Below the pieces are notes generated by a model that did no database searches, was not told where the DNA came from, and was given only the letters and a program-made list of their open reading frames with translations. Positions 1 through 64,000 of a stretch of 64,000 bases of DNA are shown piece after piece (positions within the stretch are counted from its first letter, which is position 1; every line of letters begins with the position of its first letter). The translations under genes were made by a program, and so were the position numbers. Source of the DNA: Loxodes magnus (Eukaryota > Ciliophora > Karyorelictea > Loxodida > Loxodidae); NCBI GenBank assembly GCA_946699065.1, contig CAMPDV010000120.1, forward strand, positions 248,001 to 312,000, in the 5' to 3' direction.

Positions 1-301
1 AGTATAAACTTACTTGATAAAATAATTTCTTATAATACACTTTTTAACTTTAAAAGAAATTGAAAACATAATTTAGAAACTAATAGAAATACAAAATTAT
101 ATAAACAGATATTCATTATAATTTATAAGAAATGCTTAAAAGTTATAATTTCTTTTAAGTTATAAAATTTACTTATCATAATATCACTAGAATAGATTGT
201 AAGCTTTATAATGAAAATCTAATTAATATTAATATTTTTATTTTATAAAGTTCTAATTACTTTAAATTTAAATATTAAAATTAAAATTAAAATTTTTTAA
301 T

Positions 302-640
302 ATGATGTTACTTAAAAGAAGATTAGAATTATTCGATCTGGAAAAAGACGAATGATAAGAAATTCTGAGAAAAAGGGTAAAGAAGAGAAAGAACAAGAAA
401 AAAATGAAGATAATGATGAAAATGAAGAAGGAAAAAAGAGTAAGAAGAAAAAGATGAACAAGTGGAAGATTAGAAGGAATAAACTGATCCGAAGATGGTC
501 TAGCTGAAGAAGAGGATGAAGATGAAAGCGAATTAGTTGAAAAACTTTTAAATAGCATTATAACATCATTAGTTGAAGAAAGCAATTCCAACAGTGAAAA
601 GATTTCAAAAGATTCCTTTAGTTAAAATTAAATAAAAAGA
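302..640 (+). pseudogene. Acidic, Lys/Glu-rich coding remnant in each array unit
   Basis: The plus strand is strongly purine-rich and codes Lys/Glu/Asp-rich stretches (for example KEEKEQEKNEDNDENEEG, then EEEDEDESELVEKLL further on). These lie in more than one frame, separated by TGA or frame changes, after a possible start (MMLLKRRLELFDLEKDE). It may be the decayed 3' part of an acidic protein gene or a gene with tiny introns. It repeats every 1854 bp in all eight units. The antisense frame (268-591) is Ser/Phe/Leu/Ile-rich, as expected of the complement of Glu/Lys codons, and I do not call it a gene. Confidence 0.35.
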
Positions 641-1149
641 ACTACATTCTTAATAATTTATGCTTCTAAATTATTCTTATTATTTAATATAATTAAAAAG
701 TCAAATATGGAAAAAAAATGAATTTTCAATTAACAGAGATATAAAACAATTATCAAAATAAGATTTTTTCTCTAATTTTTATTATGAAATTCATTCAATC
801 AGCTAGTAGTTAATTAATTATTATTAGACATAAACCTTAATTTATCATCTTAAGTATTTCACTTTAAATTATATTAAGTTTCTTTCATTTACATGCTTCA
901 TAAATATTTATCTACAAATAGTATTAAGAATTTTAAATGAAATTAAAGACTTTCAATATTTAATCAAAATTTTTAATTAAAAAATAGCTAATTACTAATT
1001 ATTTTTTTTTAATATAAACTTTAATATTAATAAAATATTATAGAGTTAAATTTATCACAAAAGATTGAATTTATATGCATATTATTTAGAATTTTTATAC
1101 TTTGTTTAAAATTAAATTTCTTTAATATTAATTAAAATTTTAAGTCATT

Positions 1150-1776
1150 TCAGCAACCAGGAAGTCTTTGTACAATATTAATTGTATAATCTGATACGAT
1201 ACCATAATCTTCCAAAGTTTTATTATCTTGCATCTCTTTTCCTCCAAAAATAAATACTTAATGTTCAATCGGAACTCCTTCTATTTCTTTGTATTTTTTT
1301 TTTAATAAAAAAAATGTATCTGATTTCTATACATTGAGAGAAACAGTTTTACCGGTTAACGATTTTATATAAATTTAATAGTAATCAGATTTTAATCTTA
1401 TAGCTAAGTTAAGAGTTGATTCTTCCTATATGTTATAATCAGATAAAGTCTACCCATCTTCTAACTATTTTCCTCCATATATTAATACTTATGTATCTGG
1501 AGAAATTCCTTCTTAATCTTAAATTTTTTCTTTTATTTTTTAAACTGTATCTGATGACTCAACATTTAAGGTAATAGTTTTACCATTTAGAGTTCTAGCA
1601 AATATTTGCATTGAAAAAGTATTTTTAAATTTGTGAACGTAAAGTAAATCTTCCTCACTATGATTTTTAGAATATTTTATATGGCTCTAGAAATCCTTAG
1701 CGCATAGATAAATATCGCAATCTTAGCAGTAAAACTTTACTTTCTAATCTTTGCACTACTAGCACTAATTTCCCAT
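1150..1776 (-). CDS. B-box zinc finger / tandem ubiquitin-like protein, array copy 1
   Basis: With TAA/TAG as Gln this reads ATG to TGA without a break, 208 residues. Residues 5-39 form a B-box-type zinc finger: C5, C8, C17, C20, C25, D28, H32 and H39, with plant/TRIM-like spacing. Two ubiquitin-like domains follow, about residues 56-130 and 134-208. The first keeps the core pattern (MQIFARTLNGKTITL, then LIYGGKQLEDG and LSDYNIQEESTL). It has equivalents of K11, K27, K29, I44 and K48, but K6 is Arg, K33 is Gln and K63 is Glu. It ends in KSD rather than RGG. The second is more diverged and ends LPGC. Neither domain has the di-glycine needed for processing or conjugation, so a ligase-adaptor or binding role is more likely than use as a ubiquitin donor (inference). 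The upstream region is AT-rich and shows no recognisable promoter. Confidence 0.9.
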
Positions 1777-3003
1777 TTTATAATAAAGTATGGAATAAAA
1801 AGATTTTAAAGCAATTTATATTGAAAATTTGTATAGTAGATAAACATATTTTTAAGTATAAACTTACTTGATAAAATAATTTCTTATAATACACTTTTTA
1901 ACTTTAAAAGAAATTGAAAACATAATTTAGAAACTAATAGAAATACAAAATTATATAAACAGATATTCATTATAATTTATAAGAAATGCTTAAAAGTTAT
2001 AATTTCTTTTAAGTTATAAAATTTACTTATCATAATATCACTAGAATAGATTGTAAGCTTTATAATGAAAATCTAATTAATATTAATATTTTTATTTTAT
2101 AAAGTTCTAATTACTTTAAATTTAAATATTAAAATTAAAATTAAAATTTTTTAATATGATGTTACTTAAAAGAAGATTAGAATTATTCGATCTGGAAAAA
2201 GACGAATGATAAGAAATTCTGAGAAAAAGGGTAAAGAAGAGAAAGAACAAGAAAAAAATGAAGATAATGATGAAAATGAAGAAGGAAAAAAGAGTAAGAA
2301 GAAAAAGATGAACAAGTGGAAGATTAGAAGGAATAAACTGATCCGAAGATGGTCTAGCTGAAGAAGAGGATGAAGATGAAAGCGAATTAGTTGAAAAACT
2401 TTTAAATAGCATTATAACATCATTAGTTGAAGAAAGCAATTCCAACAGTGAAAAGATTTCAAAAGATTCCTTTAGTTAAAATTAAATAAAAAGAACTACA
2501 TTCTTAATAATTTATGCTTCTAAATTATTCTTATTATTTAATATAATTAAAAAGTCAAATATGGAAAAAAAATGAATTTTCAATTAACAGAGATATAAAA
2601 CAATTATCAAAATAAGATTTTTTCTCTAATTTTTATTATGAAATTCATTCAATCAGCTAGTAGTTAATTAATTATTATTAGACATAAACCTTAATTTATC
2701 ATCTTAAGTATTTCACTTTAAATTATATTAAGTTTCTTTCATTTACATGCTTCATAAATATTTATCTACAAATAGTATTAAGAATTTTAAATGAAATTAA
2801 AGACTTTCAATATTTAATCAAAATTTTTAATTAAAAAATAGCTAATTACTAATTATTTTTTTTTAATATAAACTTTAATATTAATAAAATATTATAGAGT
2901 TAAATTTATCACAAAAGATTGAATTTATATGCATATTATTTAGAATTTTTATACTTTGTTTAAAATTAAATTTCTTTAATATTAATTAAAATTTTAAGTC
3001 ATT

Positions 3004-3630
3004 TCAGCAACCAGGAAGTCTTTGTACAATATTAATTGTATAATCTGATACGATACCATAATCTTCCAAAGTTTTATTATCTTGCATCTCTTTTCCTCCA
3101 AAAATAAATACTTAATGTTCAATCGGAACTCCTTCTATTTCTTTGTATTTTTTTTTTAATAAAAAAAATGTATCTGATTTCTATACATTGAGAGAAACAG
3201 TTTTACCGGTTAACGATTTTATATAAATTTAATAGTAATCAGATTTTAATCTTATAGCTAAGTTAAGAGTTGATTCTTCCTATATGTTATAATCAGATAA
3301 AGTCTACCCATCTTCTAACTATTTTCCTCCATATATTAATACTTATGTATCTGGAGAAATTCCTTCTTAATCTTAAATTTTTTCTTTTATTTTTTAAACT
3401 GTATCTGATGACTCAACATTTAAGGTAATAGTTTTACCATTTAGAGTTCTAGCAAATATTTGCATTGAAAAAGTATTTTTAAATTTGTGAACGTAAAGTA
3501 AATCTTCCTCACTATGATTTTTAGAATATTTTATATGGCTCTAGAAATCCTTAGCGCATAGATAAATATCGCAATCTTAGCAGTAAAACTTTACTTTCTA
3601 ATCTTTGCACTACTAGCACTAATTTCCCAT
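3004..3630 (-). CDS. B-box / tandem ubiquitin-like protein, array copy 2
   Basis: Same 208-residue open frame as copy 1, shifted by exactly 1854 bp. I saw no difference in the coding sequence. It starts at the only ATG placed before the first zinc-ligand pair and ends in Pro-Gly-Cys. Confidence 0.88.
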
Positions 3631-4857
3631 TTTATAATAAAGTATGGAATAAAAAGATTTTAAAGCAATTTATATTGAAAATTTGTATAGTAGATAAACA
3701 TATTTTTAAGTATAAACTTACTTGATAAAATAATTTCTTATAATACACTTTTTAACTTTAAAAGAAATTGAAAACATAATTTAGAAACTAATAGAAATAC
3801 AAAATTATATAAACAGATATTCATTATAATTTATAAGAAATGCTTAAAAGTTATAATTTCTTTTAAGTTATAAAATTTACTTATCATAATATCACTAGAA
3901 TAGATTGTAAGCTTTATAATGAAAATCTAATTAATATTAATATTTTTATTTTATAAAGTTCTAATTACTTTAAATTTAAATATTAAAATTAAAATTAAAA
4001 TTTTTTAATATGATGTTACTTAAAAGAAGATTAGAATTATTCGATCTGGAAAAAGACGAATGATAAGAAATTCTGAGAAAAAGGGTAAAGAAGAGAAAGA
4101 ACAAGAAAAAAATGAAGATAATGATGAAAATGAAGAAGGAAAAAAGAGTAAGAAGAAAAAGATGAACAAGTGGAAGATTAGAAGGAATAAACTGATCCGA
4201 AGATGGTCTAGCTGAAGAAGAGGATGAAGATGAAAGCGAATTAGTTGAAAAACTTTTAAATAGCATTATAACATCATTAGTTGAAGAAAGCAATTCCAAC
4301 AGTGAAAAGATTTCAAAAGATTCCTTTAGTTAAAATTAAATAAAAAGAACTACATTCTTAATAATTTATGCTTCTAAATTATTCTTATTATTTAATATAA
4401 TTAAAAAGTCAAATATGGAAAAAAAATGAATTTTCAATTAACAGAGATATAAAACAATTATCAAAATAAGATTTTTTCTCTAATTTTTATTATGAAATTC
4501 ATTCAATCAGCTAGTAGTTAATTAATTATTATTAGACATAAACCTTAATTTATCATCTTAAGTATTTCACTTTAAATTATATTAAGTTTCTTTCATTTAC
4601 ATGCTTCATAAATATTTATCTACAAATAGTATTAAGAATTTTAAATGAAATTAAAGACTTTCAATATTTAATCAAAATTTTTAATTAAAAAATAGCTAAT
4701 TACTAATTATTTTTTTTTAATATAAACTTTAATATTAATAAAATATTATAGAGTTAAATTTATCACAAAAGATTGAATTTATATGCATATTATTTAGAAT
4801 TTTTATACTTTGTTTAAAATTAAATTTCTTTAATATTAATTAAAATTTTAAGTCATT

Positions 4858-5484
4858 TCAGCAACCAGGAAGTCTTTGTACAATATTAATTGTATAATCT
4901 GATACGATACCATAATCTTCCAAAGTTTTATTATCTTGCATCTCTTTTCCTCCAAAAATAAATACTTAATGTTCAATCGGAACTCCTTCTATTTCTTTGT
5001 ATTTTTTTTTTAATAAAAAAAATGTATCTGATTTCTATACATTGAGAGAAACAGTTTTACCGGTTAACGATTTTATATAAATTTAATAGTAATCAGATTT
5101 TAATCTTATAGCTAAGTTAAGAGTTGATTCTTCCTATATGTTATAATCAGATAAAGTCTACCCATCTTCTAACTATTTTCCTCCATATATTAATACTTAT
5201 GTATCTGGAGAAATTCCTTCTTAATCTTAAATTTTTTCTTTTATTTTTTAAACTGTATCTGATGACTCAACATTTAAGGTAATAGTTTTACCATTTAGAG
5301 TTCTAGCAAATATTTGCATTGAAAAAGTATTTTTAAATTTGTGAACGTAAAGTAAATCTTCCTCACTATGATTTTTAGAATATTTTATATGGCTCTAGAA
5401 ATCCTTAGCGCATAGATAAATATCGCAATCTTAGCAGTAAAACTTTACTTTCTAATCTTTGCACTACTAGCACTAATTTCCCAT
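4858..5484 (-). CDS. B-box / tandem ubiquitin-like protein, array copy 3
   Basis: Third repeat of the 208-residue gene. The frame is intact under the TGA-only stop code, with no visible change from copies 1 and 2. Confidence 0.88.
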
Positions 5485-6711
5485 TTTATAATAAAGTATG
5501 GAATAAAAAGATTTTAAAGCAATTTATATTGAAAATTTGTATAGTAGATAAACATATTTTTAAGTATAAACTTACTTGATAAAATAATTTCTTATAATAC
5601 ACTTTTTAACTTTAAAAGAAATTGAAAACATAATTTAGAAACTAATAGAAATACAAAATTATATAAACAGATATTCATTATAATTTATAAGAAATGCTTA
5701 AAAGTTATAATTTCTTTTAAGTTATAAAATTTACTTATCATAATATCACTAGAATAGATTGTAAGCTTTATAATGAAAATCTAATTAATATTAATATTTT
5801 TATTTTATAAAGTTCTAATTACTTTAAATTTAAATATTAAAATTAAAATTAAAATTTTTTAATATGATGTTACTTAAAAGAAGATTAGAATTATTCGATC
5901 TGGAAAAAGACGAATGATAAGAAATTCTGAGAAAAAGGGTAAAGAAGAGAAAGAACAAGAAAAAAATGAAGATAATGATGAAAATGAAGAAGGAAAAAAG
6001 AGTAAGAAGAAAAAGATGAACAAGTGGAAGATTAGAAGGAATAAACTGATCCGAAGATGGTCTAGCTGAAGAAGAGGATGAAGATGAAAGCGAATTAGTT
6101 GAAAAACTTTTAAATAGCATTATAACATCATTAGTTGAAGAAAGCAATTCCAACAGTGAAAAGATTTCAAAAGATTCCTTTAGTTAAAATTAAATAAAAA
6201 GAACTACATTCTTAATAATTTATGCTTCTAAATTATTCTTATTATTTAATATAATTAAAAAGTCAAATATGGAAAAAAAATGAATTTTCAATTAACAGAG
6301 ATATAAAACAATTATCAAAATAAGATTTTTTCTCTAATTTTTATTATGAAATTCATTCAATCAGCTAGTAGTTAATTAATTATTATTAGACATAAACCTT
6401 AATTTATCATCTTAAGTATTTCACTTTAAATTATATTAAGTTTCTTTCATTTACATGCTTCATAAATATTTATCTACAAATAGTATTAAGAATTTTAAAT
6501 GAAATTAAAGACTTTCAATATTTAATCAAAATTTTTAATTAAAAAATAGCTAATTACTAATTATTTTTTTTTAATATAAACTTTAATATTAATAAAATAT
6601 TATAGAGTTAAATTTATCACAAAAGATTGAATTTATATGCATATTATTTAGAATTTTTATACTTTGTTTAAAATTAAATTTCTTTAATATTAATTAAAAT
6701 TTTAAGTCATT

Positions 6712-7338
6712 TCAGCAACCAGGAAGTCTTTGTACAATATTAATTGTATAATCTGATACGATACCATAATCTTCCAAAGTTTTATTATCTTGCATCTCTT
6801 TTCCTCCAAAAATAAATACTTAATGTTCAATCGGAACTCCTTCTATTTCTTTGTATTTTTTTTTTAATAAAAAAAATGTATCTGATTTCTATACATTGAG
6901 AGAAACAGTTTTACCGGTTAACGATTTTATATAAATTTAATAGTAATCAGATTTTAATCTTATAGCTAAGTTAAGAGTTGATTCTTCCTATATGTTATAA
7001 TCAGATAAAGTCTACCCATCTTCTAACTATTTTCCTCCATATATTAATACTTATGTATCTGGAGAAATTCCTTCTTAATCTTAAATTTTTTCTTTTATTT
7101 TTTAAACTGTATCTGATGACTCAACATTTAAGGTAATAGTTTTACCATTTAGAGTTCTAGCAAATATTTGCATTGAAAAAGTATTTTTAAATTTGTGAAC
7201 GTAAAGTAAATCTTCCTCACTATGATTTTTAGAATATTTTATATGGCTCTAGAAATCCTTAGCGCATAGATAAATATCGCAATCTTAGCAGTAAAACTTT
7301 ACTTTCTAATCTTTGCACTACTAGCACTAATTTCCCAT
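6712..7338 (-). CDS. B-box / tandem ubiquitin-like protein, array copy 4
   Basis: Fourth repeat of the 208-residue gene, intact, with the same B-box ligands and Pro-Gly-Cys end as copy 1. Confidence 0.88.
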
Positions 7339-8565
7339 TTTATAATAAAGTATGGAATAAAAAGATTTTAAAGCAATTTATATTGAAAATTTGTATAGTA
7401 GATAAACATATTTTTAAGTATAAACTTACTTGATAAAATAATTTCTTATAATACACTTTTTAACTTTAAAAGAAATTGAAAACATAATTTAGAAACTAAT
7501 AGAAATACAAAATTATATAAACAGATATTCATTATAATTTATAAGAAATGCTTAAAAGTTATAATTTCTTTTAAGTTATAAAATTTACTTATCATAATAT
7601 CACTAGAATAGATTGTAAGCTTTATAATGAAAATCTAATTAATATTAATATTTTTATTTTATAAAGTTCTAATTACTTTAAATTTAAATATTAAAATTAA
7701 AATTAAAATTTTTTAATATGATGTTACTTAAAAGAAGATTAGAATTATTCGATCTGGAAAAAGACGAATGATAAGAAATTCTGAGAAAAAGGGTAAAGAA
7801 GAGAAAGAACAAGAAAAAAATGAAGATAATGATGAAAATGAAGAAGGAAAAAAGAGTAAGAAGAAAAAGATGAACAAGTGGAAGATTAGAAGGAATAAAC
7901 TGATCCGAAGATGGTCTAGCTGAAGAAGAGGATGAAGATGAAAGCGAATTAGTTGAAAAACTTTTAAATAGCATTATAACATCATTAGTTGAAGAAAGCA
8001 ATTCCAACAGTGAAAAGATTTCAAAAGATTCCTTTAGTTAAAATTAAATAAAAAGAACTACATTCTTAATAATTTATGCTTCTAAATTATTCTTATTATT
8101 TAATATAATTAAAAAGTCAAATATGGAAAAAAAATGAATTTTCAATTAACAGAGATATAAAACAATTATCAAAATAAGATTTTTTCTCTAATTTTTATTA
8201 TGAAATTCATTCAATCAGCTAGTAGTTAATTAATTATTATTAGACATAAACCTTAATTTATCATCTTAAGTATTTCACTTTAAATTATATTAAGTTTCTT
8301 TCATTTACATGCTTCATAAATATTTATCTACAAATAGTATTAAGAATTTTAAATGAAATTAAAGACTTTCAATATTTAATCAAAATTTTTAATTAAAAAA
8401 TAGCTAATTACTAATTATTTTTTTTTAATATAAACTTTAATATTAATAAAATATTATAGAGTTAAATTTATCACAAAAGATTGAATTTATATGCATATTA
8501 TTTAGAATTTTTATACTTTGTTTAAAATTAAATTTCTTTAATATTAATTAAAATTTTAAGTCATT

Positions 8566-9192
8566 TCAGCAACCAGGAAGTCTTTGTACAATATTAATTG
8601 TATAATCTGATACGATACCATAATCTTCCAAAGTTTTATTATCTTGCATCTCTTTTCCTCCAAAAATAAATACTTAATGTTCAATCGGAACTCCTTCTAT
8701 TTCTTTGTATTTTTTTTTTAATAAAAAAAATGTATCTGATTTCTATACATTGAGAGAAACAGTTTTACCGGTTAACGATTTTATATAAATTTAATAGTAA
8801 TCAGATTTTAATCTTATAGCTAAGTTAAGAGTTGATTCTTCCTATATGTTATAATCAGATAAAGTCTACCCATCTTCTAACTATTTTCCTCCATATATTA
8901 ATACTTATGTATCTGGAGAAATTCCTTCTTAATCTTAAATTTTTTCTTTTATTTTTTAAACTGTATCTGATGACTCAACATTTAAGGTAATAGTTTTACC
9001 ATTTAGAGTTCTAGCAAATATTTGCATTGAAAAAGTATTTTTAAATTTGTGAACGTAAAGTAAATCTTCCTCACTATGATTTTTAGAATATTTTATATGG
9101 CTCTAGAAATCCTTAGCGCATAGATAAATATCGCAATCTTAGCAGTAAAACTTTACTTTCTAATCTTTGCACTACTAGCACTAATTTCCCAT
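8566..9192 (-). CDS. B-box / tandem ubiquitin-like protein, array copy 5
   Basis: Fifth repeat of the 208-residue gene, intact and indistinguishable by eye from the others. Confidence 0.88.
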
Positions 9193-10419
9193 TTTATAAT
9201 AAAGTATGGAATAAAAAGATTTTAAAGCAATTTATATTGAAAATTTGTATAGTAGATAAACATATTTTTAAGTATAAACTTACTTGATAAAATAATTTCT
9301 TATAATACACTTTTTAACTTTAAAAGAAATTGAAAACATAATTTAGAAACTAATAGAAATACAAAATTATATAAACAGATATTCATTATAATTTATAAGA
9401 AATGCTTAAAAGTTATAATTTCTTTTAAGTTATAAAATTTACTTATCATAATATCACTAGAATAGATTGTAAGCTTTATAATGAAAATCTAATTAATATT
9501 AATATTTTTATTTTATAAAGTTCTAATTACTTTAAATTTAAATATTAAAATTAAAATTAAAATTTTTTAATATGATGTTACTTAAAAGAAGATTAGAATT
9601 ATTCGATCTGGAAAAAGACGAATGATAAGAAATTCTGAGAAAAAGGGTAAAGAAGAGAAAGAACAAGAAAAAAATGAAGATAATGATGAAAATGAAGAAG
9701 GAAAAAAGAGTAAGAAGAAAAAGATGAACAAGTGGAAGATTAGAAGGAATAAACTGATCCGAAGATGGTCTAGCTGAAGAAGAGGATGAAGATGAAAGCG
9801 AATTAGTTGAAAAACTTTTAAATAGCATTATAACATCATTAGTTGAAGAAAGCAATTCCAACAGTGAAAAGATTTCAAAAGATTCCTTTAGTTAAAATTA
9901 AATAAAAAGAACTACATTCTTAATAATTTATGCTTCTAAATTATTCTTATTATTTAATATAATTAAAAAGTCAAATATGGAAAAAAAATGAATTTTCAAT
10001 TAACAGAGATATAAAACAATTATCAAAATAAGATTTTTTCTCTAATTTTTATTATGAAATTCATTCAATCAGCTAGTAGTTAATTAATTATTATTAGACA
10101 TAAACCTTAATTTATCATCTTAAGTATTTCACTTTAAATTATATTAAGTTTCTTTCATTTACATGCTTCATAAATATTTATCTACAAATAGTATTAAGAA
10201 TTTTAAATGAAATTAAAGACTTTCAATATTTAATCAAAATTTTTAATTAAAAAATAGCTAATTACTAATTATTTTTTTTTAATATAAACTTTAATATTAA
10301 TAAAATATTATAGAGTTAAATTTATCACAAAAGATTGAATTTATATGCATATTATTTAGAATTTTTATACTTTGTTTAAAATTAAATTTCTTTAATATTA
10401 ATTAAAATTTTAAGTCATT

Positions 10420-11046
10420 TCAGCAACCAGGAAGTCTTTGTACAATATTAATTGTATAATCTGATACGATACCATAATCTTCCAAAGTTTTATTATCTTG
10501 CATCTCTTTTCCTCCAAAAATAAATACTTAATGTTCAATCGGAACTCCTTCTATTTCTTTGTATTTTTTTTTTAATAAAAAAAATGTATCTGATTTCTAT
10601 ACATTGAGAGAAACAGTTTTACCGGTTAACGATTTTATATAAATTTAATAGTAATCAGATTTTAATCTTATAGCTAAGTTAAGAGTTGATTCTTCCTATA
10701 TGTTATAATCAGATAAAGTCTACCCATCTTCTAACTATTTTCCTCCATATATTAATACTTATGTATCTGGAGAAATTCCTTCTTAATCTTAAATTTTTTC
10801 TTTTATTTTTTAAACTGTATCTGATGACTCAACATTTAAGGTAATAGTTTTACCATTTAGAGTTCTAGCAAATATTTGCATTGAAAAAGTATTTTTAAAT
10901 TTGTGAACGTAAAGTAAATCTTCCTCACTATGATTTTTAGAATATTTTATATGGCTCTAGAAATCCTTAGCGCATAGATAAATATCGCAATCTTAGCAGT
11001 AAAACTTTACTTTCTAATCTTTGCACTACTAGCACTAATTTCCCAT
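10420..11046 (-). CDS. B-box / tandem ubiquitin-like protein, array copy 6
   Basis: Sixth repeat of the 208-residue gene, intact and indistinguishable by eye from the others. Confidence 0.88.
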
Positions 11047-12273
11047 TTTATAATAAAGTATGGAATAAAAAGATTTTAAAGCAATTTATATTGAAAATTT
11101 GTATAGTAGATAAACATATTTTTAAGTATAAACTTACTTGATAAAATAATTTCTTATAATACACTTTTTAACTTTAAAAGAAATTGAAAACATAATTTAG
11201 AAACTAATAGAAATACAAAATTATATAAACAGATATTCATTATAATTTATAAGAAATGCTTAAAAGTTATAATTTCTTTTAAGTTATAAAATTTACTTAT
11301 CATAATATCACTAGAATAGATTGTAAGCTTTATAATGAAAATCTAATTAATATTAATATTTTTATTTTATAAAGTTCTAATTACTTTAAATTTAAATATT
11401 AAAATTAAAATTAAAATTTTTTAATATGATGTTACTTAAAAGAAGATTAGAATTATTCGATCTGGAAAAAGACGAATGATAAGAAATTCTGAGAAAAAGG
11501 GTAAAGAAGAGAAAGAACAAGAAAAAAATGAAGATAATGATGAAAATGAAGAAGGAAAAAAGAGTAAGAAGAAAAAGATGAACAAGTGGAAGATTAGAAG
11601 GAATAAACTGATCCGAAGATGGTCTAGCTGAAGAAGAGGATGAAGATGAAAGCGAATTAGTTGAAAAACTTTTAAATAGCATTATAACATCATTAGTTGA
11701 AGAAAGCAATTCCAACAGTGAAAAGATTTCAAAAGATTCCTTTAGTTAAAATTAAATAAAAAGAACTACATTCTTAATAATTTATGCTTCTAAATTATTC
11801 TTATTATTTAATATAATTAAAAAGTCAAATATGGAAAAAAAATGAATTTTCAATTAACAGAGATATAAAACAATTATCAAAATAAGATTTTTTCTCTAAT
11901 TTTTATTATGAAATTCATTCAATCAGCTAGTAGTTAATTAATTATTATTAGACATAAACCTTAATTTATCATCTTAAGTATTTCACTTTAAATTATATTA
12001 AGTTTCTTTCATTTACATGCTTCATAAATATTTATCTACAAATAGTATTAAGAATTTTAAATGAAATTAAAGACTTTCAATATTTAATCAAAATTTTTAA
12101 TTAAAAAATAGCTAATTACTAATTATTTTTTTTTAATATAAACTTTAATATTAATAAAATATTATAGAGTTAAATTTATCACAAAAGATTGAATTTATAT
12201 GCATATTATTTAGAATTTTTATACTTTGTTTAAAATTAAATTTCTTTAATATTAATTAAAATTTTAAGTCATT

Positions 12274-12900
12274 TCAGCAACCAGGAAGTCTTTGTACAAT
12301 ATTAATTGTATAATCTGATACGATACCATAATCTTCCAAAGTTTTATTATCTTGCATCTCTTTTCCTCCAAAAATAAATACTTAATGTTCAATCGGAACT
12401 CCTTCTATTTCTTTGTATTTTTTTTTTAATAAAAAAAATGTATCTGATTTCTATACATTGAGAGAAACAGTTTTACCGGTTAACGATTTTATATAAATTT
12501 AATAGTAATCAGATTTTAATCTTATAGCTAAGTTAAGAGTTGATTCTTCCTATATGTTATAATCAGATAAAGTCTACCCATCTTCTAACTATTTTCCTCC
12601 ATATATTAATACTTATGTATCTGGAGAAATTCCTTCTTAATCTTAAATTTTTTCTTTTATTTTTTAAACTGTATCTGATGACTCAACATTTAAGGTAATA
12701 GTTTTACCATTTAGAGTTCTAGCAAATATTTGCATTGAAAAAGTATTTTTAAATTTGTGAACGTAAAGTAAATCTTCCTCACTATGATTTTTAGAATATT
12801 TTATATGGCTCTAGAAATCCTTAGCGCATAGATAAATATCGCAATCTTAGCAGTAAAACTTTACTTTCTAATCTTTGCACTACTAGCACTAATTTCCCAT
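12274..12900 (-). CDS. B-box / tandem ubiquitin-like protein, array copy 7
   Basis: Seventh repeat of the 208-residue gene, intact and indistinguishable by eye from the others. Confidence 0.88.
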
Positions 12901-14127
12901 TTTATAATAAAGTATGGAATAAAAAGATTTTAAAGCAATTTATATTGAAAATTTGTATAGTAGATAAACATATTTTTAAGTATAAACTTACTTGATAAAA
13001 TAATTTCTTATAATACACTTTTTAACTTTAAAAGAAATTGAAAACATAATTTAGAAACTAATAGAAATACAAAATTATATAAACAGATATTCATTATAAT
13101 TTATAAGAAATGCTTAAAAGTTATAATTTCTTTTAAGTTATAAAATTTACTTATCATAATATCACTAGAATAGATTGTAAGCTTTATAATGAAAATCTAA
13201 TTAATATTAATATTTTTATTTTATAAAGTTCTAATTACTTTAAATTTAAATATTAAAATTAAAATTAAAATTTTTTAATATGATGTTACTTAAAAGAAGA
13301 TTAGAATTATTCGATCTGGAAAAAGACGAATGATAAGAAATTCTGAGAAAAAGGGTAAAGAAGAGAAAGAACAAGAAAAAAATGAAGATAATGATGAAAA
13401 TGAAGAAGGAAAAAAGAGTAAGAAGAAAAAGATGAACAAGTGGAAGATTAGAAGGAATAAACTGATCCGAAGATGGTCTAGCTGAAGAAGAGGATGAAGA
13501 TGAAAGCGAATTAGTTGAAAAACTTTTAAATAGCATTATAACATCATTAGTTGAAGAAAGCAATTCCAACAGTGAAAAGATTTCAAAAGATTCCTTTAGT
13601 TAAAATTAAATAAAAAGAACTACATTCTTAATAATTTATGCTTCTAAATTATTCTTATTATTTAATATAATTAAAAAGTCAAATATGGAAAAAAAATGAA
13701 TTTTCAATTAACAGAGATATAAAACAATTATCAAAATAAGATTTTTTCTCTAATTTTTATTATGAAATTCATTCAATCAGCTAGTAGTTAATTAATTATT
13801 ATTAGACATAAACCTTAATTTATCATCTTAAGTATTTCACTTTAAATTATATTAAGTTTCTTTCATTTACATGCTTCATAAATATTTATCTACAAATAGT
13901 ATTAAGAATTTTAAATGAAATTAAAGACTTTCAATATTTAATCAAAATTTTTAATTAAAAAATAGCTAATTACTAATTATTTTTTTTTAATATAAACTTT
14001 AATATTAATAAAATATTATAGAGTTAAATTTATCACAAAAGATTGAATTTATATGCATATTATTTAGAATTTTTATACTTTGTTTAAAATTAAATTTCTT
14101 TAATATTAATTAAAATTTTAAGTCATT

Positions 14128-14754
14128 TCAGCAACCAGGAAGTCTTTGTACAATATTAATTGTATAATCTGATACGATACCATAATCTTCCAAAGTTTTA
14201 TTATCTTGCATCTCTTTTCCTCCAAAAATAAATACTTAATGTTCAATCGGAACTCCTTCTATTTCTTTGTATTTTTTTTTTAATAAAAAAAATGTATCTG
14301 ATTTCTATACATTGAGAGAAACAGTTTTACCGGTTAACGATTTTATATAAATTTAATAGTAATCAGATTTTAATCTTATAGCTAAGTTAAGAGTTGATTC
14401 TTCCTATATGTTATAATCAGATAAAGTCTACCCATCTTCTAACTATTTTCCTCCATATATTAATACTTATGTATCTGGAGAAATTCCTTCTTAATCTTAA
14501 ATTTTTTCTTTTATTTTTTAAACTGTATCTGATGACTCAACATTTAAGGTAATAGTTTTACCATTTAGAGTTCTAGCAAATATTTGCATTGAAAAAGTAT
14601 TTTTAAATTTGTGAACGTAAAGTAAATCTTCCTCACTATGATTTTTAGAATATTTTATATGGCTCTAGAAATCCTTAGCGCATAGATAAATATCGCAATC
14701 TTAGCAGTAAAACTTTACTTTCTAATCTTTGCACTACTAGCACTAATTTCCCAT
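14128..14754 (-). CDS. B-box / tandem ubiquitin-like protein, array copy 8 (last)
   Basis: Eighth and last full gene of the array. Its upstream spacer (14755-15113) matches the other units up to the breakpoint, so this copy keeps about 340 bp of the common 5' flank before unrelated sequence begins. Confidence 0.88.
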
Positions 14755-15113
14755 TTTATAATAAAGTATGGAATAAAAAGATTTTAAAGCAATTTATATT
14801 GAAAATTTGTATAGTAGATAAACATATTTTTAAGTATAAACTTACTTGATAAAATAATTTCTTATAATACACTTTTTAACTTTAAAAGAAATTGAAAACA
14901 TAATTTAGAAACTAATAGAAATACAAAATTATATAAACAGATATTCATTATAATTTATAAGAAATGCTTAAAAGTTATAATTTCTTTTAAGTTATAAAAT
15001 TTACTTATCATAATATCACTAGAATAGATTGTAAGCTTTATAATGAAAATCTAATTAATATTAATATTTTTATTTTATAAAGTTCTAATTACTTTAAATT
15101 TAAATATTAAAAT

Positions 15114-16264
15114 AAAGATTTTTATTTTGTTGATATGCATAACTAAACAATAAAAAGTTCTGTATAAACTATCTACCAAATCATCACATTTTTTGGTAAA
15201 TTAATTAAAAGTTTAGTTAATACCGAAAAACTTTAATATATAAAAGAAAACATTTGGATAAATGGTTAAGAATGCTTTGATATTTAATATTTATAAAAGA
15301 TATTTATTATACCTCTATTAGTCTTATTTGAAAGTTAAGTTATATAAATTTTTTATAAATAAATCTAAGTTAAAAAAATGTATAAAACCATTGAATAAGC
15401 ATAAAGCATTTACTTTTTTTAATTTAGATGACGAAAATTAACAATCACTAATAAGTTAGTTTTAATTCATAAGGTAGAGTAATTTAACCTTTTAAAATTC
15501 TATTTATTGGCTTTTTATAAACTTTACTCAGGATTTCATTTTAAAAACATTTTAATAAATGATAAAATTTAGTAAAATACTTCTTTATTAAAAAAGCATA
15601 ATTGCTAGTTATAAAAGTGTATGATAAAAATTAATTAACTAAATGTTTAAAAAATAAGAATTTTTCAGGTTTTATTCTTATAGATTTATAAATAAAAATT
15701 AATGAAAACTAGATAAAATCATATTATATTGCAAATAAGTTAAAAGGGGAAGACCCTCTATTCTTTACTAAATATGAACTTAATAACTTTTTATTGAGGA
15801 GAATTAAAAAAATATGAAATAAATGTTATTAGTCATTTTATTGATGTAATTTAAAGATAATATCAAACTTCTTTCTTTGGTTTTTAAATATATAGTTACA
15901 GACTTTATTTAGCTTCAATTATAAAATAGTAGCATTTAAAAGAAAATTTTATCTAAGAAAAGTTTACTAAATTTCTTATAAAACTCAAAGCTGTATTTCA
16001 AAGGCATAGAATTATAATGGAAGGTTATAACATAAAGAATTCTTGATCTTTAAACTAATGTTCATAAATATAAATGTCTGTAAATTCTAAATTAAGCCGT
16101 TCTATTAATATGTAGTATATGCTTATAAATTTCTTATAAAGTAAAAATGTATTATAAATACTAAAACTTAACTATTAAACTTCTTTCAAACCTTTTTATG
16201 ATCTATCATAAAATATTATTTTATAATTTCCTTTAAATAGCGTTTCTCATTTTTATTTATAAAA
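15114..16264. other. AT-rich spacer between array and decayed ubiquitin-like gene
   Basis: I recognise no gene, repeat or RNA here. Because only TGA stops translation, chance open frames of 60-90 codons are expected at this base composition. One such frame ends near 15814 and has no ATG, so I do not call it. Confidence 0.6.
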
Positions 16265-17852
16265 ATGGAGACTGTGAAGGAGTAATGTGAGAGTCCAAAA
16301 TCATAAATAAATTCTTAGTATTGCTAGATACATTTATGTGCTAATAATCTCTTGAATCATATAAATTAAGTAAAAAATCAAAGCGAAGAAGAAATAACTA
16401 ATAGTCAGTACTAGTAAAAACCCAAAAAGCCAAATATATTTGTTAAAACTCTTACTGGTAAATCAATTAGAAGTCTAACCTTCGGATACTATTGGATGCA
16501 TTAAAACTAAAATTTAAGATAAAGAAGGAATTCCCCCAGAATTTTAGAGATTAATATTTGGAAGAAAGCAATTAAAAGATATATAAAGTTTATCTTATAT
16601 AAATAAATAATGGATTATAGTGGGCCTACGCCATTTTTAGGCTAACCATTTTTAAGTTTAAAGTTAGGTATAAGTATCAACTTTAAATCTGTTTGAGTTT
16701 TTCTAGCATAAATCTTGGTGATTTTTAGGTTGTTATTTCTAATATTTTCGGATAGTTCGAATCCCAGTCACTTTTTATTTAATTCGTTAACCGCCTATTA
16801 AATATAAGGAGCTTCACTCTTTAGTTGTAGTATTTTTTTATATGCAGTTTACCTTCTTATCTGCAATAGATCCTGAAAATATTTTCTCATTAGTTTTTTA
16901 TTATTTTCTTTTATTTTTATTAAAATTGGAAGCAGCTTCTTACTTTGTGCCCTGGTCGTTTGCAGTACCAGCATCTCATTATTTTCCGATATGGAATGAA
17001 AGTTGTTGTGGGTTGCTGGTCAACATCCATCGGATCATTCACTTATGTTTTTTATAAGAATATGCTTTCAGTTAACTCAGCGAATTGGTTGAATTTTTCT
17101 TTTAATTTTTCTATTCTTATATTTCCTGACTGTTTATTTTCAATATTTTTCTCATGTGAGTTAGTCATCAGATATTATATTTTTCTACTAGTTCTTATAC
17201 TGTTCTTAGGAATTTAAAATTTTCTTGCATAACTTAAAGTTCTTAAAGTACTTTTTATTAATCATATTTTAACTAAGATTAATCCTTTTAAGAAGAGACT
17301 TGATGCAAGAAATTTTCCATTTTTTGTCGATATTATATATTATTATAATATATAGAAAGAGTCTACTCTTAATTATAACTAAGATTAAGAGGTGGTATGC
17401 TAATATTTGTTAAAAGTATGTAAGGAGATTCACTTACTTTAGAAGTTGTTCTTCAAATACTATTAGAGAAATAAAAAATAAAATTCAAGATAAATAATAA
17501 ATTATACCAGAATGATAAATATTATATTTTAAAGGAAAATTGTGATTTGATGGATGGACCTTATCTAATTATGATATATAGAAATGATCGATTATTTTTT
17601 TAAGTCTAAAAAGAAAAATATTTTTTAAGTATTTATTAAAAATTTACAGGAGAAGCATTTGATTTATATGTAGTATCTTCAGATACTATAGCAAAAATAA
17701 AAAAATAAATTCAAGTGATAACAGAAATTCCTGTCGAAGTTTAAGTTTTTATATATAGAGGAAAAGAATTATCATAATAATATATTTTATATAACTATTT
17801 AATTTTTCCAGAAAGCACTATTTATATTACAAAGAGGCTTTCTGGTTGTTGA
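16265..17852 (+). pseudogene. Decayed B-box / polyubiquitin-like gene, split by a retroposon
   Basis: It starts with an ATG and a worn B-box (several ligands present, for example IHLCANNL and the C5/C8 spacing). A ubiquitin-like unit follows (NIFVKTLTGKSI, then EVQPSDTIGCIKTKIQDKEG one frame over, then LIFGRKQLKDIQSL). It is interrupted at about 16600 and resumes at about 17345 with YNIQKESTL, LRLRGGM and a second unit. A third unit lies at 17645-17852 and ends LSGC, like the family C-terminus. I count several frame changes and at least two in-frame TGA codons. The LRLRGG-Met junction is the best polyubiquitin-like joint in the family, so the ancestor was closer to true polyubiquitin. Confidence 0.8.
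16601..17340 (-). mobile_element. ORF1-only retroposon inserted in the decayed ubiquitin-like gene
   Basis: On the minus strand a coding stretch (about 17260 to 16885) has a coiled-coil-like segment (RIEKLKEKFNQFAELTESI) and then a perfect CCHC knuckle, CWYCKRPGHKVRSC (C-x2-C-x4-H-x4-C). One in-frame TGA lies near its N-terminal side. Downstream is about 280 bp of 3' UTR ending near 16606 in CTATAATC followed by ATTATTTATTTATA, a tail also seen on the SINE-like repeats of this window. It lies between two halves of one ubiquitin-like domain, so it is an insertion. No reverse transcriptase is present. The exact ends and target duplication are unclear. Confidence 0.72.
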
Positions 17853-18487
17853 TGAAAGAACATTATACAATTATATCTAAAATTAATAATATATAAGCAT
17901 TTTTTATATTTTTTGTTTATAAAAAAATAAAATATCATCATATAATTGACTCTTTAAAGCTTTTATTTGTAAAGAGCTCGAATATTAAGTTTCTTTATTA
18001 AACAATCTTGAAAAGTATTACAACTTCATAAATGCTTTTATTTTTTTTCATGTGTTTCATCACTCAAAAAAGAATAAATCATTCAAATTTATTTATGAAA
18101 TTTATTTGAAGATAAATAGGATAAGTCTTCTTTTTTAACTAAATTATTCTTTATATAGTTATTTAATTTGTGAAAACTATTTATAATTCTAATTTTTGCA
18201 AATAATTGTTTAATTTAAAATAAATTAAGCATGATTCTTTTTAATTGCTATATTCTGATTTAATTTGGCAAAAAAAGTTATTCTCGAATGATATAGAATT
18301 AAATTTGGAGAAGAAGTAACTTTAATGAAATGAAGTTACTGATATGAATCAAATATGTCATTTTATTATGTTTATAAAGTTAAAGCATCTTTCATTTCAT
18401 CTCCCAACCCTTCTAATTTGCTTCTTATGTTTTCTTTTGTTCTTCTTTAGATTCCAATTAAATATTTGTGTATTATCCTACAATTTT
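17853..18487. other. AT-rich spacer
   Basis: No recognisable gene or repeat. It separates the decayed ubiquitin-like gene from the convergent MSTAQ remnant. Confidence 0.5.
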
Positions 18488-18870
18488 TCAGATTCTTGTG
18501 AAACTTTTTTATTAAAGATCTGAAACATTAATTTATGAGAAGCGAACTGTTAGTTTTTGTAAGTTAATCCTAATTTATTAGATTATTTAAGCTTTTCCAG
18601 GAAATTTATCAGAAAGATTTCTAAATGAGTCCAAATAGTAGACACATTCGAATATATGCTTAAATGAGCCTCTACTTAAGCAGAGATAGAACATGTTTTT
18701 CATAGGAGAATGACGCACATATGCATCATATTGAAAGCTATAAGATTAAGTTAGCAATTTAAAGATTAAAATTATTTTTTCCTATTTTCCTTGTTAAGTT
18801 TAGTATAATTCATCTCAGGAAATTTCTAAATTCTTTCAAGTTGTTTTCCGAATATCTGTGCAGTGGACAT
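18488..18870 (-). pseudogene. MSTAQ family remnant, copy 1 (unknown function)
   Basis: It begins MSTAQIFGKQLERIQKFPEM and continues with NYTKLNKENRKK. An in-frame TGA lies near 18702, and the conserved second half is in another frame (FECVYYLDSFRNLSDKFPGK). Two further copies at 34.6 and 58.3 kb share these blocks, so it is a real multicopy coding family and not chance. All three copies sit next to B-box/ubiquitin-like genes. I do not recognise a domain; the four aromatic/Cys-rich blocks are not enough to assign a function. No copy in the window looks intact. Confidence 0.55.
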
Positions 18871-19435
18871 ATTTCTAAAAAATTGAGCTACTTCTTAATG
18901 AAATTTGCCATTCACCTTATCTACAATAAATTTCTAATAAAAAGTCAGTAAGAAATGGTGATTTGATCTTCTTTTTAAATCCATAAAAGTAATCTTTTTT
19001 ACTTATTATAAGAACAAAGAAATAGTTACAATTACATTCAAAGAATCTTTCTATATTGGATTCTTAATATTTCATAACTTTTATCCATTATTTTAAAATA
19101 GAGTCATAAAAAGGGTTTAGCCATAGGAGGCACAAATAGTAGTTAGTTAAAGTATATGAATCAAGGTTCATTAAAAACAGAGAAATGAATTTGAATAATT
19201 AAAACTAATTTATATGTTCCTTTACAATTATACGAAGTTTAGATCTAAAGAATGAGCAATACTTTTACTAAGTTTAATCCCTTAAAAATTTAGTTATTAA
19301 GTATTTATTAAATAAGTATAACTATTTAAGCTATTTTATGCTTAATTTCTTAAATTTACTTGATAAAATAAGTTATTCTGCTATTTATTATTTGATGATT
19401 ATCATTTTATTGTATTTTATATAAAATGGAGAGAC
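18871..19435. other. AT-rich spacer
   Basis: No gene recognised. It ends where coding-like, less AT-rich LINE sequence begins. Confidence 0.5.
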
Positions 19436-20460
19436 TTAACTAAGGATTTATGCTATCAAAAGAGGAAATGAGGAACATAAAGGATAATAAAAATTTCCTT
19501 TTTACATCCATTCCTCCAAAATAGGCAGGCAAGCCCTAACATATTTCGACTACCTAAATGGAATTACCTCTAAAGGGTAAAAAATAACGGAAAAAGGGGA
19601 CCAGTGTAAGAAAATTAACGACATATGATAACTGGAGTGACTTAAACAAAGAGCAAGATCTATGCGTTAATTCGTAGCAGACTTCTAAAAAAATTTTCAA
19701 CTTATTAAAACTTTCATAGAACTGGAAAATTATTTGGAATAACTCTTACATAAATAGACTTTCTCACCACGGATTTAGACTCATAAACATCCTGAAACAA
19801 AGCAAAGGGAAAATATAAACGAAAATAGAAAAATTAAACCGAGACTTGTGAATAATAGTACAATAAAGCGAAAAAGACATAATAAAACAAGAGAAAATTA
19901 ATTAAGAACAACTCTTGACTAAGCTTTCTGATTTTATGGCTAGAAACAAGTTTCTTTAATGTCGCCGAGAAAATATTTAGCCAGAGCCATTATTTTTAGG
20001 AAACGCTGTCTTCATAATTATTCGCTCTTGGTAGGGACTTGAAAGCCTGGCTGCTCTTAGCGATTAATTCAAATCTTAATCCTTGGATAAATAATTAGGA
20101 ACGCTACATGCAAGATCATAACTATTCAGAATATTAAAGGATGATGCACTAATGAAGTGATATACCGCCTAACTAAGCCTAGTAGGAATTCATGACAAAC
20201 TAATGGAGACAAGCTGATAGAATAGGTCAGATGGCTGACTACTAAGGCTTTAACAAAGCTTTTTAACTTTTTATATGGTTTAAAAGAAATAAAAAACTGA
20301 ACAAGCAATATTTTCATTTTTTTGATTAAAATTCTTAAACTTTTAAAGGTACCTGGTTGAATCCAAGATTAAAAAAAAATCTGAAAAATTATCTGGTTTT
20401 GATAGAGATTTGAAATCTATAAACATAAAATATGTCCTCATAGATATTTCCTACTTACAG
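19436..20460 (-). mobile_element. LINE 2 remnant: ORF2 C-terminal region (left arm)
   Basis: The minus strand is less AT-rich than its surroundings and reads long frames. At 20126-20317 is SFVKALVVSHLTYSISLSPL, the kind of segment that follows the reverse transcriptase in LINE ORF2 proteins. Next comes RANNYEDSVSQKQWLWLNIF and then a long hydrophobic frame to about 19440. No catalytic RT motif is visible, so this is a 3' fragment. The part up to about 19870 is mirrored in the right arm, which holds about 280 bp (55441-55720) missing here. Assignment to ORF2 rests on general resemblance, not on a diagnostic motif. Confidence 0.5.
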
Positions 20461-21727
20461 AAAATAAGAAAATAATGTTGTTATTTTCATTAAGTTACGT
20501 GTAGAGAAGCAGCGACAAAAAAGTAGTTTTAAAAGATCCAAGTAGATTTTAATTGTTATATAGATTATTAAAGATTTGATTTATAAAGGTTATAAGCAGT
20601 AAATATGAAATACATATTTGTTATTAACTTCTCTTTCCTATATTCTAAAATTAGAATCTTGAATAAATTATTCCTTTTATTTAGTTTTTCTAGCAAATCT
20701 TGTAACTTTTCAATACTGAAAAAGTGATTATATCAGAGTCTATAATAATTAGATGATTACAATATAAATAGATATTAAGAATTTAGACATTTGATAATAA
20801 AAATGTATGGGTAATAAGTAAACTATTAAATAATAAAAATTACCAAAATACTAAACAAATAAAAGCAAAAGTATTAATCTAATAGATGACATGTTCTAAA
20901 TATAATAGTTAGTTAGTAAATTAATTACTTTATATCATACTATTAAAAGAGGAATTTAATTAGGCTAAAATATTTGGGCACTTTTAAGACTTTTATTCTT
21001 AGTAGTTTATTAAGATTATAGTTTAAATTTATTTTATAATAAAAAAGACAATGAAAAGAAATAAAATTGAGCATTAATTAGCATTCCTTTGGTGTTTGAT
21101 TATATTTAGATAAAAATAGGGAAAGTAAAATAAATAAAGTAATTTTATAGTTTAAAATTGGTTTCTTAGAGAAAATTATAGACAATAATTAAAGTTAAGT
21201 ATATCTTATATAATATTACATTATATTGATAAATATTATTTTATATCATGCTTTACTAACTTAGATGAAATATCTAGTTACGATAGCAGCAAAATTTAAT
21301 ACACAACTATTATCTAAAATTAACTTTGATTATTTGAATTAAATCTGCAAAACATAAATAGATTAAATATTGATAACTATTCTAGTTTATAGCAACTATC
21401 TTTCAATAAGCAGCAAATGATCTAAGTATTTAATTTTACCTTTTATAAATAGAATTTTTATTTAAATATACTAGATTATTTAATTCTTTAAATTGCTGCT
21501 TTACTAAAGACAGAAAAGAAAGATCAAATACATTTATTTTTCAAATAACAAAATCATTATAATTAATATAAGAGAGTTTAGGAGTTCCAAAGAATAAAGC
21601 TAGTTATTTAAACTATTATAACCAAATAAACCTTTTTTATGCAAAAGAAATTAATCATTCTGAAGAGAAATCTTGAAAGAAAGTTAAATCTATTTTTAAA
21701 GCAATTATCTTATATATAATTCAAAAT
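20461..21727. other. AT-rich stretch of the left arm, mirrored at about 53.78-55.05 kb
   Basis: No coding sequence, RNA or element ends recognised. It is conserved base for base in most lines with the right arm, so it was part of the duplicated block. Confidence 0.5.
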
Positions 21728-23330
21728 ACCTAGCTTCAAAAAGAGCTTTTACCACCTACTCAGAGAAGGAGAGAAATCAGAAGCATTTCTAATCTCCACA
21801 TATCATCTTAAAATTAACGCTATTTTAATATATTTAAAAACAAAAAACTTATTAAATGGAAGAAATATTATAAATATAAATTATAAAAATTAGAATAAAC
21901 CGGTTTTCTTCCATAAAAGAACAAGAAGGAGCTAAAAAAATTTAGAACAGGAAAGCTAAAAAAGAGAATTTTCGACTGAATCATTTAAAAAATGTCAAAA
22001 AAATAAAAAATAAACGAAGAAGGCTAAATATGGAATTTCAAAGTAGATCCTAATACCTTTGACTTAGATAAATAATTAATAAATAAAAATGATTATAGAG
22101 TGCGTAACACCTCATTGGCGCGCAGCTCTTTCAATATTAATATTTAATATTAAGAAAAATGTTTTCATGTTTCTTGTTAAAATTCTAGAAGTCCAATGAG
22201 TCATGTCCGTTTCTCCAAATGGGGAATCTTCTTATTAAAGATTATTCTCGAATCTCGAATCAAATGCTCCAGTCTTCTTGAATAAGGTCCAAATAAGAAT
22301 TAGTTATAAAGTCATTAAGGCCCGTCAGTCAAATTTTCATATTGCTAAAGAGAATCCTCGGGGTAAGTTAGGCATGTCTCAAATGAGCTTATCCGCCCTT
22401 CCCTAGTATCTAGTGCGAGAATACTCATAATGTAGTATACACTGCACCAGATTACTTACTAGTTCTCAAGCCGCAACCGACATCCATTTTATATAATATA
22501 TATAATATCTAAGTAAATTAAATGGAATCTTAATAAATGATACAGCCTATACATTAACTTATTAAAAATATAAAAAAGCTTGAAGAGGAACTAAACTCAT
22601 AAAATGAAGAAATATTTTAAATAAACCAGAGCCTGATAAAGCATGAAGATGATAATGAAATCCATATGGTTAAATGAATAGCTAATTAAGAGTCTATGAA
22701 CGAATGACAGAGTTAAAGAATGATATTTGAATAATGAGACAGCAAGACGAGAAAAATTGGGTTTAAATTGATTCAAGACTCTTATAAATTGAAGAAAATT
22801 TGCAGAAGCTTTCTAAAGGAATTCATGGAAATAGAAAAATAAGAAAAAACACTCATAGAACAAGAAAAAGATGTACATTCACAATAGTATTTGATGCTTA
22901 TGACTGAAATGCCTTAAACTAAGAATGAGTATCTGGAAAAATTTAAATGTTAGCAACTAAAGTAAAAGCGGAGGAATTTTTCTCATCGGGAAATGAGAAA
23001 ATTTGAAAGAAAATAAATTTTTAACTAAGAATATAAGAAGAAGGGAAATAAATGAAAAATTGCAATTAAAGAGAACTTCAAAATCAGAGATTTTATGGAT
23101 TTAAAACTTCAATAAATCCAAAGGCAAATAATTTATTTTTTTGATTTAGTGATTAATAGTAATTATCTTATATCTTTACAATTGAATTATTAAGTTTTAG
23201 CAGCTAATTAAAGCAGAGTTAAAAACACAAGGAAAACTCATCAATTCAAAGAAGAACAATGAAAGACTTATAGAGCATTTTTACAAATAAGAAAAATCTG
23301 ATTCAAAATTATGTCTTAAGACAGAAAATT
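21728..23330 (+). mobile_element. LINE ORF1 remnant (left arm), interrupted by a SINE-like element
   Basis: It opens with the leader motif shared by all ORF1 relatives here (SFKKSF, then a Lys/Arg-Glu-rich stretch with RNQK) and continues with basic and acidic segments. After the SINE-like insertion at 22091-22487 comes the conserved block MESQQMIQPIHQLIKNIKKL, then EEELNSQNEEIF and INQSLIKHEDDNEIHM, a clear coiled coil. The same block occurs in LINE 1 at 27.9 kb. There are several in-frame TGA and frame changes. The mirror copy is at 52180-53773. A relative of the RNA-binding first ORF of LINEs is the best guess. Confidence 0.65.
22091..22487 (-). mobile_element. SINE-like element S, copy 1 (left arm)
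   Basis: Full-length copy of a roughly 400-bp repeat. Its 5' end (ATGGATGTCGG on the minus strand) is at 22487, and its 3' end (GAGGTG...GCACTCTATAATC) is at 22091, followed outward by a TTTATT-type tail. Copies lie at 40306, 40748 and 53014. Reading frames are not conserved among copies, so it is non-coding. It carries short hairpins near its 5' third. It lies inside an ORF1 coding region in both palindrome arms, so it landed there before the arms were duplicated. Confidence 0.75.
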
Positions 23331-23836
23331 AAAAACCTTTAAAAGTTTGCAATAAAGTCGAGCAAGCAATCTACTTTCCTGTCTCAGAGATTAGAATAAT
23401 AAAATGTATAAATAAAATAAATAGTAAATTATAAATCAAAATAGTAACTAATTTAGAATATGGGTTTTGAATCTTGATAGAATATAAATAGATTATTTTA
23501 AGATTATAAATTAGAAAAATGGAATGAAATAAATCTATTGTTACAATGCTACAACTATCTGGAAAAATATTAATAAAGTTTAAATCAATTAAAAATTAGA
23601 ATTGAAAAACTAGAAAAAATTAAATAATAATAATGAAAATAATCAAGAGGACTTTTAAAAAGCTTTGTGTTAATTACCTTGAGACTTCTAAAGCAAAAAA
23701 GAAAAAATGAAATAAGTAAAAAACTTTGGAAGAATATAAAGAATCAAGTTTTATTTTACACAACTTTAAAAGTTATAAGTATATAAAAATTTATAATTAA
23801 AAATATTTTATTTTAATTTTGAAAGCTTAGCATGCT
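23331..23836. other. AT-rich flank, no gene recognised
   Basis: It lies between the ORF1 remnant and the next ORF1-only element. Purine-rich plus-strand frames with Lys/Asn/Ile hint at more decayed ORF1/ORF2 sequence, but I find no motif. Confidence 0.35.
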
Positions 23837-23849
23837 TTAGCAAATTTAT

Positions 23850-24681
23850 AATAATAATAATAATAATATATTAACGTGACATCATCCTCGCTAGGCTTAT
23901 CACGAGTAAGTTTATAAATTGGCTCAAAAATTCATGAATTATCCAGAATCTTGCTCTTCTATTACGTATCGACTTTCACAGAATTAGCCCTTCTTAATTA
24001 TTGGTATTTTGCTTCAATCTCAATTATTACCAAAATTTTACCTCGTTCTCCTATTTTAAGCATTTATAATGTCCTTCAATAATTATTCACCACTGTATAA
24101 TTTTTTCTTATAAGTTTATCCTTCTTGGGAGCAGTATAATTTATTTTATTCAAGTATTTCGGGTTTTTTATTATTGTTTTCTCTTGAAGTAATAACAATC
24201 TCTGAAGAATTTCCTGCTTTTTACCAATAAAAGCATTTAATTGGACAGTTTCTTGAAATGAGCCCTATCTTGTAGCATCTTCAGCAGCGTTATAATCTTT
24301 TAACTTTCTTCGCGGGAGTTGCCTTAATTTCATTTTCTACTTCAATAGGATCATATTGAGGATTAAAAATGAGTTGATTGCTATGACTGAATTTTCAATT
24401 TGTTTGATTTTATGCTCCGTTTTTTCCATTTCTTGGTTAAGTTAGAGCAACGAAGGTTTGAGAGAGATTTCTGTTTTAGCCAAGTGTTTTCGTTTTAAAG
24501 CTGGATGATAATACTAGCTAATGAAATAGATCTTTAGATTAAATCTTAAACTGAATCTTAATTTTTTATTATCAGATATCAAAGAATAAATTTCAATGAG
24601 TTGACCTTATTGTTGATTGTTCATTTTATTTTATTTTAAGAGTTTTACTTCTTTGGAGCCATCCTTTTCTATAATATTGTA
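23850..24681 (-). mobile_element. ORF1-only retroposon H2 with 13-bp target duplication (left arm)
   Basis: Mirror of 50821-51651. Direct repeats TTAGCAAATTTAT at 23837-23849 and 24682-24694 flank it exactly. The element ends in a (TAA)n-type tail, seen here as ATAATAATAATAATAATAA just inside the left repeat. The ORF starts with ATG at 24662 and is the same as the better-described right-arm copy. There is no RT or endonuclease, so it must move in trans. Confidence 0.78.
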
Positions 24682-24689
24682 TTAGCAAA

Positions 24690-25292
24690 TTTATAAATTT
24701 GCTTGCTCATCATCAAACTTTTCTCCACATTAATCACTTATACTCTGAAGGAGATTTTATAATATTGGTAAAATTTGATTGATGCTTTTGATTGTATCTT
24801 AATGTTCAATACTTAAATTAAATTAAATTGAAATAAGTTCGCCTTTAGTTTTACTGGACCCTTATAAGAGTTCAATTTCTTTCTTCTCTCTACGATTCAA
24901 TCTATCAAATTCTTACCTTTTATCAAAAAAGTATAGAAAGGGTGAGGTCAGAATGGAATAGTTTCACCCTCAAAGCTGAAAACTTACAAACAGTGTTGGC
25001 GTTCAGTATTATTTACACACCTCCACTTACTGCCTGCCAACTAGCGATCAATTTCCATGTAACCTTTGTCTTTTTATGTTCAATTTTTAGATAATTTATT
25101 AATTAGTAAAAGCTTTAGCAAATTCTTACTTATCTCCTATTAATCTTTTAAATTGAATAAGTTAATTTATTTCTAATTAAATAATTAAAAATAGTTTTGC
25201 AGTAGTCCATGACCGCTGCTCAAAGAAGTTTATAAATTTATGAGAAGGTCGCTCTTGAATGTCTAAATTTTTCTTCTTTAAGATTCTGTTTA
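24690..25292. other. Mixed flank with a short GC-richer patch
   Basis: At 24955-25070 the sequence is visibly richer in G+C. It reads on the minus strand MEIDRQLAGSKWRCANNTEH and on to a TGA, and the same is seen at 50440-50556 in the right arm. It may be a fragment of another ORF1 or of a 3' UTR. The rest is AT-rich and featureless. Confidence 0.35.
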
Positions 25293-25306
25293 ATATATTT
25301 ACAGTA

Positions 25307-26137
25307 AAAAAAAAGATGTTAAGCAAGCAGTAGAAAATTGAAGCAAAGAAAGCCAGAAAGCTTGCATAAAAGCAAATAGAACATCAAATAAAAGAACTTA
25401 CCGACCCTGACTCTCCTCCATCGGTAAAAGGAAAGCGCCTTGAAGGGAATACTAAGGAGCAGGAATCTGATACAATCGAATCATTAAGCAATCAAATTTG
25501 ACTTATGAAGAAAAATTTCTAAAAGCAGGATGAGGTAATATTTAATCTCGCGGAAAAGATAAGGGAACTCCTAAATACAATCGAAGAACTTAATTAGGAA
25601 ACAAACTGTTTAAGGAATCAACTGATACAAAGTCAAGTAGTGACTAAAGAACAACTCTGACTATAATCCTAATCTAGATCTAGCAAAGTTGACAGAATGG
25701 ACATTGAATAAGAATAAAAAACATAGAACCAATAGAATTAATAAGAATTGAAATAAGAATAGAATCTAATAGCTAGAATAGAAAAGATAGAGAGCCACTT
25801 ATATCCAGAATTCAAGCCTTAAATCACCAAATATAGAAGATGCTGGTTCTGCCACTCAAATAACCATTTACTGAAGACTTGCCAAAGCTTTAAGTAACTA
25901 AAGAGAAAGGAAGATCAAAAGACGTGAAGATAACTTACAAGACTATACGTAACTCCATAAGGAGTATTCAAGAAGAAGATTTCCAACGGAACAAGAAGAT
26001 TATCATAGTGGTTACCTCCCACTTAAAAAACTTGGTCGTGGTTTCCACCACGTTAAAAAACTGGCAGCGAGAACCTGGTTTAGATTCCAGGGAACGCAAA
26101 CTTTTTTTGACTTTTAGTTTACTATATATATATATAT
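25307..26137 (+). mobile_element. ORF1-only retroposon H3 with (TA)n tail; absent from the right arm
   Basis: Flanked by 14-bp direct repeats ATATATTTACAGTA (25293-25306, 26138-26151). The right arm has one copy of this site (50196-50209) and no element. The plus-strand ORF from ATG 25318 begins MLSKQQKIEAKKARKLAQKQ. It has a long Gln/Lys/Glu coiled coil and the CCHC knuckle CWFCHSNNHLLKTC, and ends at TGA near 25926; two in-frame TGA codons break it. The 3' UTR forms three short hairpins, including CGTGG/CCACG at 26037-26052 and CCTGG/CCAGG at 26074-26091. The tail is (TA)n. Confidence 0.85.
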
Positions 26138-26199
26138 ATATATTTACAGTAATTATTAATTTTCTTTTCTTCTATAGATTTGTCTTTCTTTATTTCAAT

Positions 26200-26790
26200 A
26201 AAGTTGTTCTCTTTTTTTTCTAAATTCAATAATGTTTTTTAATTTTAAGAATTTTTAGTAATTTCTATATAAATGTTATTAGCTACTACAGTAGTAGCAA
26301 CATTTCCTTTTCCTTATTTTCATTTTTCACTATTATTATTCATTGTTTTCTTTTTCTATTTCCATGTTTTAGTTGGGAGTTAATCTTTTAACTTTGAATA
26401 ATGTTCTCAAGCTGTTAATTTTAGTCCTATATCCTTTAGACTTGAGAGTATGTTTACTCATGTGTTCACGTTGATAGCTTCAGAGTGCGTTGATTTCTCT
26501 TTCCTGGTTGTTCAGTCTTAGGTCAATAGAATCTCAGAGTCCTCCAGTCACTAATTCTGTCAGTTTGGCGTTCTCCTTTCGAAGCTTTTTAACCTCTTCT
26601 TGGAGGTTACCACCTTTATAAGGTTTTCATAGCTTATCTATTATTAGATATTGAATTCTGATACTTCTTGCTATATAGTTTCTTAAAAATCTTATTAATT
26701 TTAGTTTCTTATTTTGAAGGAGAACTAATTTTTTTTCTTGGGTTTTCTAATTTCTATTTGTTTATTTCTGAATCTTGTTAACTTTTACCA
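26200..26790 (-). mobile_element. ORF1-only element H5, degenerate (left arm)
   Basis: Mirror of 49560-50160. Minus-strand coding shows EFNIQQQISYENLIKV, then NLQEEVKKLRKENAKL one frame over, then a coil. It ends in a CCHC-like motif whose last Cys is Tyr (CYYCSSQQHLYRNY). This is the same protein family as H4 and H6, but older. Its ends are not resolved. H3 sits just beyond its 3' side. Confidence 0.6.
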
Positions 26791-27125
26791 ATCTAAATTG
26801 ATTTAGTAAAAACCCGGGGTTAATATTTTTAAATGGTGAAGTTAATAATGTTAAGTTATTTCTAAATAGTGTGATTAAGATTTAATGTAGAGTTTATTTT
26901 AATAATTAAATATTAAAAATAAATCTTAATATAAATCTAAATTAGCATTCTCTATTTATTATTTTATATATCTTAGCTTGCTTAATGTTAAATTATTCTT
27001 TTACTAATTAGAATAATTCTAAATATCCTTATATTGCTACGTTCTTTCACTAAGTAATTAGCAAATCTTAAACAAAATTTGTAATCAAATTTAATTTTAG
27101 TTTATTCTACTCTTATAATATAAAA

Positions 27126-27383
27126 ATGGAAGAATAACAAATATACCAAGAATATAATCTTAGCGACTTTTCTTTATCCGGGAATAAAGAGGCTGTTGTC
27201 AAATAGATTTAGCAGAGACATATAGTAAATAACTTAGAAATTTTAAATTTGTACTTAATATAATCTAAATTAGTAGATTATTAGCAGTTAATTGGAAAAT
27301 AGTAGTTAATTATCAATTAATCAAATTCTTCGAATTCCTTTAAATAATCACGTAATTCCTTATAAAACATGGATATTAACTGA
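27126..27383 (+). CDS. Conserved 85-residue ORF of unknown function (left arm)
   Basis: Under the ciliate code it reads from ATG to TGA: MEEQQIYQEYNLSDFSLSGN, then KEAVVKQIQQRHIV and a Gln/Asn/Ser-rich end. The mirror copy at 48996-49253 is equally open, and a decayed relative lies at about 41400-41760 (minus). It sits about 160 bp upstream of LINE 1 ORF1, on the same strand. It has no signal peptide or membrane segment and is rich in helix formers. It could be a small LINE-associated leader ORF or a host gene; I do not recognise it. Confidence 0.5.
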
Positions 27384-27544
27384 GACTACTTTAAAAACTT
27401 AGAAATATACTTATGGACAAAAGAACCAGATTGCTGCCTAAGAATTACCTATAGTATCCAAAAAATCTTAGAAAATGCTAGATATTTTAGACAAAAATTA
27501 AGATATTTAAGATATTTAAGATACTTTACCAATTATAAAAGTAA

Positions 27545-28650
27545 AATGGCTGGTTTCAAGAAGGGTTTTTTACCACTTCCTCAAAACAAGAGAGAAAACC
27601 AGAAGCACATATTCTCACCACGCCTTCTTCAACTTAATGCTCTTCTTAATAAAAATAACCAGAACTATCTAATAGATTAGAAGAACTTATATAAAATACT
27701 AACTCCTACAAATTAAAATAAAGCAGATCTCCTATATTAAAGGACAGGTAAGAACTGAGATAAAAATTCAGAACAGAATAATTAATACAGCTCTCAACGC
27801 CTCCATTGAAAACTGAAAAAAGAGATCACTCAACTGAATCTATAAAAGTAATAACTAAAAAATAAAAAATAAGTGGGGAAGGTAAAGTATGATAATTCAA
27901 TATAGATACTATAACGTTTGATTTAGACAATACTGATATAGAACAAATGGACTCTCAGTAGATGAAACAGCTAATTTATCAACTTATTAGAAACATAAAA
28001 AACTTGAAGAGGAATTAAACTCCCAGAAGGAAGAGATATTTGTAATAAATCAGGATTTTATAAATCATGAGATAATGATGTAGTCCACATGATGACCGAG
28101 AGCTAAAGAAAGAGTTTATGAGCAATGGCTAGTTTAGAGAATGATATTTGAATAATGCAAGAGCAAGACGAGAAAAACTGAGTAAAATTAGATTTAAGAC
28201 TCAAATGAATAGAAGAAAACCTGTAGAAGCCTTCATAATGAACTCCAATTGAAATAGAGAAATAAAAAAGAAATTTCCTAGAGCAAGAAAAAGATACTAC
28301 ATTTGCAACAGCACTTGACATTTATGACGAAAATGACCCAATAAAAAAAATAAGAATGAATATCTGGGGAAATATTAACTAATAGCAACTGAAGTAACGA
28401 GCGACGGAATTATTCCCCTCAAAAAATTGAGAAATTCTTGAAAAAATTCTCAACTCAGATTATATAAAAGAGAGAAGTCAAGGAAAAAGTGCAATACAAG
28501 GACAGAACATGCAGGAACGGACATTTTATACATTTAAAACTTCATTTAAACTGGAAGGTGAACAGTTATTTTTAATGAATTAACTTTATCAATTAAAAAT
28601 TAAAATGGAAGAGTAAATTAAATTAAAATAGCAAACTAAATTTAAAATAA
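27545..28650 (+). mobile_element. LINE 1 ORF1 region (left arm)
   Basis: It starts MAGFKKGFLPLPQNKRENQK, the best-preserved version of the leader shared with 21.73, 34.96, 37.81 and 43.68 kb. It runs on basic and then acidic (TITFDLDNTDIEQM, KQLIYQLI), and has a coiled coil (KLEEELNSQKEEIFVINQDF). Several TGA and frame changes break it. Its position just upstream of RT-coding sequence on the same strand supports ORF1 of a LINE. I see no CCHC knuckle in this stretch. Confidence 0.65.
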
Positions 28651-29339
28651 ATTCTAGACTTTATACTGATCGTTTTCCATCAAATTGTACCTTGAAATAT
28701 GATTTAAAAGATGTTTATTAGAATAATAATGAAGTTTACTCTTTAAAATATCTTAATTACAGGATCCATTAACAATAAGTTATTGCTAAACTCTTTTTGT
28801 TGGCAATTTTAATAATATTAATAACTTGACTGGACTAAAAATAATTTAGTTTTAATAAAAATTTATTTAAAATCTAATTAATTGAAATGTATAAACTGCA
28901 TTTAGTCAATAAAATTAATCAAAACTATATTAAAAATTACCAAGTTTTTTAAATTAGTCGCTTAAGCAAAGAAAGATAATATTCAATTTAAAAAAATTGT
29001 CTTAACGAGGATGTCATAATTAGGAAGTTTCCAAATCATAATAGAAAAAAATAATAAAAACATCATCTTCATAACTAGTTTTAAAAATTGAAAAATAGAA
29101 AGCCAAAGAAAGCCAAAAAAACGCATAACAATATAAATAAAATCCTTAAGATATACTTAAGAGAGTAAAAACTTAATAGAGGCAAGAGTTCGTAATAAAA
29201 GTAATTTTAATTTAAGTTAAACATAATAATTTATAAAAAATAGAGAATCAAGTTTTTAATAAGCATTTAAACTTAAGTTAAGAATAAATTGATGAAATAT
29301 ATTAAAATAAACCTTTTATAGTAAATAAACTAAGCCAAT
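28651..29339. other. LINE 1 internal, no motif recognised
   Basis: AT-rich sequence between recognisable ORF1 and reverse transcriptase. By position it should hold the endonuclease part of ORF2, but I see no endonuclease motif. Confidence 0.35.
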
Positions 29340-31320
29340 TTTTAAATATTACTCTTTTTACAGATTTAGAATTTTAAAATAATAGATAAATTAGACAAAC
29401 AACAAAGCTTCAGGAAATGACAGTATCAAAGCGGAACTTATCAAATATGCAGGCGAAGATTTGCTTTAAATGATTTCAAATTTTATAAATAATATGTTAA
29501 GAACCTTTACTATACCAAATGCAATAAAGGAAGTAAATATTCTTTCTATTTTTAATCAGAGAAGGAAGAGTGTTTAGCGTAACTGACGCCCTATTGCTTT
29601 ACTAAATTGTTTATTAAAAATAAATGATAAAGCAATAACCTTAAGATTATATAAATACACTTATAATCGAATTATTTCGAATCAGCTTAATTTGGATTTA
29701 TTCGTAAACATTCTACAGCCTAACTAATTTTATGTATTTAATAGATTATTGATTTGCTACGTAAATGGTCACATAAAAAATAACTAATAGCCATTTTAGT
29801 TGATGCTAAGAAAATGTTCTATGCTGTATCAAGGAAATTGCTTTGCGACTATTTGAGAAGACTGAGGTTGCTCTTAAACTTAATTTTTGGTTTAGGATTA
29901 TTTTATGAAATATTGATGCTATTTATTATTGATGATAGTCTTACAAAATCAATTAAAATTAATAATAAAGTTCTACAAGAAAGTGGTAATGGATTCTATG
30001 CTTACTATTTTATATTATGACATATTTATTAGATACCAAGAAGAAAACTAAAAAGAGTATGGATTTACTATATGCTCAACAACTTTTGAAGTACGAGGAC
30101 TTGCGGTTGGTTTAATAGGACTTTCGAATTCATAAGCGAATGCTCAAAAATTACTATAAGCCACAGTTTAAGTTCCCTCTTGAGTAAAGCTTAGCTTAAA
30201 CGTTTTCAAATGTGAGGTAGTAAATTTCCTAAAAAAGGAAGAAGAAAATAAATAAATGTAATCCTTAATGGATAGCCAACTAACTAAAAATAAGTAATTA
30301 CTTACCTAGAGTATTAATTACGAGAAAGATAAAACTATAAACTCTACTGTGCAGCAAAAGTCTCTGATTTCAGACTAGCAATCTCTAAAGCTATTACAAT
30401 AATATCTAAGTAGGTAGTTATTTCGCCACATAATTTTAAAACACTTTGTAGAACTTTCATTTTACCTAAAGCAGAATATGGTAATAATATTACACCTTAG
30501 ACTACTTTATCAGGACATAAAGGAATTATTAATAAAATAACTAAATCTTAAAGACTAAAACCAATAATGAACTTTAGATCTTCTAAATCTAATTTTAATA
30601 GTCTTGCTTTATTTATCTTACTTCCTTTTTTTCCACTTAGAAACAATGAAGTTCATGCGCTTTTACTTTAAGTTAAACGAAATTATTTAAGAGAATCCTG
30701 ACTCAGATAATGCCAAAATGCTCTTAATATACTTACAATATTAGAGATTTAAGTAAAAACATCTAAATGTATCAACTTAAAAACTCATACTCTTCAAGAT
30801 TTTAATAAGCATCTCACTTATAAAAACAAAAGCAAATTCTTCTAAGAATGTCTTCTAAGGAAAACACTTTGCCTACTACAAAAAGAATAATAGATCAAGT
30901 ATAAAATAACTAAAGTGTGTTTCCTTAAGCATAATACACGAAATTGAATAAACATCTTACTCAAGAAATTATTTCCATCTATAAACTGATAACTTGCTCT
31001 TTTAATTTATAATATGAGCCCAGTTAACGTCACATTTATATTTAATCAAGTATATTAATATAAATAACTAAGATTTTAATTAATTTAACAGGCTTTTAAT
31101 TGTCTTCGCTATAGAAATTCATTTTGTAAACTATCTAACCATTAGTTACTTTTGAGAAGGATTAGAAGAAACTAATTTCATTTATTAAATTTATATAAAT
31201 TAGAATTTCTCAAGAAATTAGCTTTCTAAAGTAGTTAAATTAGTCAAAGTCTTTCATAAGCAACTATAGAAGAGAAGATTAGCAATTTTCAAGTAAAAAA
31301 ATGAAAGACCAATAAATTAC
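29340..31320 (+). mobile_element. LINE 1 ORF2: reverse transcriptase region (left arm)
   Basis: Plus-strand blocks are in the order typical of non-LTR reverse transcriptases. They are NNKASGNDSIKAELIKYAGE at about 29398 (the NNKASGPDGI-type block), RPIALLNCLLKIN at about 29589, VDAKKMFYAVSRKLL at about 29800 (motif A, with the Asp kept) and KCEVVNFLKKEEEN near 30200 (post-catalytic block). A long Lys/Gln/Leu-rich C-terminal region then runs to about 31300. I do not find a YADD box, and the frame changes several times, so it is inactive. The mirror copy is 45080-47060. Confidence 0.75.
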
Positions 31321-31766
31321 TCAAATGGAAAAGAAGTAATTTGAGAAAAGCATATGATTACATGCTCTATAATCTATGATTTTTTAATTTAAAAATGTAT
31401 CTCTTAAAATATATTATAGAACTGATATGAGGAATTATTAGAAGCTAGATTTTTGCTTTTTGTTATATTATTGTTAGTTAATGAAAAACTGAAAATAACT
31501 CCAAACAATCATTTATTCTGTTTATTAGCATGATTTAATAAAATCATTAGTTTGCTCTATCTCCAACAATTTCTCTATAATAATAATCACTTCTTTTATG
31601 AAGGAGTTCCAACACTATTATCGTTTCGTTTGGATATTACGATTGCAATTAAATTCTAAAACTCTATATTCTATCTCTTAATTTTTAAATTTATTAAGTG
31701 GATTTCTTTCTATAATTAAAATTAATTACAGTAATATAATTTAAAATTTAATAAACATTTTATTAC
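31321..31766. other. AT-rich 3' flank of LINE 1
   Basis: Probably LINE 1 3' UTR and flank; no motif. It ends at the target duplication of the next element. Confidence 0.35.
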
Positions 31767-31778
31767 TTTTCTAGCATA

Positions 31779-32733
31779 TTATTATTATTAAATAAATTGT
31801 TTAGCGGATCCAGACAGTCACCGCTTAAAAGAAGTTTTTAAGTTTGAGTCTAGTTTTTAACGAGCTCTAGAACTCGCGAGTCTTGTATTTCTTGTCTTCC
31901 TTCTTTTGTCATTTCATTCGTTTGTCGTTTTTCCCAATATTTCCAATTCAAGGTCCGTTTTCAATCTATAAACTTTTCCATTCTCTCTACATCAGATTTG
32001 GTTTTTCCTTTTTTTAATCTACTGTATAACTTGTTTTTTCCATGAATTTTCCTTTACTTTTCCGAATTATCCACAGTTCTTCCGCAAATGATATTTACTT
32101 TTGCAGTAGTAGCATAGTTTCCTTATCTTAGGTCCTTTTTATTGATCCGGTTTGGAATTCTTTTCTATTTCCATCTTATCGGAACTGAAATTCTATTCTG
32201 ATAGAATCTGCTAGCTGTGGAGACTCTTTTGACTTTGCAAAATGTTTTCAAACTACTAGCTCTGGGCTTGGATCTACTGAACTTGGGAATTTGTCTGACT
32301 AAACTGTTCTTGTTAGTACTTCCATAGAACATCGATCTCTCTTTCCTAGTTAGACATTCTGAGGTCTAATGTGTCTTACAGTCCGTGCTGTATCATTTGT
32401 GATAGTTTGTCATTCTCTTTACGAAGCTTCCTAACTTCTTCCTGGAGGTTCAGCACCACTTTGATGAGCTGTTCCATGCTTATCTGGCCAGAAGGATTAA
32501 ACTCCGACACCCCCTGGTGGAGAGCAGACTTCATCTGCTTTCTCGGTTTCTCTTCTGAGGTAGGGGTTTCCACGTGTTAGGCTTTCTTAAAATGTTGCTA
32601 TTCTTCCTGGTTGGACTAGGTTCCAGGATATTAAGGTTAAGCGAGAGAAAGTTAATGGTTTTCGGTTTTCTCTTCTATTTTTAGGAGGTGGTGTAAAAAA
32701 CAGATCTAAAGCCTTCCACCATTTTTTATTAAT
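31779..32733 (-). mobile_element. ORF1-only retroposon H4 with 12-bp target duplication (left arm)
   Basis: Mirror of 43666-44620, 955 bp in both arms. Direct repeats TTTTCTAGCATA at 31767-31778 and 32734-32745 bound it, and the 3' tail is an ATTATTATTA run just inside the left repeat. The ORF runs from ATG 32722 to TGA 31992 with one frame change. Against the right copy, the protein differs at two residues over the 65 best-aligned ones. Domains are described for the right copy. Confidence 0.85.
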
Positions 32734-32745
32734 TTTTCTAGCATA

Positions 32746-33295
32746 TTAAGTTTTAATTATATATACTCCTAAAATAATTTTAAATGCTTAAATTTAATTT
32801 ATTTAAACTCATAACTTTTTATTTAAAAATTTAATTCTTATAAATCTAAAGTTTCTTAATAAATCAAATCTTTACTATAACTCATTCTTTATATATGATA
32901 AATACTTTTATTTTAATAAGCAGATGTAAAATAATATAAATTAAGTTTAATATTCATCTAGTTTTTTTGTTAATTATTTAGAAGTTACTTTATCAATGTT
33001 ATTAGATCTTCTCTTAAAATTTAAATTTATTTTATTTAAGTGAAAATAAATGATTTTATAGGCCTTTTTTTAATTTTAATGAAACAATAAAGATTTTATG
33101 TTCTAATAATAATCTTTAATTAATAAAATAATCATTAATGCTATCAATTTTATATAACTTATATTTATGATTCAGATTTGTTTTATAAAGTTAATCTTTT
33201 ACCATAAGATTCAACTTATTTTTTTGCTATTTATTAGGTTTATAATAGTGCAAAATTATAATATTTTAATTTTATCTAAAGATGTTTAAGTTATT
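32746..33295. other. AT-rich spacer with an unoccupied insertion site
   Basis: No gene. Positions 32804-32831 are the single, unoccupied copy of the 28-bp site that is duplicated around element H7 in the right arm. Confidence 0.6.
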
Positions 33296-33922
33296 TCAGC
33301 AGCCAGGAAGTCTTTGCACTAAATGAATTGAATATTCAGCTGTTATTTAATAATATTCCAAAGTTTTACTATTTTCTAACTCCTTCCCACCAACTATAAA
33401 TACTTAATGTTCAACTGGAACTGCTTCCTTTTCTTAGTATTTTTATTTTACCTTTAAAATGGTATCAGTTAAATCAACATCAAGAGATACAGTCTTACCA
33501 TTTAAGTTTTTTATGAATACTTGCATACCACCAAGAAGTCTTCGCACAAAATTAATTGTTTATTCAGCTGTTATTTTATAATCAGATAAAGTTCTTCCAT
33601 CTTCTAATTATTTTCCAGCATAAATCAATCTCTATTAATCAGGAGGAGTTCCTTCTTTATCTTGAATTTAACTTTTTACTTTCAAAACACTATCAGAAGG
33701 AAATACTATTAAATTTATTTTTCTTCCTGCTAATGTTTAAACTATTATTTACATTGTTTTAGGCTTTTAATAATTATTTTAAATTGGAATAATTTGCTCC
33801 TTACTATGTTTTTAAGTAAAATTAAAGTGGATCTGCAGATCCTTAGCGCATAAAGAGGTTTTGCAAAATTAGCAGAAAAACTTTGCTTCTTTACTTTCGC
33901 ACCACTCACATAGTTTTTCCAT
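33296..33922 (-). CDS. B-box / tandem ubiquitin-like protein, gene A (intact)
   Basis: 208 residues from ATG to TGA with no break. The B-box is C5, C8, C17, C20, C25, D28, H32, H39 (start MEKLCEWCESKEAKFFCQFC). Ubiquitin-like domain 1 (from MQIIVQTLAGRKINLIV) keeps the [20 protein letters not shown] core and ends LLGG directly before Met of domain 2. That is a polyubiquitin-style joint a deubiquitinase might cut. Domain 2 is diverged and ends LPGC. It has the same length and layout as the array gene but a clearly different sequence. It is intact here, whereas its mirror partner at 41860-42485 has a frame change. Confidence 0.9.
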
Positions 33923-34224
33923 TTTATTTATAAAAATAATGAAAATAAGGTTTTAAAGCAAATTATAATGTAAATTTCTATATTAGTTAGAATTAATTTT
34001 AAACGTTAATTTTTATGAGACCAAATAATATGTTAATAGTACATTTTTTACTTTATTAGAAATTTATAAGTATATGTTGATATTTAATAAAAATCACTAT
34101 ATAAAGCAAATATAACTTATTAATTCTTAAATTAAACTATCATAATATCCTTCAAATTAATGTTTCCTTTTATTAATTTAAATAAAAAGAAAGCTTTAAA
34201 ATCTGCAATGATAGCTTAGCATAC
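33923..34224. repeat. Shared 5' flank of B-box/ubiquitin-like genes, inverted at 36332-36632
   Basis: About 300 bp upstream of gene A is repeated in inverted orientation upstream of gene B, and again upstream of gene D (57404-57705). It starts next to the ATG and ends in AGCTTAGCATAC. Such conservation of non-coding flank could mark a shared promoter or simply a recent duplication; the sequence alone does not decide. Confidence 0.75.
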
Positions 34225-34570
34225 AATAACAAGAAAGGCTTAGCAGTCATCTATCTTTATTTTTATTAAGTCCTATTACATAGACTTTAACTGACTCAAT
34301 ATTTGAACACATTATAGCTATACGCTTTTTCCATTTCTACTTTAAAGAAATGGAAGAAGCTAGGAGATATCCAGAACCCGATATAGGAAGAGTCTTTGAA
34401 TAAAAATGAAACTAAAAATTTCGTATTTGTAATAAGTAAAAAGATATTTTAGTTTTATGGAATTAAAAATAATGACAAATCAAAATTTCCAACTTACTTT
34501 ATATTGAAAATTATATAGAAATAAAAATAAGAAATTAATTTCATTTAAAAGCACTTTACGATATAAAGAC

Positions 34571-34850
34571 TGCCCACTGCACAGATATTAGGAGAGCAGC
34601 TTGAAGGATATAAATTTCCAGAAATAAATTATATATACTTAGCAAGGAATATAGGCAAGAAATCATCTTAATCTTTAATTGCGAACTAATTTATATAGTT
34701 TTCGGTATGACTTAGATTGTGTCATTATCCTGCGAAAAATTAGCTCTTTGAGTGTGGAAGAAAAGTAACTTTTAGACATACCTTAGAATGTATCTACTAC
34801 TTGGACTGATTTAAAATCTTTCTGATAAACTTCCTGGCAAAAATTTATTA
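34571..34850 (+). pseudogene. MSTAQ family remnant, copy 2
   Basis: Plus-strand blocks TAQILGEQLEGYKFPEINYI and LARNIGKKSSQSLIANQ read in one frame. A second frame holds VEEKQLLDIPQNVSTTWTDL, which aligns with the second half of copy 1. The start codon position reads TGC and there are at least two frame changes or TGAs. It lies head to tail upstream of gene B. Confidence 0.5.
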
Positions 34851-34951
34851 AGATAAATAAAATGAGACCCAGTCTACTTAAACCAGCATTTTAATTTTAC
34901 TCAATAATCAGAATAAGAAAGTAAAATTTTAAATTTAAACAATAATTTACA

Positions 34952-35900
34952 TAGTCAAGAATTAAAAATTGAAGGCTTCAAAAAAGGTTTCTACAACACC
35001 TCCAAGAAGGAGAGGAAACCAGAAGCCACTCTCAGTCAGTCTTCTTTTACTTAACACTAACATTTTTCTTAATAATCCGGAACATAAGTCCAAGAAGAAC
35101 AGAAGTAATCTAAGAAAATCATCCATGCAATCACCTCTACGTCTCAGAAGAAACCCAGAAAGCAGATTTCGTCTGCTTTGTACCAGGAGGTATCAGAATT
35201 TAATCCTTCTGGCCAGATGAGCTTGGAATATCTCATCAAAGAGTACTAAATCTCCAGGAAGAGATCAAGAAGCTAAAGAAGGACAATCAAATGCTAAAGC
35301 AACAGTTTAACCTAGCAGAAGGAATAGAATCAAGACTCATGTCCTAGGAAAGAGAACTAAGCGCTTTTTGGAATATATCACAAGATCAGAGTAGCTAATC
35401 CCAAAGATAGCTCCAGAAACAGACAGAACTGGACAATAGACTTGAAAAAATAGAAGAGAAACTGCAACGACAAATAGAGTAAAATGAGCGAAGAAGTGAT
35501 CCAATGGTGATTGAGAAGAAAGAAACGAGAAAACCTAAAAGAATTCAGAAAATATGTTATTATTGTAATTCGGGAGTACATTTATGTAGAAGATGCAAGA
35601 AATTCCTAAGTTTCAAAAATTAATACTGAACAACGTAAAGAAAACTACAACCGCAATAAAGGAAAAAACATCAAATGTAATAGAGAAGAGATAGAGAAAG
35701 ACTTTATATGATTGAGATTGGCAAGATCTACATAAAGAAATCAGAACAGAATGGAAGATGAAACCGAAGACAATATGACCAAGTGAGAGAGAGAGAATAT
35801 CAAATTTTTAAACATTTTTATATAATTCCGGAACAATCCGGCGATCGGCAGGAAGGGTGAAATTCCTCCAAGATTACCAAACTTAATTTTATTATTATTA
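34952..35900 (+). mobile_element. ORF1-only retroposon H6; absent from the matching site at 58.13 kb
   Basis: Flanked by direct repeats TAATTTACA (34943-34951, 35901-35909), with a TTATTATTATTA tail. The duplicated segment on the right has one copy of the site (58129-58137) and no element. The coding region, about 34965-35629, begins EGFKKGFYNTSKKERKPEAT (the usual ATG reads ATT). It passes the conserved block SALYQEVSEFNPSGQMSLEY, changes frame once, then gives a coiled coil (LNLQEEIKKLKKDNQMLKQQ) and the CCHC knuckle CYYCNSGVHLCRRC. The 3' UTR is about 270 bp. Few breaks suggest it is fairly young. Confidence 0.88.
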
Positions 35901-35909
35901 TAATTTACA

Positions 35910-36331
35910 AAGTAAAAGACAATTATTATTTAGTAAAGCATATAAAATCAAGCAAAACTTTAGGTGAAATAAAAAGAAAATTTTAGAAGGTATTAAGAAA
36001 AAAAAAGATGTAAGAAGCCAAAAGATAAGAGAAGTTATACATTAATAATTAAAATTTTATAAATTTAAGTAAAGAATTAAATCAGAAGCTTCATTAGTAA
36101 CTCTTTAATTAAAAAGAATTAATTAATTAAATTTAGATTTAAAATCTCTAAGCCTTAACCAAAAATTTTTTCCGATATATAAACTGTTTAAATCTAAAGC
36201 TTTTATATAACTTTAATGAAGATTTGATAGAATAAAGATAAAAGTCTTAGTTGTAATACTAAAAATATTTATATATATAAGACTTTATTTTGATTATAAA
36301 TATAAAAAATAAAATTCTTAAAAATATAAAA
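35910..36331. other. AT-rich spacer upstream of gene B flank
   Basis: No gene. Matched in inverted orientation at about 57.72-58.12 kb. Confidence 0.5.
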
Positions 36332-36632
36332 GTATGTTAAGCTATCATTGCAGATTTTAAAGCTTTCGTTTTATTTAAATTAATAAAAGGAAACATTAAT
36401 TTGAAGGATATTATGATAGTTTAATTTAAGAATTAATAAGTTATATTTGCTTTATATAGTGATTTTTATTAAATATCAACATATACTTATAAATTTCTAA
36501 TAAAGTAAAAAATGTACTATTAACATATTATTTGGTCTCATAAAAATTAACGTTTAAAATTAATTCTAACTAATATAGAAAGTTACATTATAATTTGCTT
36601 TAAAACCTTATTTTCATAATTTTTATAAATAA

Positions 36633-37487
36633 ATGGAAAAACTATGTGAGTGGTGCGAAAGTAAAGAAGCAAAGTTTTTCTGCTAATTTTGCAAGATTTC
36701 TTTATGTGCTAAGGATCTGGAGACCCATTTTAATTTTACTTAAAAACATAGTAAGGAGCACATTATTCCAATTTAAAATAATTATTAAAAGCCTAAAACA
36801 ATGTAAATAATAGTTAAGACATTGACAGGAAAACAAATAAATTTAATAGTATTTCCTACTGATAGTATTTTGAGGGTAAAAAGTTAAATTCAAGATAAAG
36901 AAGGAAATTCTCCTGATTAATAGAGATTGATTTATGCTGGAAAATAATTAGAAGATGAAAGAACTTTATCTGATTATAATATTTAGAACGAATCAACACT
37001 TGATTTAGTTGTAAGATTAAAAGTTAATATGTAAATATTTATTAGAAATCTAGCAGGAAAATAAATCACCTTAGACGTTGAACCTTCAGATTCAATCGAA
37101 AATGTCAAAGCGAAAATTTAAGATAATGATGGAACTCCTCCAAATTAGCAGATATTAATTTTTGCTGGAAAATAATTAGAAGATGGAAGAACTTTATTTG
37201 ATTATAATATTTAGAAAGAATCAACACTTGATTTAGCTGTAAGATTAAGAGGTAATATGTAAATATTTATTAGAAATCTAGTAGGAAAATAAATCACCTT
37301 AGACGTTGAACCTTCAGATTCAATCGAAAACGTTAAAGCGAAAATTTAAGATAATGATGGAACTCCTCCAGATTAACAGAGATTAATATATGCTGGAAAA
37401 TTATTAGAAGATGGAAGATCTTTATCTGATTATAGAATTTAGAGAGAATCAATTTTTTATTTGGTTTGGGGATTAAGAGGCCGCTGA
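36633..37487 (+). CDS. B-box / three-ubiquitin-like protein, gene B (intact)
   Basis: 284 residues, ATG to TGA unbroken under the ciliate code. The B-box at residues 5-39 has C5, C8, C17, C20, C25, D28, H32, H39. Three ubiquitin-like domains start at MQIIVKTLTGKQINLIV, MQIFIRNLAGKQITLDV and MQIFIRNLVGKQITLDV. The last two keep EPSDSIENVKAKIQD, the I44 and K48 positions and the LSDY/LFDY loop. K6 is Arg in the last two, K33 is Asn, and K63 is Lys in domain 2 but Arg in domain 3. Domain ends are LKVN, LRGN and LRGR, so no di-glycine survives. It is closest in the window to canonical ubiquitin with an intact frame. Partner copy: 56553-57403. Confidence 0.9.
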
Positions 37488-37807
37488 AGAAAAACTATTA
37501 AAAATTTACTATATCTTAAATTAAATAGCTTTAAAATATTTTAATTATATTTTTAAATACAAATAAATAAATATAACAAATAAATTTAATTGTTTTTCTA
37601 TGTTTTTTATATAAACTTGCTTAAAAATTAAATTAAATAGCTTTGTTAAATTATTCTCAAAAGGTGCTAAATTTTAAATATTACTATATTTTATATTACT
37701 TCGTTATTAAATTTTTAAGTTAAAGTTAATAAATATATAAAATATAAGCATTTCTTGTTTATTCACAATTAGACTCTAAATCATTTATTATAATATATAA
37801 ATAGACT
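37488..37807. other. AT-rich 3' flank of gene B
   Basis: No gene. Inverted copy at about 56.24-56.55 kb. Confidence 0.5.
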
Positions 37808-39905
37808 GGCTTTAACAAGAGCTTTTTACCACTTCCTAAGAGCAGGAGAGCAAATCAGAAACTCCTTTTCTTATAGATCTTAATTTTAACTAAACATTTT
37901 TCAAAAGACAAACAATTATCCAGCAGAGAGGAAACTTATTAAATAAGAAAAAAGATTCACAATAACCAAATTAAGTGGATTTTCAGAGTATGATTATAGA
38001 AAAAATTTAAAATATGTAATAAGAAATTTAATAACTATCAGTACAGTTGCACTCATTTAAGTAAAAATTTAATGCCTTATAGCTAGCATTAATTGCTAAA
38101 ACATGAAAATAGCAAACCCAAATCTGAATATGAGACCATCCTCAATTCTAAGAACTTAATTTTCGAATAAAGTAGACAGACTAAAAGTTAATATTTGTAG
38201 GCTTAAGATAATCTACAGAAGTGATAAAAAGAAAAAATTTAAAGAAAATGAAAGATTTAAACTTTAATAAAAATTGGTAATTATCTGAATTTTAGTCAAA
38301 TACTTATTATAAGGCATTTTAAAATGGATAATGATTGATTCATTATCATGTAGCATAAAAAAGAGTAATACTATGAATGGTATAGAAAATTGGTTAAAAT
38401 TAAAAATGAAAGAGTAGGCTAGGCATGATCGCTTAATAAATATTGCTAGATTTTGAACCAGTATACACAAGTTTGAAAACTCATAACTTATTTTTAATAA
38501 TCTTGAGTGGTTGAACTATGGTTATTAAATAGAAAAATTTATGTTAGAGAGTAAAAAACTACCGATTGGCCAGCACCGAGTACCAATTTGTATAGCAAAT
38601 TGGAAATCTAATTGGATGATGATTAAAGCTCTATCAAAAGCTAAAGTAATAAAAATCATAAGTGATTTTTGAAGAGTGAAACAGCGATATAAATCGTTCA
38701 TTATTCGAAAATCTAGATATTGATATCTTTTATAAAAATGGAAATATAAGGGGGTGCATTAGAATGAAAATATATTTCTAACAGCCAAAGTAAGCTCTTC
38801 CTATCTTCAAATAGGGAAATAAAAGCAATTGACGAAATTGGTGTCCTATTACTTTATTAAATTGCTTATTTAAATTTTATGACAAAACAATAGCACCTTT
38901 GCAATTATATATATGGGCTTAATATTCAACATCCAGTTTAAATTTTATTTCTTTGTAAACACTCAATTATTTAACAAATTTGAAATATCTAATAGATTAT
39001 TGACTTTCATAGAAGATTATAGCATAAAAAAAGACTATTAGCCACACATTAGACATAGAGAAAATATTTGATAGCATTTCCAGAAAATTGCTCTTTGATT
39101 GTCTTAGAAGACTTTTAGTTCTTAAAAAAATACTTAAAAACTATCTAAAGATACGATATCTTTTTTCTTGAATAAAGCTTAACATTAAAGTAGCTAAATA
39201 TGAAGTGATAGAATTTTTGAAGAAAAAAGGAGATTATAATAACATAAATTTAAATATCAAATGTATTTCAATAGCATAAAAGATGAAATCACTTACCTAG
39301 GATTTAAATTAGGAAATAATTAGGATGCTTTTCCTTAAGTCACCCATAATAAATTCAATAAGTAATTTATAAAGGAGACAATAATCTATCTATGAACTGA
39401 GAACATATTCGAGCAATTTTTAGTTTAAATTCAATTAACGACACATTAATATTTAAGTCAATACATTTGCTTATATGGCTAAGATTTTGATGAATTTGAT
39501 CACATTTTCAATTGATTTTATTACACAATATTCTTTAGTAATTTAATGACCATCACATTTTTATTAGAAAATCTTCCAAAAAACTAATATTATATGATTA
39601 AAACTGAGTTAATTACAGATTGACTAAAATTAAAATTCCAAAAGTTGATAAATTTATTTAAACTTTATAATAAGGATCTAAGAAAGAGAAGGTTGGAAAT
39701 TTTCAAATTCCAAGAAGAAAATCAAATAAATCTCTTTAGTCAAGATTAAGAAAGTGAGCAGGATGAATTATAATGAGAAGCTTGATTTATGCTAAAGAAT
39801 TTTTAATTTAGCATATGTCATGATTTAAATAACATAGTTATGCCTTTAGGTTCAAATATTCAAAATATTGAAGCTTTTTTAATATTATTATTATTATTAT
39901 TATAT
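37808..39905 (+). mobile_element. LINE 3 remnant, internally shortened, (TTA)n tail
   Basis: It opens with the ORF1 leader (TGFNKSFLPLPKSRRANQKL) and later carries reverse-transcriptase blocks: RNWCPITLLNCLFKF at about 38840, SHTLDIEKIFDSISRKLLFD at about 39040, and DEITYLGFKLGNN at about 39285. It ends in TTATTATTATTATTATTATA at 39884-39904. At 2.1 kb it is too short for a full element, and frames change often. It is a different sequence from LINE 1, though related. Its first 320 bp are also present, inverted, at 55.92-56.24 kb. Confidence 0.7.
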
Positions 39906-39915
39906 AATTTAAAAT

Positions 39916-40128
39916 ATGGACAGTGAGTTTTAAGCTAGTCTCTAGCTTGAGACTCAATATCAGAAGAAGCGAGTCTTATTCTGTAGTCCGCGCCTCAGAT
40001 GCTCTCCTATTCACTATGCCGTCAACTTGGATAGGAGCTTGGTGGAAAGCAAGGCATAGCTGAGGCAAAAATAAACTAAGATTTTTAACTATAGAAGATA
40101 CTCAAGACTGATTTTTTTACTAGAATGA
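39916..40128 (+). other. GC-richer segment with nested self-complementary stems
   Basis: Directly after the LINE 3 tail comes a patch clearly richer in G+C than its surroundings. It contains three perfect 7-bp complementary pairs: GCCTCAG (39992)/CTGAGGC (40060), CTCCTAT (40004)/ATAGGAG (40031) and CTATGCC (40014)/GGCATAG (40053). The second and third interleave, so they could form a pseudoknot inside the first. A 70-codon open frame (39916-40128, MDSEFQASLQ...) also spans it, so coding cannot be excluded. Confidence 0.55.
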
Positions 40129-40305
40129 GAATTCCAAGAATTTCAACTCCGGCCTTAGACAGAATCACAAGAATAGAGAGAAGAAGGTTTCACATTTGTA
40201 AATTAAAACGAGGAGAAAAAAGTATCAAGACTATTTTATTAAAACATTATTCCGTGGATAGCCTAAAATTGTAGATCCACATTAATTAATTTATTTATTT
40301 ATAAA

Positions 40306-40720
40306 ATGGATGTCGGTCGCGTCAGATAAATTAGTAGATAATCTGTTGCATTGTATACTGCATTGCGAGTAATCTCGCACTAGATACCATCACGCGGAAG
40401 GGTGGATAAGCTCAGTTGAGACATGCCTAACTAACCCGAGGGTTCTCTCTAGCAATATGAAACTTTGTCTGACGGACCTAAATGACTTAATAACTGTTCT
40501 TATTTAGACCTTATTCAAGAAGACTGTAGCTTTTGATTCAAGATTCGAGAGAAATCTTTAATAAGAAGATTCCCCATTTGGAGAAGATGAAGTGACTCTT
40601 TGTATGAATAGAATGAAATTAAGCTTTTAGAACATTTTTCTTAATATTAAATATTAATATTGAATAAGCTGCACGCCAACGAGGTGCTATGCACTCTATA
40701 ATCATTCTTATTTATTTATA
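40306..40720 (+). mobile_element. SINE-like element S, copy 2
   Basis: About 400 bp from ATGGATGTCGGTCGCG to ACTCTATAATC plus a TTATTTATTTAT tail. It has the hairpin GCGAG-TAA-CTCGC at 40365-40377. An AAGCTCAGTTGAG stretch near 40408 resembles a tRNA A box, but no convincing B box lies at the right distance, so pol III origin is unproven. Copy 3 follows directly in the same orientation. Confidence 0.75.
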
Positions 40721-40747
40721 TCTTATTTTCTATTTATTATATAAAAT

Positions 40748-41150
40748 ATGTATGTCAGCCGTGATCAGTAGAACTAGTAAATAATCTTGGGCAGTGTATA
40801 CTGTATTGCGAATAATCTCATACTAGGTATCTCCACAAGGAAGGGCAAATAATCTCGGAAGAGATAAGCGTAACTTTCCCAAGGCTTTCGCTAGCAGTAT
40901 GAATGTTTGACTGAAAGGCCTGCTAATCTTTGTTTTAATAACTAATTCCTATAATGATCTTATTCAAGAAGACTGGAATATTTTATTCAAGATTTAAGAA
41001 TTATTTTTAATAAGAGATTCACCATTTAGAGAAGCTGACTTGACTCTTTGGATGAATAGAATGATAACAAGTAGTATGAGAGCATTTTTTTAATATTAAT
41101 ATAGAAAAAGCTGCGCATGAACGAGGTGCTACGCACTCTATAATCATATT
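40748..41150 (+). mobile_element. SINE-like element S, copy 3
   Basis: Diverged copy (ATGTATGTCAGCC start, CACTCTATAATCAT end) right after copy 2, with small indels relative to it. It is more worn than copies 1, 2 and 4. Confidence 0.72.
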
Positions 41151-41399
41151 TATTTAATTTTGCAAATTAGTCTTATAATTAGTCATTTTAAACTTAAAGA
41201 TCTTCCTAAATTTATTTGTAGAAATTTCTTATTTCTGAGAATGAATTAAAAATAATTATATTAATTACTAATATTTCTTTAATTTCTTTTATAATAATGT
41301 CAAATTTTACTATTAAGTTGAATTTGCTATTTTAATTAAATTTACTCTTTAATTCCTATTAAGAAATTATTTTACATTTCTTAGAAACCTTAAAACTTT

Positions 41400-41760
41400 A
41401 AATATTTTCCAAAATATCTTACATGTTTAAGATATTTTGGATACAATTTAAGAGTTTTTGGTGTAATCTGGTTCTTTGTCTATGAGTATATTTATAGATA
41501 TTTATAGTGTTATTAGTTAATGTCAATATTTTAAAGATAGCATAGTTGTTTTTAAAATAATTGTAAGAATCTTACTAATTGATATCTTCATACTGCTTTA
41601 TAATAAACTCCTTAATAGATTTATAATCCTTTTTAACTAATTTAAGTTGTAAGCAGTTCAAAATTACGCTTTAGAACCTATCTATATACAGTCTACTTGA
41701 TAGCAGTCTCTTTATCCTGGATAAAGAAGAGTCGTTAAGAGTACTCTTGCAATATTTTAT
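41400..41760 (-). pseudogene. Decayed relative of the 85-residue ORF
   Basis: The minus strand reads a match to LQEYS, then DKETAIKQTVYRQVLKRNFE and LTTQISQK, in the order of the intact ORF at 27126 (YQEYNLSDFSLSGNKEAVVK). There are frame changes and a TGA. It lies head to head with gene C. Confidence 0.4.
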
Positions 41761-41859
41761 ATTAGCTTATTTTATAATTACTATAAAATAATAAAAAATA
41801 AAATTTAAGTTACAATATAATTTATTTAAAACCTTATTTTCATTATTTTTATAAGTAAA

Positions 41860-42485
41860 ATGGAAAAACTATGTGAGTGGTGCAAAAGTAAAAAGCGAAA
41901 TTTTTCTGCTAATTTTGCAAAAAAACTTTATGCGCTAAGGATTTGCTAATCCATTTTAATTTTAATTAAAAACATAGTAAGGAGCACATTATTCCAATTT
42001 AAAATAATTAGTAAAAGACTAAAACAATGTAAATAATAGTTTAAACATTGACAGGAAGAAAAATAAATTTAATAGTATTTCCTACTGATAGTATTTTGAA
42101 AATAAAAAGTTAAATTCAAGATAAAGAAGGAACTCCTCCTGATTAATAGAGATTGATTTATGCTGAAAAATAATTAGAAGATGGAAGAACTTTATCTGAT
42201 TATAAAATAACAGCTGAATAAACAATTAATTTTATGCAAAGACTTCTTGGTGGTATGCAAGTATTCATAAGAAACTTAACTGGTAAGACTGTATCTCTTG
42301 ATGTTGTAAAAACTGATACCATTTTAAAGGTAAAATAAAAATACTAAGAAAAGGAAGCAGTTCCAGTTGAACATTAAGTATTTATAGTTGGTGGGAAGGA
42401 GTTAGAAAATAATAAAACTTTGGAATATTATTTAATAACAGCTGACTATACAATTAATTTATTGCAAAGACTTCCTGGCTGCTGA
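41860..42485 (+). pseudogene. B-box / tandem ubiquitin-like gene C, one frameshift (right arm)
   Basis: Mirror partner of intact gene A. A single-base loss inside the B-box (41890-41900 region) shifts the frame after MEKLCEWCKSK. The two ubiquitin-like domains that follow are fully open, with LIYAEKQLEDGRTLSDYKI in domain 1, the LLGG-Met joint and the LPGC end. Total length is 626 bp against 627 for gene A. The upstream match with gene A stops about 45 bp before the ATG, so this is also where the arm homology ends. Confidence 0.85.
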
Positions 42486-42977
42486 AATAACTTAAACATC
42501 TTTAGATAAAATTAAAATATTATAATTTTGCACTATTATAAACCTAATAAATAGCAAAAAAATAAGTTGAATGTTATGGTAAAAGATTAACTTTATAAAA
42601 CAAATCTGAATCATAAATATAAGTTATATAAAATTGATAGCATTAATGATTATTTTATTAATTAAAGATTATTATTAGAACATAAAATCTTTATTGTTTC
42701 ATTAAAATTAAAAAAAGGCCTATAAAATCATTTATTTTCACTTAAATAAAATAAATTTAAATTTTAAGAGAAGATCTAATAACATTGATAAAGTAACTTC
42801 TAAATAATTAACAAAAAAACTAGATGAATATTAAACTTAATTTATATTATTTTACATCTGCTTATTAAAATAAAAGTATTTATCATATATAAAGAATGAG
42901 TTATAGTAAAGATTTGATTTATTAAGAAACTTTAGATTTATAAGAATTAAATTTTTAAATAAAAAGTTATGAGTTTA

Positions 42978-43567
42978 TATATATATAGTAAACTAAAAGT
43001 AATTAAAGTTTAGCATTCCCTGGATTTTCAACCAGGTTTTTGCTACCATTTTTTTAGCGTGGATGGATACCACGCCATTTCTTTTTGTGGATGGAACCAC
43101 TGAGAATCTTCTGTCTTTTATAAGAATATCTTCTTCTTGTAAATTCCCGTTTCGGTGATTCAGAGTCTGCTAAGCATTCTTAACGTTCTTTGTTGTTCTT
43201 TCATCTAAATTTATCTCCACTGATCGCAATTTTGTAATAGGTGTCACTTTGATTTGCAATAATAGCAATTTTTGATTGGTCTTTTCTTGAATCTCTTCAG
43301 AAATACTTTTTTTTCAAGTTAATCGATTCTTTGGAGTAATTCTTTATTAATCTTTTCGTCATTCTATTTTTCTTGGATGTTTGTTTATGTAGAAACTTTT
43401 TCAATAATCATATTTTGTTCTTGCTTAAAATTCGATTGAGATTATTCATATAGTTACTATTCCGTGACTAAATTATTTTAAATCAATTGTCGTCTTATTA
43501 TTAGTAGCTCGTTGTTTTAATCTTCGATAGTATTCATTAGTTCTCTTATTTTTTCCCCTTGATTGTA
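42978..43567 (-). mobile_element. ORF1-type retroposon H7, 5'-truncated, 28-bp target duplication; absent from left arm
   Basis: Perfect 28-bp direct repeats at 42950-42977 and 43568-43595 flank 590 bp, and the left arm has one copy (32804-32831). A (TA)n tail at the left end fixes the minus orientation. The 3' UTR hairpins GCGTGG/CCACGC (43057-43075) and CCTGG/CCAGG (43019-43036) match those of H3 and H8. Upstream is Lys/Glu/Asn-rich coil-like coding without a clear knuckle. The long target duplication and truncated 5' end are typical of target-primed reverse transcription. Confidence 0.85.
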
Positions 43568-43665
43568 AATTTTTAAATAAAAAGTTATGAGTTTAAATAA
43601 ATTAAATTTAAGCATTAAAAAGTATTTTAGGAGTATATATAATTAAAACTTAATATGCTAGAAAA

Positions 43666-44620
43666 ATTAATAAAAAATGGTGGAAGGCTTTAGATCTGTT
43701 TTTTACACCACCTCCTAAAAATAGAAGAGAAAACCGAAAACCATTAACTTTCTCTCGCTTAACCTTAATATCCTGGAACCTAGTCCAACCAGGAAGAATA
43801 GCAACATTTTAAGAAAGCCTAACACGTGGAAACCCCTACCTCAGAAGAGAAACCGAGAAAGCAGATGAAGTCTGCTCTCCACCAGGAGGTGTCGGAGTTT
43901 AATCCTTCTGGCCAGATGAGCATGGAACAGCTCATCAAAGTGGTGCTGAACCTCCAGGAAGAAGTTAGGAAGCTTCGTAAAGAGAATGACAAACTATCAC
44001 AAATGATACAGCACGGACTGTAAGACACATTAGACCTCAGAATGTCTAACTAGGAAAGAGAGATCGATGTTCTATGGAAGTACTAACAAGAACAGTTTAG
44101 TCAGATAAATTCCCAAGTTCAGTAGATCCAAGCCCAGAGCTAGTAGTTTGAAAACATTTTCCAAAGTCAAAAGAGTCTCCACAGCTAGCAGATTCTATCA
44201 GAATAGAATTTCAGTTCCGATAAGATGGAAATAGAAAAGAATTCCAAACCGGATCAATAAAAAGGACCTAAGATAAGGAAACTATGCTACTACTGCAAAA
44301 GTAAATATCATTTGTGGAAGAACTGTGGATAATTCGGAAAAGTAAAGGAAAATTCATGGAAAAAGCAAGTTATACAGTAGATTAAAAAAAGGAAAAACCA
44401 AATCTGATGTAGAGAGAATGGAAAAGTTTATAGATTGAAAACGGACCTTGAATTGGAAATATTGGGAAAAACGATAAACGAATGAAATGACAAAAGAAGG
44501 AAGACAAGAAATACAAGACTCGCGAGTTCTGGAGCTCGTTAAAAACTAGGCTCAAACTTAAAAACTTCTTTTAAGCGGTGACTGTCTGGATCCGCTAAAC
44601 AATTTATTTAATAATAATAA
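43666..44620 (+). mobile_element. ORF1-only retroposon H4 with target duplication (right arm)
   Basis: 955 bp between direct repeats TATGCTAGAAAA (43654-43665, 44621-44632), with a (TAA)n tail at 44609-44620. Coding starts at ATG 43677 (MVEGFRSVFYTTSQKQKRKP) and changes frame once. It then stays open to TGA 44405-44407 through SALHQEVSEFNPSGQMSMEQ, a coil (LNLQEEVRKLRKENDKLSQM, then Gln-rich) and the CCHC knuckle CYYCKSKYHLWKNC, ending RKNQI. It has a 210-bp 3' UTR. There is no endonuclease or RT, so this is an ORF1-only, half-LINE-like element. A nucleic-acid-binding role follows from the knuckle. Confidence 0.87.
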
Positions 44621-45079
44621 TATGCTAGAAAAGTAATAAAATGTTTATTAAATTTTAAATTATATTACTGTAATTAATTTTAATTATAGAAAGAAATCCA
44701 CTTAATAAATTTAAAAATTAAGAGATAGAATATAGAGTTTTAGAATTTAATTACAATCGTAATATCCAAACGAAACTATAATAGTGTTGGAACTCCTTCA
44801 TAAAAGAAGTGATTATTATTATAGAGAAATTGTTGGAGATAGAGCAAACTAATGATTTTATTAAATCATGCTAATAAACAGAATAAATGATTGTTTGGAG
44901 TTATTTTCAGTTTTTCATTAACTAACAATAATATAACAAAAAGCAAAAATCTAACTTCTAATAATTCCTCATATCAGTTCTATAATATATTTTAAGAGAT
45001 ACATTTTTAAATTAAAAAATCATAGATTATAGAGCATGTAATCATATGCTTTTCTCAAATTACTTCTTTTCCATTTGAG

Positions 45080-47060
45080 TAATTTATTGGTCTTTCATTT
45101 TTTTACTTGAAAATTGCTAATCTTCTCTTCTATAGTTGCTTATGAAAGACTTTGACTAATTTAACTACTTTAGAAAGCTAATTTCTTGAGAAATTCTAAT
45201 TTATATAAATTTAATAAATGAAATTAGTTTCTTCTAATCCTTCTCAAAAGTAACTAATGGTTAGATAATTTACAAAATGAATTTCTATAGCGAAGACAAT
45301 TAAAAGCCTGTTAAATTAATTAAAATCTTAGTTATTTATATTAATATACTTGATTAAATATAAATGTGACGTTAACTGGGCTCATATTATAAATTAAAAG
45401 AGCAAGTTATCAGTTTATAGATGGAAATAATTTCTTGAGTAAGATGTTTATTCAATTTCGTGTATTATGCTTAAGGAAACACACTTTAGTTATTTTATAC
45501 TTGATCTATTATTCTTTTTGTAGTAGGCAAAGTGTTTTCCTTAGAAGACATTCTTAGAAGAATTTGCTTTTGTTTTTATAAGTGAGATGCTTATTAAAAT
45601 CTTGAAGAGTATGAGTTTTTAAGTTGATACATTTAGATGTTTTTACTTAAATCTCTAATATTGTAAGTATATTAAGAGCATTTTGGCATTATCTGAGTCA
45701 GGATTCTCTTAAATAATTTCGTTTAACTTAAAGTAAAAGCGCATGAACTTCATTGTTTCTAAGTGGAAAAAAAAGGAAGTAAGATAAATAAAGCAAGACT
45801 ATTAAAATTAGATTTAGAAGATCTAAAGTTCATTATTGGTTTTAGTCTTTAAGATTTAGTTATTTTATTAATAATTCCTTTATGTCCTGATAAAGTAGTC
45901 TAAGGTGTAATATTATTACCATATTCTGCTTTAGGTAAAATGAAAGTTCTACAAAGTGTTTTAAAATTATGTGGCGAAATAACTACCTACTTAGATATTA
46001 TTGTAATAGCTTTAGAGATTGCTAGTCTGAAATCAGAGACTTTTGCTGCACAGTAGAGTTTATAGTTTTATCTTTCTCGTAATTAATACTCTAGGTAAGT
46101 AATTACTTATTTTTAGTTAGTTGGCTATCCATTAAGGATTACATTTATTTATTTTCTTCTTCCTTTTTTAGGAAATTTACTACCTCACATTTGAAAACGT
46201 TTAAGCTAAGCTTTACCCAAGAGGGAACTTAAACTGTGGCTTATAGTAATTTTTGAGCATTCGCTTATGAATTCGAAAGTCCTATTAAACGAACCGCAAG
46301 TCCTCGTACTTCAAAAGTTGTTGAGCATATAGTAAATCCATACTCTTTTTAGTTTTCTTCTTGGTATCTAATAAATATGTCATAATATAAAATAGTAAGC
46401 ATAGAATCCATTACCACTTTCTTGTAGAACTTTATTATTAATTTTAATTGATTTTGTAAGACTATCATCAATAATAAATAGCATCAATATTTCATAAAAT
46501 AATCCTAAACCAAAAATTAAGTTTAAGAGCAACCTCAGTCTTCTCAAATAGTCGCAAAGCAATTTCCTTGATACAGCATAGAACATTTTCTTAGCATCAA
46601 CTAAAATGGCTATTAGTTATTTTTTATGTGACCATTTACGTAGCAAATCAATAATCTATTAAATACATAAAATTAGTTAGGCTGTAGAATGTTTACGAAT
46701 AAATCCAAATTAAGCTGATGCGAAATAATTCGATTATAAGTGTATTTATATAATCTTAAGGTTATTGCTTTACCATTTATTTTTAATAAACAATTTAGTA
46801 AAGCAACTGGGCGTCAGTTACGCTAAACACTCTTCCTTCTCTGATTAAAAATAGAAAGAATATTTACTTCCTTTATTGCATTTGGTATAGTAAAGGTTCT
46901 TAACATATTATTTATAAAATTTGAAATCATTTAAAGCAAATCTTCGCCTGCATATTTGATAAGTTCCGCTTTGATACTGTCATTTCCTGAAGCTTTGTTG
47001 TTTGTCTAATTTATCTATTATTTTAAAATTCTAAATCTGTAAAAAGAGTAATATTTAAAA
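45080..47060 (-). mobile_element. LINE 1 ORF2: reverse transcriptase region (right arm)
   Basis: Inverted copy of 29340-31320. The block at 46380-46586 translates identically to its left-arm partner. It has the same broken RT blocks, so the element was already inactive before the palindrome formed. Confidence 0.75.
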
Positions 47061-47739
47061 ATTGGCTTAGTTTATTTACTATAAAAGGTTTATTTTAATA
47101 TATTTCATCAATTTATTCTTAACTTAAGTTTAAAGGCTTATTAAAAACTTGATTCTCTATTTTTTATAAATTATTATGTTTAACTTAAATTAAAATTACT
47201 TTTATTACGAACTCTTGCCTCTATTAAGTTTTTACTCTCTTAAGTATATCTTAAGGATTTTATTTATATTGTTATGCGTTTCTTTGGCTTTCTATTTTTC
47301 AATTTTTAAAATTAGTGAAGATGATGTTTTTATTATTTTTTTCTATTATGATTTGGAAACTTCCTAATTATGACTTCCTCGTTAAGACAATTTTTTTAAA
47401 TTGAATATTATCTTTCTTTGCTTAAGCGACTAATTTAAAAAACTTGGTAATTTTTAATAAAGTTTTGATTAATTTTATTGACTAAATGCAGTTTATACAT
47501 TTCAATTAATTAGATTTTAAATAAATTTTTATTAAAACTAAATTATTTTTAGTCCAGTCAAGTTATTAATATTATTAAAATTGCCAACAAAAAGAGTTTA
47601 GCAATAACTTATTGTTAATGGATCCTGTAATTAAGATATTTTAAAGAGTAAACTTCATTATTATTCTAATAAACATCTTTTTAAATCATATTTCAAGGTA
47701 CAATTTGATGGAAAACGATCAGTATAAAGTCTAGAATTT

Positions 47740-48842
47740 ATTTTAAATTTAGTTTGCTATTTTAATTTAATTTACTCTTCTATTTTAATTTTTAATTGAT
47801 AAAGTTAATTCATTAAAAATAACTGTTCACCTTCCAGTTTAAATGAAGTTTTAAATGTATAAAATATCCGTTCCTGTATGTTCTGTCCTTGCATTGCACT
47901 TTTTCCTTGACTTCTCTCTTTTATATAATCTGAGTTGAGAACTTTTTCAAGAATTTCTCAATTTTTTGAGGGGAAGAATTCCGTCGCTCGTTACTTCAGT
48001 TGCTATTAGTTAATATTTCTCCAGATATTCATTCTTTTTTTTTTATTGGGTCATTTCCGTCATAAATGTCAAGTGCTGTTGCAAATGTAGTATCTTTTTC
48101 TTGCTCTATTAAATGTCTTTTCTTATTTCTCTATTTCAATTGGAGTTCATTATGAAGGCTTCTACAGGTTTTCTTCTATTAATTTGAGTCTTAAATCTAA
48201 TTTTACTCAGTTTTTCTCGTCTTGCTCTTGCATTATTCAAATATCATTCTCTAAACTAGCCATTGCTCATAAACTCCTTCTTTAGCTCTCGGTCATCATG
48301 TGGACTACATCATTATCTCATGATTTATAAAATCCTGATTTATTACAAATATCTCTTCCTTCTGGGAGTTTAATTCCTCTTCAAGTTTTTTATGTTTCTA
48401 ATAAGTTGATAAATTAGCTGTTTCATCTACTAAGAGTCCATTTGTTCTATTTCAGTATTGTCTAAATCAAACGTTATAGTATCTATATTGAATTATCATA
48501 CTTTACCTTCCCCGCTTATTTTTTATTTTTTAGTTATTACTTTTATAGATTCAGTTGAATGATCTCTTTTTTCAGTTTTCAATGGAGGCGTTGAGAGCTG
48601 TATTAATTATTCTTTTCTGAATTTTTATCTCAGTTCTTACCTGTCCTTTAATATAGGAGATCCGCTTAATTTTAATTTGTAGGAGTTAGTATTTTTTATA
48701 AGTTCTTCTAATCTATTAGATAGTTCTGGTTATTTTTATTAAGAAGAGCATTAAGTTGAAGAAGGCGTGGTGAGAATATGTGCTTCTGGTTTTCTCTCTT
48801 GTTTTGAGGAAGTGGTAAAAAACCCTTCTTGAAACCAGCCAT
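47740..48842 (-). mobile_element. LINE 1 ORF1 region (right arm)
   Basis: Inverted copy of 27545-28650. It starts at ATG 48842 with MAGFKKGFLPLPQ and carries the same acidic and coiled-coil blocks and breaks. Confidence 0.65.
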
Positions 48843-48995
48843 TTTACTTTTATAATTGGTAAAGTATCTTAAATATCTTAATTTTTGTCTAAAATATCTA
48901 GCATTTTCTAAGATTTTTTGGATACTATAGGTAATTCTTAGGCAGCAATCTGGTTCTTTTGTCCATAAGTATATTTCTAAGTTTTTAAAGTAGTC

Positions 48996-49253
48996 TCAGT
49001 TAATATCCATGTTTTATAAGGAATTACGTGATTATTTAAAGGAATTCGAAGAATTTGATTAATTGATAATTAACTACTATTTTCCAATTAACTGCTAATA
49101 ATCTACTAATTTAGATTATATTAAGTACAAATTTAAAATTTCTAAGTTATTTACTATATGTCTCTGCTAAATCTATTTGACAACAGCCTCTTTATTCCCG
49201 GATAAAGAAAAGTCGCTAAGATTATATTCTTGGTATATTTGTTATTCTTCCAT
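48996..49253 (-). CDS. Conserved 85-residue ORF of unknown function (right arm)
   Basis: Inverted partner of 27126-27383, open from ATG 49253 to TGA 48996. Preservation of the frame in both arms is weak support for function, since the arms are young. Confidence 0.5.
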
Positions 49254-49559
49254 TTTTATATTATAAGAGTAGAATAAACTAAAATTAAATTTGATTACAA
49301 ATTTTGTTTAAGATTTGCTAATTACTTAGTGAAAGAACGTAGCAATATAAGGATATTTAGAATTATTCTAATTAGTAAAAGAATAATTTAACATTAAGCA
49401 AGCTAAGATATATAAAATAATAAATAGAGAATGCTAATTTAGATTTATATTAAGATTTATTTTTAATATTTAATTATTAAAATAAACTCTACATTAAATC
49501 TTAATCACACTATTTAGAAATAACTTAACATTATTAACTTCACCATTTAAAAATATTAA

Positions 49560-50160
49560 CCCCGGGTTTTTACTAAATCAATTTAGATTGGTAAAAGTTA
49601 ACAAGATTCAGAAATAAACAAATAGAAATTAGAAAAGCCAAGAAAAAAAATTAGTTCTCCTTCAAAATAAGAAACTAAAATTAATAAGATTTTTAAGAAA
49701 CTATATAGCAATAAGTATCAGAATTCAATATCTAATAATAGATAAGCTATGAAAACCTTATAAAGGTGGTAACCTCCAAGAAGAGGTTAAAAAGCTTCGA
49801 AAGGAGAACGCCAAGCTGACAGAATTAGTGACTGGAGGACTCTGAGATTCTATTGACCTAAGACTGAACAACCAGGAAAAAGAAATCAACGCACTCTGAA
49901 GCTATCAACGTGAACACATGAGTAAACATACTCTCAAGTCTAAAGGATATAGGACTAAAATTAACAGCTTGAGAACATTATTCAAAGTTAAAAGATTAAC
50001 TCCCAACTAAAACATGGAAATAGAAAAAGAAAACAATGAATAATAATAGTGAAAAATGAAAATAAGGAAAAGGAAATGTTGCTACTACTGTAGTAGCTAA
50101 TAACATTTATATAGAAATTACTAAAAATTCTTAAAATTAAAAAACATTATTGAATCTAGA
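49560..50160 (+). mobile_element. ORF1-only element H5, degenerate (right arm)
   Basis: Inverted copy of 26200-26790. The CCHC-like motif at about 50067-50105 has Tyr in place of the last Cys. Several frame changes and TGAs. Confidence 0.58.
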
Positions 50161-50820
50161 AAGACAAATCTATAGAAGATAAGAAAATTAACAACTACTG
50201 TAAATATATTAAACAGGACCTTAAAGAAGAAAAATTTATGATATTCAAGAGCGACCTTCTCACAAATTTATAAACTTCTTTGAGCAGCGGTCATGAACTA
50301 CTGCAAAACTATTTTTAATTATTTAATTAGAAATAAATTAACTTATTCAATTTAAAAGATTAATAGGAGATAAGTAAGAATTTGCTAAAGCTTTTACTAA
50401 TTAATAAATTATCTAAAAATTGAACATAAAAAGACAAAGGTTACATGGAAATTGATCGCTAGTTGGCAGGCAGTAAGTGGAGGTGTGCAAATAATACTGA
50501 ACACCAACGCTGTTTGTAAGTTTTCAGCTTTGAGGGTGAAATTATTCCATTCTGACCTCACCCTTTCTATACTTTTTTGATAAAAGGTAAGAATTTGATA
50601 GATGATATCGTAGAGAGAAGCAAGAAATTGAACTCTTATAAAGGTTCTGTAAAACTAAAGGCGAATCTATTTTAATTTAATTTAATTTAAGTATTGAACA
50701 TTAAGATACAATCAAAAGCATCAATCAAATTTTACCAATATTGTAAAATCTCCTTCAGAGTATAAGTGATAATGTGGAGAAAAGTTTGAGTACGAGCAAG
50801 CAAATTTATAAATTTGCTAA

Positions 50821-51651
50821 TACAATATTATAGAAAAAGGATGGCTCCAAAGAAGTAAAACTCTTAAAATAAAATGAACAATCAACAATAAGGTCAATTC
50901 ATTGAAATTTATTCTTTGATAGCTGATAATAAAAAAATTTAAGAATCAGTTTAAGATTTAACCTAAAGATCTATTTCATTAGCTAGTATTATCATCCAGC
51001 TTTAAAACGAAAACACTTGGCTAAAACAGAAATCTCTCTCAAACCTTCATTGCTCTAACTTAACCAAGAAATGGAAAAAACGGAGCATAAAATCAAGCAA
51101 ATTGAAAAATTCAGTCATAGCAATCAACTCATTTTTAATCCTCAATATGATCCTATTGAAGTAGAAAATGAAATTAAGGCAATTCCCGCGAAGAAAGTTA
51201 AAGGATTACAACACTGCCGAAGATGCTACAAGATAGGGCTCATTTCAAGAAACTGTCCAACTAAATGCTTTTATTGCTAAAAAACAGGAAATTCTTCAGA
51301 GATTGTTAATACTTCAAGAGAAAACAATTATAAGGAACCCGAAATACTTGAATAAAATAAATTATACTGCTCCCAAGAAGGATAAATTTATAAGAAAAAA
51401 TTATACAGTGGTGAATAATTATTGAAGGACATTATAAATGCTTAAAATAGGAGAACGAGGTAAAATTTTGGTAATAATTGAGATTGAAGCAAAATACCAA
51501 TAATTAAGAAGGGCTAATTATGTGAAAGTCGATACGTAATAGAAGAGCAAGATTCTGGATAATTCATGAATTTTTGAACCAATTTATAAACTTACTCGTG
51601 ATAAGCCTAGCGAGGATGATGTCACGTTAATATATTATTATTATTATTATT
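50821..51651 (+). mobile_element. ORF1-only retroposon H2 with target duplication (right arm)
   Basis: 831 bp between direct repeats ATAAATTTGCTAA (50808-50820, 51652-51664), with a TTATTATTATTATTATTAT tail. The ORF begins at ATG 50841 (MAPKKQNSQNKMNNQQQGQF) and changes frame once near 51050. It continues MEKTEHKIKQIEKFSHSNQL to a Cys-rich segment, HCRRCYKIGLISRNC followed by CFYC, and ends at TGA 51479-51481. The Cys spacing is that of two successive CCHC knuckles, but the His positions are lost. This is a separate sub-family from H3, H4 and H6. Confidence 0.78.
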
Positions 51652-52179
51652 ATAAATTTGCTAAAGCATGTTAAGCTTTCAAAATTAAAATAAAATATTT
51701 TTAATTATAAATTTTTCTATACTTACAACTTTTAAAGTTGTGTAAAATAAAACTTGATTCTATATATTCTTCCAAAGTTTTTTACTTATTTAATTTTTTC
51801 TTTTTTGCTTTAAAAGTCTCAAAGTAATTAACACAAAGCTTTTTAAAAATCCTCTTGATTATTTTCATTATTATTATTTAATTTTTTCTAGTTTTTCAAT
51901 TCTAATTTTTAATTGATTTAAACTTTATTAATATTTTTCCAGATAGTTGTAGCATTGTAACAATAGATTTATTTCATTCCATTTTTCTAATTTATAATCT
52001 TAAAATAATCTATTTATATTCTATCAAGATTCAAAACCCATATTCTAAATTAGTTACTATTTTGATTTATAATTTACTATTTATTTTATTTATACATTTT
52101 GTTATTCTAATCTCTGAGACAGGAAAGTAGATTGCTTGCTCGACTTTATTGCAAACTTTTAAAGGTTTTTAATTTTCTG

Positions 52180-53773
52180 TCTTAAGACATAATTTTGAAT
52201 CAGATTTTTCTTATTTGTAAAAATGCTCTATAAGTCTTTCATTGCTCTTCTTTAAATTGATGAGTTTTCCTTGTGTTTTTAACTCTGCTTTAATTAGCTG
52301 CTAAAACTTAATAATTCAATTGTAAAGATATAAGATAATTACTATTAATCACTAAATCAAAAAAATAAATTATTTGACTTTGGATTTATTGAAGTTTTAA
52401 ATGCATAAAATCTCTGTTTTTGAAGTTCTCTTTAATTGTAATTTTTTATTTATTTCCCTTCTTCTTATATTCTTAGTTAAAAATTTATTTTCTTTCAAAT
52501 TTTCTCATTTCCCGATGAGAAAAATTCCTCCGCTTTTACTTTAGTTGCTAACATTTAAATTTTTCCAGATACTCATTCTTAGTTTAAGGCATTTCAGTCA
52601 TAAGCATCAAATACTATTGTGAATGTACATCTTTTTCTTGTTCTATGAGTGTTTTTTCTTATTTTTCTATTTCCATGAATTCCTTTAGAAAGCTTCTGCA
52701 AATTTTCTTCAATTTATAAGAGTCTTGAATCAATTTAAACTCAATTTTTCTCGTCTTGCTGTCTCATTATTCAAATATCATTCTTTAACCCTGTCATTCG
52801 TTCATAGACTCTTAATTAGCTCTTCATTTAACCATATGGATTTCATTATCATCTTCATGCTTTATCAGGCTCTGGCTTATTTAAAATATTTCTTCATTTT
52901 ATGAGTTTAGTTCCTCTTCAAGCTTTTTTATATTTTTAATAAGTTAATGTATAGGCTGTATCATTTATTAAGATTCCATTTAATTTACTTAGATATTATA
53001 TATATTACATAAAATGGATGTCGGCTGCGGCTTGAGAACTAGTAAGTAATCTGGTGCAGTGTATACTGCATTATGAGTATTCTCGCACTAGATACTAGGG
53101 AAGGGCGGATAAGCTCATTTGAGACATGCCTAACTTACCCCGAGGATTCTCTCTAGCAATATGAAAATTTGACTGACGGGCCTTAATGACTTTATAACTA
53201 ATTCTTATTTGGACCTTATTCAAGAAGACTGGAGCATTTGATTCGAGATTCGAGAATAATCTTTAATAAGAAGATTCCCCATTTGGAGAAACGGACATGA
53301 CTCATTGGACTTCTAGAATTTTAACAAGAAACATGAAAACATTTTTCTTAATATTAAATATTAATATTGAAAGAGCTGCTCGCCAATGAGGTGTTACGCA
53401 CTCTATAATCATTTTTATTTATTAATTATTTATCTAAGTCAAAGGTATTAGGATCTACTTTGAAATTCCATATTTAGCCTTCTTCGTTTATTTTTTATTT
53501 TTTTGACATTTTTTAAATGATTCAGTCGAAAATTCTCTTTTTTAGCTTTAAACTGTTCTAAATTTTTTTAGCTCCTTCTTGTTCTTTTATGGAAGAAAAC
53601 CGGTTTATTCTAATTTTTATAATTTATATTTATAATATTTCTTCCATTTAATAAGTTTTTTGTTTTTAAATATATTAAAATAGCGTTAATTTTAAGATGA
53701 TATGTGGAGATTAGAAATGCTTCTGATTTCTCTCCTTCTCTGAGTAGGTGGTAAAAGCTCTTTTTGAAGCTAG
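52180..53773 (-). mobile_element. LINE ORF1 remnant with SINE-like insertion (right arm)
   Basis: Inverted copy of 21728-23330, with the SINE-like element at the same place. Same leader and coiled-coil blocks, same breaks. Confidence 0.63.
53014..53412 (+). mobile_element. SINE-like element S, copy 4 (right arm)
   Basis: Right-arm partner of copy 1 (22091-22487). The stem GCAGT-GTAT-ACTGC lies near 53058, and the 3' end is GAGGTGTTACGCACTCTATAATC. The two partners are nearly identical, more alike than either is to copies 2 and 3. Confidence 0.75.
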
Positions 53774-55049
53774 GTATTTTGAATTATATATAAGATAATT
53801 GCTTTAAAAATAGATTTAACTTTCTTTCAAGATTTCTCTTCAGAATGATTAATTTCTTTTGCATAAAAAAGGTTTATTTGGTTATAATAGTTTAAATAAC
53901 TAGCTTTATTCTTTGGAACTCCTAAACTCTCTTATATTAATTATAATGATTTTGTTATTTGAAAAATAAATGTATTTGATCTTTCTTTTCTGTCTTTAGT
54001 AAAGCAGCAATTTAAAGAATTAAATAATCTAGTATATTTAAATAAAAATTCTATTTATAAAAGGTAAAATTAAATACTTAGATCATTTGCTGCTTATTGA
54101 AAGATAGTTGCTATAAACTAGAATAGTTATCAATATTTAATCTATTTATGTTTTGCAGATTTAATTCAAATAATCAAAGTTAATTTTAGATAATAGTTGT
54201 GTATTAAATTTTGCTGCTATCGTAACTAGATATTTCATCTAAGTTAGTAAAGCATGATATAAAATAATATTTATCAATATAATGTAATATTATATAAGAT
54301 ATACTTAACTTTAATTATTGTCTATAATTTTCTCTAAGAAACCAATTTTAAACTATAAAATTACTTTATTTATTTTACTTTCCCTATTTTTATCTAAATA
54401 TAATCAAACACCAAAGGAATGCTAATTAATGCTCAATTTTATTTCTTTTCATTGTCTTTTTTATTATAAAATAAATTTAAACTATAATCTTAATAAACTA
54501 CTAAGAATAAAAGTCTTAAAAGTGCCCAAATATTTTAGCCTAATTAAATTCCTCTTTTAATAGTATGATATAAAGTAATTAATTTACTAACTAACTATTA
54601 TATTTAGAACATGTCATCTATTAGATTAATACTTTTGCTTTTATTTGTTTAGTATTTTGGTAATTTTTATTATTTAATAGTTTACTTATTACCCATACAT
54701 TTTTATTATCAAATGTCTAAATTCTTAATATCTATTTATATTGTAATCATCTAATTATTATAGACTCTGATATAATCACTTTTTCAGTATTGAAAAGTTA
54801 CAAGATTTGCTAGAAAAACTAAATAAAAGGAATAATTTATTCAAGATTCTAATTTTAGAATATAGGAAAGAGAAGTTAATAACAAATATGTATTTCATAT
54901 TTACTGCTTATAACCTTTATAAATCAAATCTTTAATAATCTATATAACAATTAAAATCTACTTGGATCTTTTAAAACTACTTTTTTGTCGCTGCTTCTCT
55001 ACACGTAACTTAATGAAAATAACAACATTATTTTCTTATTTTCTGTAAG

Positions 55050-55895
55050 TAGGAAATATCTATGAGGACATATTGTATATTTATAGATTTCAAATCTCTA
55101 TCAAAACCAGATAATTTTTCAGATTTTTTTTTCGAAATCTTGGATTCAACCAGGTACCTTTAAAAGTTTAAGAATTTTAATCTAACAAATGAAAATATTG
55201 CTTGTTCAGTTTTTTATTTCTTTTAAACCATATAAAAAGTTAAAAAGCTTTGTTAAAGCCTTAGTAGTCAGCCATCTGACCTATTCTATCAGCTTGTCTC
55301 CATTAGTTTGTCATGAATTCCTACTAGGCTTAGTTAGGCGGTATATCACTTCATTAGTACATCATCCTTTAATATTCTGAATAGTTATGATCTTGCATGT
55401 AGCGTTCCTAATTATTTATCCAAGGATTAAGATTTGAATTAAAGAATTTTATTCTATAAGTTTTTCCACTTTATGTTGGATATATCCTAAGTAGTTTTCT
55501 ATTCTTCTTTTAGTTTATTATTCCTATAACAGTTATTTAATTTAAATTTACTAGTATTAATGTTTACTGCTTATTTTAATTTGAGGCTTCATTTTCTATT
55601 TCCATAGGATCTGATTAATTTAGCTAAACCAAAATGGCGTTACTTGAATTTATTATTAAATTTAAAGAAATCTTTGTTTCAGTTTGTCTTCTATTTCTTA
55701 TGATGATTAATATTGTATCGCTAAGAGCAGCCAGGTTTTTAGTCCTACCAAGAGCGAATAATTTCGAAGACAGCATTTCCTTAAAAAAATGACTCTAGCA
55801 TGAGATTTTCTCAGCGACATGAAAGGAACTTGTTTCTAGCTATAAAACCAGAAAGTTTAGTCAAGAGTTGTTCTTAATTAATTTTATCTTGTTTT
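55050..55895 (+). mobile_element. LINE 2 remnant: ORF2 C-terminal region (right arm)
   Basis: Inverted copy of the left LINE 2 from 20460 down to about 19870, including the open block 55189-55380. It contains 55441-55720, which the left arm lacks. It stops abruptly at about 55897, where an inverted copy of the 38.13-kb region begins. Confidence 0.5.
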
Positions 55896-56552
55896 ATTAT
55901 GGGTCTCATATTCAGATTTTGGTTTGCTATTTTCTTGTTTTAGCAATTAATGCTAGCTATAAGGCATTAAATTTTTACTTAAATGAGTGCAACTGTACTG
56001 ATAGTTATTAAATTTCTTATTACATATTTTAAATTTTTTCTATAATCATACTCTGAAAATCCACTTAATTTGGTTATTGTGAATCTTTTTTCTTATTTAA
56101 TAAGTTTCCTCTCTGCTGGATAATTGTTTGTCTTTTGAAAAATGTTTAGTTAAAATTAAGATCTATAAGAAAAGGAGTTTCTGATTTGCTCTCCTGCTCT
56201 TAGGAAGTGGTAAAAAGCCCTTGTTAAAGCCAGTCTATTTATATATTATAATAAATGATTTAGAGTCTAATTGTGAATAAACAAGAAATGCTTATATTTT
56301 ATATATTTATTAACTTTAACTTAAAAATTTAATAACGAAGTAATATAAAATATAGTAATATTTAAAATTTAGCACCTTTTGAGAATAATTTAACAAAGCT
56401 ATTTAAATTTATTTTTTAAGCAAGTTTATATAAAAAACATAGAAAAACAATTAAATTTATTTGTTATATTTATTTATTTGTATTTAAAAATATAATTGAG
56501 ATGTTTTAAAGTTATTTAATTTAAGATATAGCAAGTTTTTTATAGTTTTTCT

Positions 56553-57403
56553 TCAGCGGGCTCTTTATCTTATAACTAAATGAAGAGTTGATTTTCTCTA
56601 AATATTATAATCAGATAAAGTTTTTCCATCATCTAATTATTTTCCATCATAGATTAATGACTATTAATCTGGATGAGTTCCATCAATATTTTGAATTTTC
56701 TCTTTGACTTTTTCGATTGAATCTGAAGGTTCAACGTCTAAGGTGATTACTTTTCCTGTTAGAGTTTTAATAAATATTTACATACCTCTTAATCTTAGAA
56801 CTAAATGAAGAGTTGATTCGTTCTAAATATTATAATCAGATAAAGTTCTTCCATCTTCTAATTATTTTCCAGCAAAAATTAATCTCTATTAATCTGGAGG
56901 AGTTCCATCTTTATCTTGAATTTTCGCTTTGACGTTTTCGATTGAATCTGAAGGTTCAACGTCTAAGGTGATTTATTTTCCTGTTTGAGTTTTAATAAAT
57001 ATTTACATATACCTCTTAATCTTAGAACTAAATGAAGAGTTGATTCTCTCTAAATATTATAATCAGATAAAGTTCTTTCATCTTCTAATTATTTTCCAGC
57101 ATAAATTAATCTCTATTCATCAGGAGGATTTCCTTCTTTATCTTGAATTTAACTTTTTACTTTCAAAATACTATCAGAAGGAAATACTATTAAATTTATT
57201 TTTCTTCCTGTCAATGTCTTAACTATTATTTACATTGTTTTAGGCTTTTAATAATTATTTTAAATTGGAATAATGTGCTCCTTACTATGTTTTTAAGTAA
57301 AATTAAAATGGGTCTCCAGATCCTTAGCACATAAAGTTGTTTTGCAAAATTAGCAGAAAAACTTTGCTTCTTTACTTTCGCACCACTCACATAGTTTTTC
57401 CAT
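56553..57403 (-). pseudogene. B-box / three-ubiquitin-like gene D, one frameshift
   Basis: Copy of gene B with an intact B-box (C5, C8, C17, C20, C25, D28, H32, H39) and three ubiquitin-like domains. At the first joint (about 57006) the expected codon before Met is one base short, so the frame shifts between domains 1 and 2. Domain 2 is the most ubiquitin-like of the window, with [34 protein letters not shown] and an LRG-Met joint. Domain 3 ends RQRAR. 851 bp against 855 in gene B. Confidence 0.85.
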
Positions 57404-58234
57404 TTTATTTATAAAAATTATGAAAATAAGGTTTTAAAGCAAATTATGATGTAACTTTCTATATTAGTTAGAATTAATTTTAAACGTTAATTTTTATGAG
57501 ACCAAATAATATGTTAATAGTACATTTTTTACTTTATTAGAAATTTATAAGTATATGTTGATATTTAATAAAAATCACTATATAAAGCAAATATAACTTA
57601 TTAATTCTTAAATTAAACTATCATAATATCCTTCAAATTAATGTTTCCTTTTATTAATTTAAATAAAACGAAAGCTTTAAAATCTGCAATGATAGCTTAG
57701 CATACTTTTATATTTTTAAGAATTTTATTTTTTATATTTATAATCAAAATAAAGTCTTATATATATAAATCTTTTTAGTATTACAACTAAGACTTTAATC
57801 TTTATTCTATCAAATCTTCATTAAAGTTATATAAAAGCTTTAAATTTAAACAGTTTGTATATCGGAAAATATTTTGGGTTAAGACTTAGAGATTTTATTT
57901 CTAAATTTAATTAATTAATTCTTTTTAATTAAAGAGTTACTAATGAAGCTTCTGATTTAATTCGTTACTTAAATTTATAAAATTTTAATTATTAATGTAT
58001 AACTTCTCTTATCTTTTGGCTTCTTACATCTTTTTTTTTCTTAATACCTTCTAAAATTTTCTTTTTATTTCACCTAAAGTTTTGTTTGATTTTATATGCT
58101 TTACTAAGTAATAATTGTCTTTTACTTTGTAAATTATTGTTTAAATTTTAAATTTTACTTTCTTATTCTGATTATTGAGTAAAATTAAAATGCTGGTTTA
58201 AGTAGACTGGGTCGCATTTTATTTATCTTAATAA

Positions 58235-58455
58235 ATTTTTGCCAGGAAGTTTATCAGAAAGATTCTAAATCAGTCCAAGTAGTAGATACATTCTAAGATA
58301 TGTCTAAAAGTGAATTTTCTTCCACATTCAAAGAGCTAATTTTTCGCATGATAATGACACAACCTAAGTCATATCGAAAACTATAAAAATTAGTTCGCAA
58401 CTAAAGATTGAGATGATTTCTTGCCTATATTCCTTGCTAAGTTTAGTATAATTTA
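58235..58455 (-). pseudogene. MSTAQ family remnant, copy 3 (truncated)
   Basis: It shares the second-half blocks of copies 1 and 2 (dipeptides around the ECVYYLDSFRNLSDKF region, here with changes). It is cut at 58455 by the end of the duplicated segment, so the N-terminal part is missing. Confidence 0.45.
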
Positions 58456-60450
58456 TTTTTCTTGTTATTTTATGCATACAAATGTTTTTTTATTTAATAC
58501 TACATATTCTGGTCATTTCAGTTAAAGCAAAGGCTCATTTCCATATTCAACCTTAGGTAGCTAAAACATGCAACAAAGAATTTTAAAGTGCCAGATAGTA
58601 TCCTTCTTATAACGGTTTAGATTATAAATATATTTCTTCATCAATTCAAAATAGCTTCATTACCTCTATTAGCAATAATAAATCCAATTACCTTTTTATG
58701 TTAGATAGCTCCAGGGTATATCACTTAATTCCTATACTTAATTTATTAACCTCCCATCTTCAGATTTAATTCTAATTTTTTAGCGCTTCTTTTTTAAGAA
58801 AATGGATAGCTTCACACTTACTAATGTTTACTTATAGAAAAATATATTGAAAAACTCTTTTTGCATTAATAAAATATCTATTACATCCTCTATGCAGATT
58901 ATTAAGAAATATTAAATCTCCAACCCAACCCTGCTTGCAAAATTTATGTTATGCAATTTGGTTTCTAGTTGAATATTTCTTTCCTACAAAATAGAAGTGA
59001 GAAAAAAGGTTAATGAAAATTCTCTTACATTTCTCAAAATTAATGTACCGTTTTTTTTGAGATATTCCTTTTGGTGATGATGGATGAAGTAACGTTCATT
59101 TAGAATTTTTAAAATCTTCTATATTAAAGCTTATGTCATAGATTCATATTATAAATAAAGGATTTACTAAGTTCTTAGCTAAAATTTATTTAATTCCATA
59201 TTTTAGAGCTAAAAATCTTTTTCACCTAGCAGAACATCCTTCTCTATCTTCCGTTGAGTTTGAAATTTTTTTATTCATTTTAAGCTTTTTCTTTTTCAAC
59301 AAGAATGTGCATCTATGTTTTGAGTTTTCTGACTACAGAATGAGCTTCAATTACCATTTGGTTAATTCTTCCTTATATAAACACCAGTTTCTTATATTCC
59401 TATTTTGCTCTTTTAGCATTTATATATTTCAGAACAATATCCCGAGAAGTTTATTGTAATTAAAATTTTAATGTACTATTCCTACAGTATTTATTGTACA
59501 ATTTCCAAATAAGGTTTGTGATTAAATTATACTAAGCAACTAACCCATCTGGTTTACTGACGAAAAACACGAAAAGCTTCCTTTAAACTGAATTTAATAC
59601 TTTTATCTATTGATAGAATTGTATGGCTTGCCAATTTATAAAAAATGGCTATTATCTTATAGCTTGCATTGTAAGAATAATGTTACAGAAATAAAAAATG
59701 GTAAGGGATTAGTTGATAGTAGTGGACCTAGAATTTATTGAACTAATCAACATTAGGATGTTAGGTTGCAGGTATATAGTCAATTCAGTAATATTGGCGA
59801 TTAAGTTTTATTTATAAATGTATTAGCAATAAGATTATTAATAGCCTAAAATCATTTTATAAAATAAATTATTTTAGTCTCTCAGAATTATCTTATTTAT
59901 TAGAAGCAATGCTACCATAGTCTTTAAGTAAGGCATTAAAGCCATCAAGGAGGATATGAGTCTTTTTGAGAAAACTTATTAACTATTTTGCTGAGAATTT
60001 TGCAAGCTAAATCTTTCATTTCGGTAGTTTTTTTATATATGGCATGCACCAGGAAGTAATAAGCATATCGTCAAGTTCGATCGTAAAAAATCTAAGCTAG
60101 GTCGCTTCTTCAAACTCCCAATTTGTTGGGTGAAGTTTGGATTCTCTTTAGCCGAAAGACAAACATCTTCTCGTCCATTAGATTTTTTATTTTAATTCCT
60201 AAATTCATGTACTTTAAAAGGCATAAATTAATCTTTGTCAGGCATTTCATTGATAGGAAAAAAAAATCATTTTCAATGATGATTTTTTGAATGGATATAA
60301 TTTTTGTTGCATCTTCATCTATATTGGCATAACCTAAATTTATTTATTTGATTTACTGATTTGAATAAAAACCTTCTTTTGCAAGGTTCATAAATAATAA
60401 GTTCCTTTTTTTATCCGCTAATTTCAACATGAAGGTATTTTTTGATGTTC
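58456..60450 (-). mobile_element. LINE 4 remnant (minus strand), different lineage
   Basis: Minus-strand frames include SHTILSIDKSIKFSLKEAFR at about 59600, resembling RT motif A. There is also a long block with KRYINFEKCKRIFINLFSHF and VNISKCEAIHFLKKEALKN at about 58790, like the post-catalytic block of LINE reverse transcriptases. A further upstream frame (60360-60060) has NIDEDATKIISIQKIIIEND. TGA codons and frame changes are frequent. No ORF1 leader or tail is recognised. It is confined to this region, outside the duplicated blocks. Confidence 0.5.
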
Positions 60451-60494
60451 TTTATGTTAATCAAAAACTTATATTTTTATATAATTTAATTTAA

Positions 60495-60850
60495 ATAGGG
60501 TGGAAAGCCCTCTCCTTTGGATGCTGCTTGGAGACCCAGCAAGTCAACAAAAAATGAGCGTGGACGGATGATAAATCGGAGGAAGAGAAACCAATTACAA
60601 GAGAAGGAAGATGTGACAACCTGGAGAACTCTGAATGCCAGGAGGAAATTTTCTTCATCATATGTCGGGGAAATGTACCCGTAATCGCATTTTGCATCCT
60701 ATGCTTTGGAAGGAAAAATTACAGGGAGGTACTACAGGAAGAGGAAACATGGAAAGAGAGACCTATAAAAAAAAATTTAGAAATTAAATAAAAATAATTT
60801 AAAAAACCGCGCACCAACGAGAGTGCTACGCGCTCTATAATCGAATTTAT
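60495..60850 (+). mobile_element. GC-rich 3' piece of an ORF1-like element ending in the S tail
   Basis: Positions 60495-60780 are strikingly GC-rich for this window. They read on the plus strand, after one TGA, EEKPITREGRCDNLENSECQ then VPVIAFCILCFGRKNYREVL. The Cys spacing suggests a worn knuckle. It runs at 60805-60845 into GCACCAACGAG...CTCTATAATC, the 3' end of the SINE-like element, plus a TTTATTTATTTAT tail. This may be the LINE-type partner whose tail the SINE-like element borrows. The antisense ORF at 60491-60697 is less likely. Confidence 0.4.
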
Positions 60851-61088
60851 TTATTTATGAAGTAAATTTTCAAAAATATCTCATCAAGATTAATTTTAAC
60901 TGAACAACTGTCGAATTAACCTTTTTAATTTCTTAGTTAGTTACAATGTATCTTTTAGAGACTACTACTTAGTATTTAGATTCTTTGTCAGAAGTTAGAT
61001 AAAATAAATTCATCTTTTATTTAATTAACATTATAATTTTTAATATTATCAAAGTTTTCTTCTGTCTTATTGAGTCGTTATTTAGTAA

Positions 61089-61442
61089 ATGGAGGGTATG
61101 AATATGGATATTATATTTTAAGCTTATTTGTGGACTTTTTATTTTATGAATTTATTTGAGTTACCTAATGTAGATTTTGTGAACGAAATTTATAAAATTA
61201 AAAAATATTTGCTACAGAATTTGAAAGAAAGAACTGTTAAATTGGAAGATTATTACTATTTAAATTTAAAGTTATTTCATGCTTTCTATTAAGTTTATAT
61301 TTTCTTCTATCATTCTATCATAATCTTTGATTTTACTAATAAACTAAATGTTTATTTAATTGCATTAATTTTCAATTTCATATACTTCAAATCAATGAAT
61401 TTGTATTAGCATTTTAGCAAAATTAATAAATTTCTAGTTTGA
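61089..61442 (+). CDS. Possible 117-residue ORF, unknown
   Basis: ATG to TGA open frame (MEGMNMDIIFQAYLWTFYFM...), rich in Tyr, Phe, Leu and Asn, with hydrophobic stretches at residues 8-25 and 68-100. I find no relative in the window. A 117-codon frame is only moderately unlikely by chance when TGA is the sole stop, so support is weak. Confidence 0.25.
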
Positions 61443-62204
61443 ATTTGCAAATAGATAATTTAAATAAATTTTGACTAGATCCTACTAAAGATTTATTTGA
61501 ACTTTTAGAATCAATAAAAAGATTAAAAAGGAGAAAGATATTCATATTATTTATATTAATAAAGCTTTATTTTAAATTTTATTTACTAACTTTATTTTAT
61601 TCTATTTAATTATAGTATAACTATCAATAGCACCATCACTAAAATAAAAAAATTAGTTACATAAATCTGAAATAAGATAATTATGATTTATAAACGGAAA
61701 ATATAAAATTAGATGAAATCAAAATTAAGATTTAATTTTTAATTTAATTTATTTGGCGAAATTAATATTCTTTTATTCTAATTTCTAGTTTAATTTTTAA
61801 TTATTAGGAAAATCTTTTATTGGTAAATTATTTGCTAAAATAAATAAAATATAAAAAATTAAGAAATTTAGAAGTGAAAAAATTATTAAAAAAATGAACT
61901 GAAATAATCTAAAGATAAATTAATTTAAATTTTATTTAGTTTAGCATTTTAAAATTCAACATCTTATTTTCTTGGTAAGCCACATTCTTCTTTGTAAATA
62001 AATTGAAAAATATTACAAAATTATTGAAAATGTATAATAAAAAAATTATTTTTTAGGCGTTTATACTATCTTTTATATGATGTAGTATACAGATTAAAAT
62101 TTAAAGATTTATTAAAAGAGAATAGTAATAAAATTATAAAATGAAACAAAATTTATTGATAGGAAAATAAAGTTATATCTTTCAATTATTATTTTTATTA
62201 TTAA
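61443..62204. other. Very AT-rich spacer
   Basis: No gene, repeat or RNA recognised. Confidence 0.5.
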
Positions 62205-63360
62205 CTAAATGTTGAGAGTTTTTGAGCTTCCTAGGGTTCCAACCAGTTTCACTCTGCCAATTTTTTTACATGGATGTATACCATGGCTTTTTTTAACAAG
62301 CGGCAGGTTTCCACTAAGTTTCAGTAGGTCTTGCAAGGATTTTTTATCTTTATATTCCTGTTTTCGTTATTCATAGTTTATTAAGTCGACTTCATGTTTA
62401 TTATTGTTCTTTTTAATTTAATTTTTTCCATTATTGGCAGTCTCTTAGTAGATGATAGCATGATTGACAGTACTTGCAGTGTTTTTTTATTATTGTTAAT
62501 TTGTACTTATGTTAAAAATGTTTTATATTTTTTCAAGTCTTTTAATTATGTTATTTTCGTTATTTTCATATTCTTTTTATGGGTTAAATTCTTTTTCACA
62601 CGAAAGTGGCTATTTTTTGACTTTCTTCTTTTAAGAATATTTATAGTTTTATTAGGATTATTTTCAGAGTTGCTCTTCCGTTACTAAGTTGTTTTCGATA
62701 TGTTAATTTTTTAATATTGTATGTTCATTGTTTTATTCTTCAATAAAATTTGTTAACTCCTTTATTTATAAATTTTAATTATAAATTGTTTTTTCATATT
62801 TTAATATATGCGCTTGTGTTGCCTCAATCTTGACTTGTAGATCTTCCTAAATCTGTATTTTATGTTTATTAGGTTCAATTATACCTGTCATAATTTTGCC
62901 TTGGGAAGATGAACTTGACTCTGATTCCTACCTTTCCTATTTGCATGACTTCTGCCCTTTTTTTAGCTTTTCTTATTTAATTTTTAGAAAGGTGGATGTT
63001 CTGCTCCATCTTTTTTTGTATATCTTTTAATTTCGATATTTCTTCTCTTAAGTAGTATATTAATGCCTGCATAACTAGGAAGTCCACCGGGACTTGTGAT
63101 ATTTATTCTAACCTTTCTCGCATTAAGGCATTTTCATATCTTAGTGCTCCTACAAGCTTCCGTAGTTCTTTAACGTCTTCCGGCACGTCCCATTCTTCAA
63201 AGTATTCTTAAAATCATTCAGCTTCATATGCCATAAAAGGTCTAACTTTTGAAAGAGATTAGGTTTTAGTATTTTTATGTTTTTTCAGGTCCATGGGTAG
63301 GTTTGATAATTCATGTTCGTGATTTTGTGGTTTATGAGGAGGAGTAATTTCAATTATACT
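62205..63360 (-). mobile_element. ORF1-only element H8, relative of H3 and H7
   Basis: The minus strand opens with ITPPHKPQNHEHELSNLPMD, passes a possible start at 63234 (MAYEAE, then TGA) and continues EYFEEWDVPEDVKELRKLVG and LREEISKLKDIQKKMEQNIH (coil). It ends with the CCHC knuckle CKYCQSCYHLLRDC at about 62470. The 3' UTR hairpin CATGG/CCATG (62269-62285) matches the CGTGG/CCACG stem of H3 with a paired change. Several TGA and frame changes. The A/T-rich right part may extend further upstream. Confidence 0.7.
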
Positions 63361-64000
63361 AAATTAATTGTTTAGATAATTTTATTTTCAATATTACATT
63401 TTATTTAAAGATTTTTATCAGTCTAAATTTATTTATTTTAGCTTAGTATTTCTGTTTAGGTTGAATTATCTGCTGTTTATTAAAGTTTGATATAATATTG
63501 TTTTTATATGTCTATATTACATTTTACTATGGCTAGTAGTTATTATATATTGCAACTTTTGAATTGTTCAATTTCATTATGCTTTTAAGATATCAATATT
63601 TGAAATTCCATATCTTTTTTTATAATGCTTCTTGAAACTCCATGTTTTGATTAAAATTCTACTAATTTTATATTCTTAGCTGATTATTTAAAGTTATTAA
63701 CTGTTTTTATAGTTATTAGTCTTGATTTATAAATCATTAATTTTAATTATCAACTATTGGTTTTGGGCTTTAGCCTCCAATAATTCAAACTCAATAATTT
63801 TCTTTTACTAAGAGATTTCGTAATATAATTATTAAATGTATTCAAATTTAGATAATTATTTTTTATATAGTTCAAATTCTTTTAAAACATCCTATAAACT
63901 AGATTAAGACATATATAAATATTCATACGAGCTAGTTTATTTCGAAGAATTTTAAATAATTATTGTAGATGTACTGGACTTTAAATGAACTAATGAATGA
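63361..64000. other. AT-rich end of window
   Basis: No gene, repeat or RNA recognised. Confidence 0.5.

Follow-up and report, generated by a model that had tools for sequence, protein, structure and literature searches.

Short retroposons of the ciliate Loxodes magnus that encode a coiled-coil/CCHC protein and carry no reverse transcriptase

Our analyses of a 64,000-nucleotide stretch of Loxodes magnus DNA (hereafter the window; C120:248001-312000), together with searches of 705,730,643 bp of genome sequence, have identified several types of short retroposons that encode a protein with a coiled coil and a CCHC zinc knuckle and contain no reverse transcriptase (RT). Positions 43666-44617 of the window are a full-length copy of one such family, E43 (about 950 bp), flanked by a 15-bp target duplication. 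The elements are probably HAL1-like: protein-coding retroposons that depend on a LINE and whose protein works mainly in cis. The absence of RT, the retroposition and the selection on the protein are supported by the evidence given below, from which we infer the involvement of a helper LINE and the action in cis.

Genome and genetic code

The MAC assembly of L. magnus comprises 706 Mbp, and TGA is either Trp or stop in it depending on context (PMC11441545). In our RT searches TGA, TAG and TAA all occurred in frame inside RT domains (150 of the 150 scored matches, these being the best 150 of 3403 candidates). With all three codons as sense, every frame is open, and hence an open ORF proves nothing by itself. 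ORFs delimited with table 6 were dropped because the RT matches had TGA as sense. For the same reason the E43 ORF need not end at the TGA at 44407, a stop in table 6; the conserved C-terminal motif is found past this codon. Exchange of TGA and TGG is seen at two Trp columns of the protein, where codons 134 and 203 of the element at locus L063 are TGA and the aligned codons of E43 and the L034 element are TGG.

The E43 element, its copies and its insertion marks

The features of the E43 copy in the window are as follows.

43666-44617, plus strand: E43 retroposon, full-length, with one frameshifting deletion
43651-43665, plus strand: target-site duplication, 5' copy, TAATATGCTAGAAAA
44618-44632, plus strand: target-site duplication, 3' copy, TAATATGCTAGAAAA
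43669-43772 (envelope; aligned part 43675-43761), plus strand: 5' module common to LINE-A and other short types, with its ATG at 43677-43679
44285-44326, plus strand: CCHC zinc knuckle, CYYCKSKYHLWKNC
44402-44452, plus strand: conserved C-terminal motif, IWCRENGKVYRLKTDLE, its W being the TGA at 44405-44407 (a stop in table 6)
44574-44596, plus strand: 3' hairpin, AGCGGTGACTGTCTGGATCCGCT (C120:292574-292596)

This copy ends in a TAA-type tail, and a 1-nt deletion splits its N-terminal module from the main frame; in unbroken copies the module encodes about the first 35 residues. A BLAST search scored 40 near-full copies at 94-100% (best 40 candidates), and a genome-wide search with the 23-nt hairpin located 83 E43 3' ends at no more than 3 mismatches, with none in the reversed control. 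Full-length copies begin with A-rich sequence followed by ATGG (a base of which is changed in a few) and finish with CAATTTATTTAATAAT or a close variant of it, followed by a short A/T repeat.

A sequence-only reading of the window had proposed target duplications for elements of this kind, and these are borne out. Fifteen E43 insertions are independent in our judgement of their flanks (duplicates and loci short of the 5' end being left out), and an exact flank repeat of at least 13 nt is present at 6 of them, the longest matches ranging from 7 to 16 nt; among 210 mismatched 5'/3' pairs none reached 13 nt and the maximum, 12 nt, occurred once. Copies that are 5'-truncated are found at L040 (starting at nt 786, target repeat of 16 nt), at L034 (from nt 300, with a repeat of at least 12 nt with one mismatch by eye, 8 nt exact) and at L041 (from nt 450, no target repeat standing out in the flanks searched). 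Target duplications, a repeat tail and 5' truncation are thus all present, as in non-LTR retroposition of the TPRT type. When L003 is taken as the reference (and hence counts zero by construction), 18 of 19 E43 copies are frameshifted, which indicates that the family is mostly dead.

The encoded protein and selection on it

The short elements measure about 0.8-1.1 kb and consist almost entirely of one ORF; in those where both could be placed, the ATG is no more than about 20 nt from the 5' end. The protein comprises, in order, an N-terminal peptide (in module-bearing types), a coiled coil, the CCHC knuckle, a helix and the conserved C-terminal motif. In L003, L004 and L007, which derive by duplication from one insertion, the 5' ATG, the coiled coil, the CCHC knuckle and the C-terminal motif all lie in a single frame, and L063 and both L049 copies likewise read in one frame. 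Several subfamilies had been suspected from the window alone; about 15 or more types are distinguishable with an HMM of the CCHC and C-terminal motifs (our own reading of the list, which covers about 357 kb, overlaps included). Pfam searches of the proteins gave only sub-threshold matches to zf-CCHC and to other names, and the L063 protein matched no solved structure. An AlphaFold model (mean pLDDT 56, pTM 0.23) supports a helix at residues 85-168 and residues of about 191-230; a beta-hairpin predicted at 241-253, at the C-terminal motif, is no more than suggestive, its pLDDT being near 50.

Retention of the ORF, which had likewise been supposed, was assessed from Nei-Gojobori counts with all 64 codons as sense. 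Between E43 (L003) and the L034 element (274 codons) the differences at positions 1/2/3 number 51/32/108, with dN 0.153, dS 1.25 and a ratio of 0.12; the other forward frames give 1.36 and 1.48, and the reverse frames 0.24 (the frame with the same third positions), 1.84 and 0.80. A ratio of 0.17 was obtained between L063 and L064 (265 codons; 58/43/86). Comparisons within a subfamily give 23/26/23 (0.88) for L064 and the E34 element of the window and 12/21/20 (0.80) for L064 and L033. Third-position bias is weak between W258 and W432 (32/30/41, ratio 0.44), no DNA alignment was obtained between W258 and W623, and synonymous sites are saturated in more distant pairs of types. In the 19 E43 copies, among which L058-L062 may include segmental duplicates, singletons number 97/81/101 (p 0.30) and shared variants 28/15/21 (p 0.14), and fixed differences from the L034 element number 44/34/84 (p 2e-6). 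These results support the view that individual copies decay neutrally and that RT-less lineages stay coding between subfamilies.

The likeness of E43 and the L034 element extends to their 3' ends, only 7 of 2000 random windows scoring as well. Since these two share both the ORF and the 3' end, their common ancestor lacked RT, and the selection between them postdates the loss of RT; this argument, the central result of the analysis, covers the E43/L034 pair, not L063/L064.

Absence of reverse transcriptase from the short elements

Translated loci were compared with three RT domains, a search which matched 24 of 24 RT loci. No RT match lies within the element at any of 34 distinct E43 3' ends (39 reads) from the 83 genome-wide, five of the reads (L058-L062) spanning only the 3' 750 bp or so. 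This agrees with the earlier proposal of RT-less retroposons with a coiled-coil/CCHC protein. RT was matched in 3 of the 41 remaining sources, viz. L049, L052 and the window at about 38.8-39.4 kb, in no case inside a delimited short element. The match in L052 is weak and several kb away from its E43 copy, and that in the window, which is weak too and has no Pfam match, is the following.

38811-39429, plus strand: degenerate RT-like stretch, 21-27% identity in comparisons with LINE RTs (E values from about 1e-5 to 1e-9, depending on search size)

One copy, L049+, had appeared to carry its own RT downstream. This candidate was rejected: the RT-like sequence goes on upstream too, so the RT directly 3' of the copy is its insertion target. 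L049+ sits inside a class-D-like LINE, with translated RT on both sides (IKQQYIVLLYNK preceding the element, YKKGGQLEPLNYRP following it), and the near-identical L049- locus has no RT. The two young copies are 99.6% identical over 850 nt and lie in opposite orientation in different flanks; their target repeats are weak.

The elements could in principle be truncated ends of LINEs with RT located 3' of the ORF, but in full-length E43 copies the tail and the target repeat are reached some 950 bp after the 5' end, and none of 200 short-type modules has a scored RT at the spacing of LINE-A (best 150 of 3403 RT candidates scored, see below). A partner LINE with the E43 hairpin was sought at five divergent sites, and all five proved to be the same short element over about 750 bp. 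RT domains are also arrayed in tandem on C5131 and C20 (repeat periods about 2.50 and 2.53 kb), where part of a LINE has become a satellite.

The 5' module, LINE-A and alternative explanations

LINE-A is a 5.5-kb LINE with RT whose ORF1 starts with a module of about 105 nt (about 35 codons) that is also found in several short types. LINEs of 5-6 kb with RVT_1 have been reported from the Loxodes MAC assembly, in which most repeats are "unclassified" (PMC11441545), and LINE-A is probably one of them. An nhmmer search with a 5-sequence seed found the first 100 nt or so in LINE-A (L053, L056) and in 8 short types by our own grouping, the L040 type weakly. The W258 and W623 types gave no match in this search, and hence LINE-A may not serve all types. 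Frame 0 of L056 reads MVSFKKGFYTTSSEQERKPE and continues into the ORF1 body; the frame of L053 is broken further on. The pattern GGTTTYTWYACCACCTCC occurs, with one mismatch allowed, at 3,480 genome sites as against 3 in the control. Module variants of the LINE-A, L063 and L049 types occur, with two mismatches allowed, at 730, 787 and 603 sites, respectively (0 in the controls; the sets may overlap), and both of the L063-type sites that were fetched encode the protein of the short elements and have a tail of A/T repeats. Some 5' modules lie in duplicated or tandem blocks, in pairs about every 34 kb (C7:326682-397231) or every 5,253 bp (C56:243612-264647).

The likeness to LINE-A is confined to this module. 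Nucleotide identity between the L049 type and LINE-A is 84% over 35 codons (dN = dS = 0.18), and their local DNA alignment stops at nt 106; beyond residue 40 no similarity to LINE-A ORF1 was found, 70 to 324 of 500 shuffles scoring as high. The abrupt end of the match and the unlike proteins beyond it look like an exchange of 5' ends. A 3' end shared with LINE-A (a hairpin and an ATTTA tail, plausible by eye) was dropped after a random-window test: the 3' ends of E43, L034, L063, E34 and L049 match LINE-A at chance level (256-1289 of 3000 random windows as good), and those of L063, E34 and L049 likewise match that of E43 (834-1137 of 2000). As the 3' ends are unlike that of LINE-A, recognition of the 3' end by its RT is left unexplained.

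An RNA element at the 5' end was considered as a possibility and is not claimed. A three-tier nested 5' hairpin is 90.7% paired, better than in slid and shuffled controls; its double changes are, in our own reading, largely synonymous third positions of GFKKGFYTTSS..ERKPE. Fold z-scores range from -2.7 to +0.5, and RNAalifold favours another structure. With regard to an HDV-like ribozyme or to a Pol III promoter of tRNA, 7SL or 5S origin, Rfam gave no match in L053 5800-6400 or in window 27400-45000, and no tRNA was found in the window (bacterial code setting).

The module may have travelled in the opposite direction, from a short retroposon to the 5' end of LINE-A, the lineage of the short elements being older and independent. 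Such a course would not conflict with the dependence on LINEs that we favour, from which it differs in direction alone; we consider it a serious possibility, if a somewhat doubtful one. It is consistent with the presence of the module in 8 short types, with its match, among the LINE loci L053, L054, L055 and L056, to those of LINE-A only (the 5' ends of L054 and L055 are undelimited), and with the closeness of LINE-A and L049 over about 100 nt and nowhere else in the local alignment. The sequences compared, with few LINE families among them, do not polarise the direction.

It is also conceivable that the elements arose as mammalian HAL1 did, by loss of ORF2 from unseen LINEs with a coiled-coil/CCHC ORF1, the selection being mostly inherited from the parents. 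Such elements exist in mammals and arose several times (PMC5753468, excerpts), the N-terminal 35 codons do match a LINE ORF1, and our RT scoring covered the best 150 of 3403 candidates. We nevertheless regard this origin as unlikely. The three LINE classes that were read, viz. LINE-A (L056), class C (L054) and class D (L055), have in common an ORF1 body that differs from that of the short elements, and the ORF and 3' end shared by E43 and the L034 element place selection after the loss of RT. Moreover, when the first 100 exact modules of each type are compared, those of LINE-A type have a scored RT 3.0-3.6 kb downstream in 31 cases (and at 3,638 bp in one more), as against none at this spacing for the L063 type and none for the L049 type, where the scored RTs are the best 150 of 3403 first-look candidates and mostly LINE-A-like. 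A single one of the 200 short-type modules, of L063 type, has an RT less than 6 kb away, at 5.2 kb. With no match past residue 40 and unlike 3' ends, descent by plain loss of ORF2 is not demonstrated.

Multiplication by DNA-level duplication of the surrounding repeats, in which no retroposition took place, is very improbable. Some copies are indeed segmental, viz. those at L003-L007, which have common flanks, the mirrored copies in the window, and the 5'-truncated E43 insertion carried by tandem arrays of about 15.6-15.9 kb on C1763, C1444 and C3843. However, the copies are not reducible to one set of flanks: independent flanks have their own target repeats, 5'-truncated copies have such repeats too, and one element is inserted into an RT gene. 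That the elements are non-coding and SINE-like, their open frames an artefact of a code in which TGA, TAA and TAG are sense and every frame is open, is scarcely credible given the low dN/dS ratios (0.12 and 0.17) of a single forward frame, the TGA/TGG exchange at two conserved Trp positions and the conservation of the CCHC and C-terminal motifs across many types.

Comparison with known systems and a proposed cycle

HAL1 is non-autonomous, encodes only an ORF1-type protein and has several origins (PMC5753468, excerpts), and L1 likely supplies its machinery (PMC4161310, excerpts). The comparison with HAL1 made in the sequence-only reading holds in part. The strategy is the same, viz. an ORF1-type protein without RT, and module-bearing types (not W258 and W623) have a 5' end in common with a LINE. 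However, HAL1 is a derivative of L1, whereas the Loxodes elements match LINE-A ORF1 in the first 35 codons or so only and differ in the ORF1 body past residue 40 and in the 3' ends, as compared with LINE-A. The domains of L1 ORF1 differ from the zinc knuckle of the Loxodes elements. Further differences from HAL1 are the many types, the thousands of module sites and the occurrence in a ciliate with reassigned stops.

Plant gag-only LTR elements (viz. TR-GAG and BARE-2) have kept a structural protein and borrow their enzymes; the strategy is alike, but these are LTR elements and the mechanism is unrelated. SINEs have a non-coding body, whereas the Loxodes elements are under purifying selection in one forward frame. 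A different parallel is provided by trypanosomatid L1Tc/ingi and its RT-less partners NARTc, RIME and SIDER, in which the Pr77 5' signature is common to the autonomous LINE and the partners; Pr77 is a promoter and an HDV-like ribozyme, and NARTc and RIME are truncated LINEs (PMC4035085, excerpts). One 5' signature likewise occurs in autonomous LINE-A and in RT-less Loxodes elements. Unlike Pr77, the Loxodes module is protein-coding and starts close to the 5' ATG, and Rfam showed no ribozyme in the parts that were scanned; unlike NARTc and RIME, the Loxodes elements keep a selected ORF. The abstract and the sections consulted of PMC11441545 describe no RT-less protein-coding family, and no description of these elements was found among the open PMC papers listed for HAL1, Pr77, gag-only/ORF1p elements, ORF1-only LINEs and Loxodes retrotransposons.

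In the cycle that we propose for a LINE-dependent, cis-acting element, the RNA would be made and then translated, and the protein, judging from the pairing of a coiled coil with a knuckle (the model being of low confidence outside the helices and the knuckle), may multimerise and coat mainly its own RNA. The endonuclease and RT of a LINE would then be borrowed in trans for target-primed reverse transcription, and the new copies would decay neutrally. LINE-A, which has the same 5' module and is abundant, would be the best candidate for the helper. The module could serve in addition as a promoter or RNA signal. A preference for cis is suggested because a protein acting purely in trans could not shield its gene against competing non-coding elements.

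For LINEs in general it is still debated whether an ORF1-type protein works in cis or in trans. Should selection maintain the protein in RT-less lineages across several subfamilies, it probably helps its own RNA, as non-coding versions would otherwise win. Loxodes offers natural replicates for this question, and the common N-terminal module could be a docking or packaging signal. The elements may also account for part of the "unclassified" repeats of the Loxodes genome. In a wider reading, for which we would put the chances at not far below even, they form a long-lived RT-less class between LINEs and SINEs, with a cis-acting packaging protein, selected subfamilies and a coding 5' module exchanged with LINEs, in which the ticket to the LINE machinery would be the 5' end and the N-terminal peptide, not the 3' end.

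Duplication and other elements in the window

Much of the window between 20 and 58 kb is an imperfect inverted duplication (95-99%), either real or an effect of diploid assembly, which includes a second E43 copy; hence 43666-44620 and 31779-32733 represent a single insertion present in duplicate.

20064-33976 versus 41807-55442, and 35900-38137 versus 55902-58137: inverted duplication
31779-32733, minus strand: mirrored E43 copy at 99%, sharing its flanks; a segmental duplicate

The other short elements of the window, and parts of elements of further types, are as follows.

34956-35899, plus strand: E34-type element (module 34963-35055, CCHC 35555-35596)
25308-26137, plus strand: W258-type element without a module match (ATG 25316, CCHC 25841-25882)
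42978-43565, minus strand: 5'-truncated relative of W258 (CCHC 43226-43267) with a 30-bp exact repeat at 42948-42977 and 43566-43595
62188-63018, minus strand: W623-type element without a module match (CCHC 62437-62478)
16821-16988, minus strand: CCHC and C-terminal motif of another type
26153-26314, minus strand: CCHC-like domain of another type (counterpart 50065-50286, plus strand)
27541-27639, plus strand: 5' module of another type (mirror 48749-48847, minus strand)
37805-37873, plus strand: 5' module of another type (mirror 56166-56234, minus strand)
21730-21817, plus strand: 5' module of another type (mirror 53686-53773, minus strand)

The truncated relative of W258 is probably the element that the sequence-only reading had listed as H7. 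Flank repeats in the window were scored against 156 mismatched pairs (median score 10, maximum 15). The 15-bp repeat of the W258-type element (25293-25307 and 26138-26152) scores 15, equal to this maximum. Those of the E34-type element (34942-34955 and 35900-35913) and the W623-type element (62174-62187 and 63019-63032) have one mismatch each and a score of 10, which is not significant alone, and their assignment relies on position.

Positions 1-15500 of the window consist of about eight near-identical head-to-tail units of 1854 bp, one frame of which is B-box-like and ubiquitin-like by eye. Genes that are polyubiquitin-like by eye, with repeats of 225-228 bp, are present as mirrored copies at 36886-37452 and 56561-57150.
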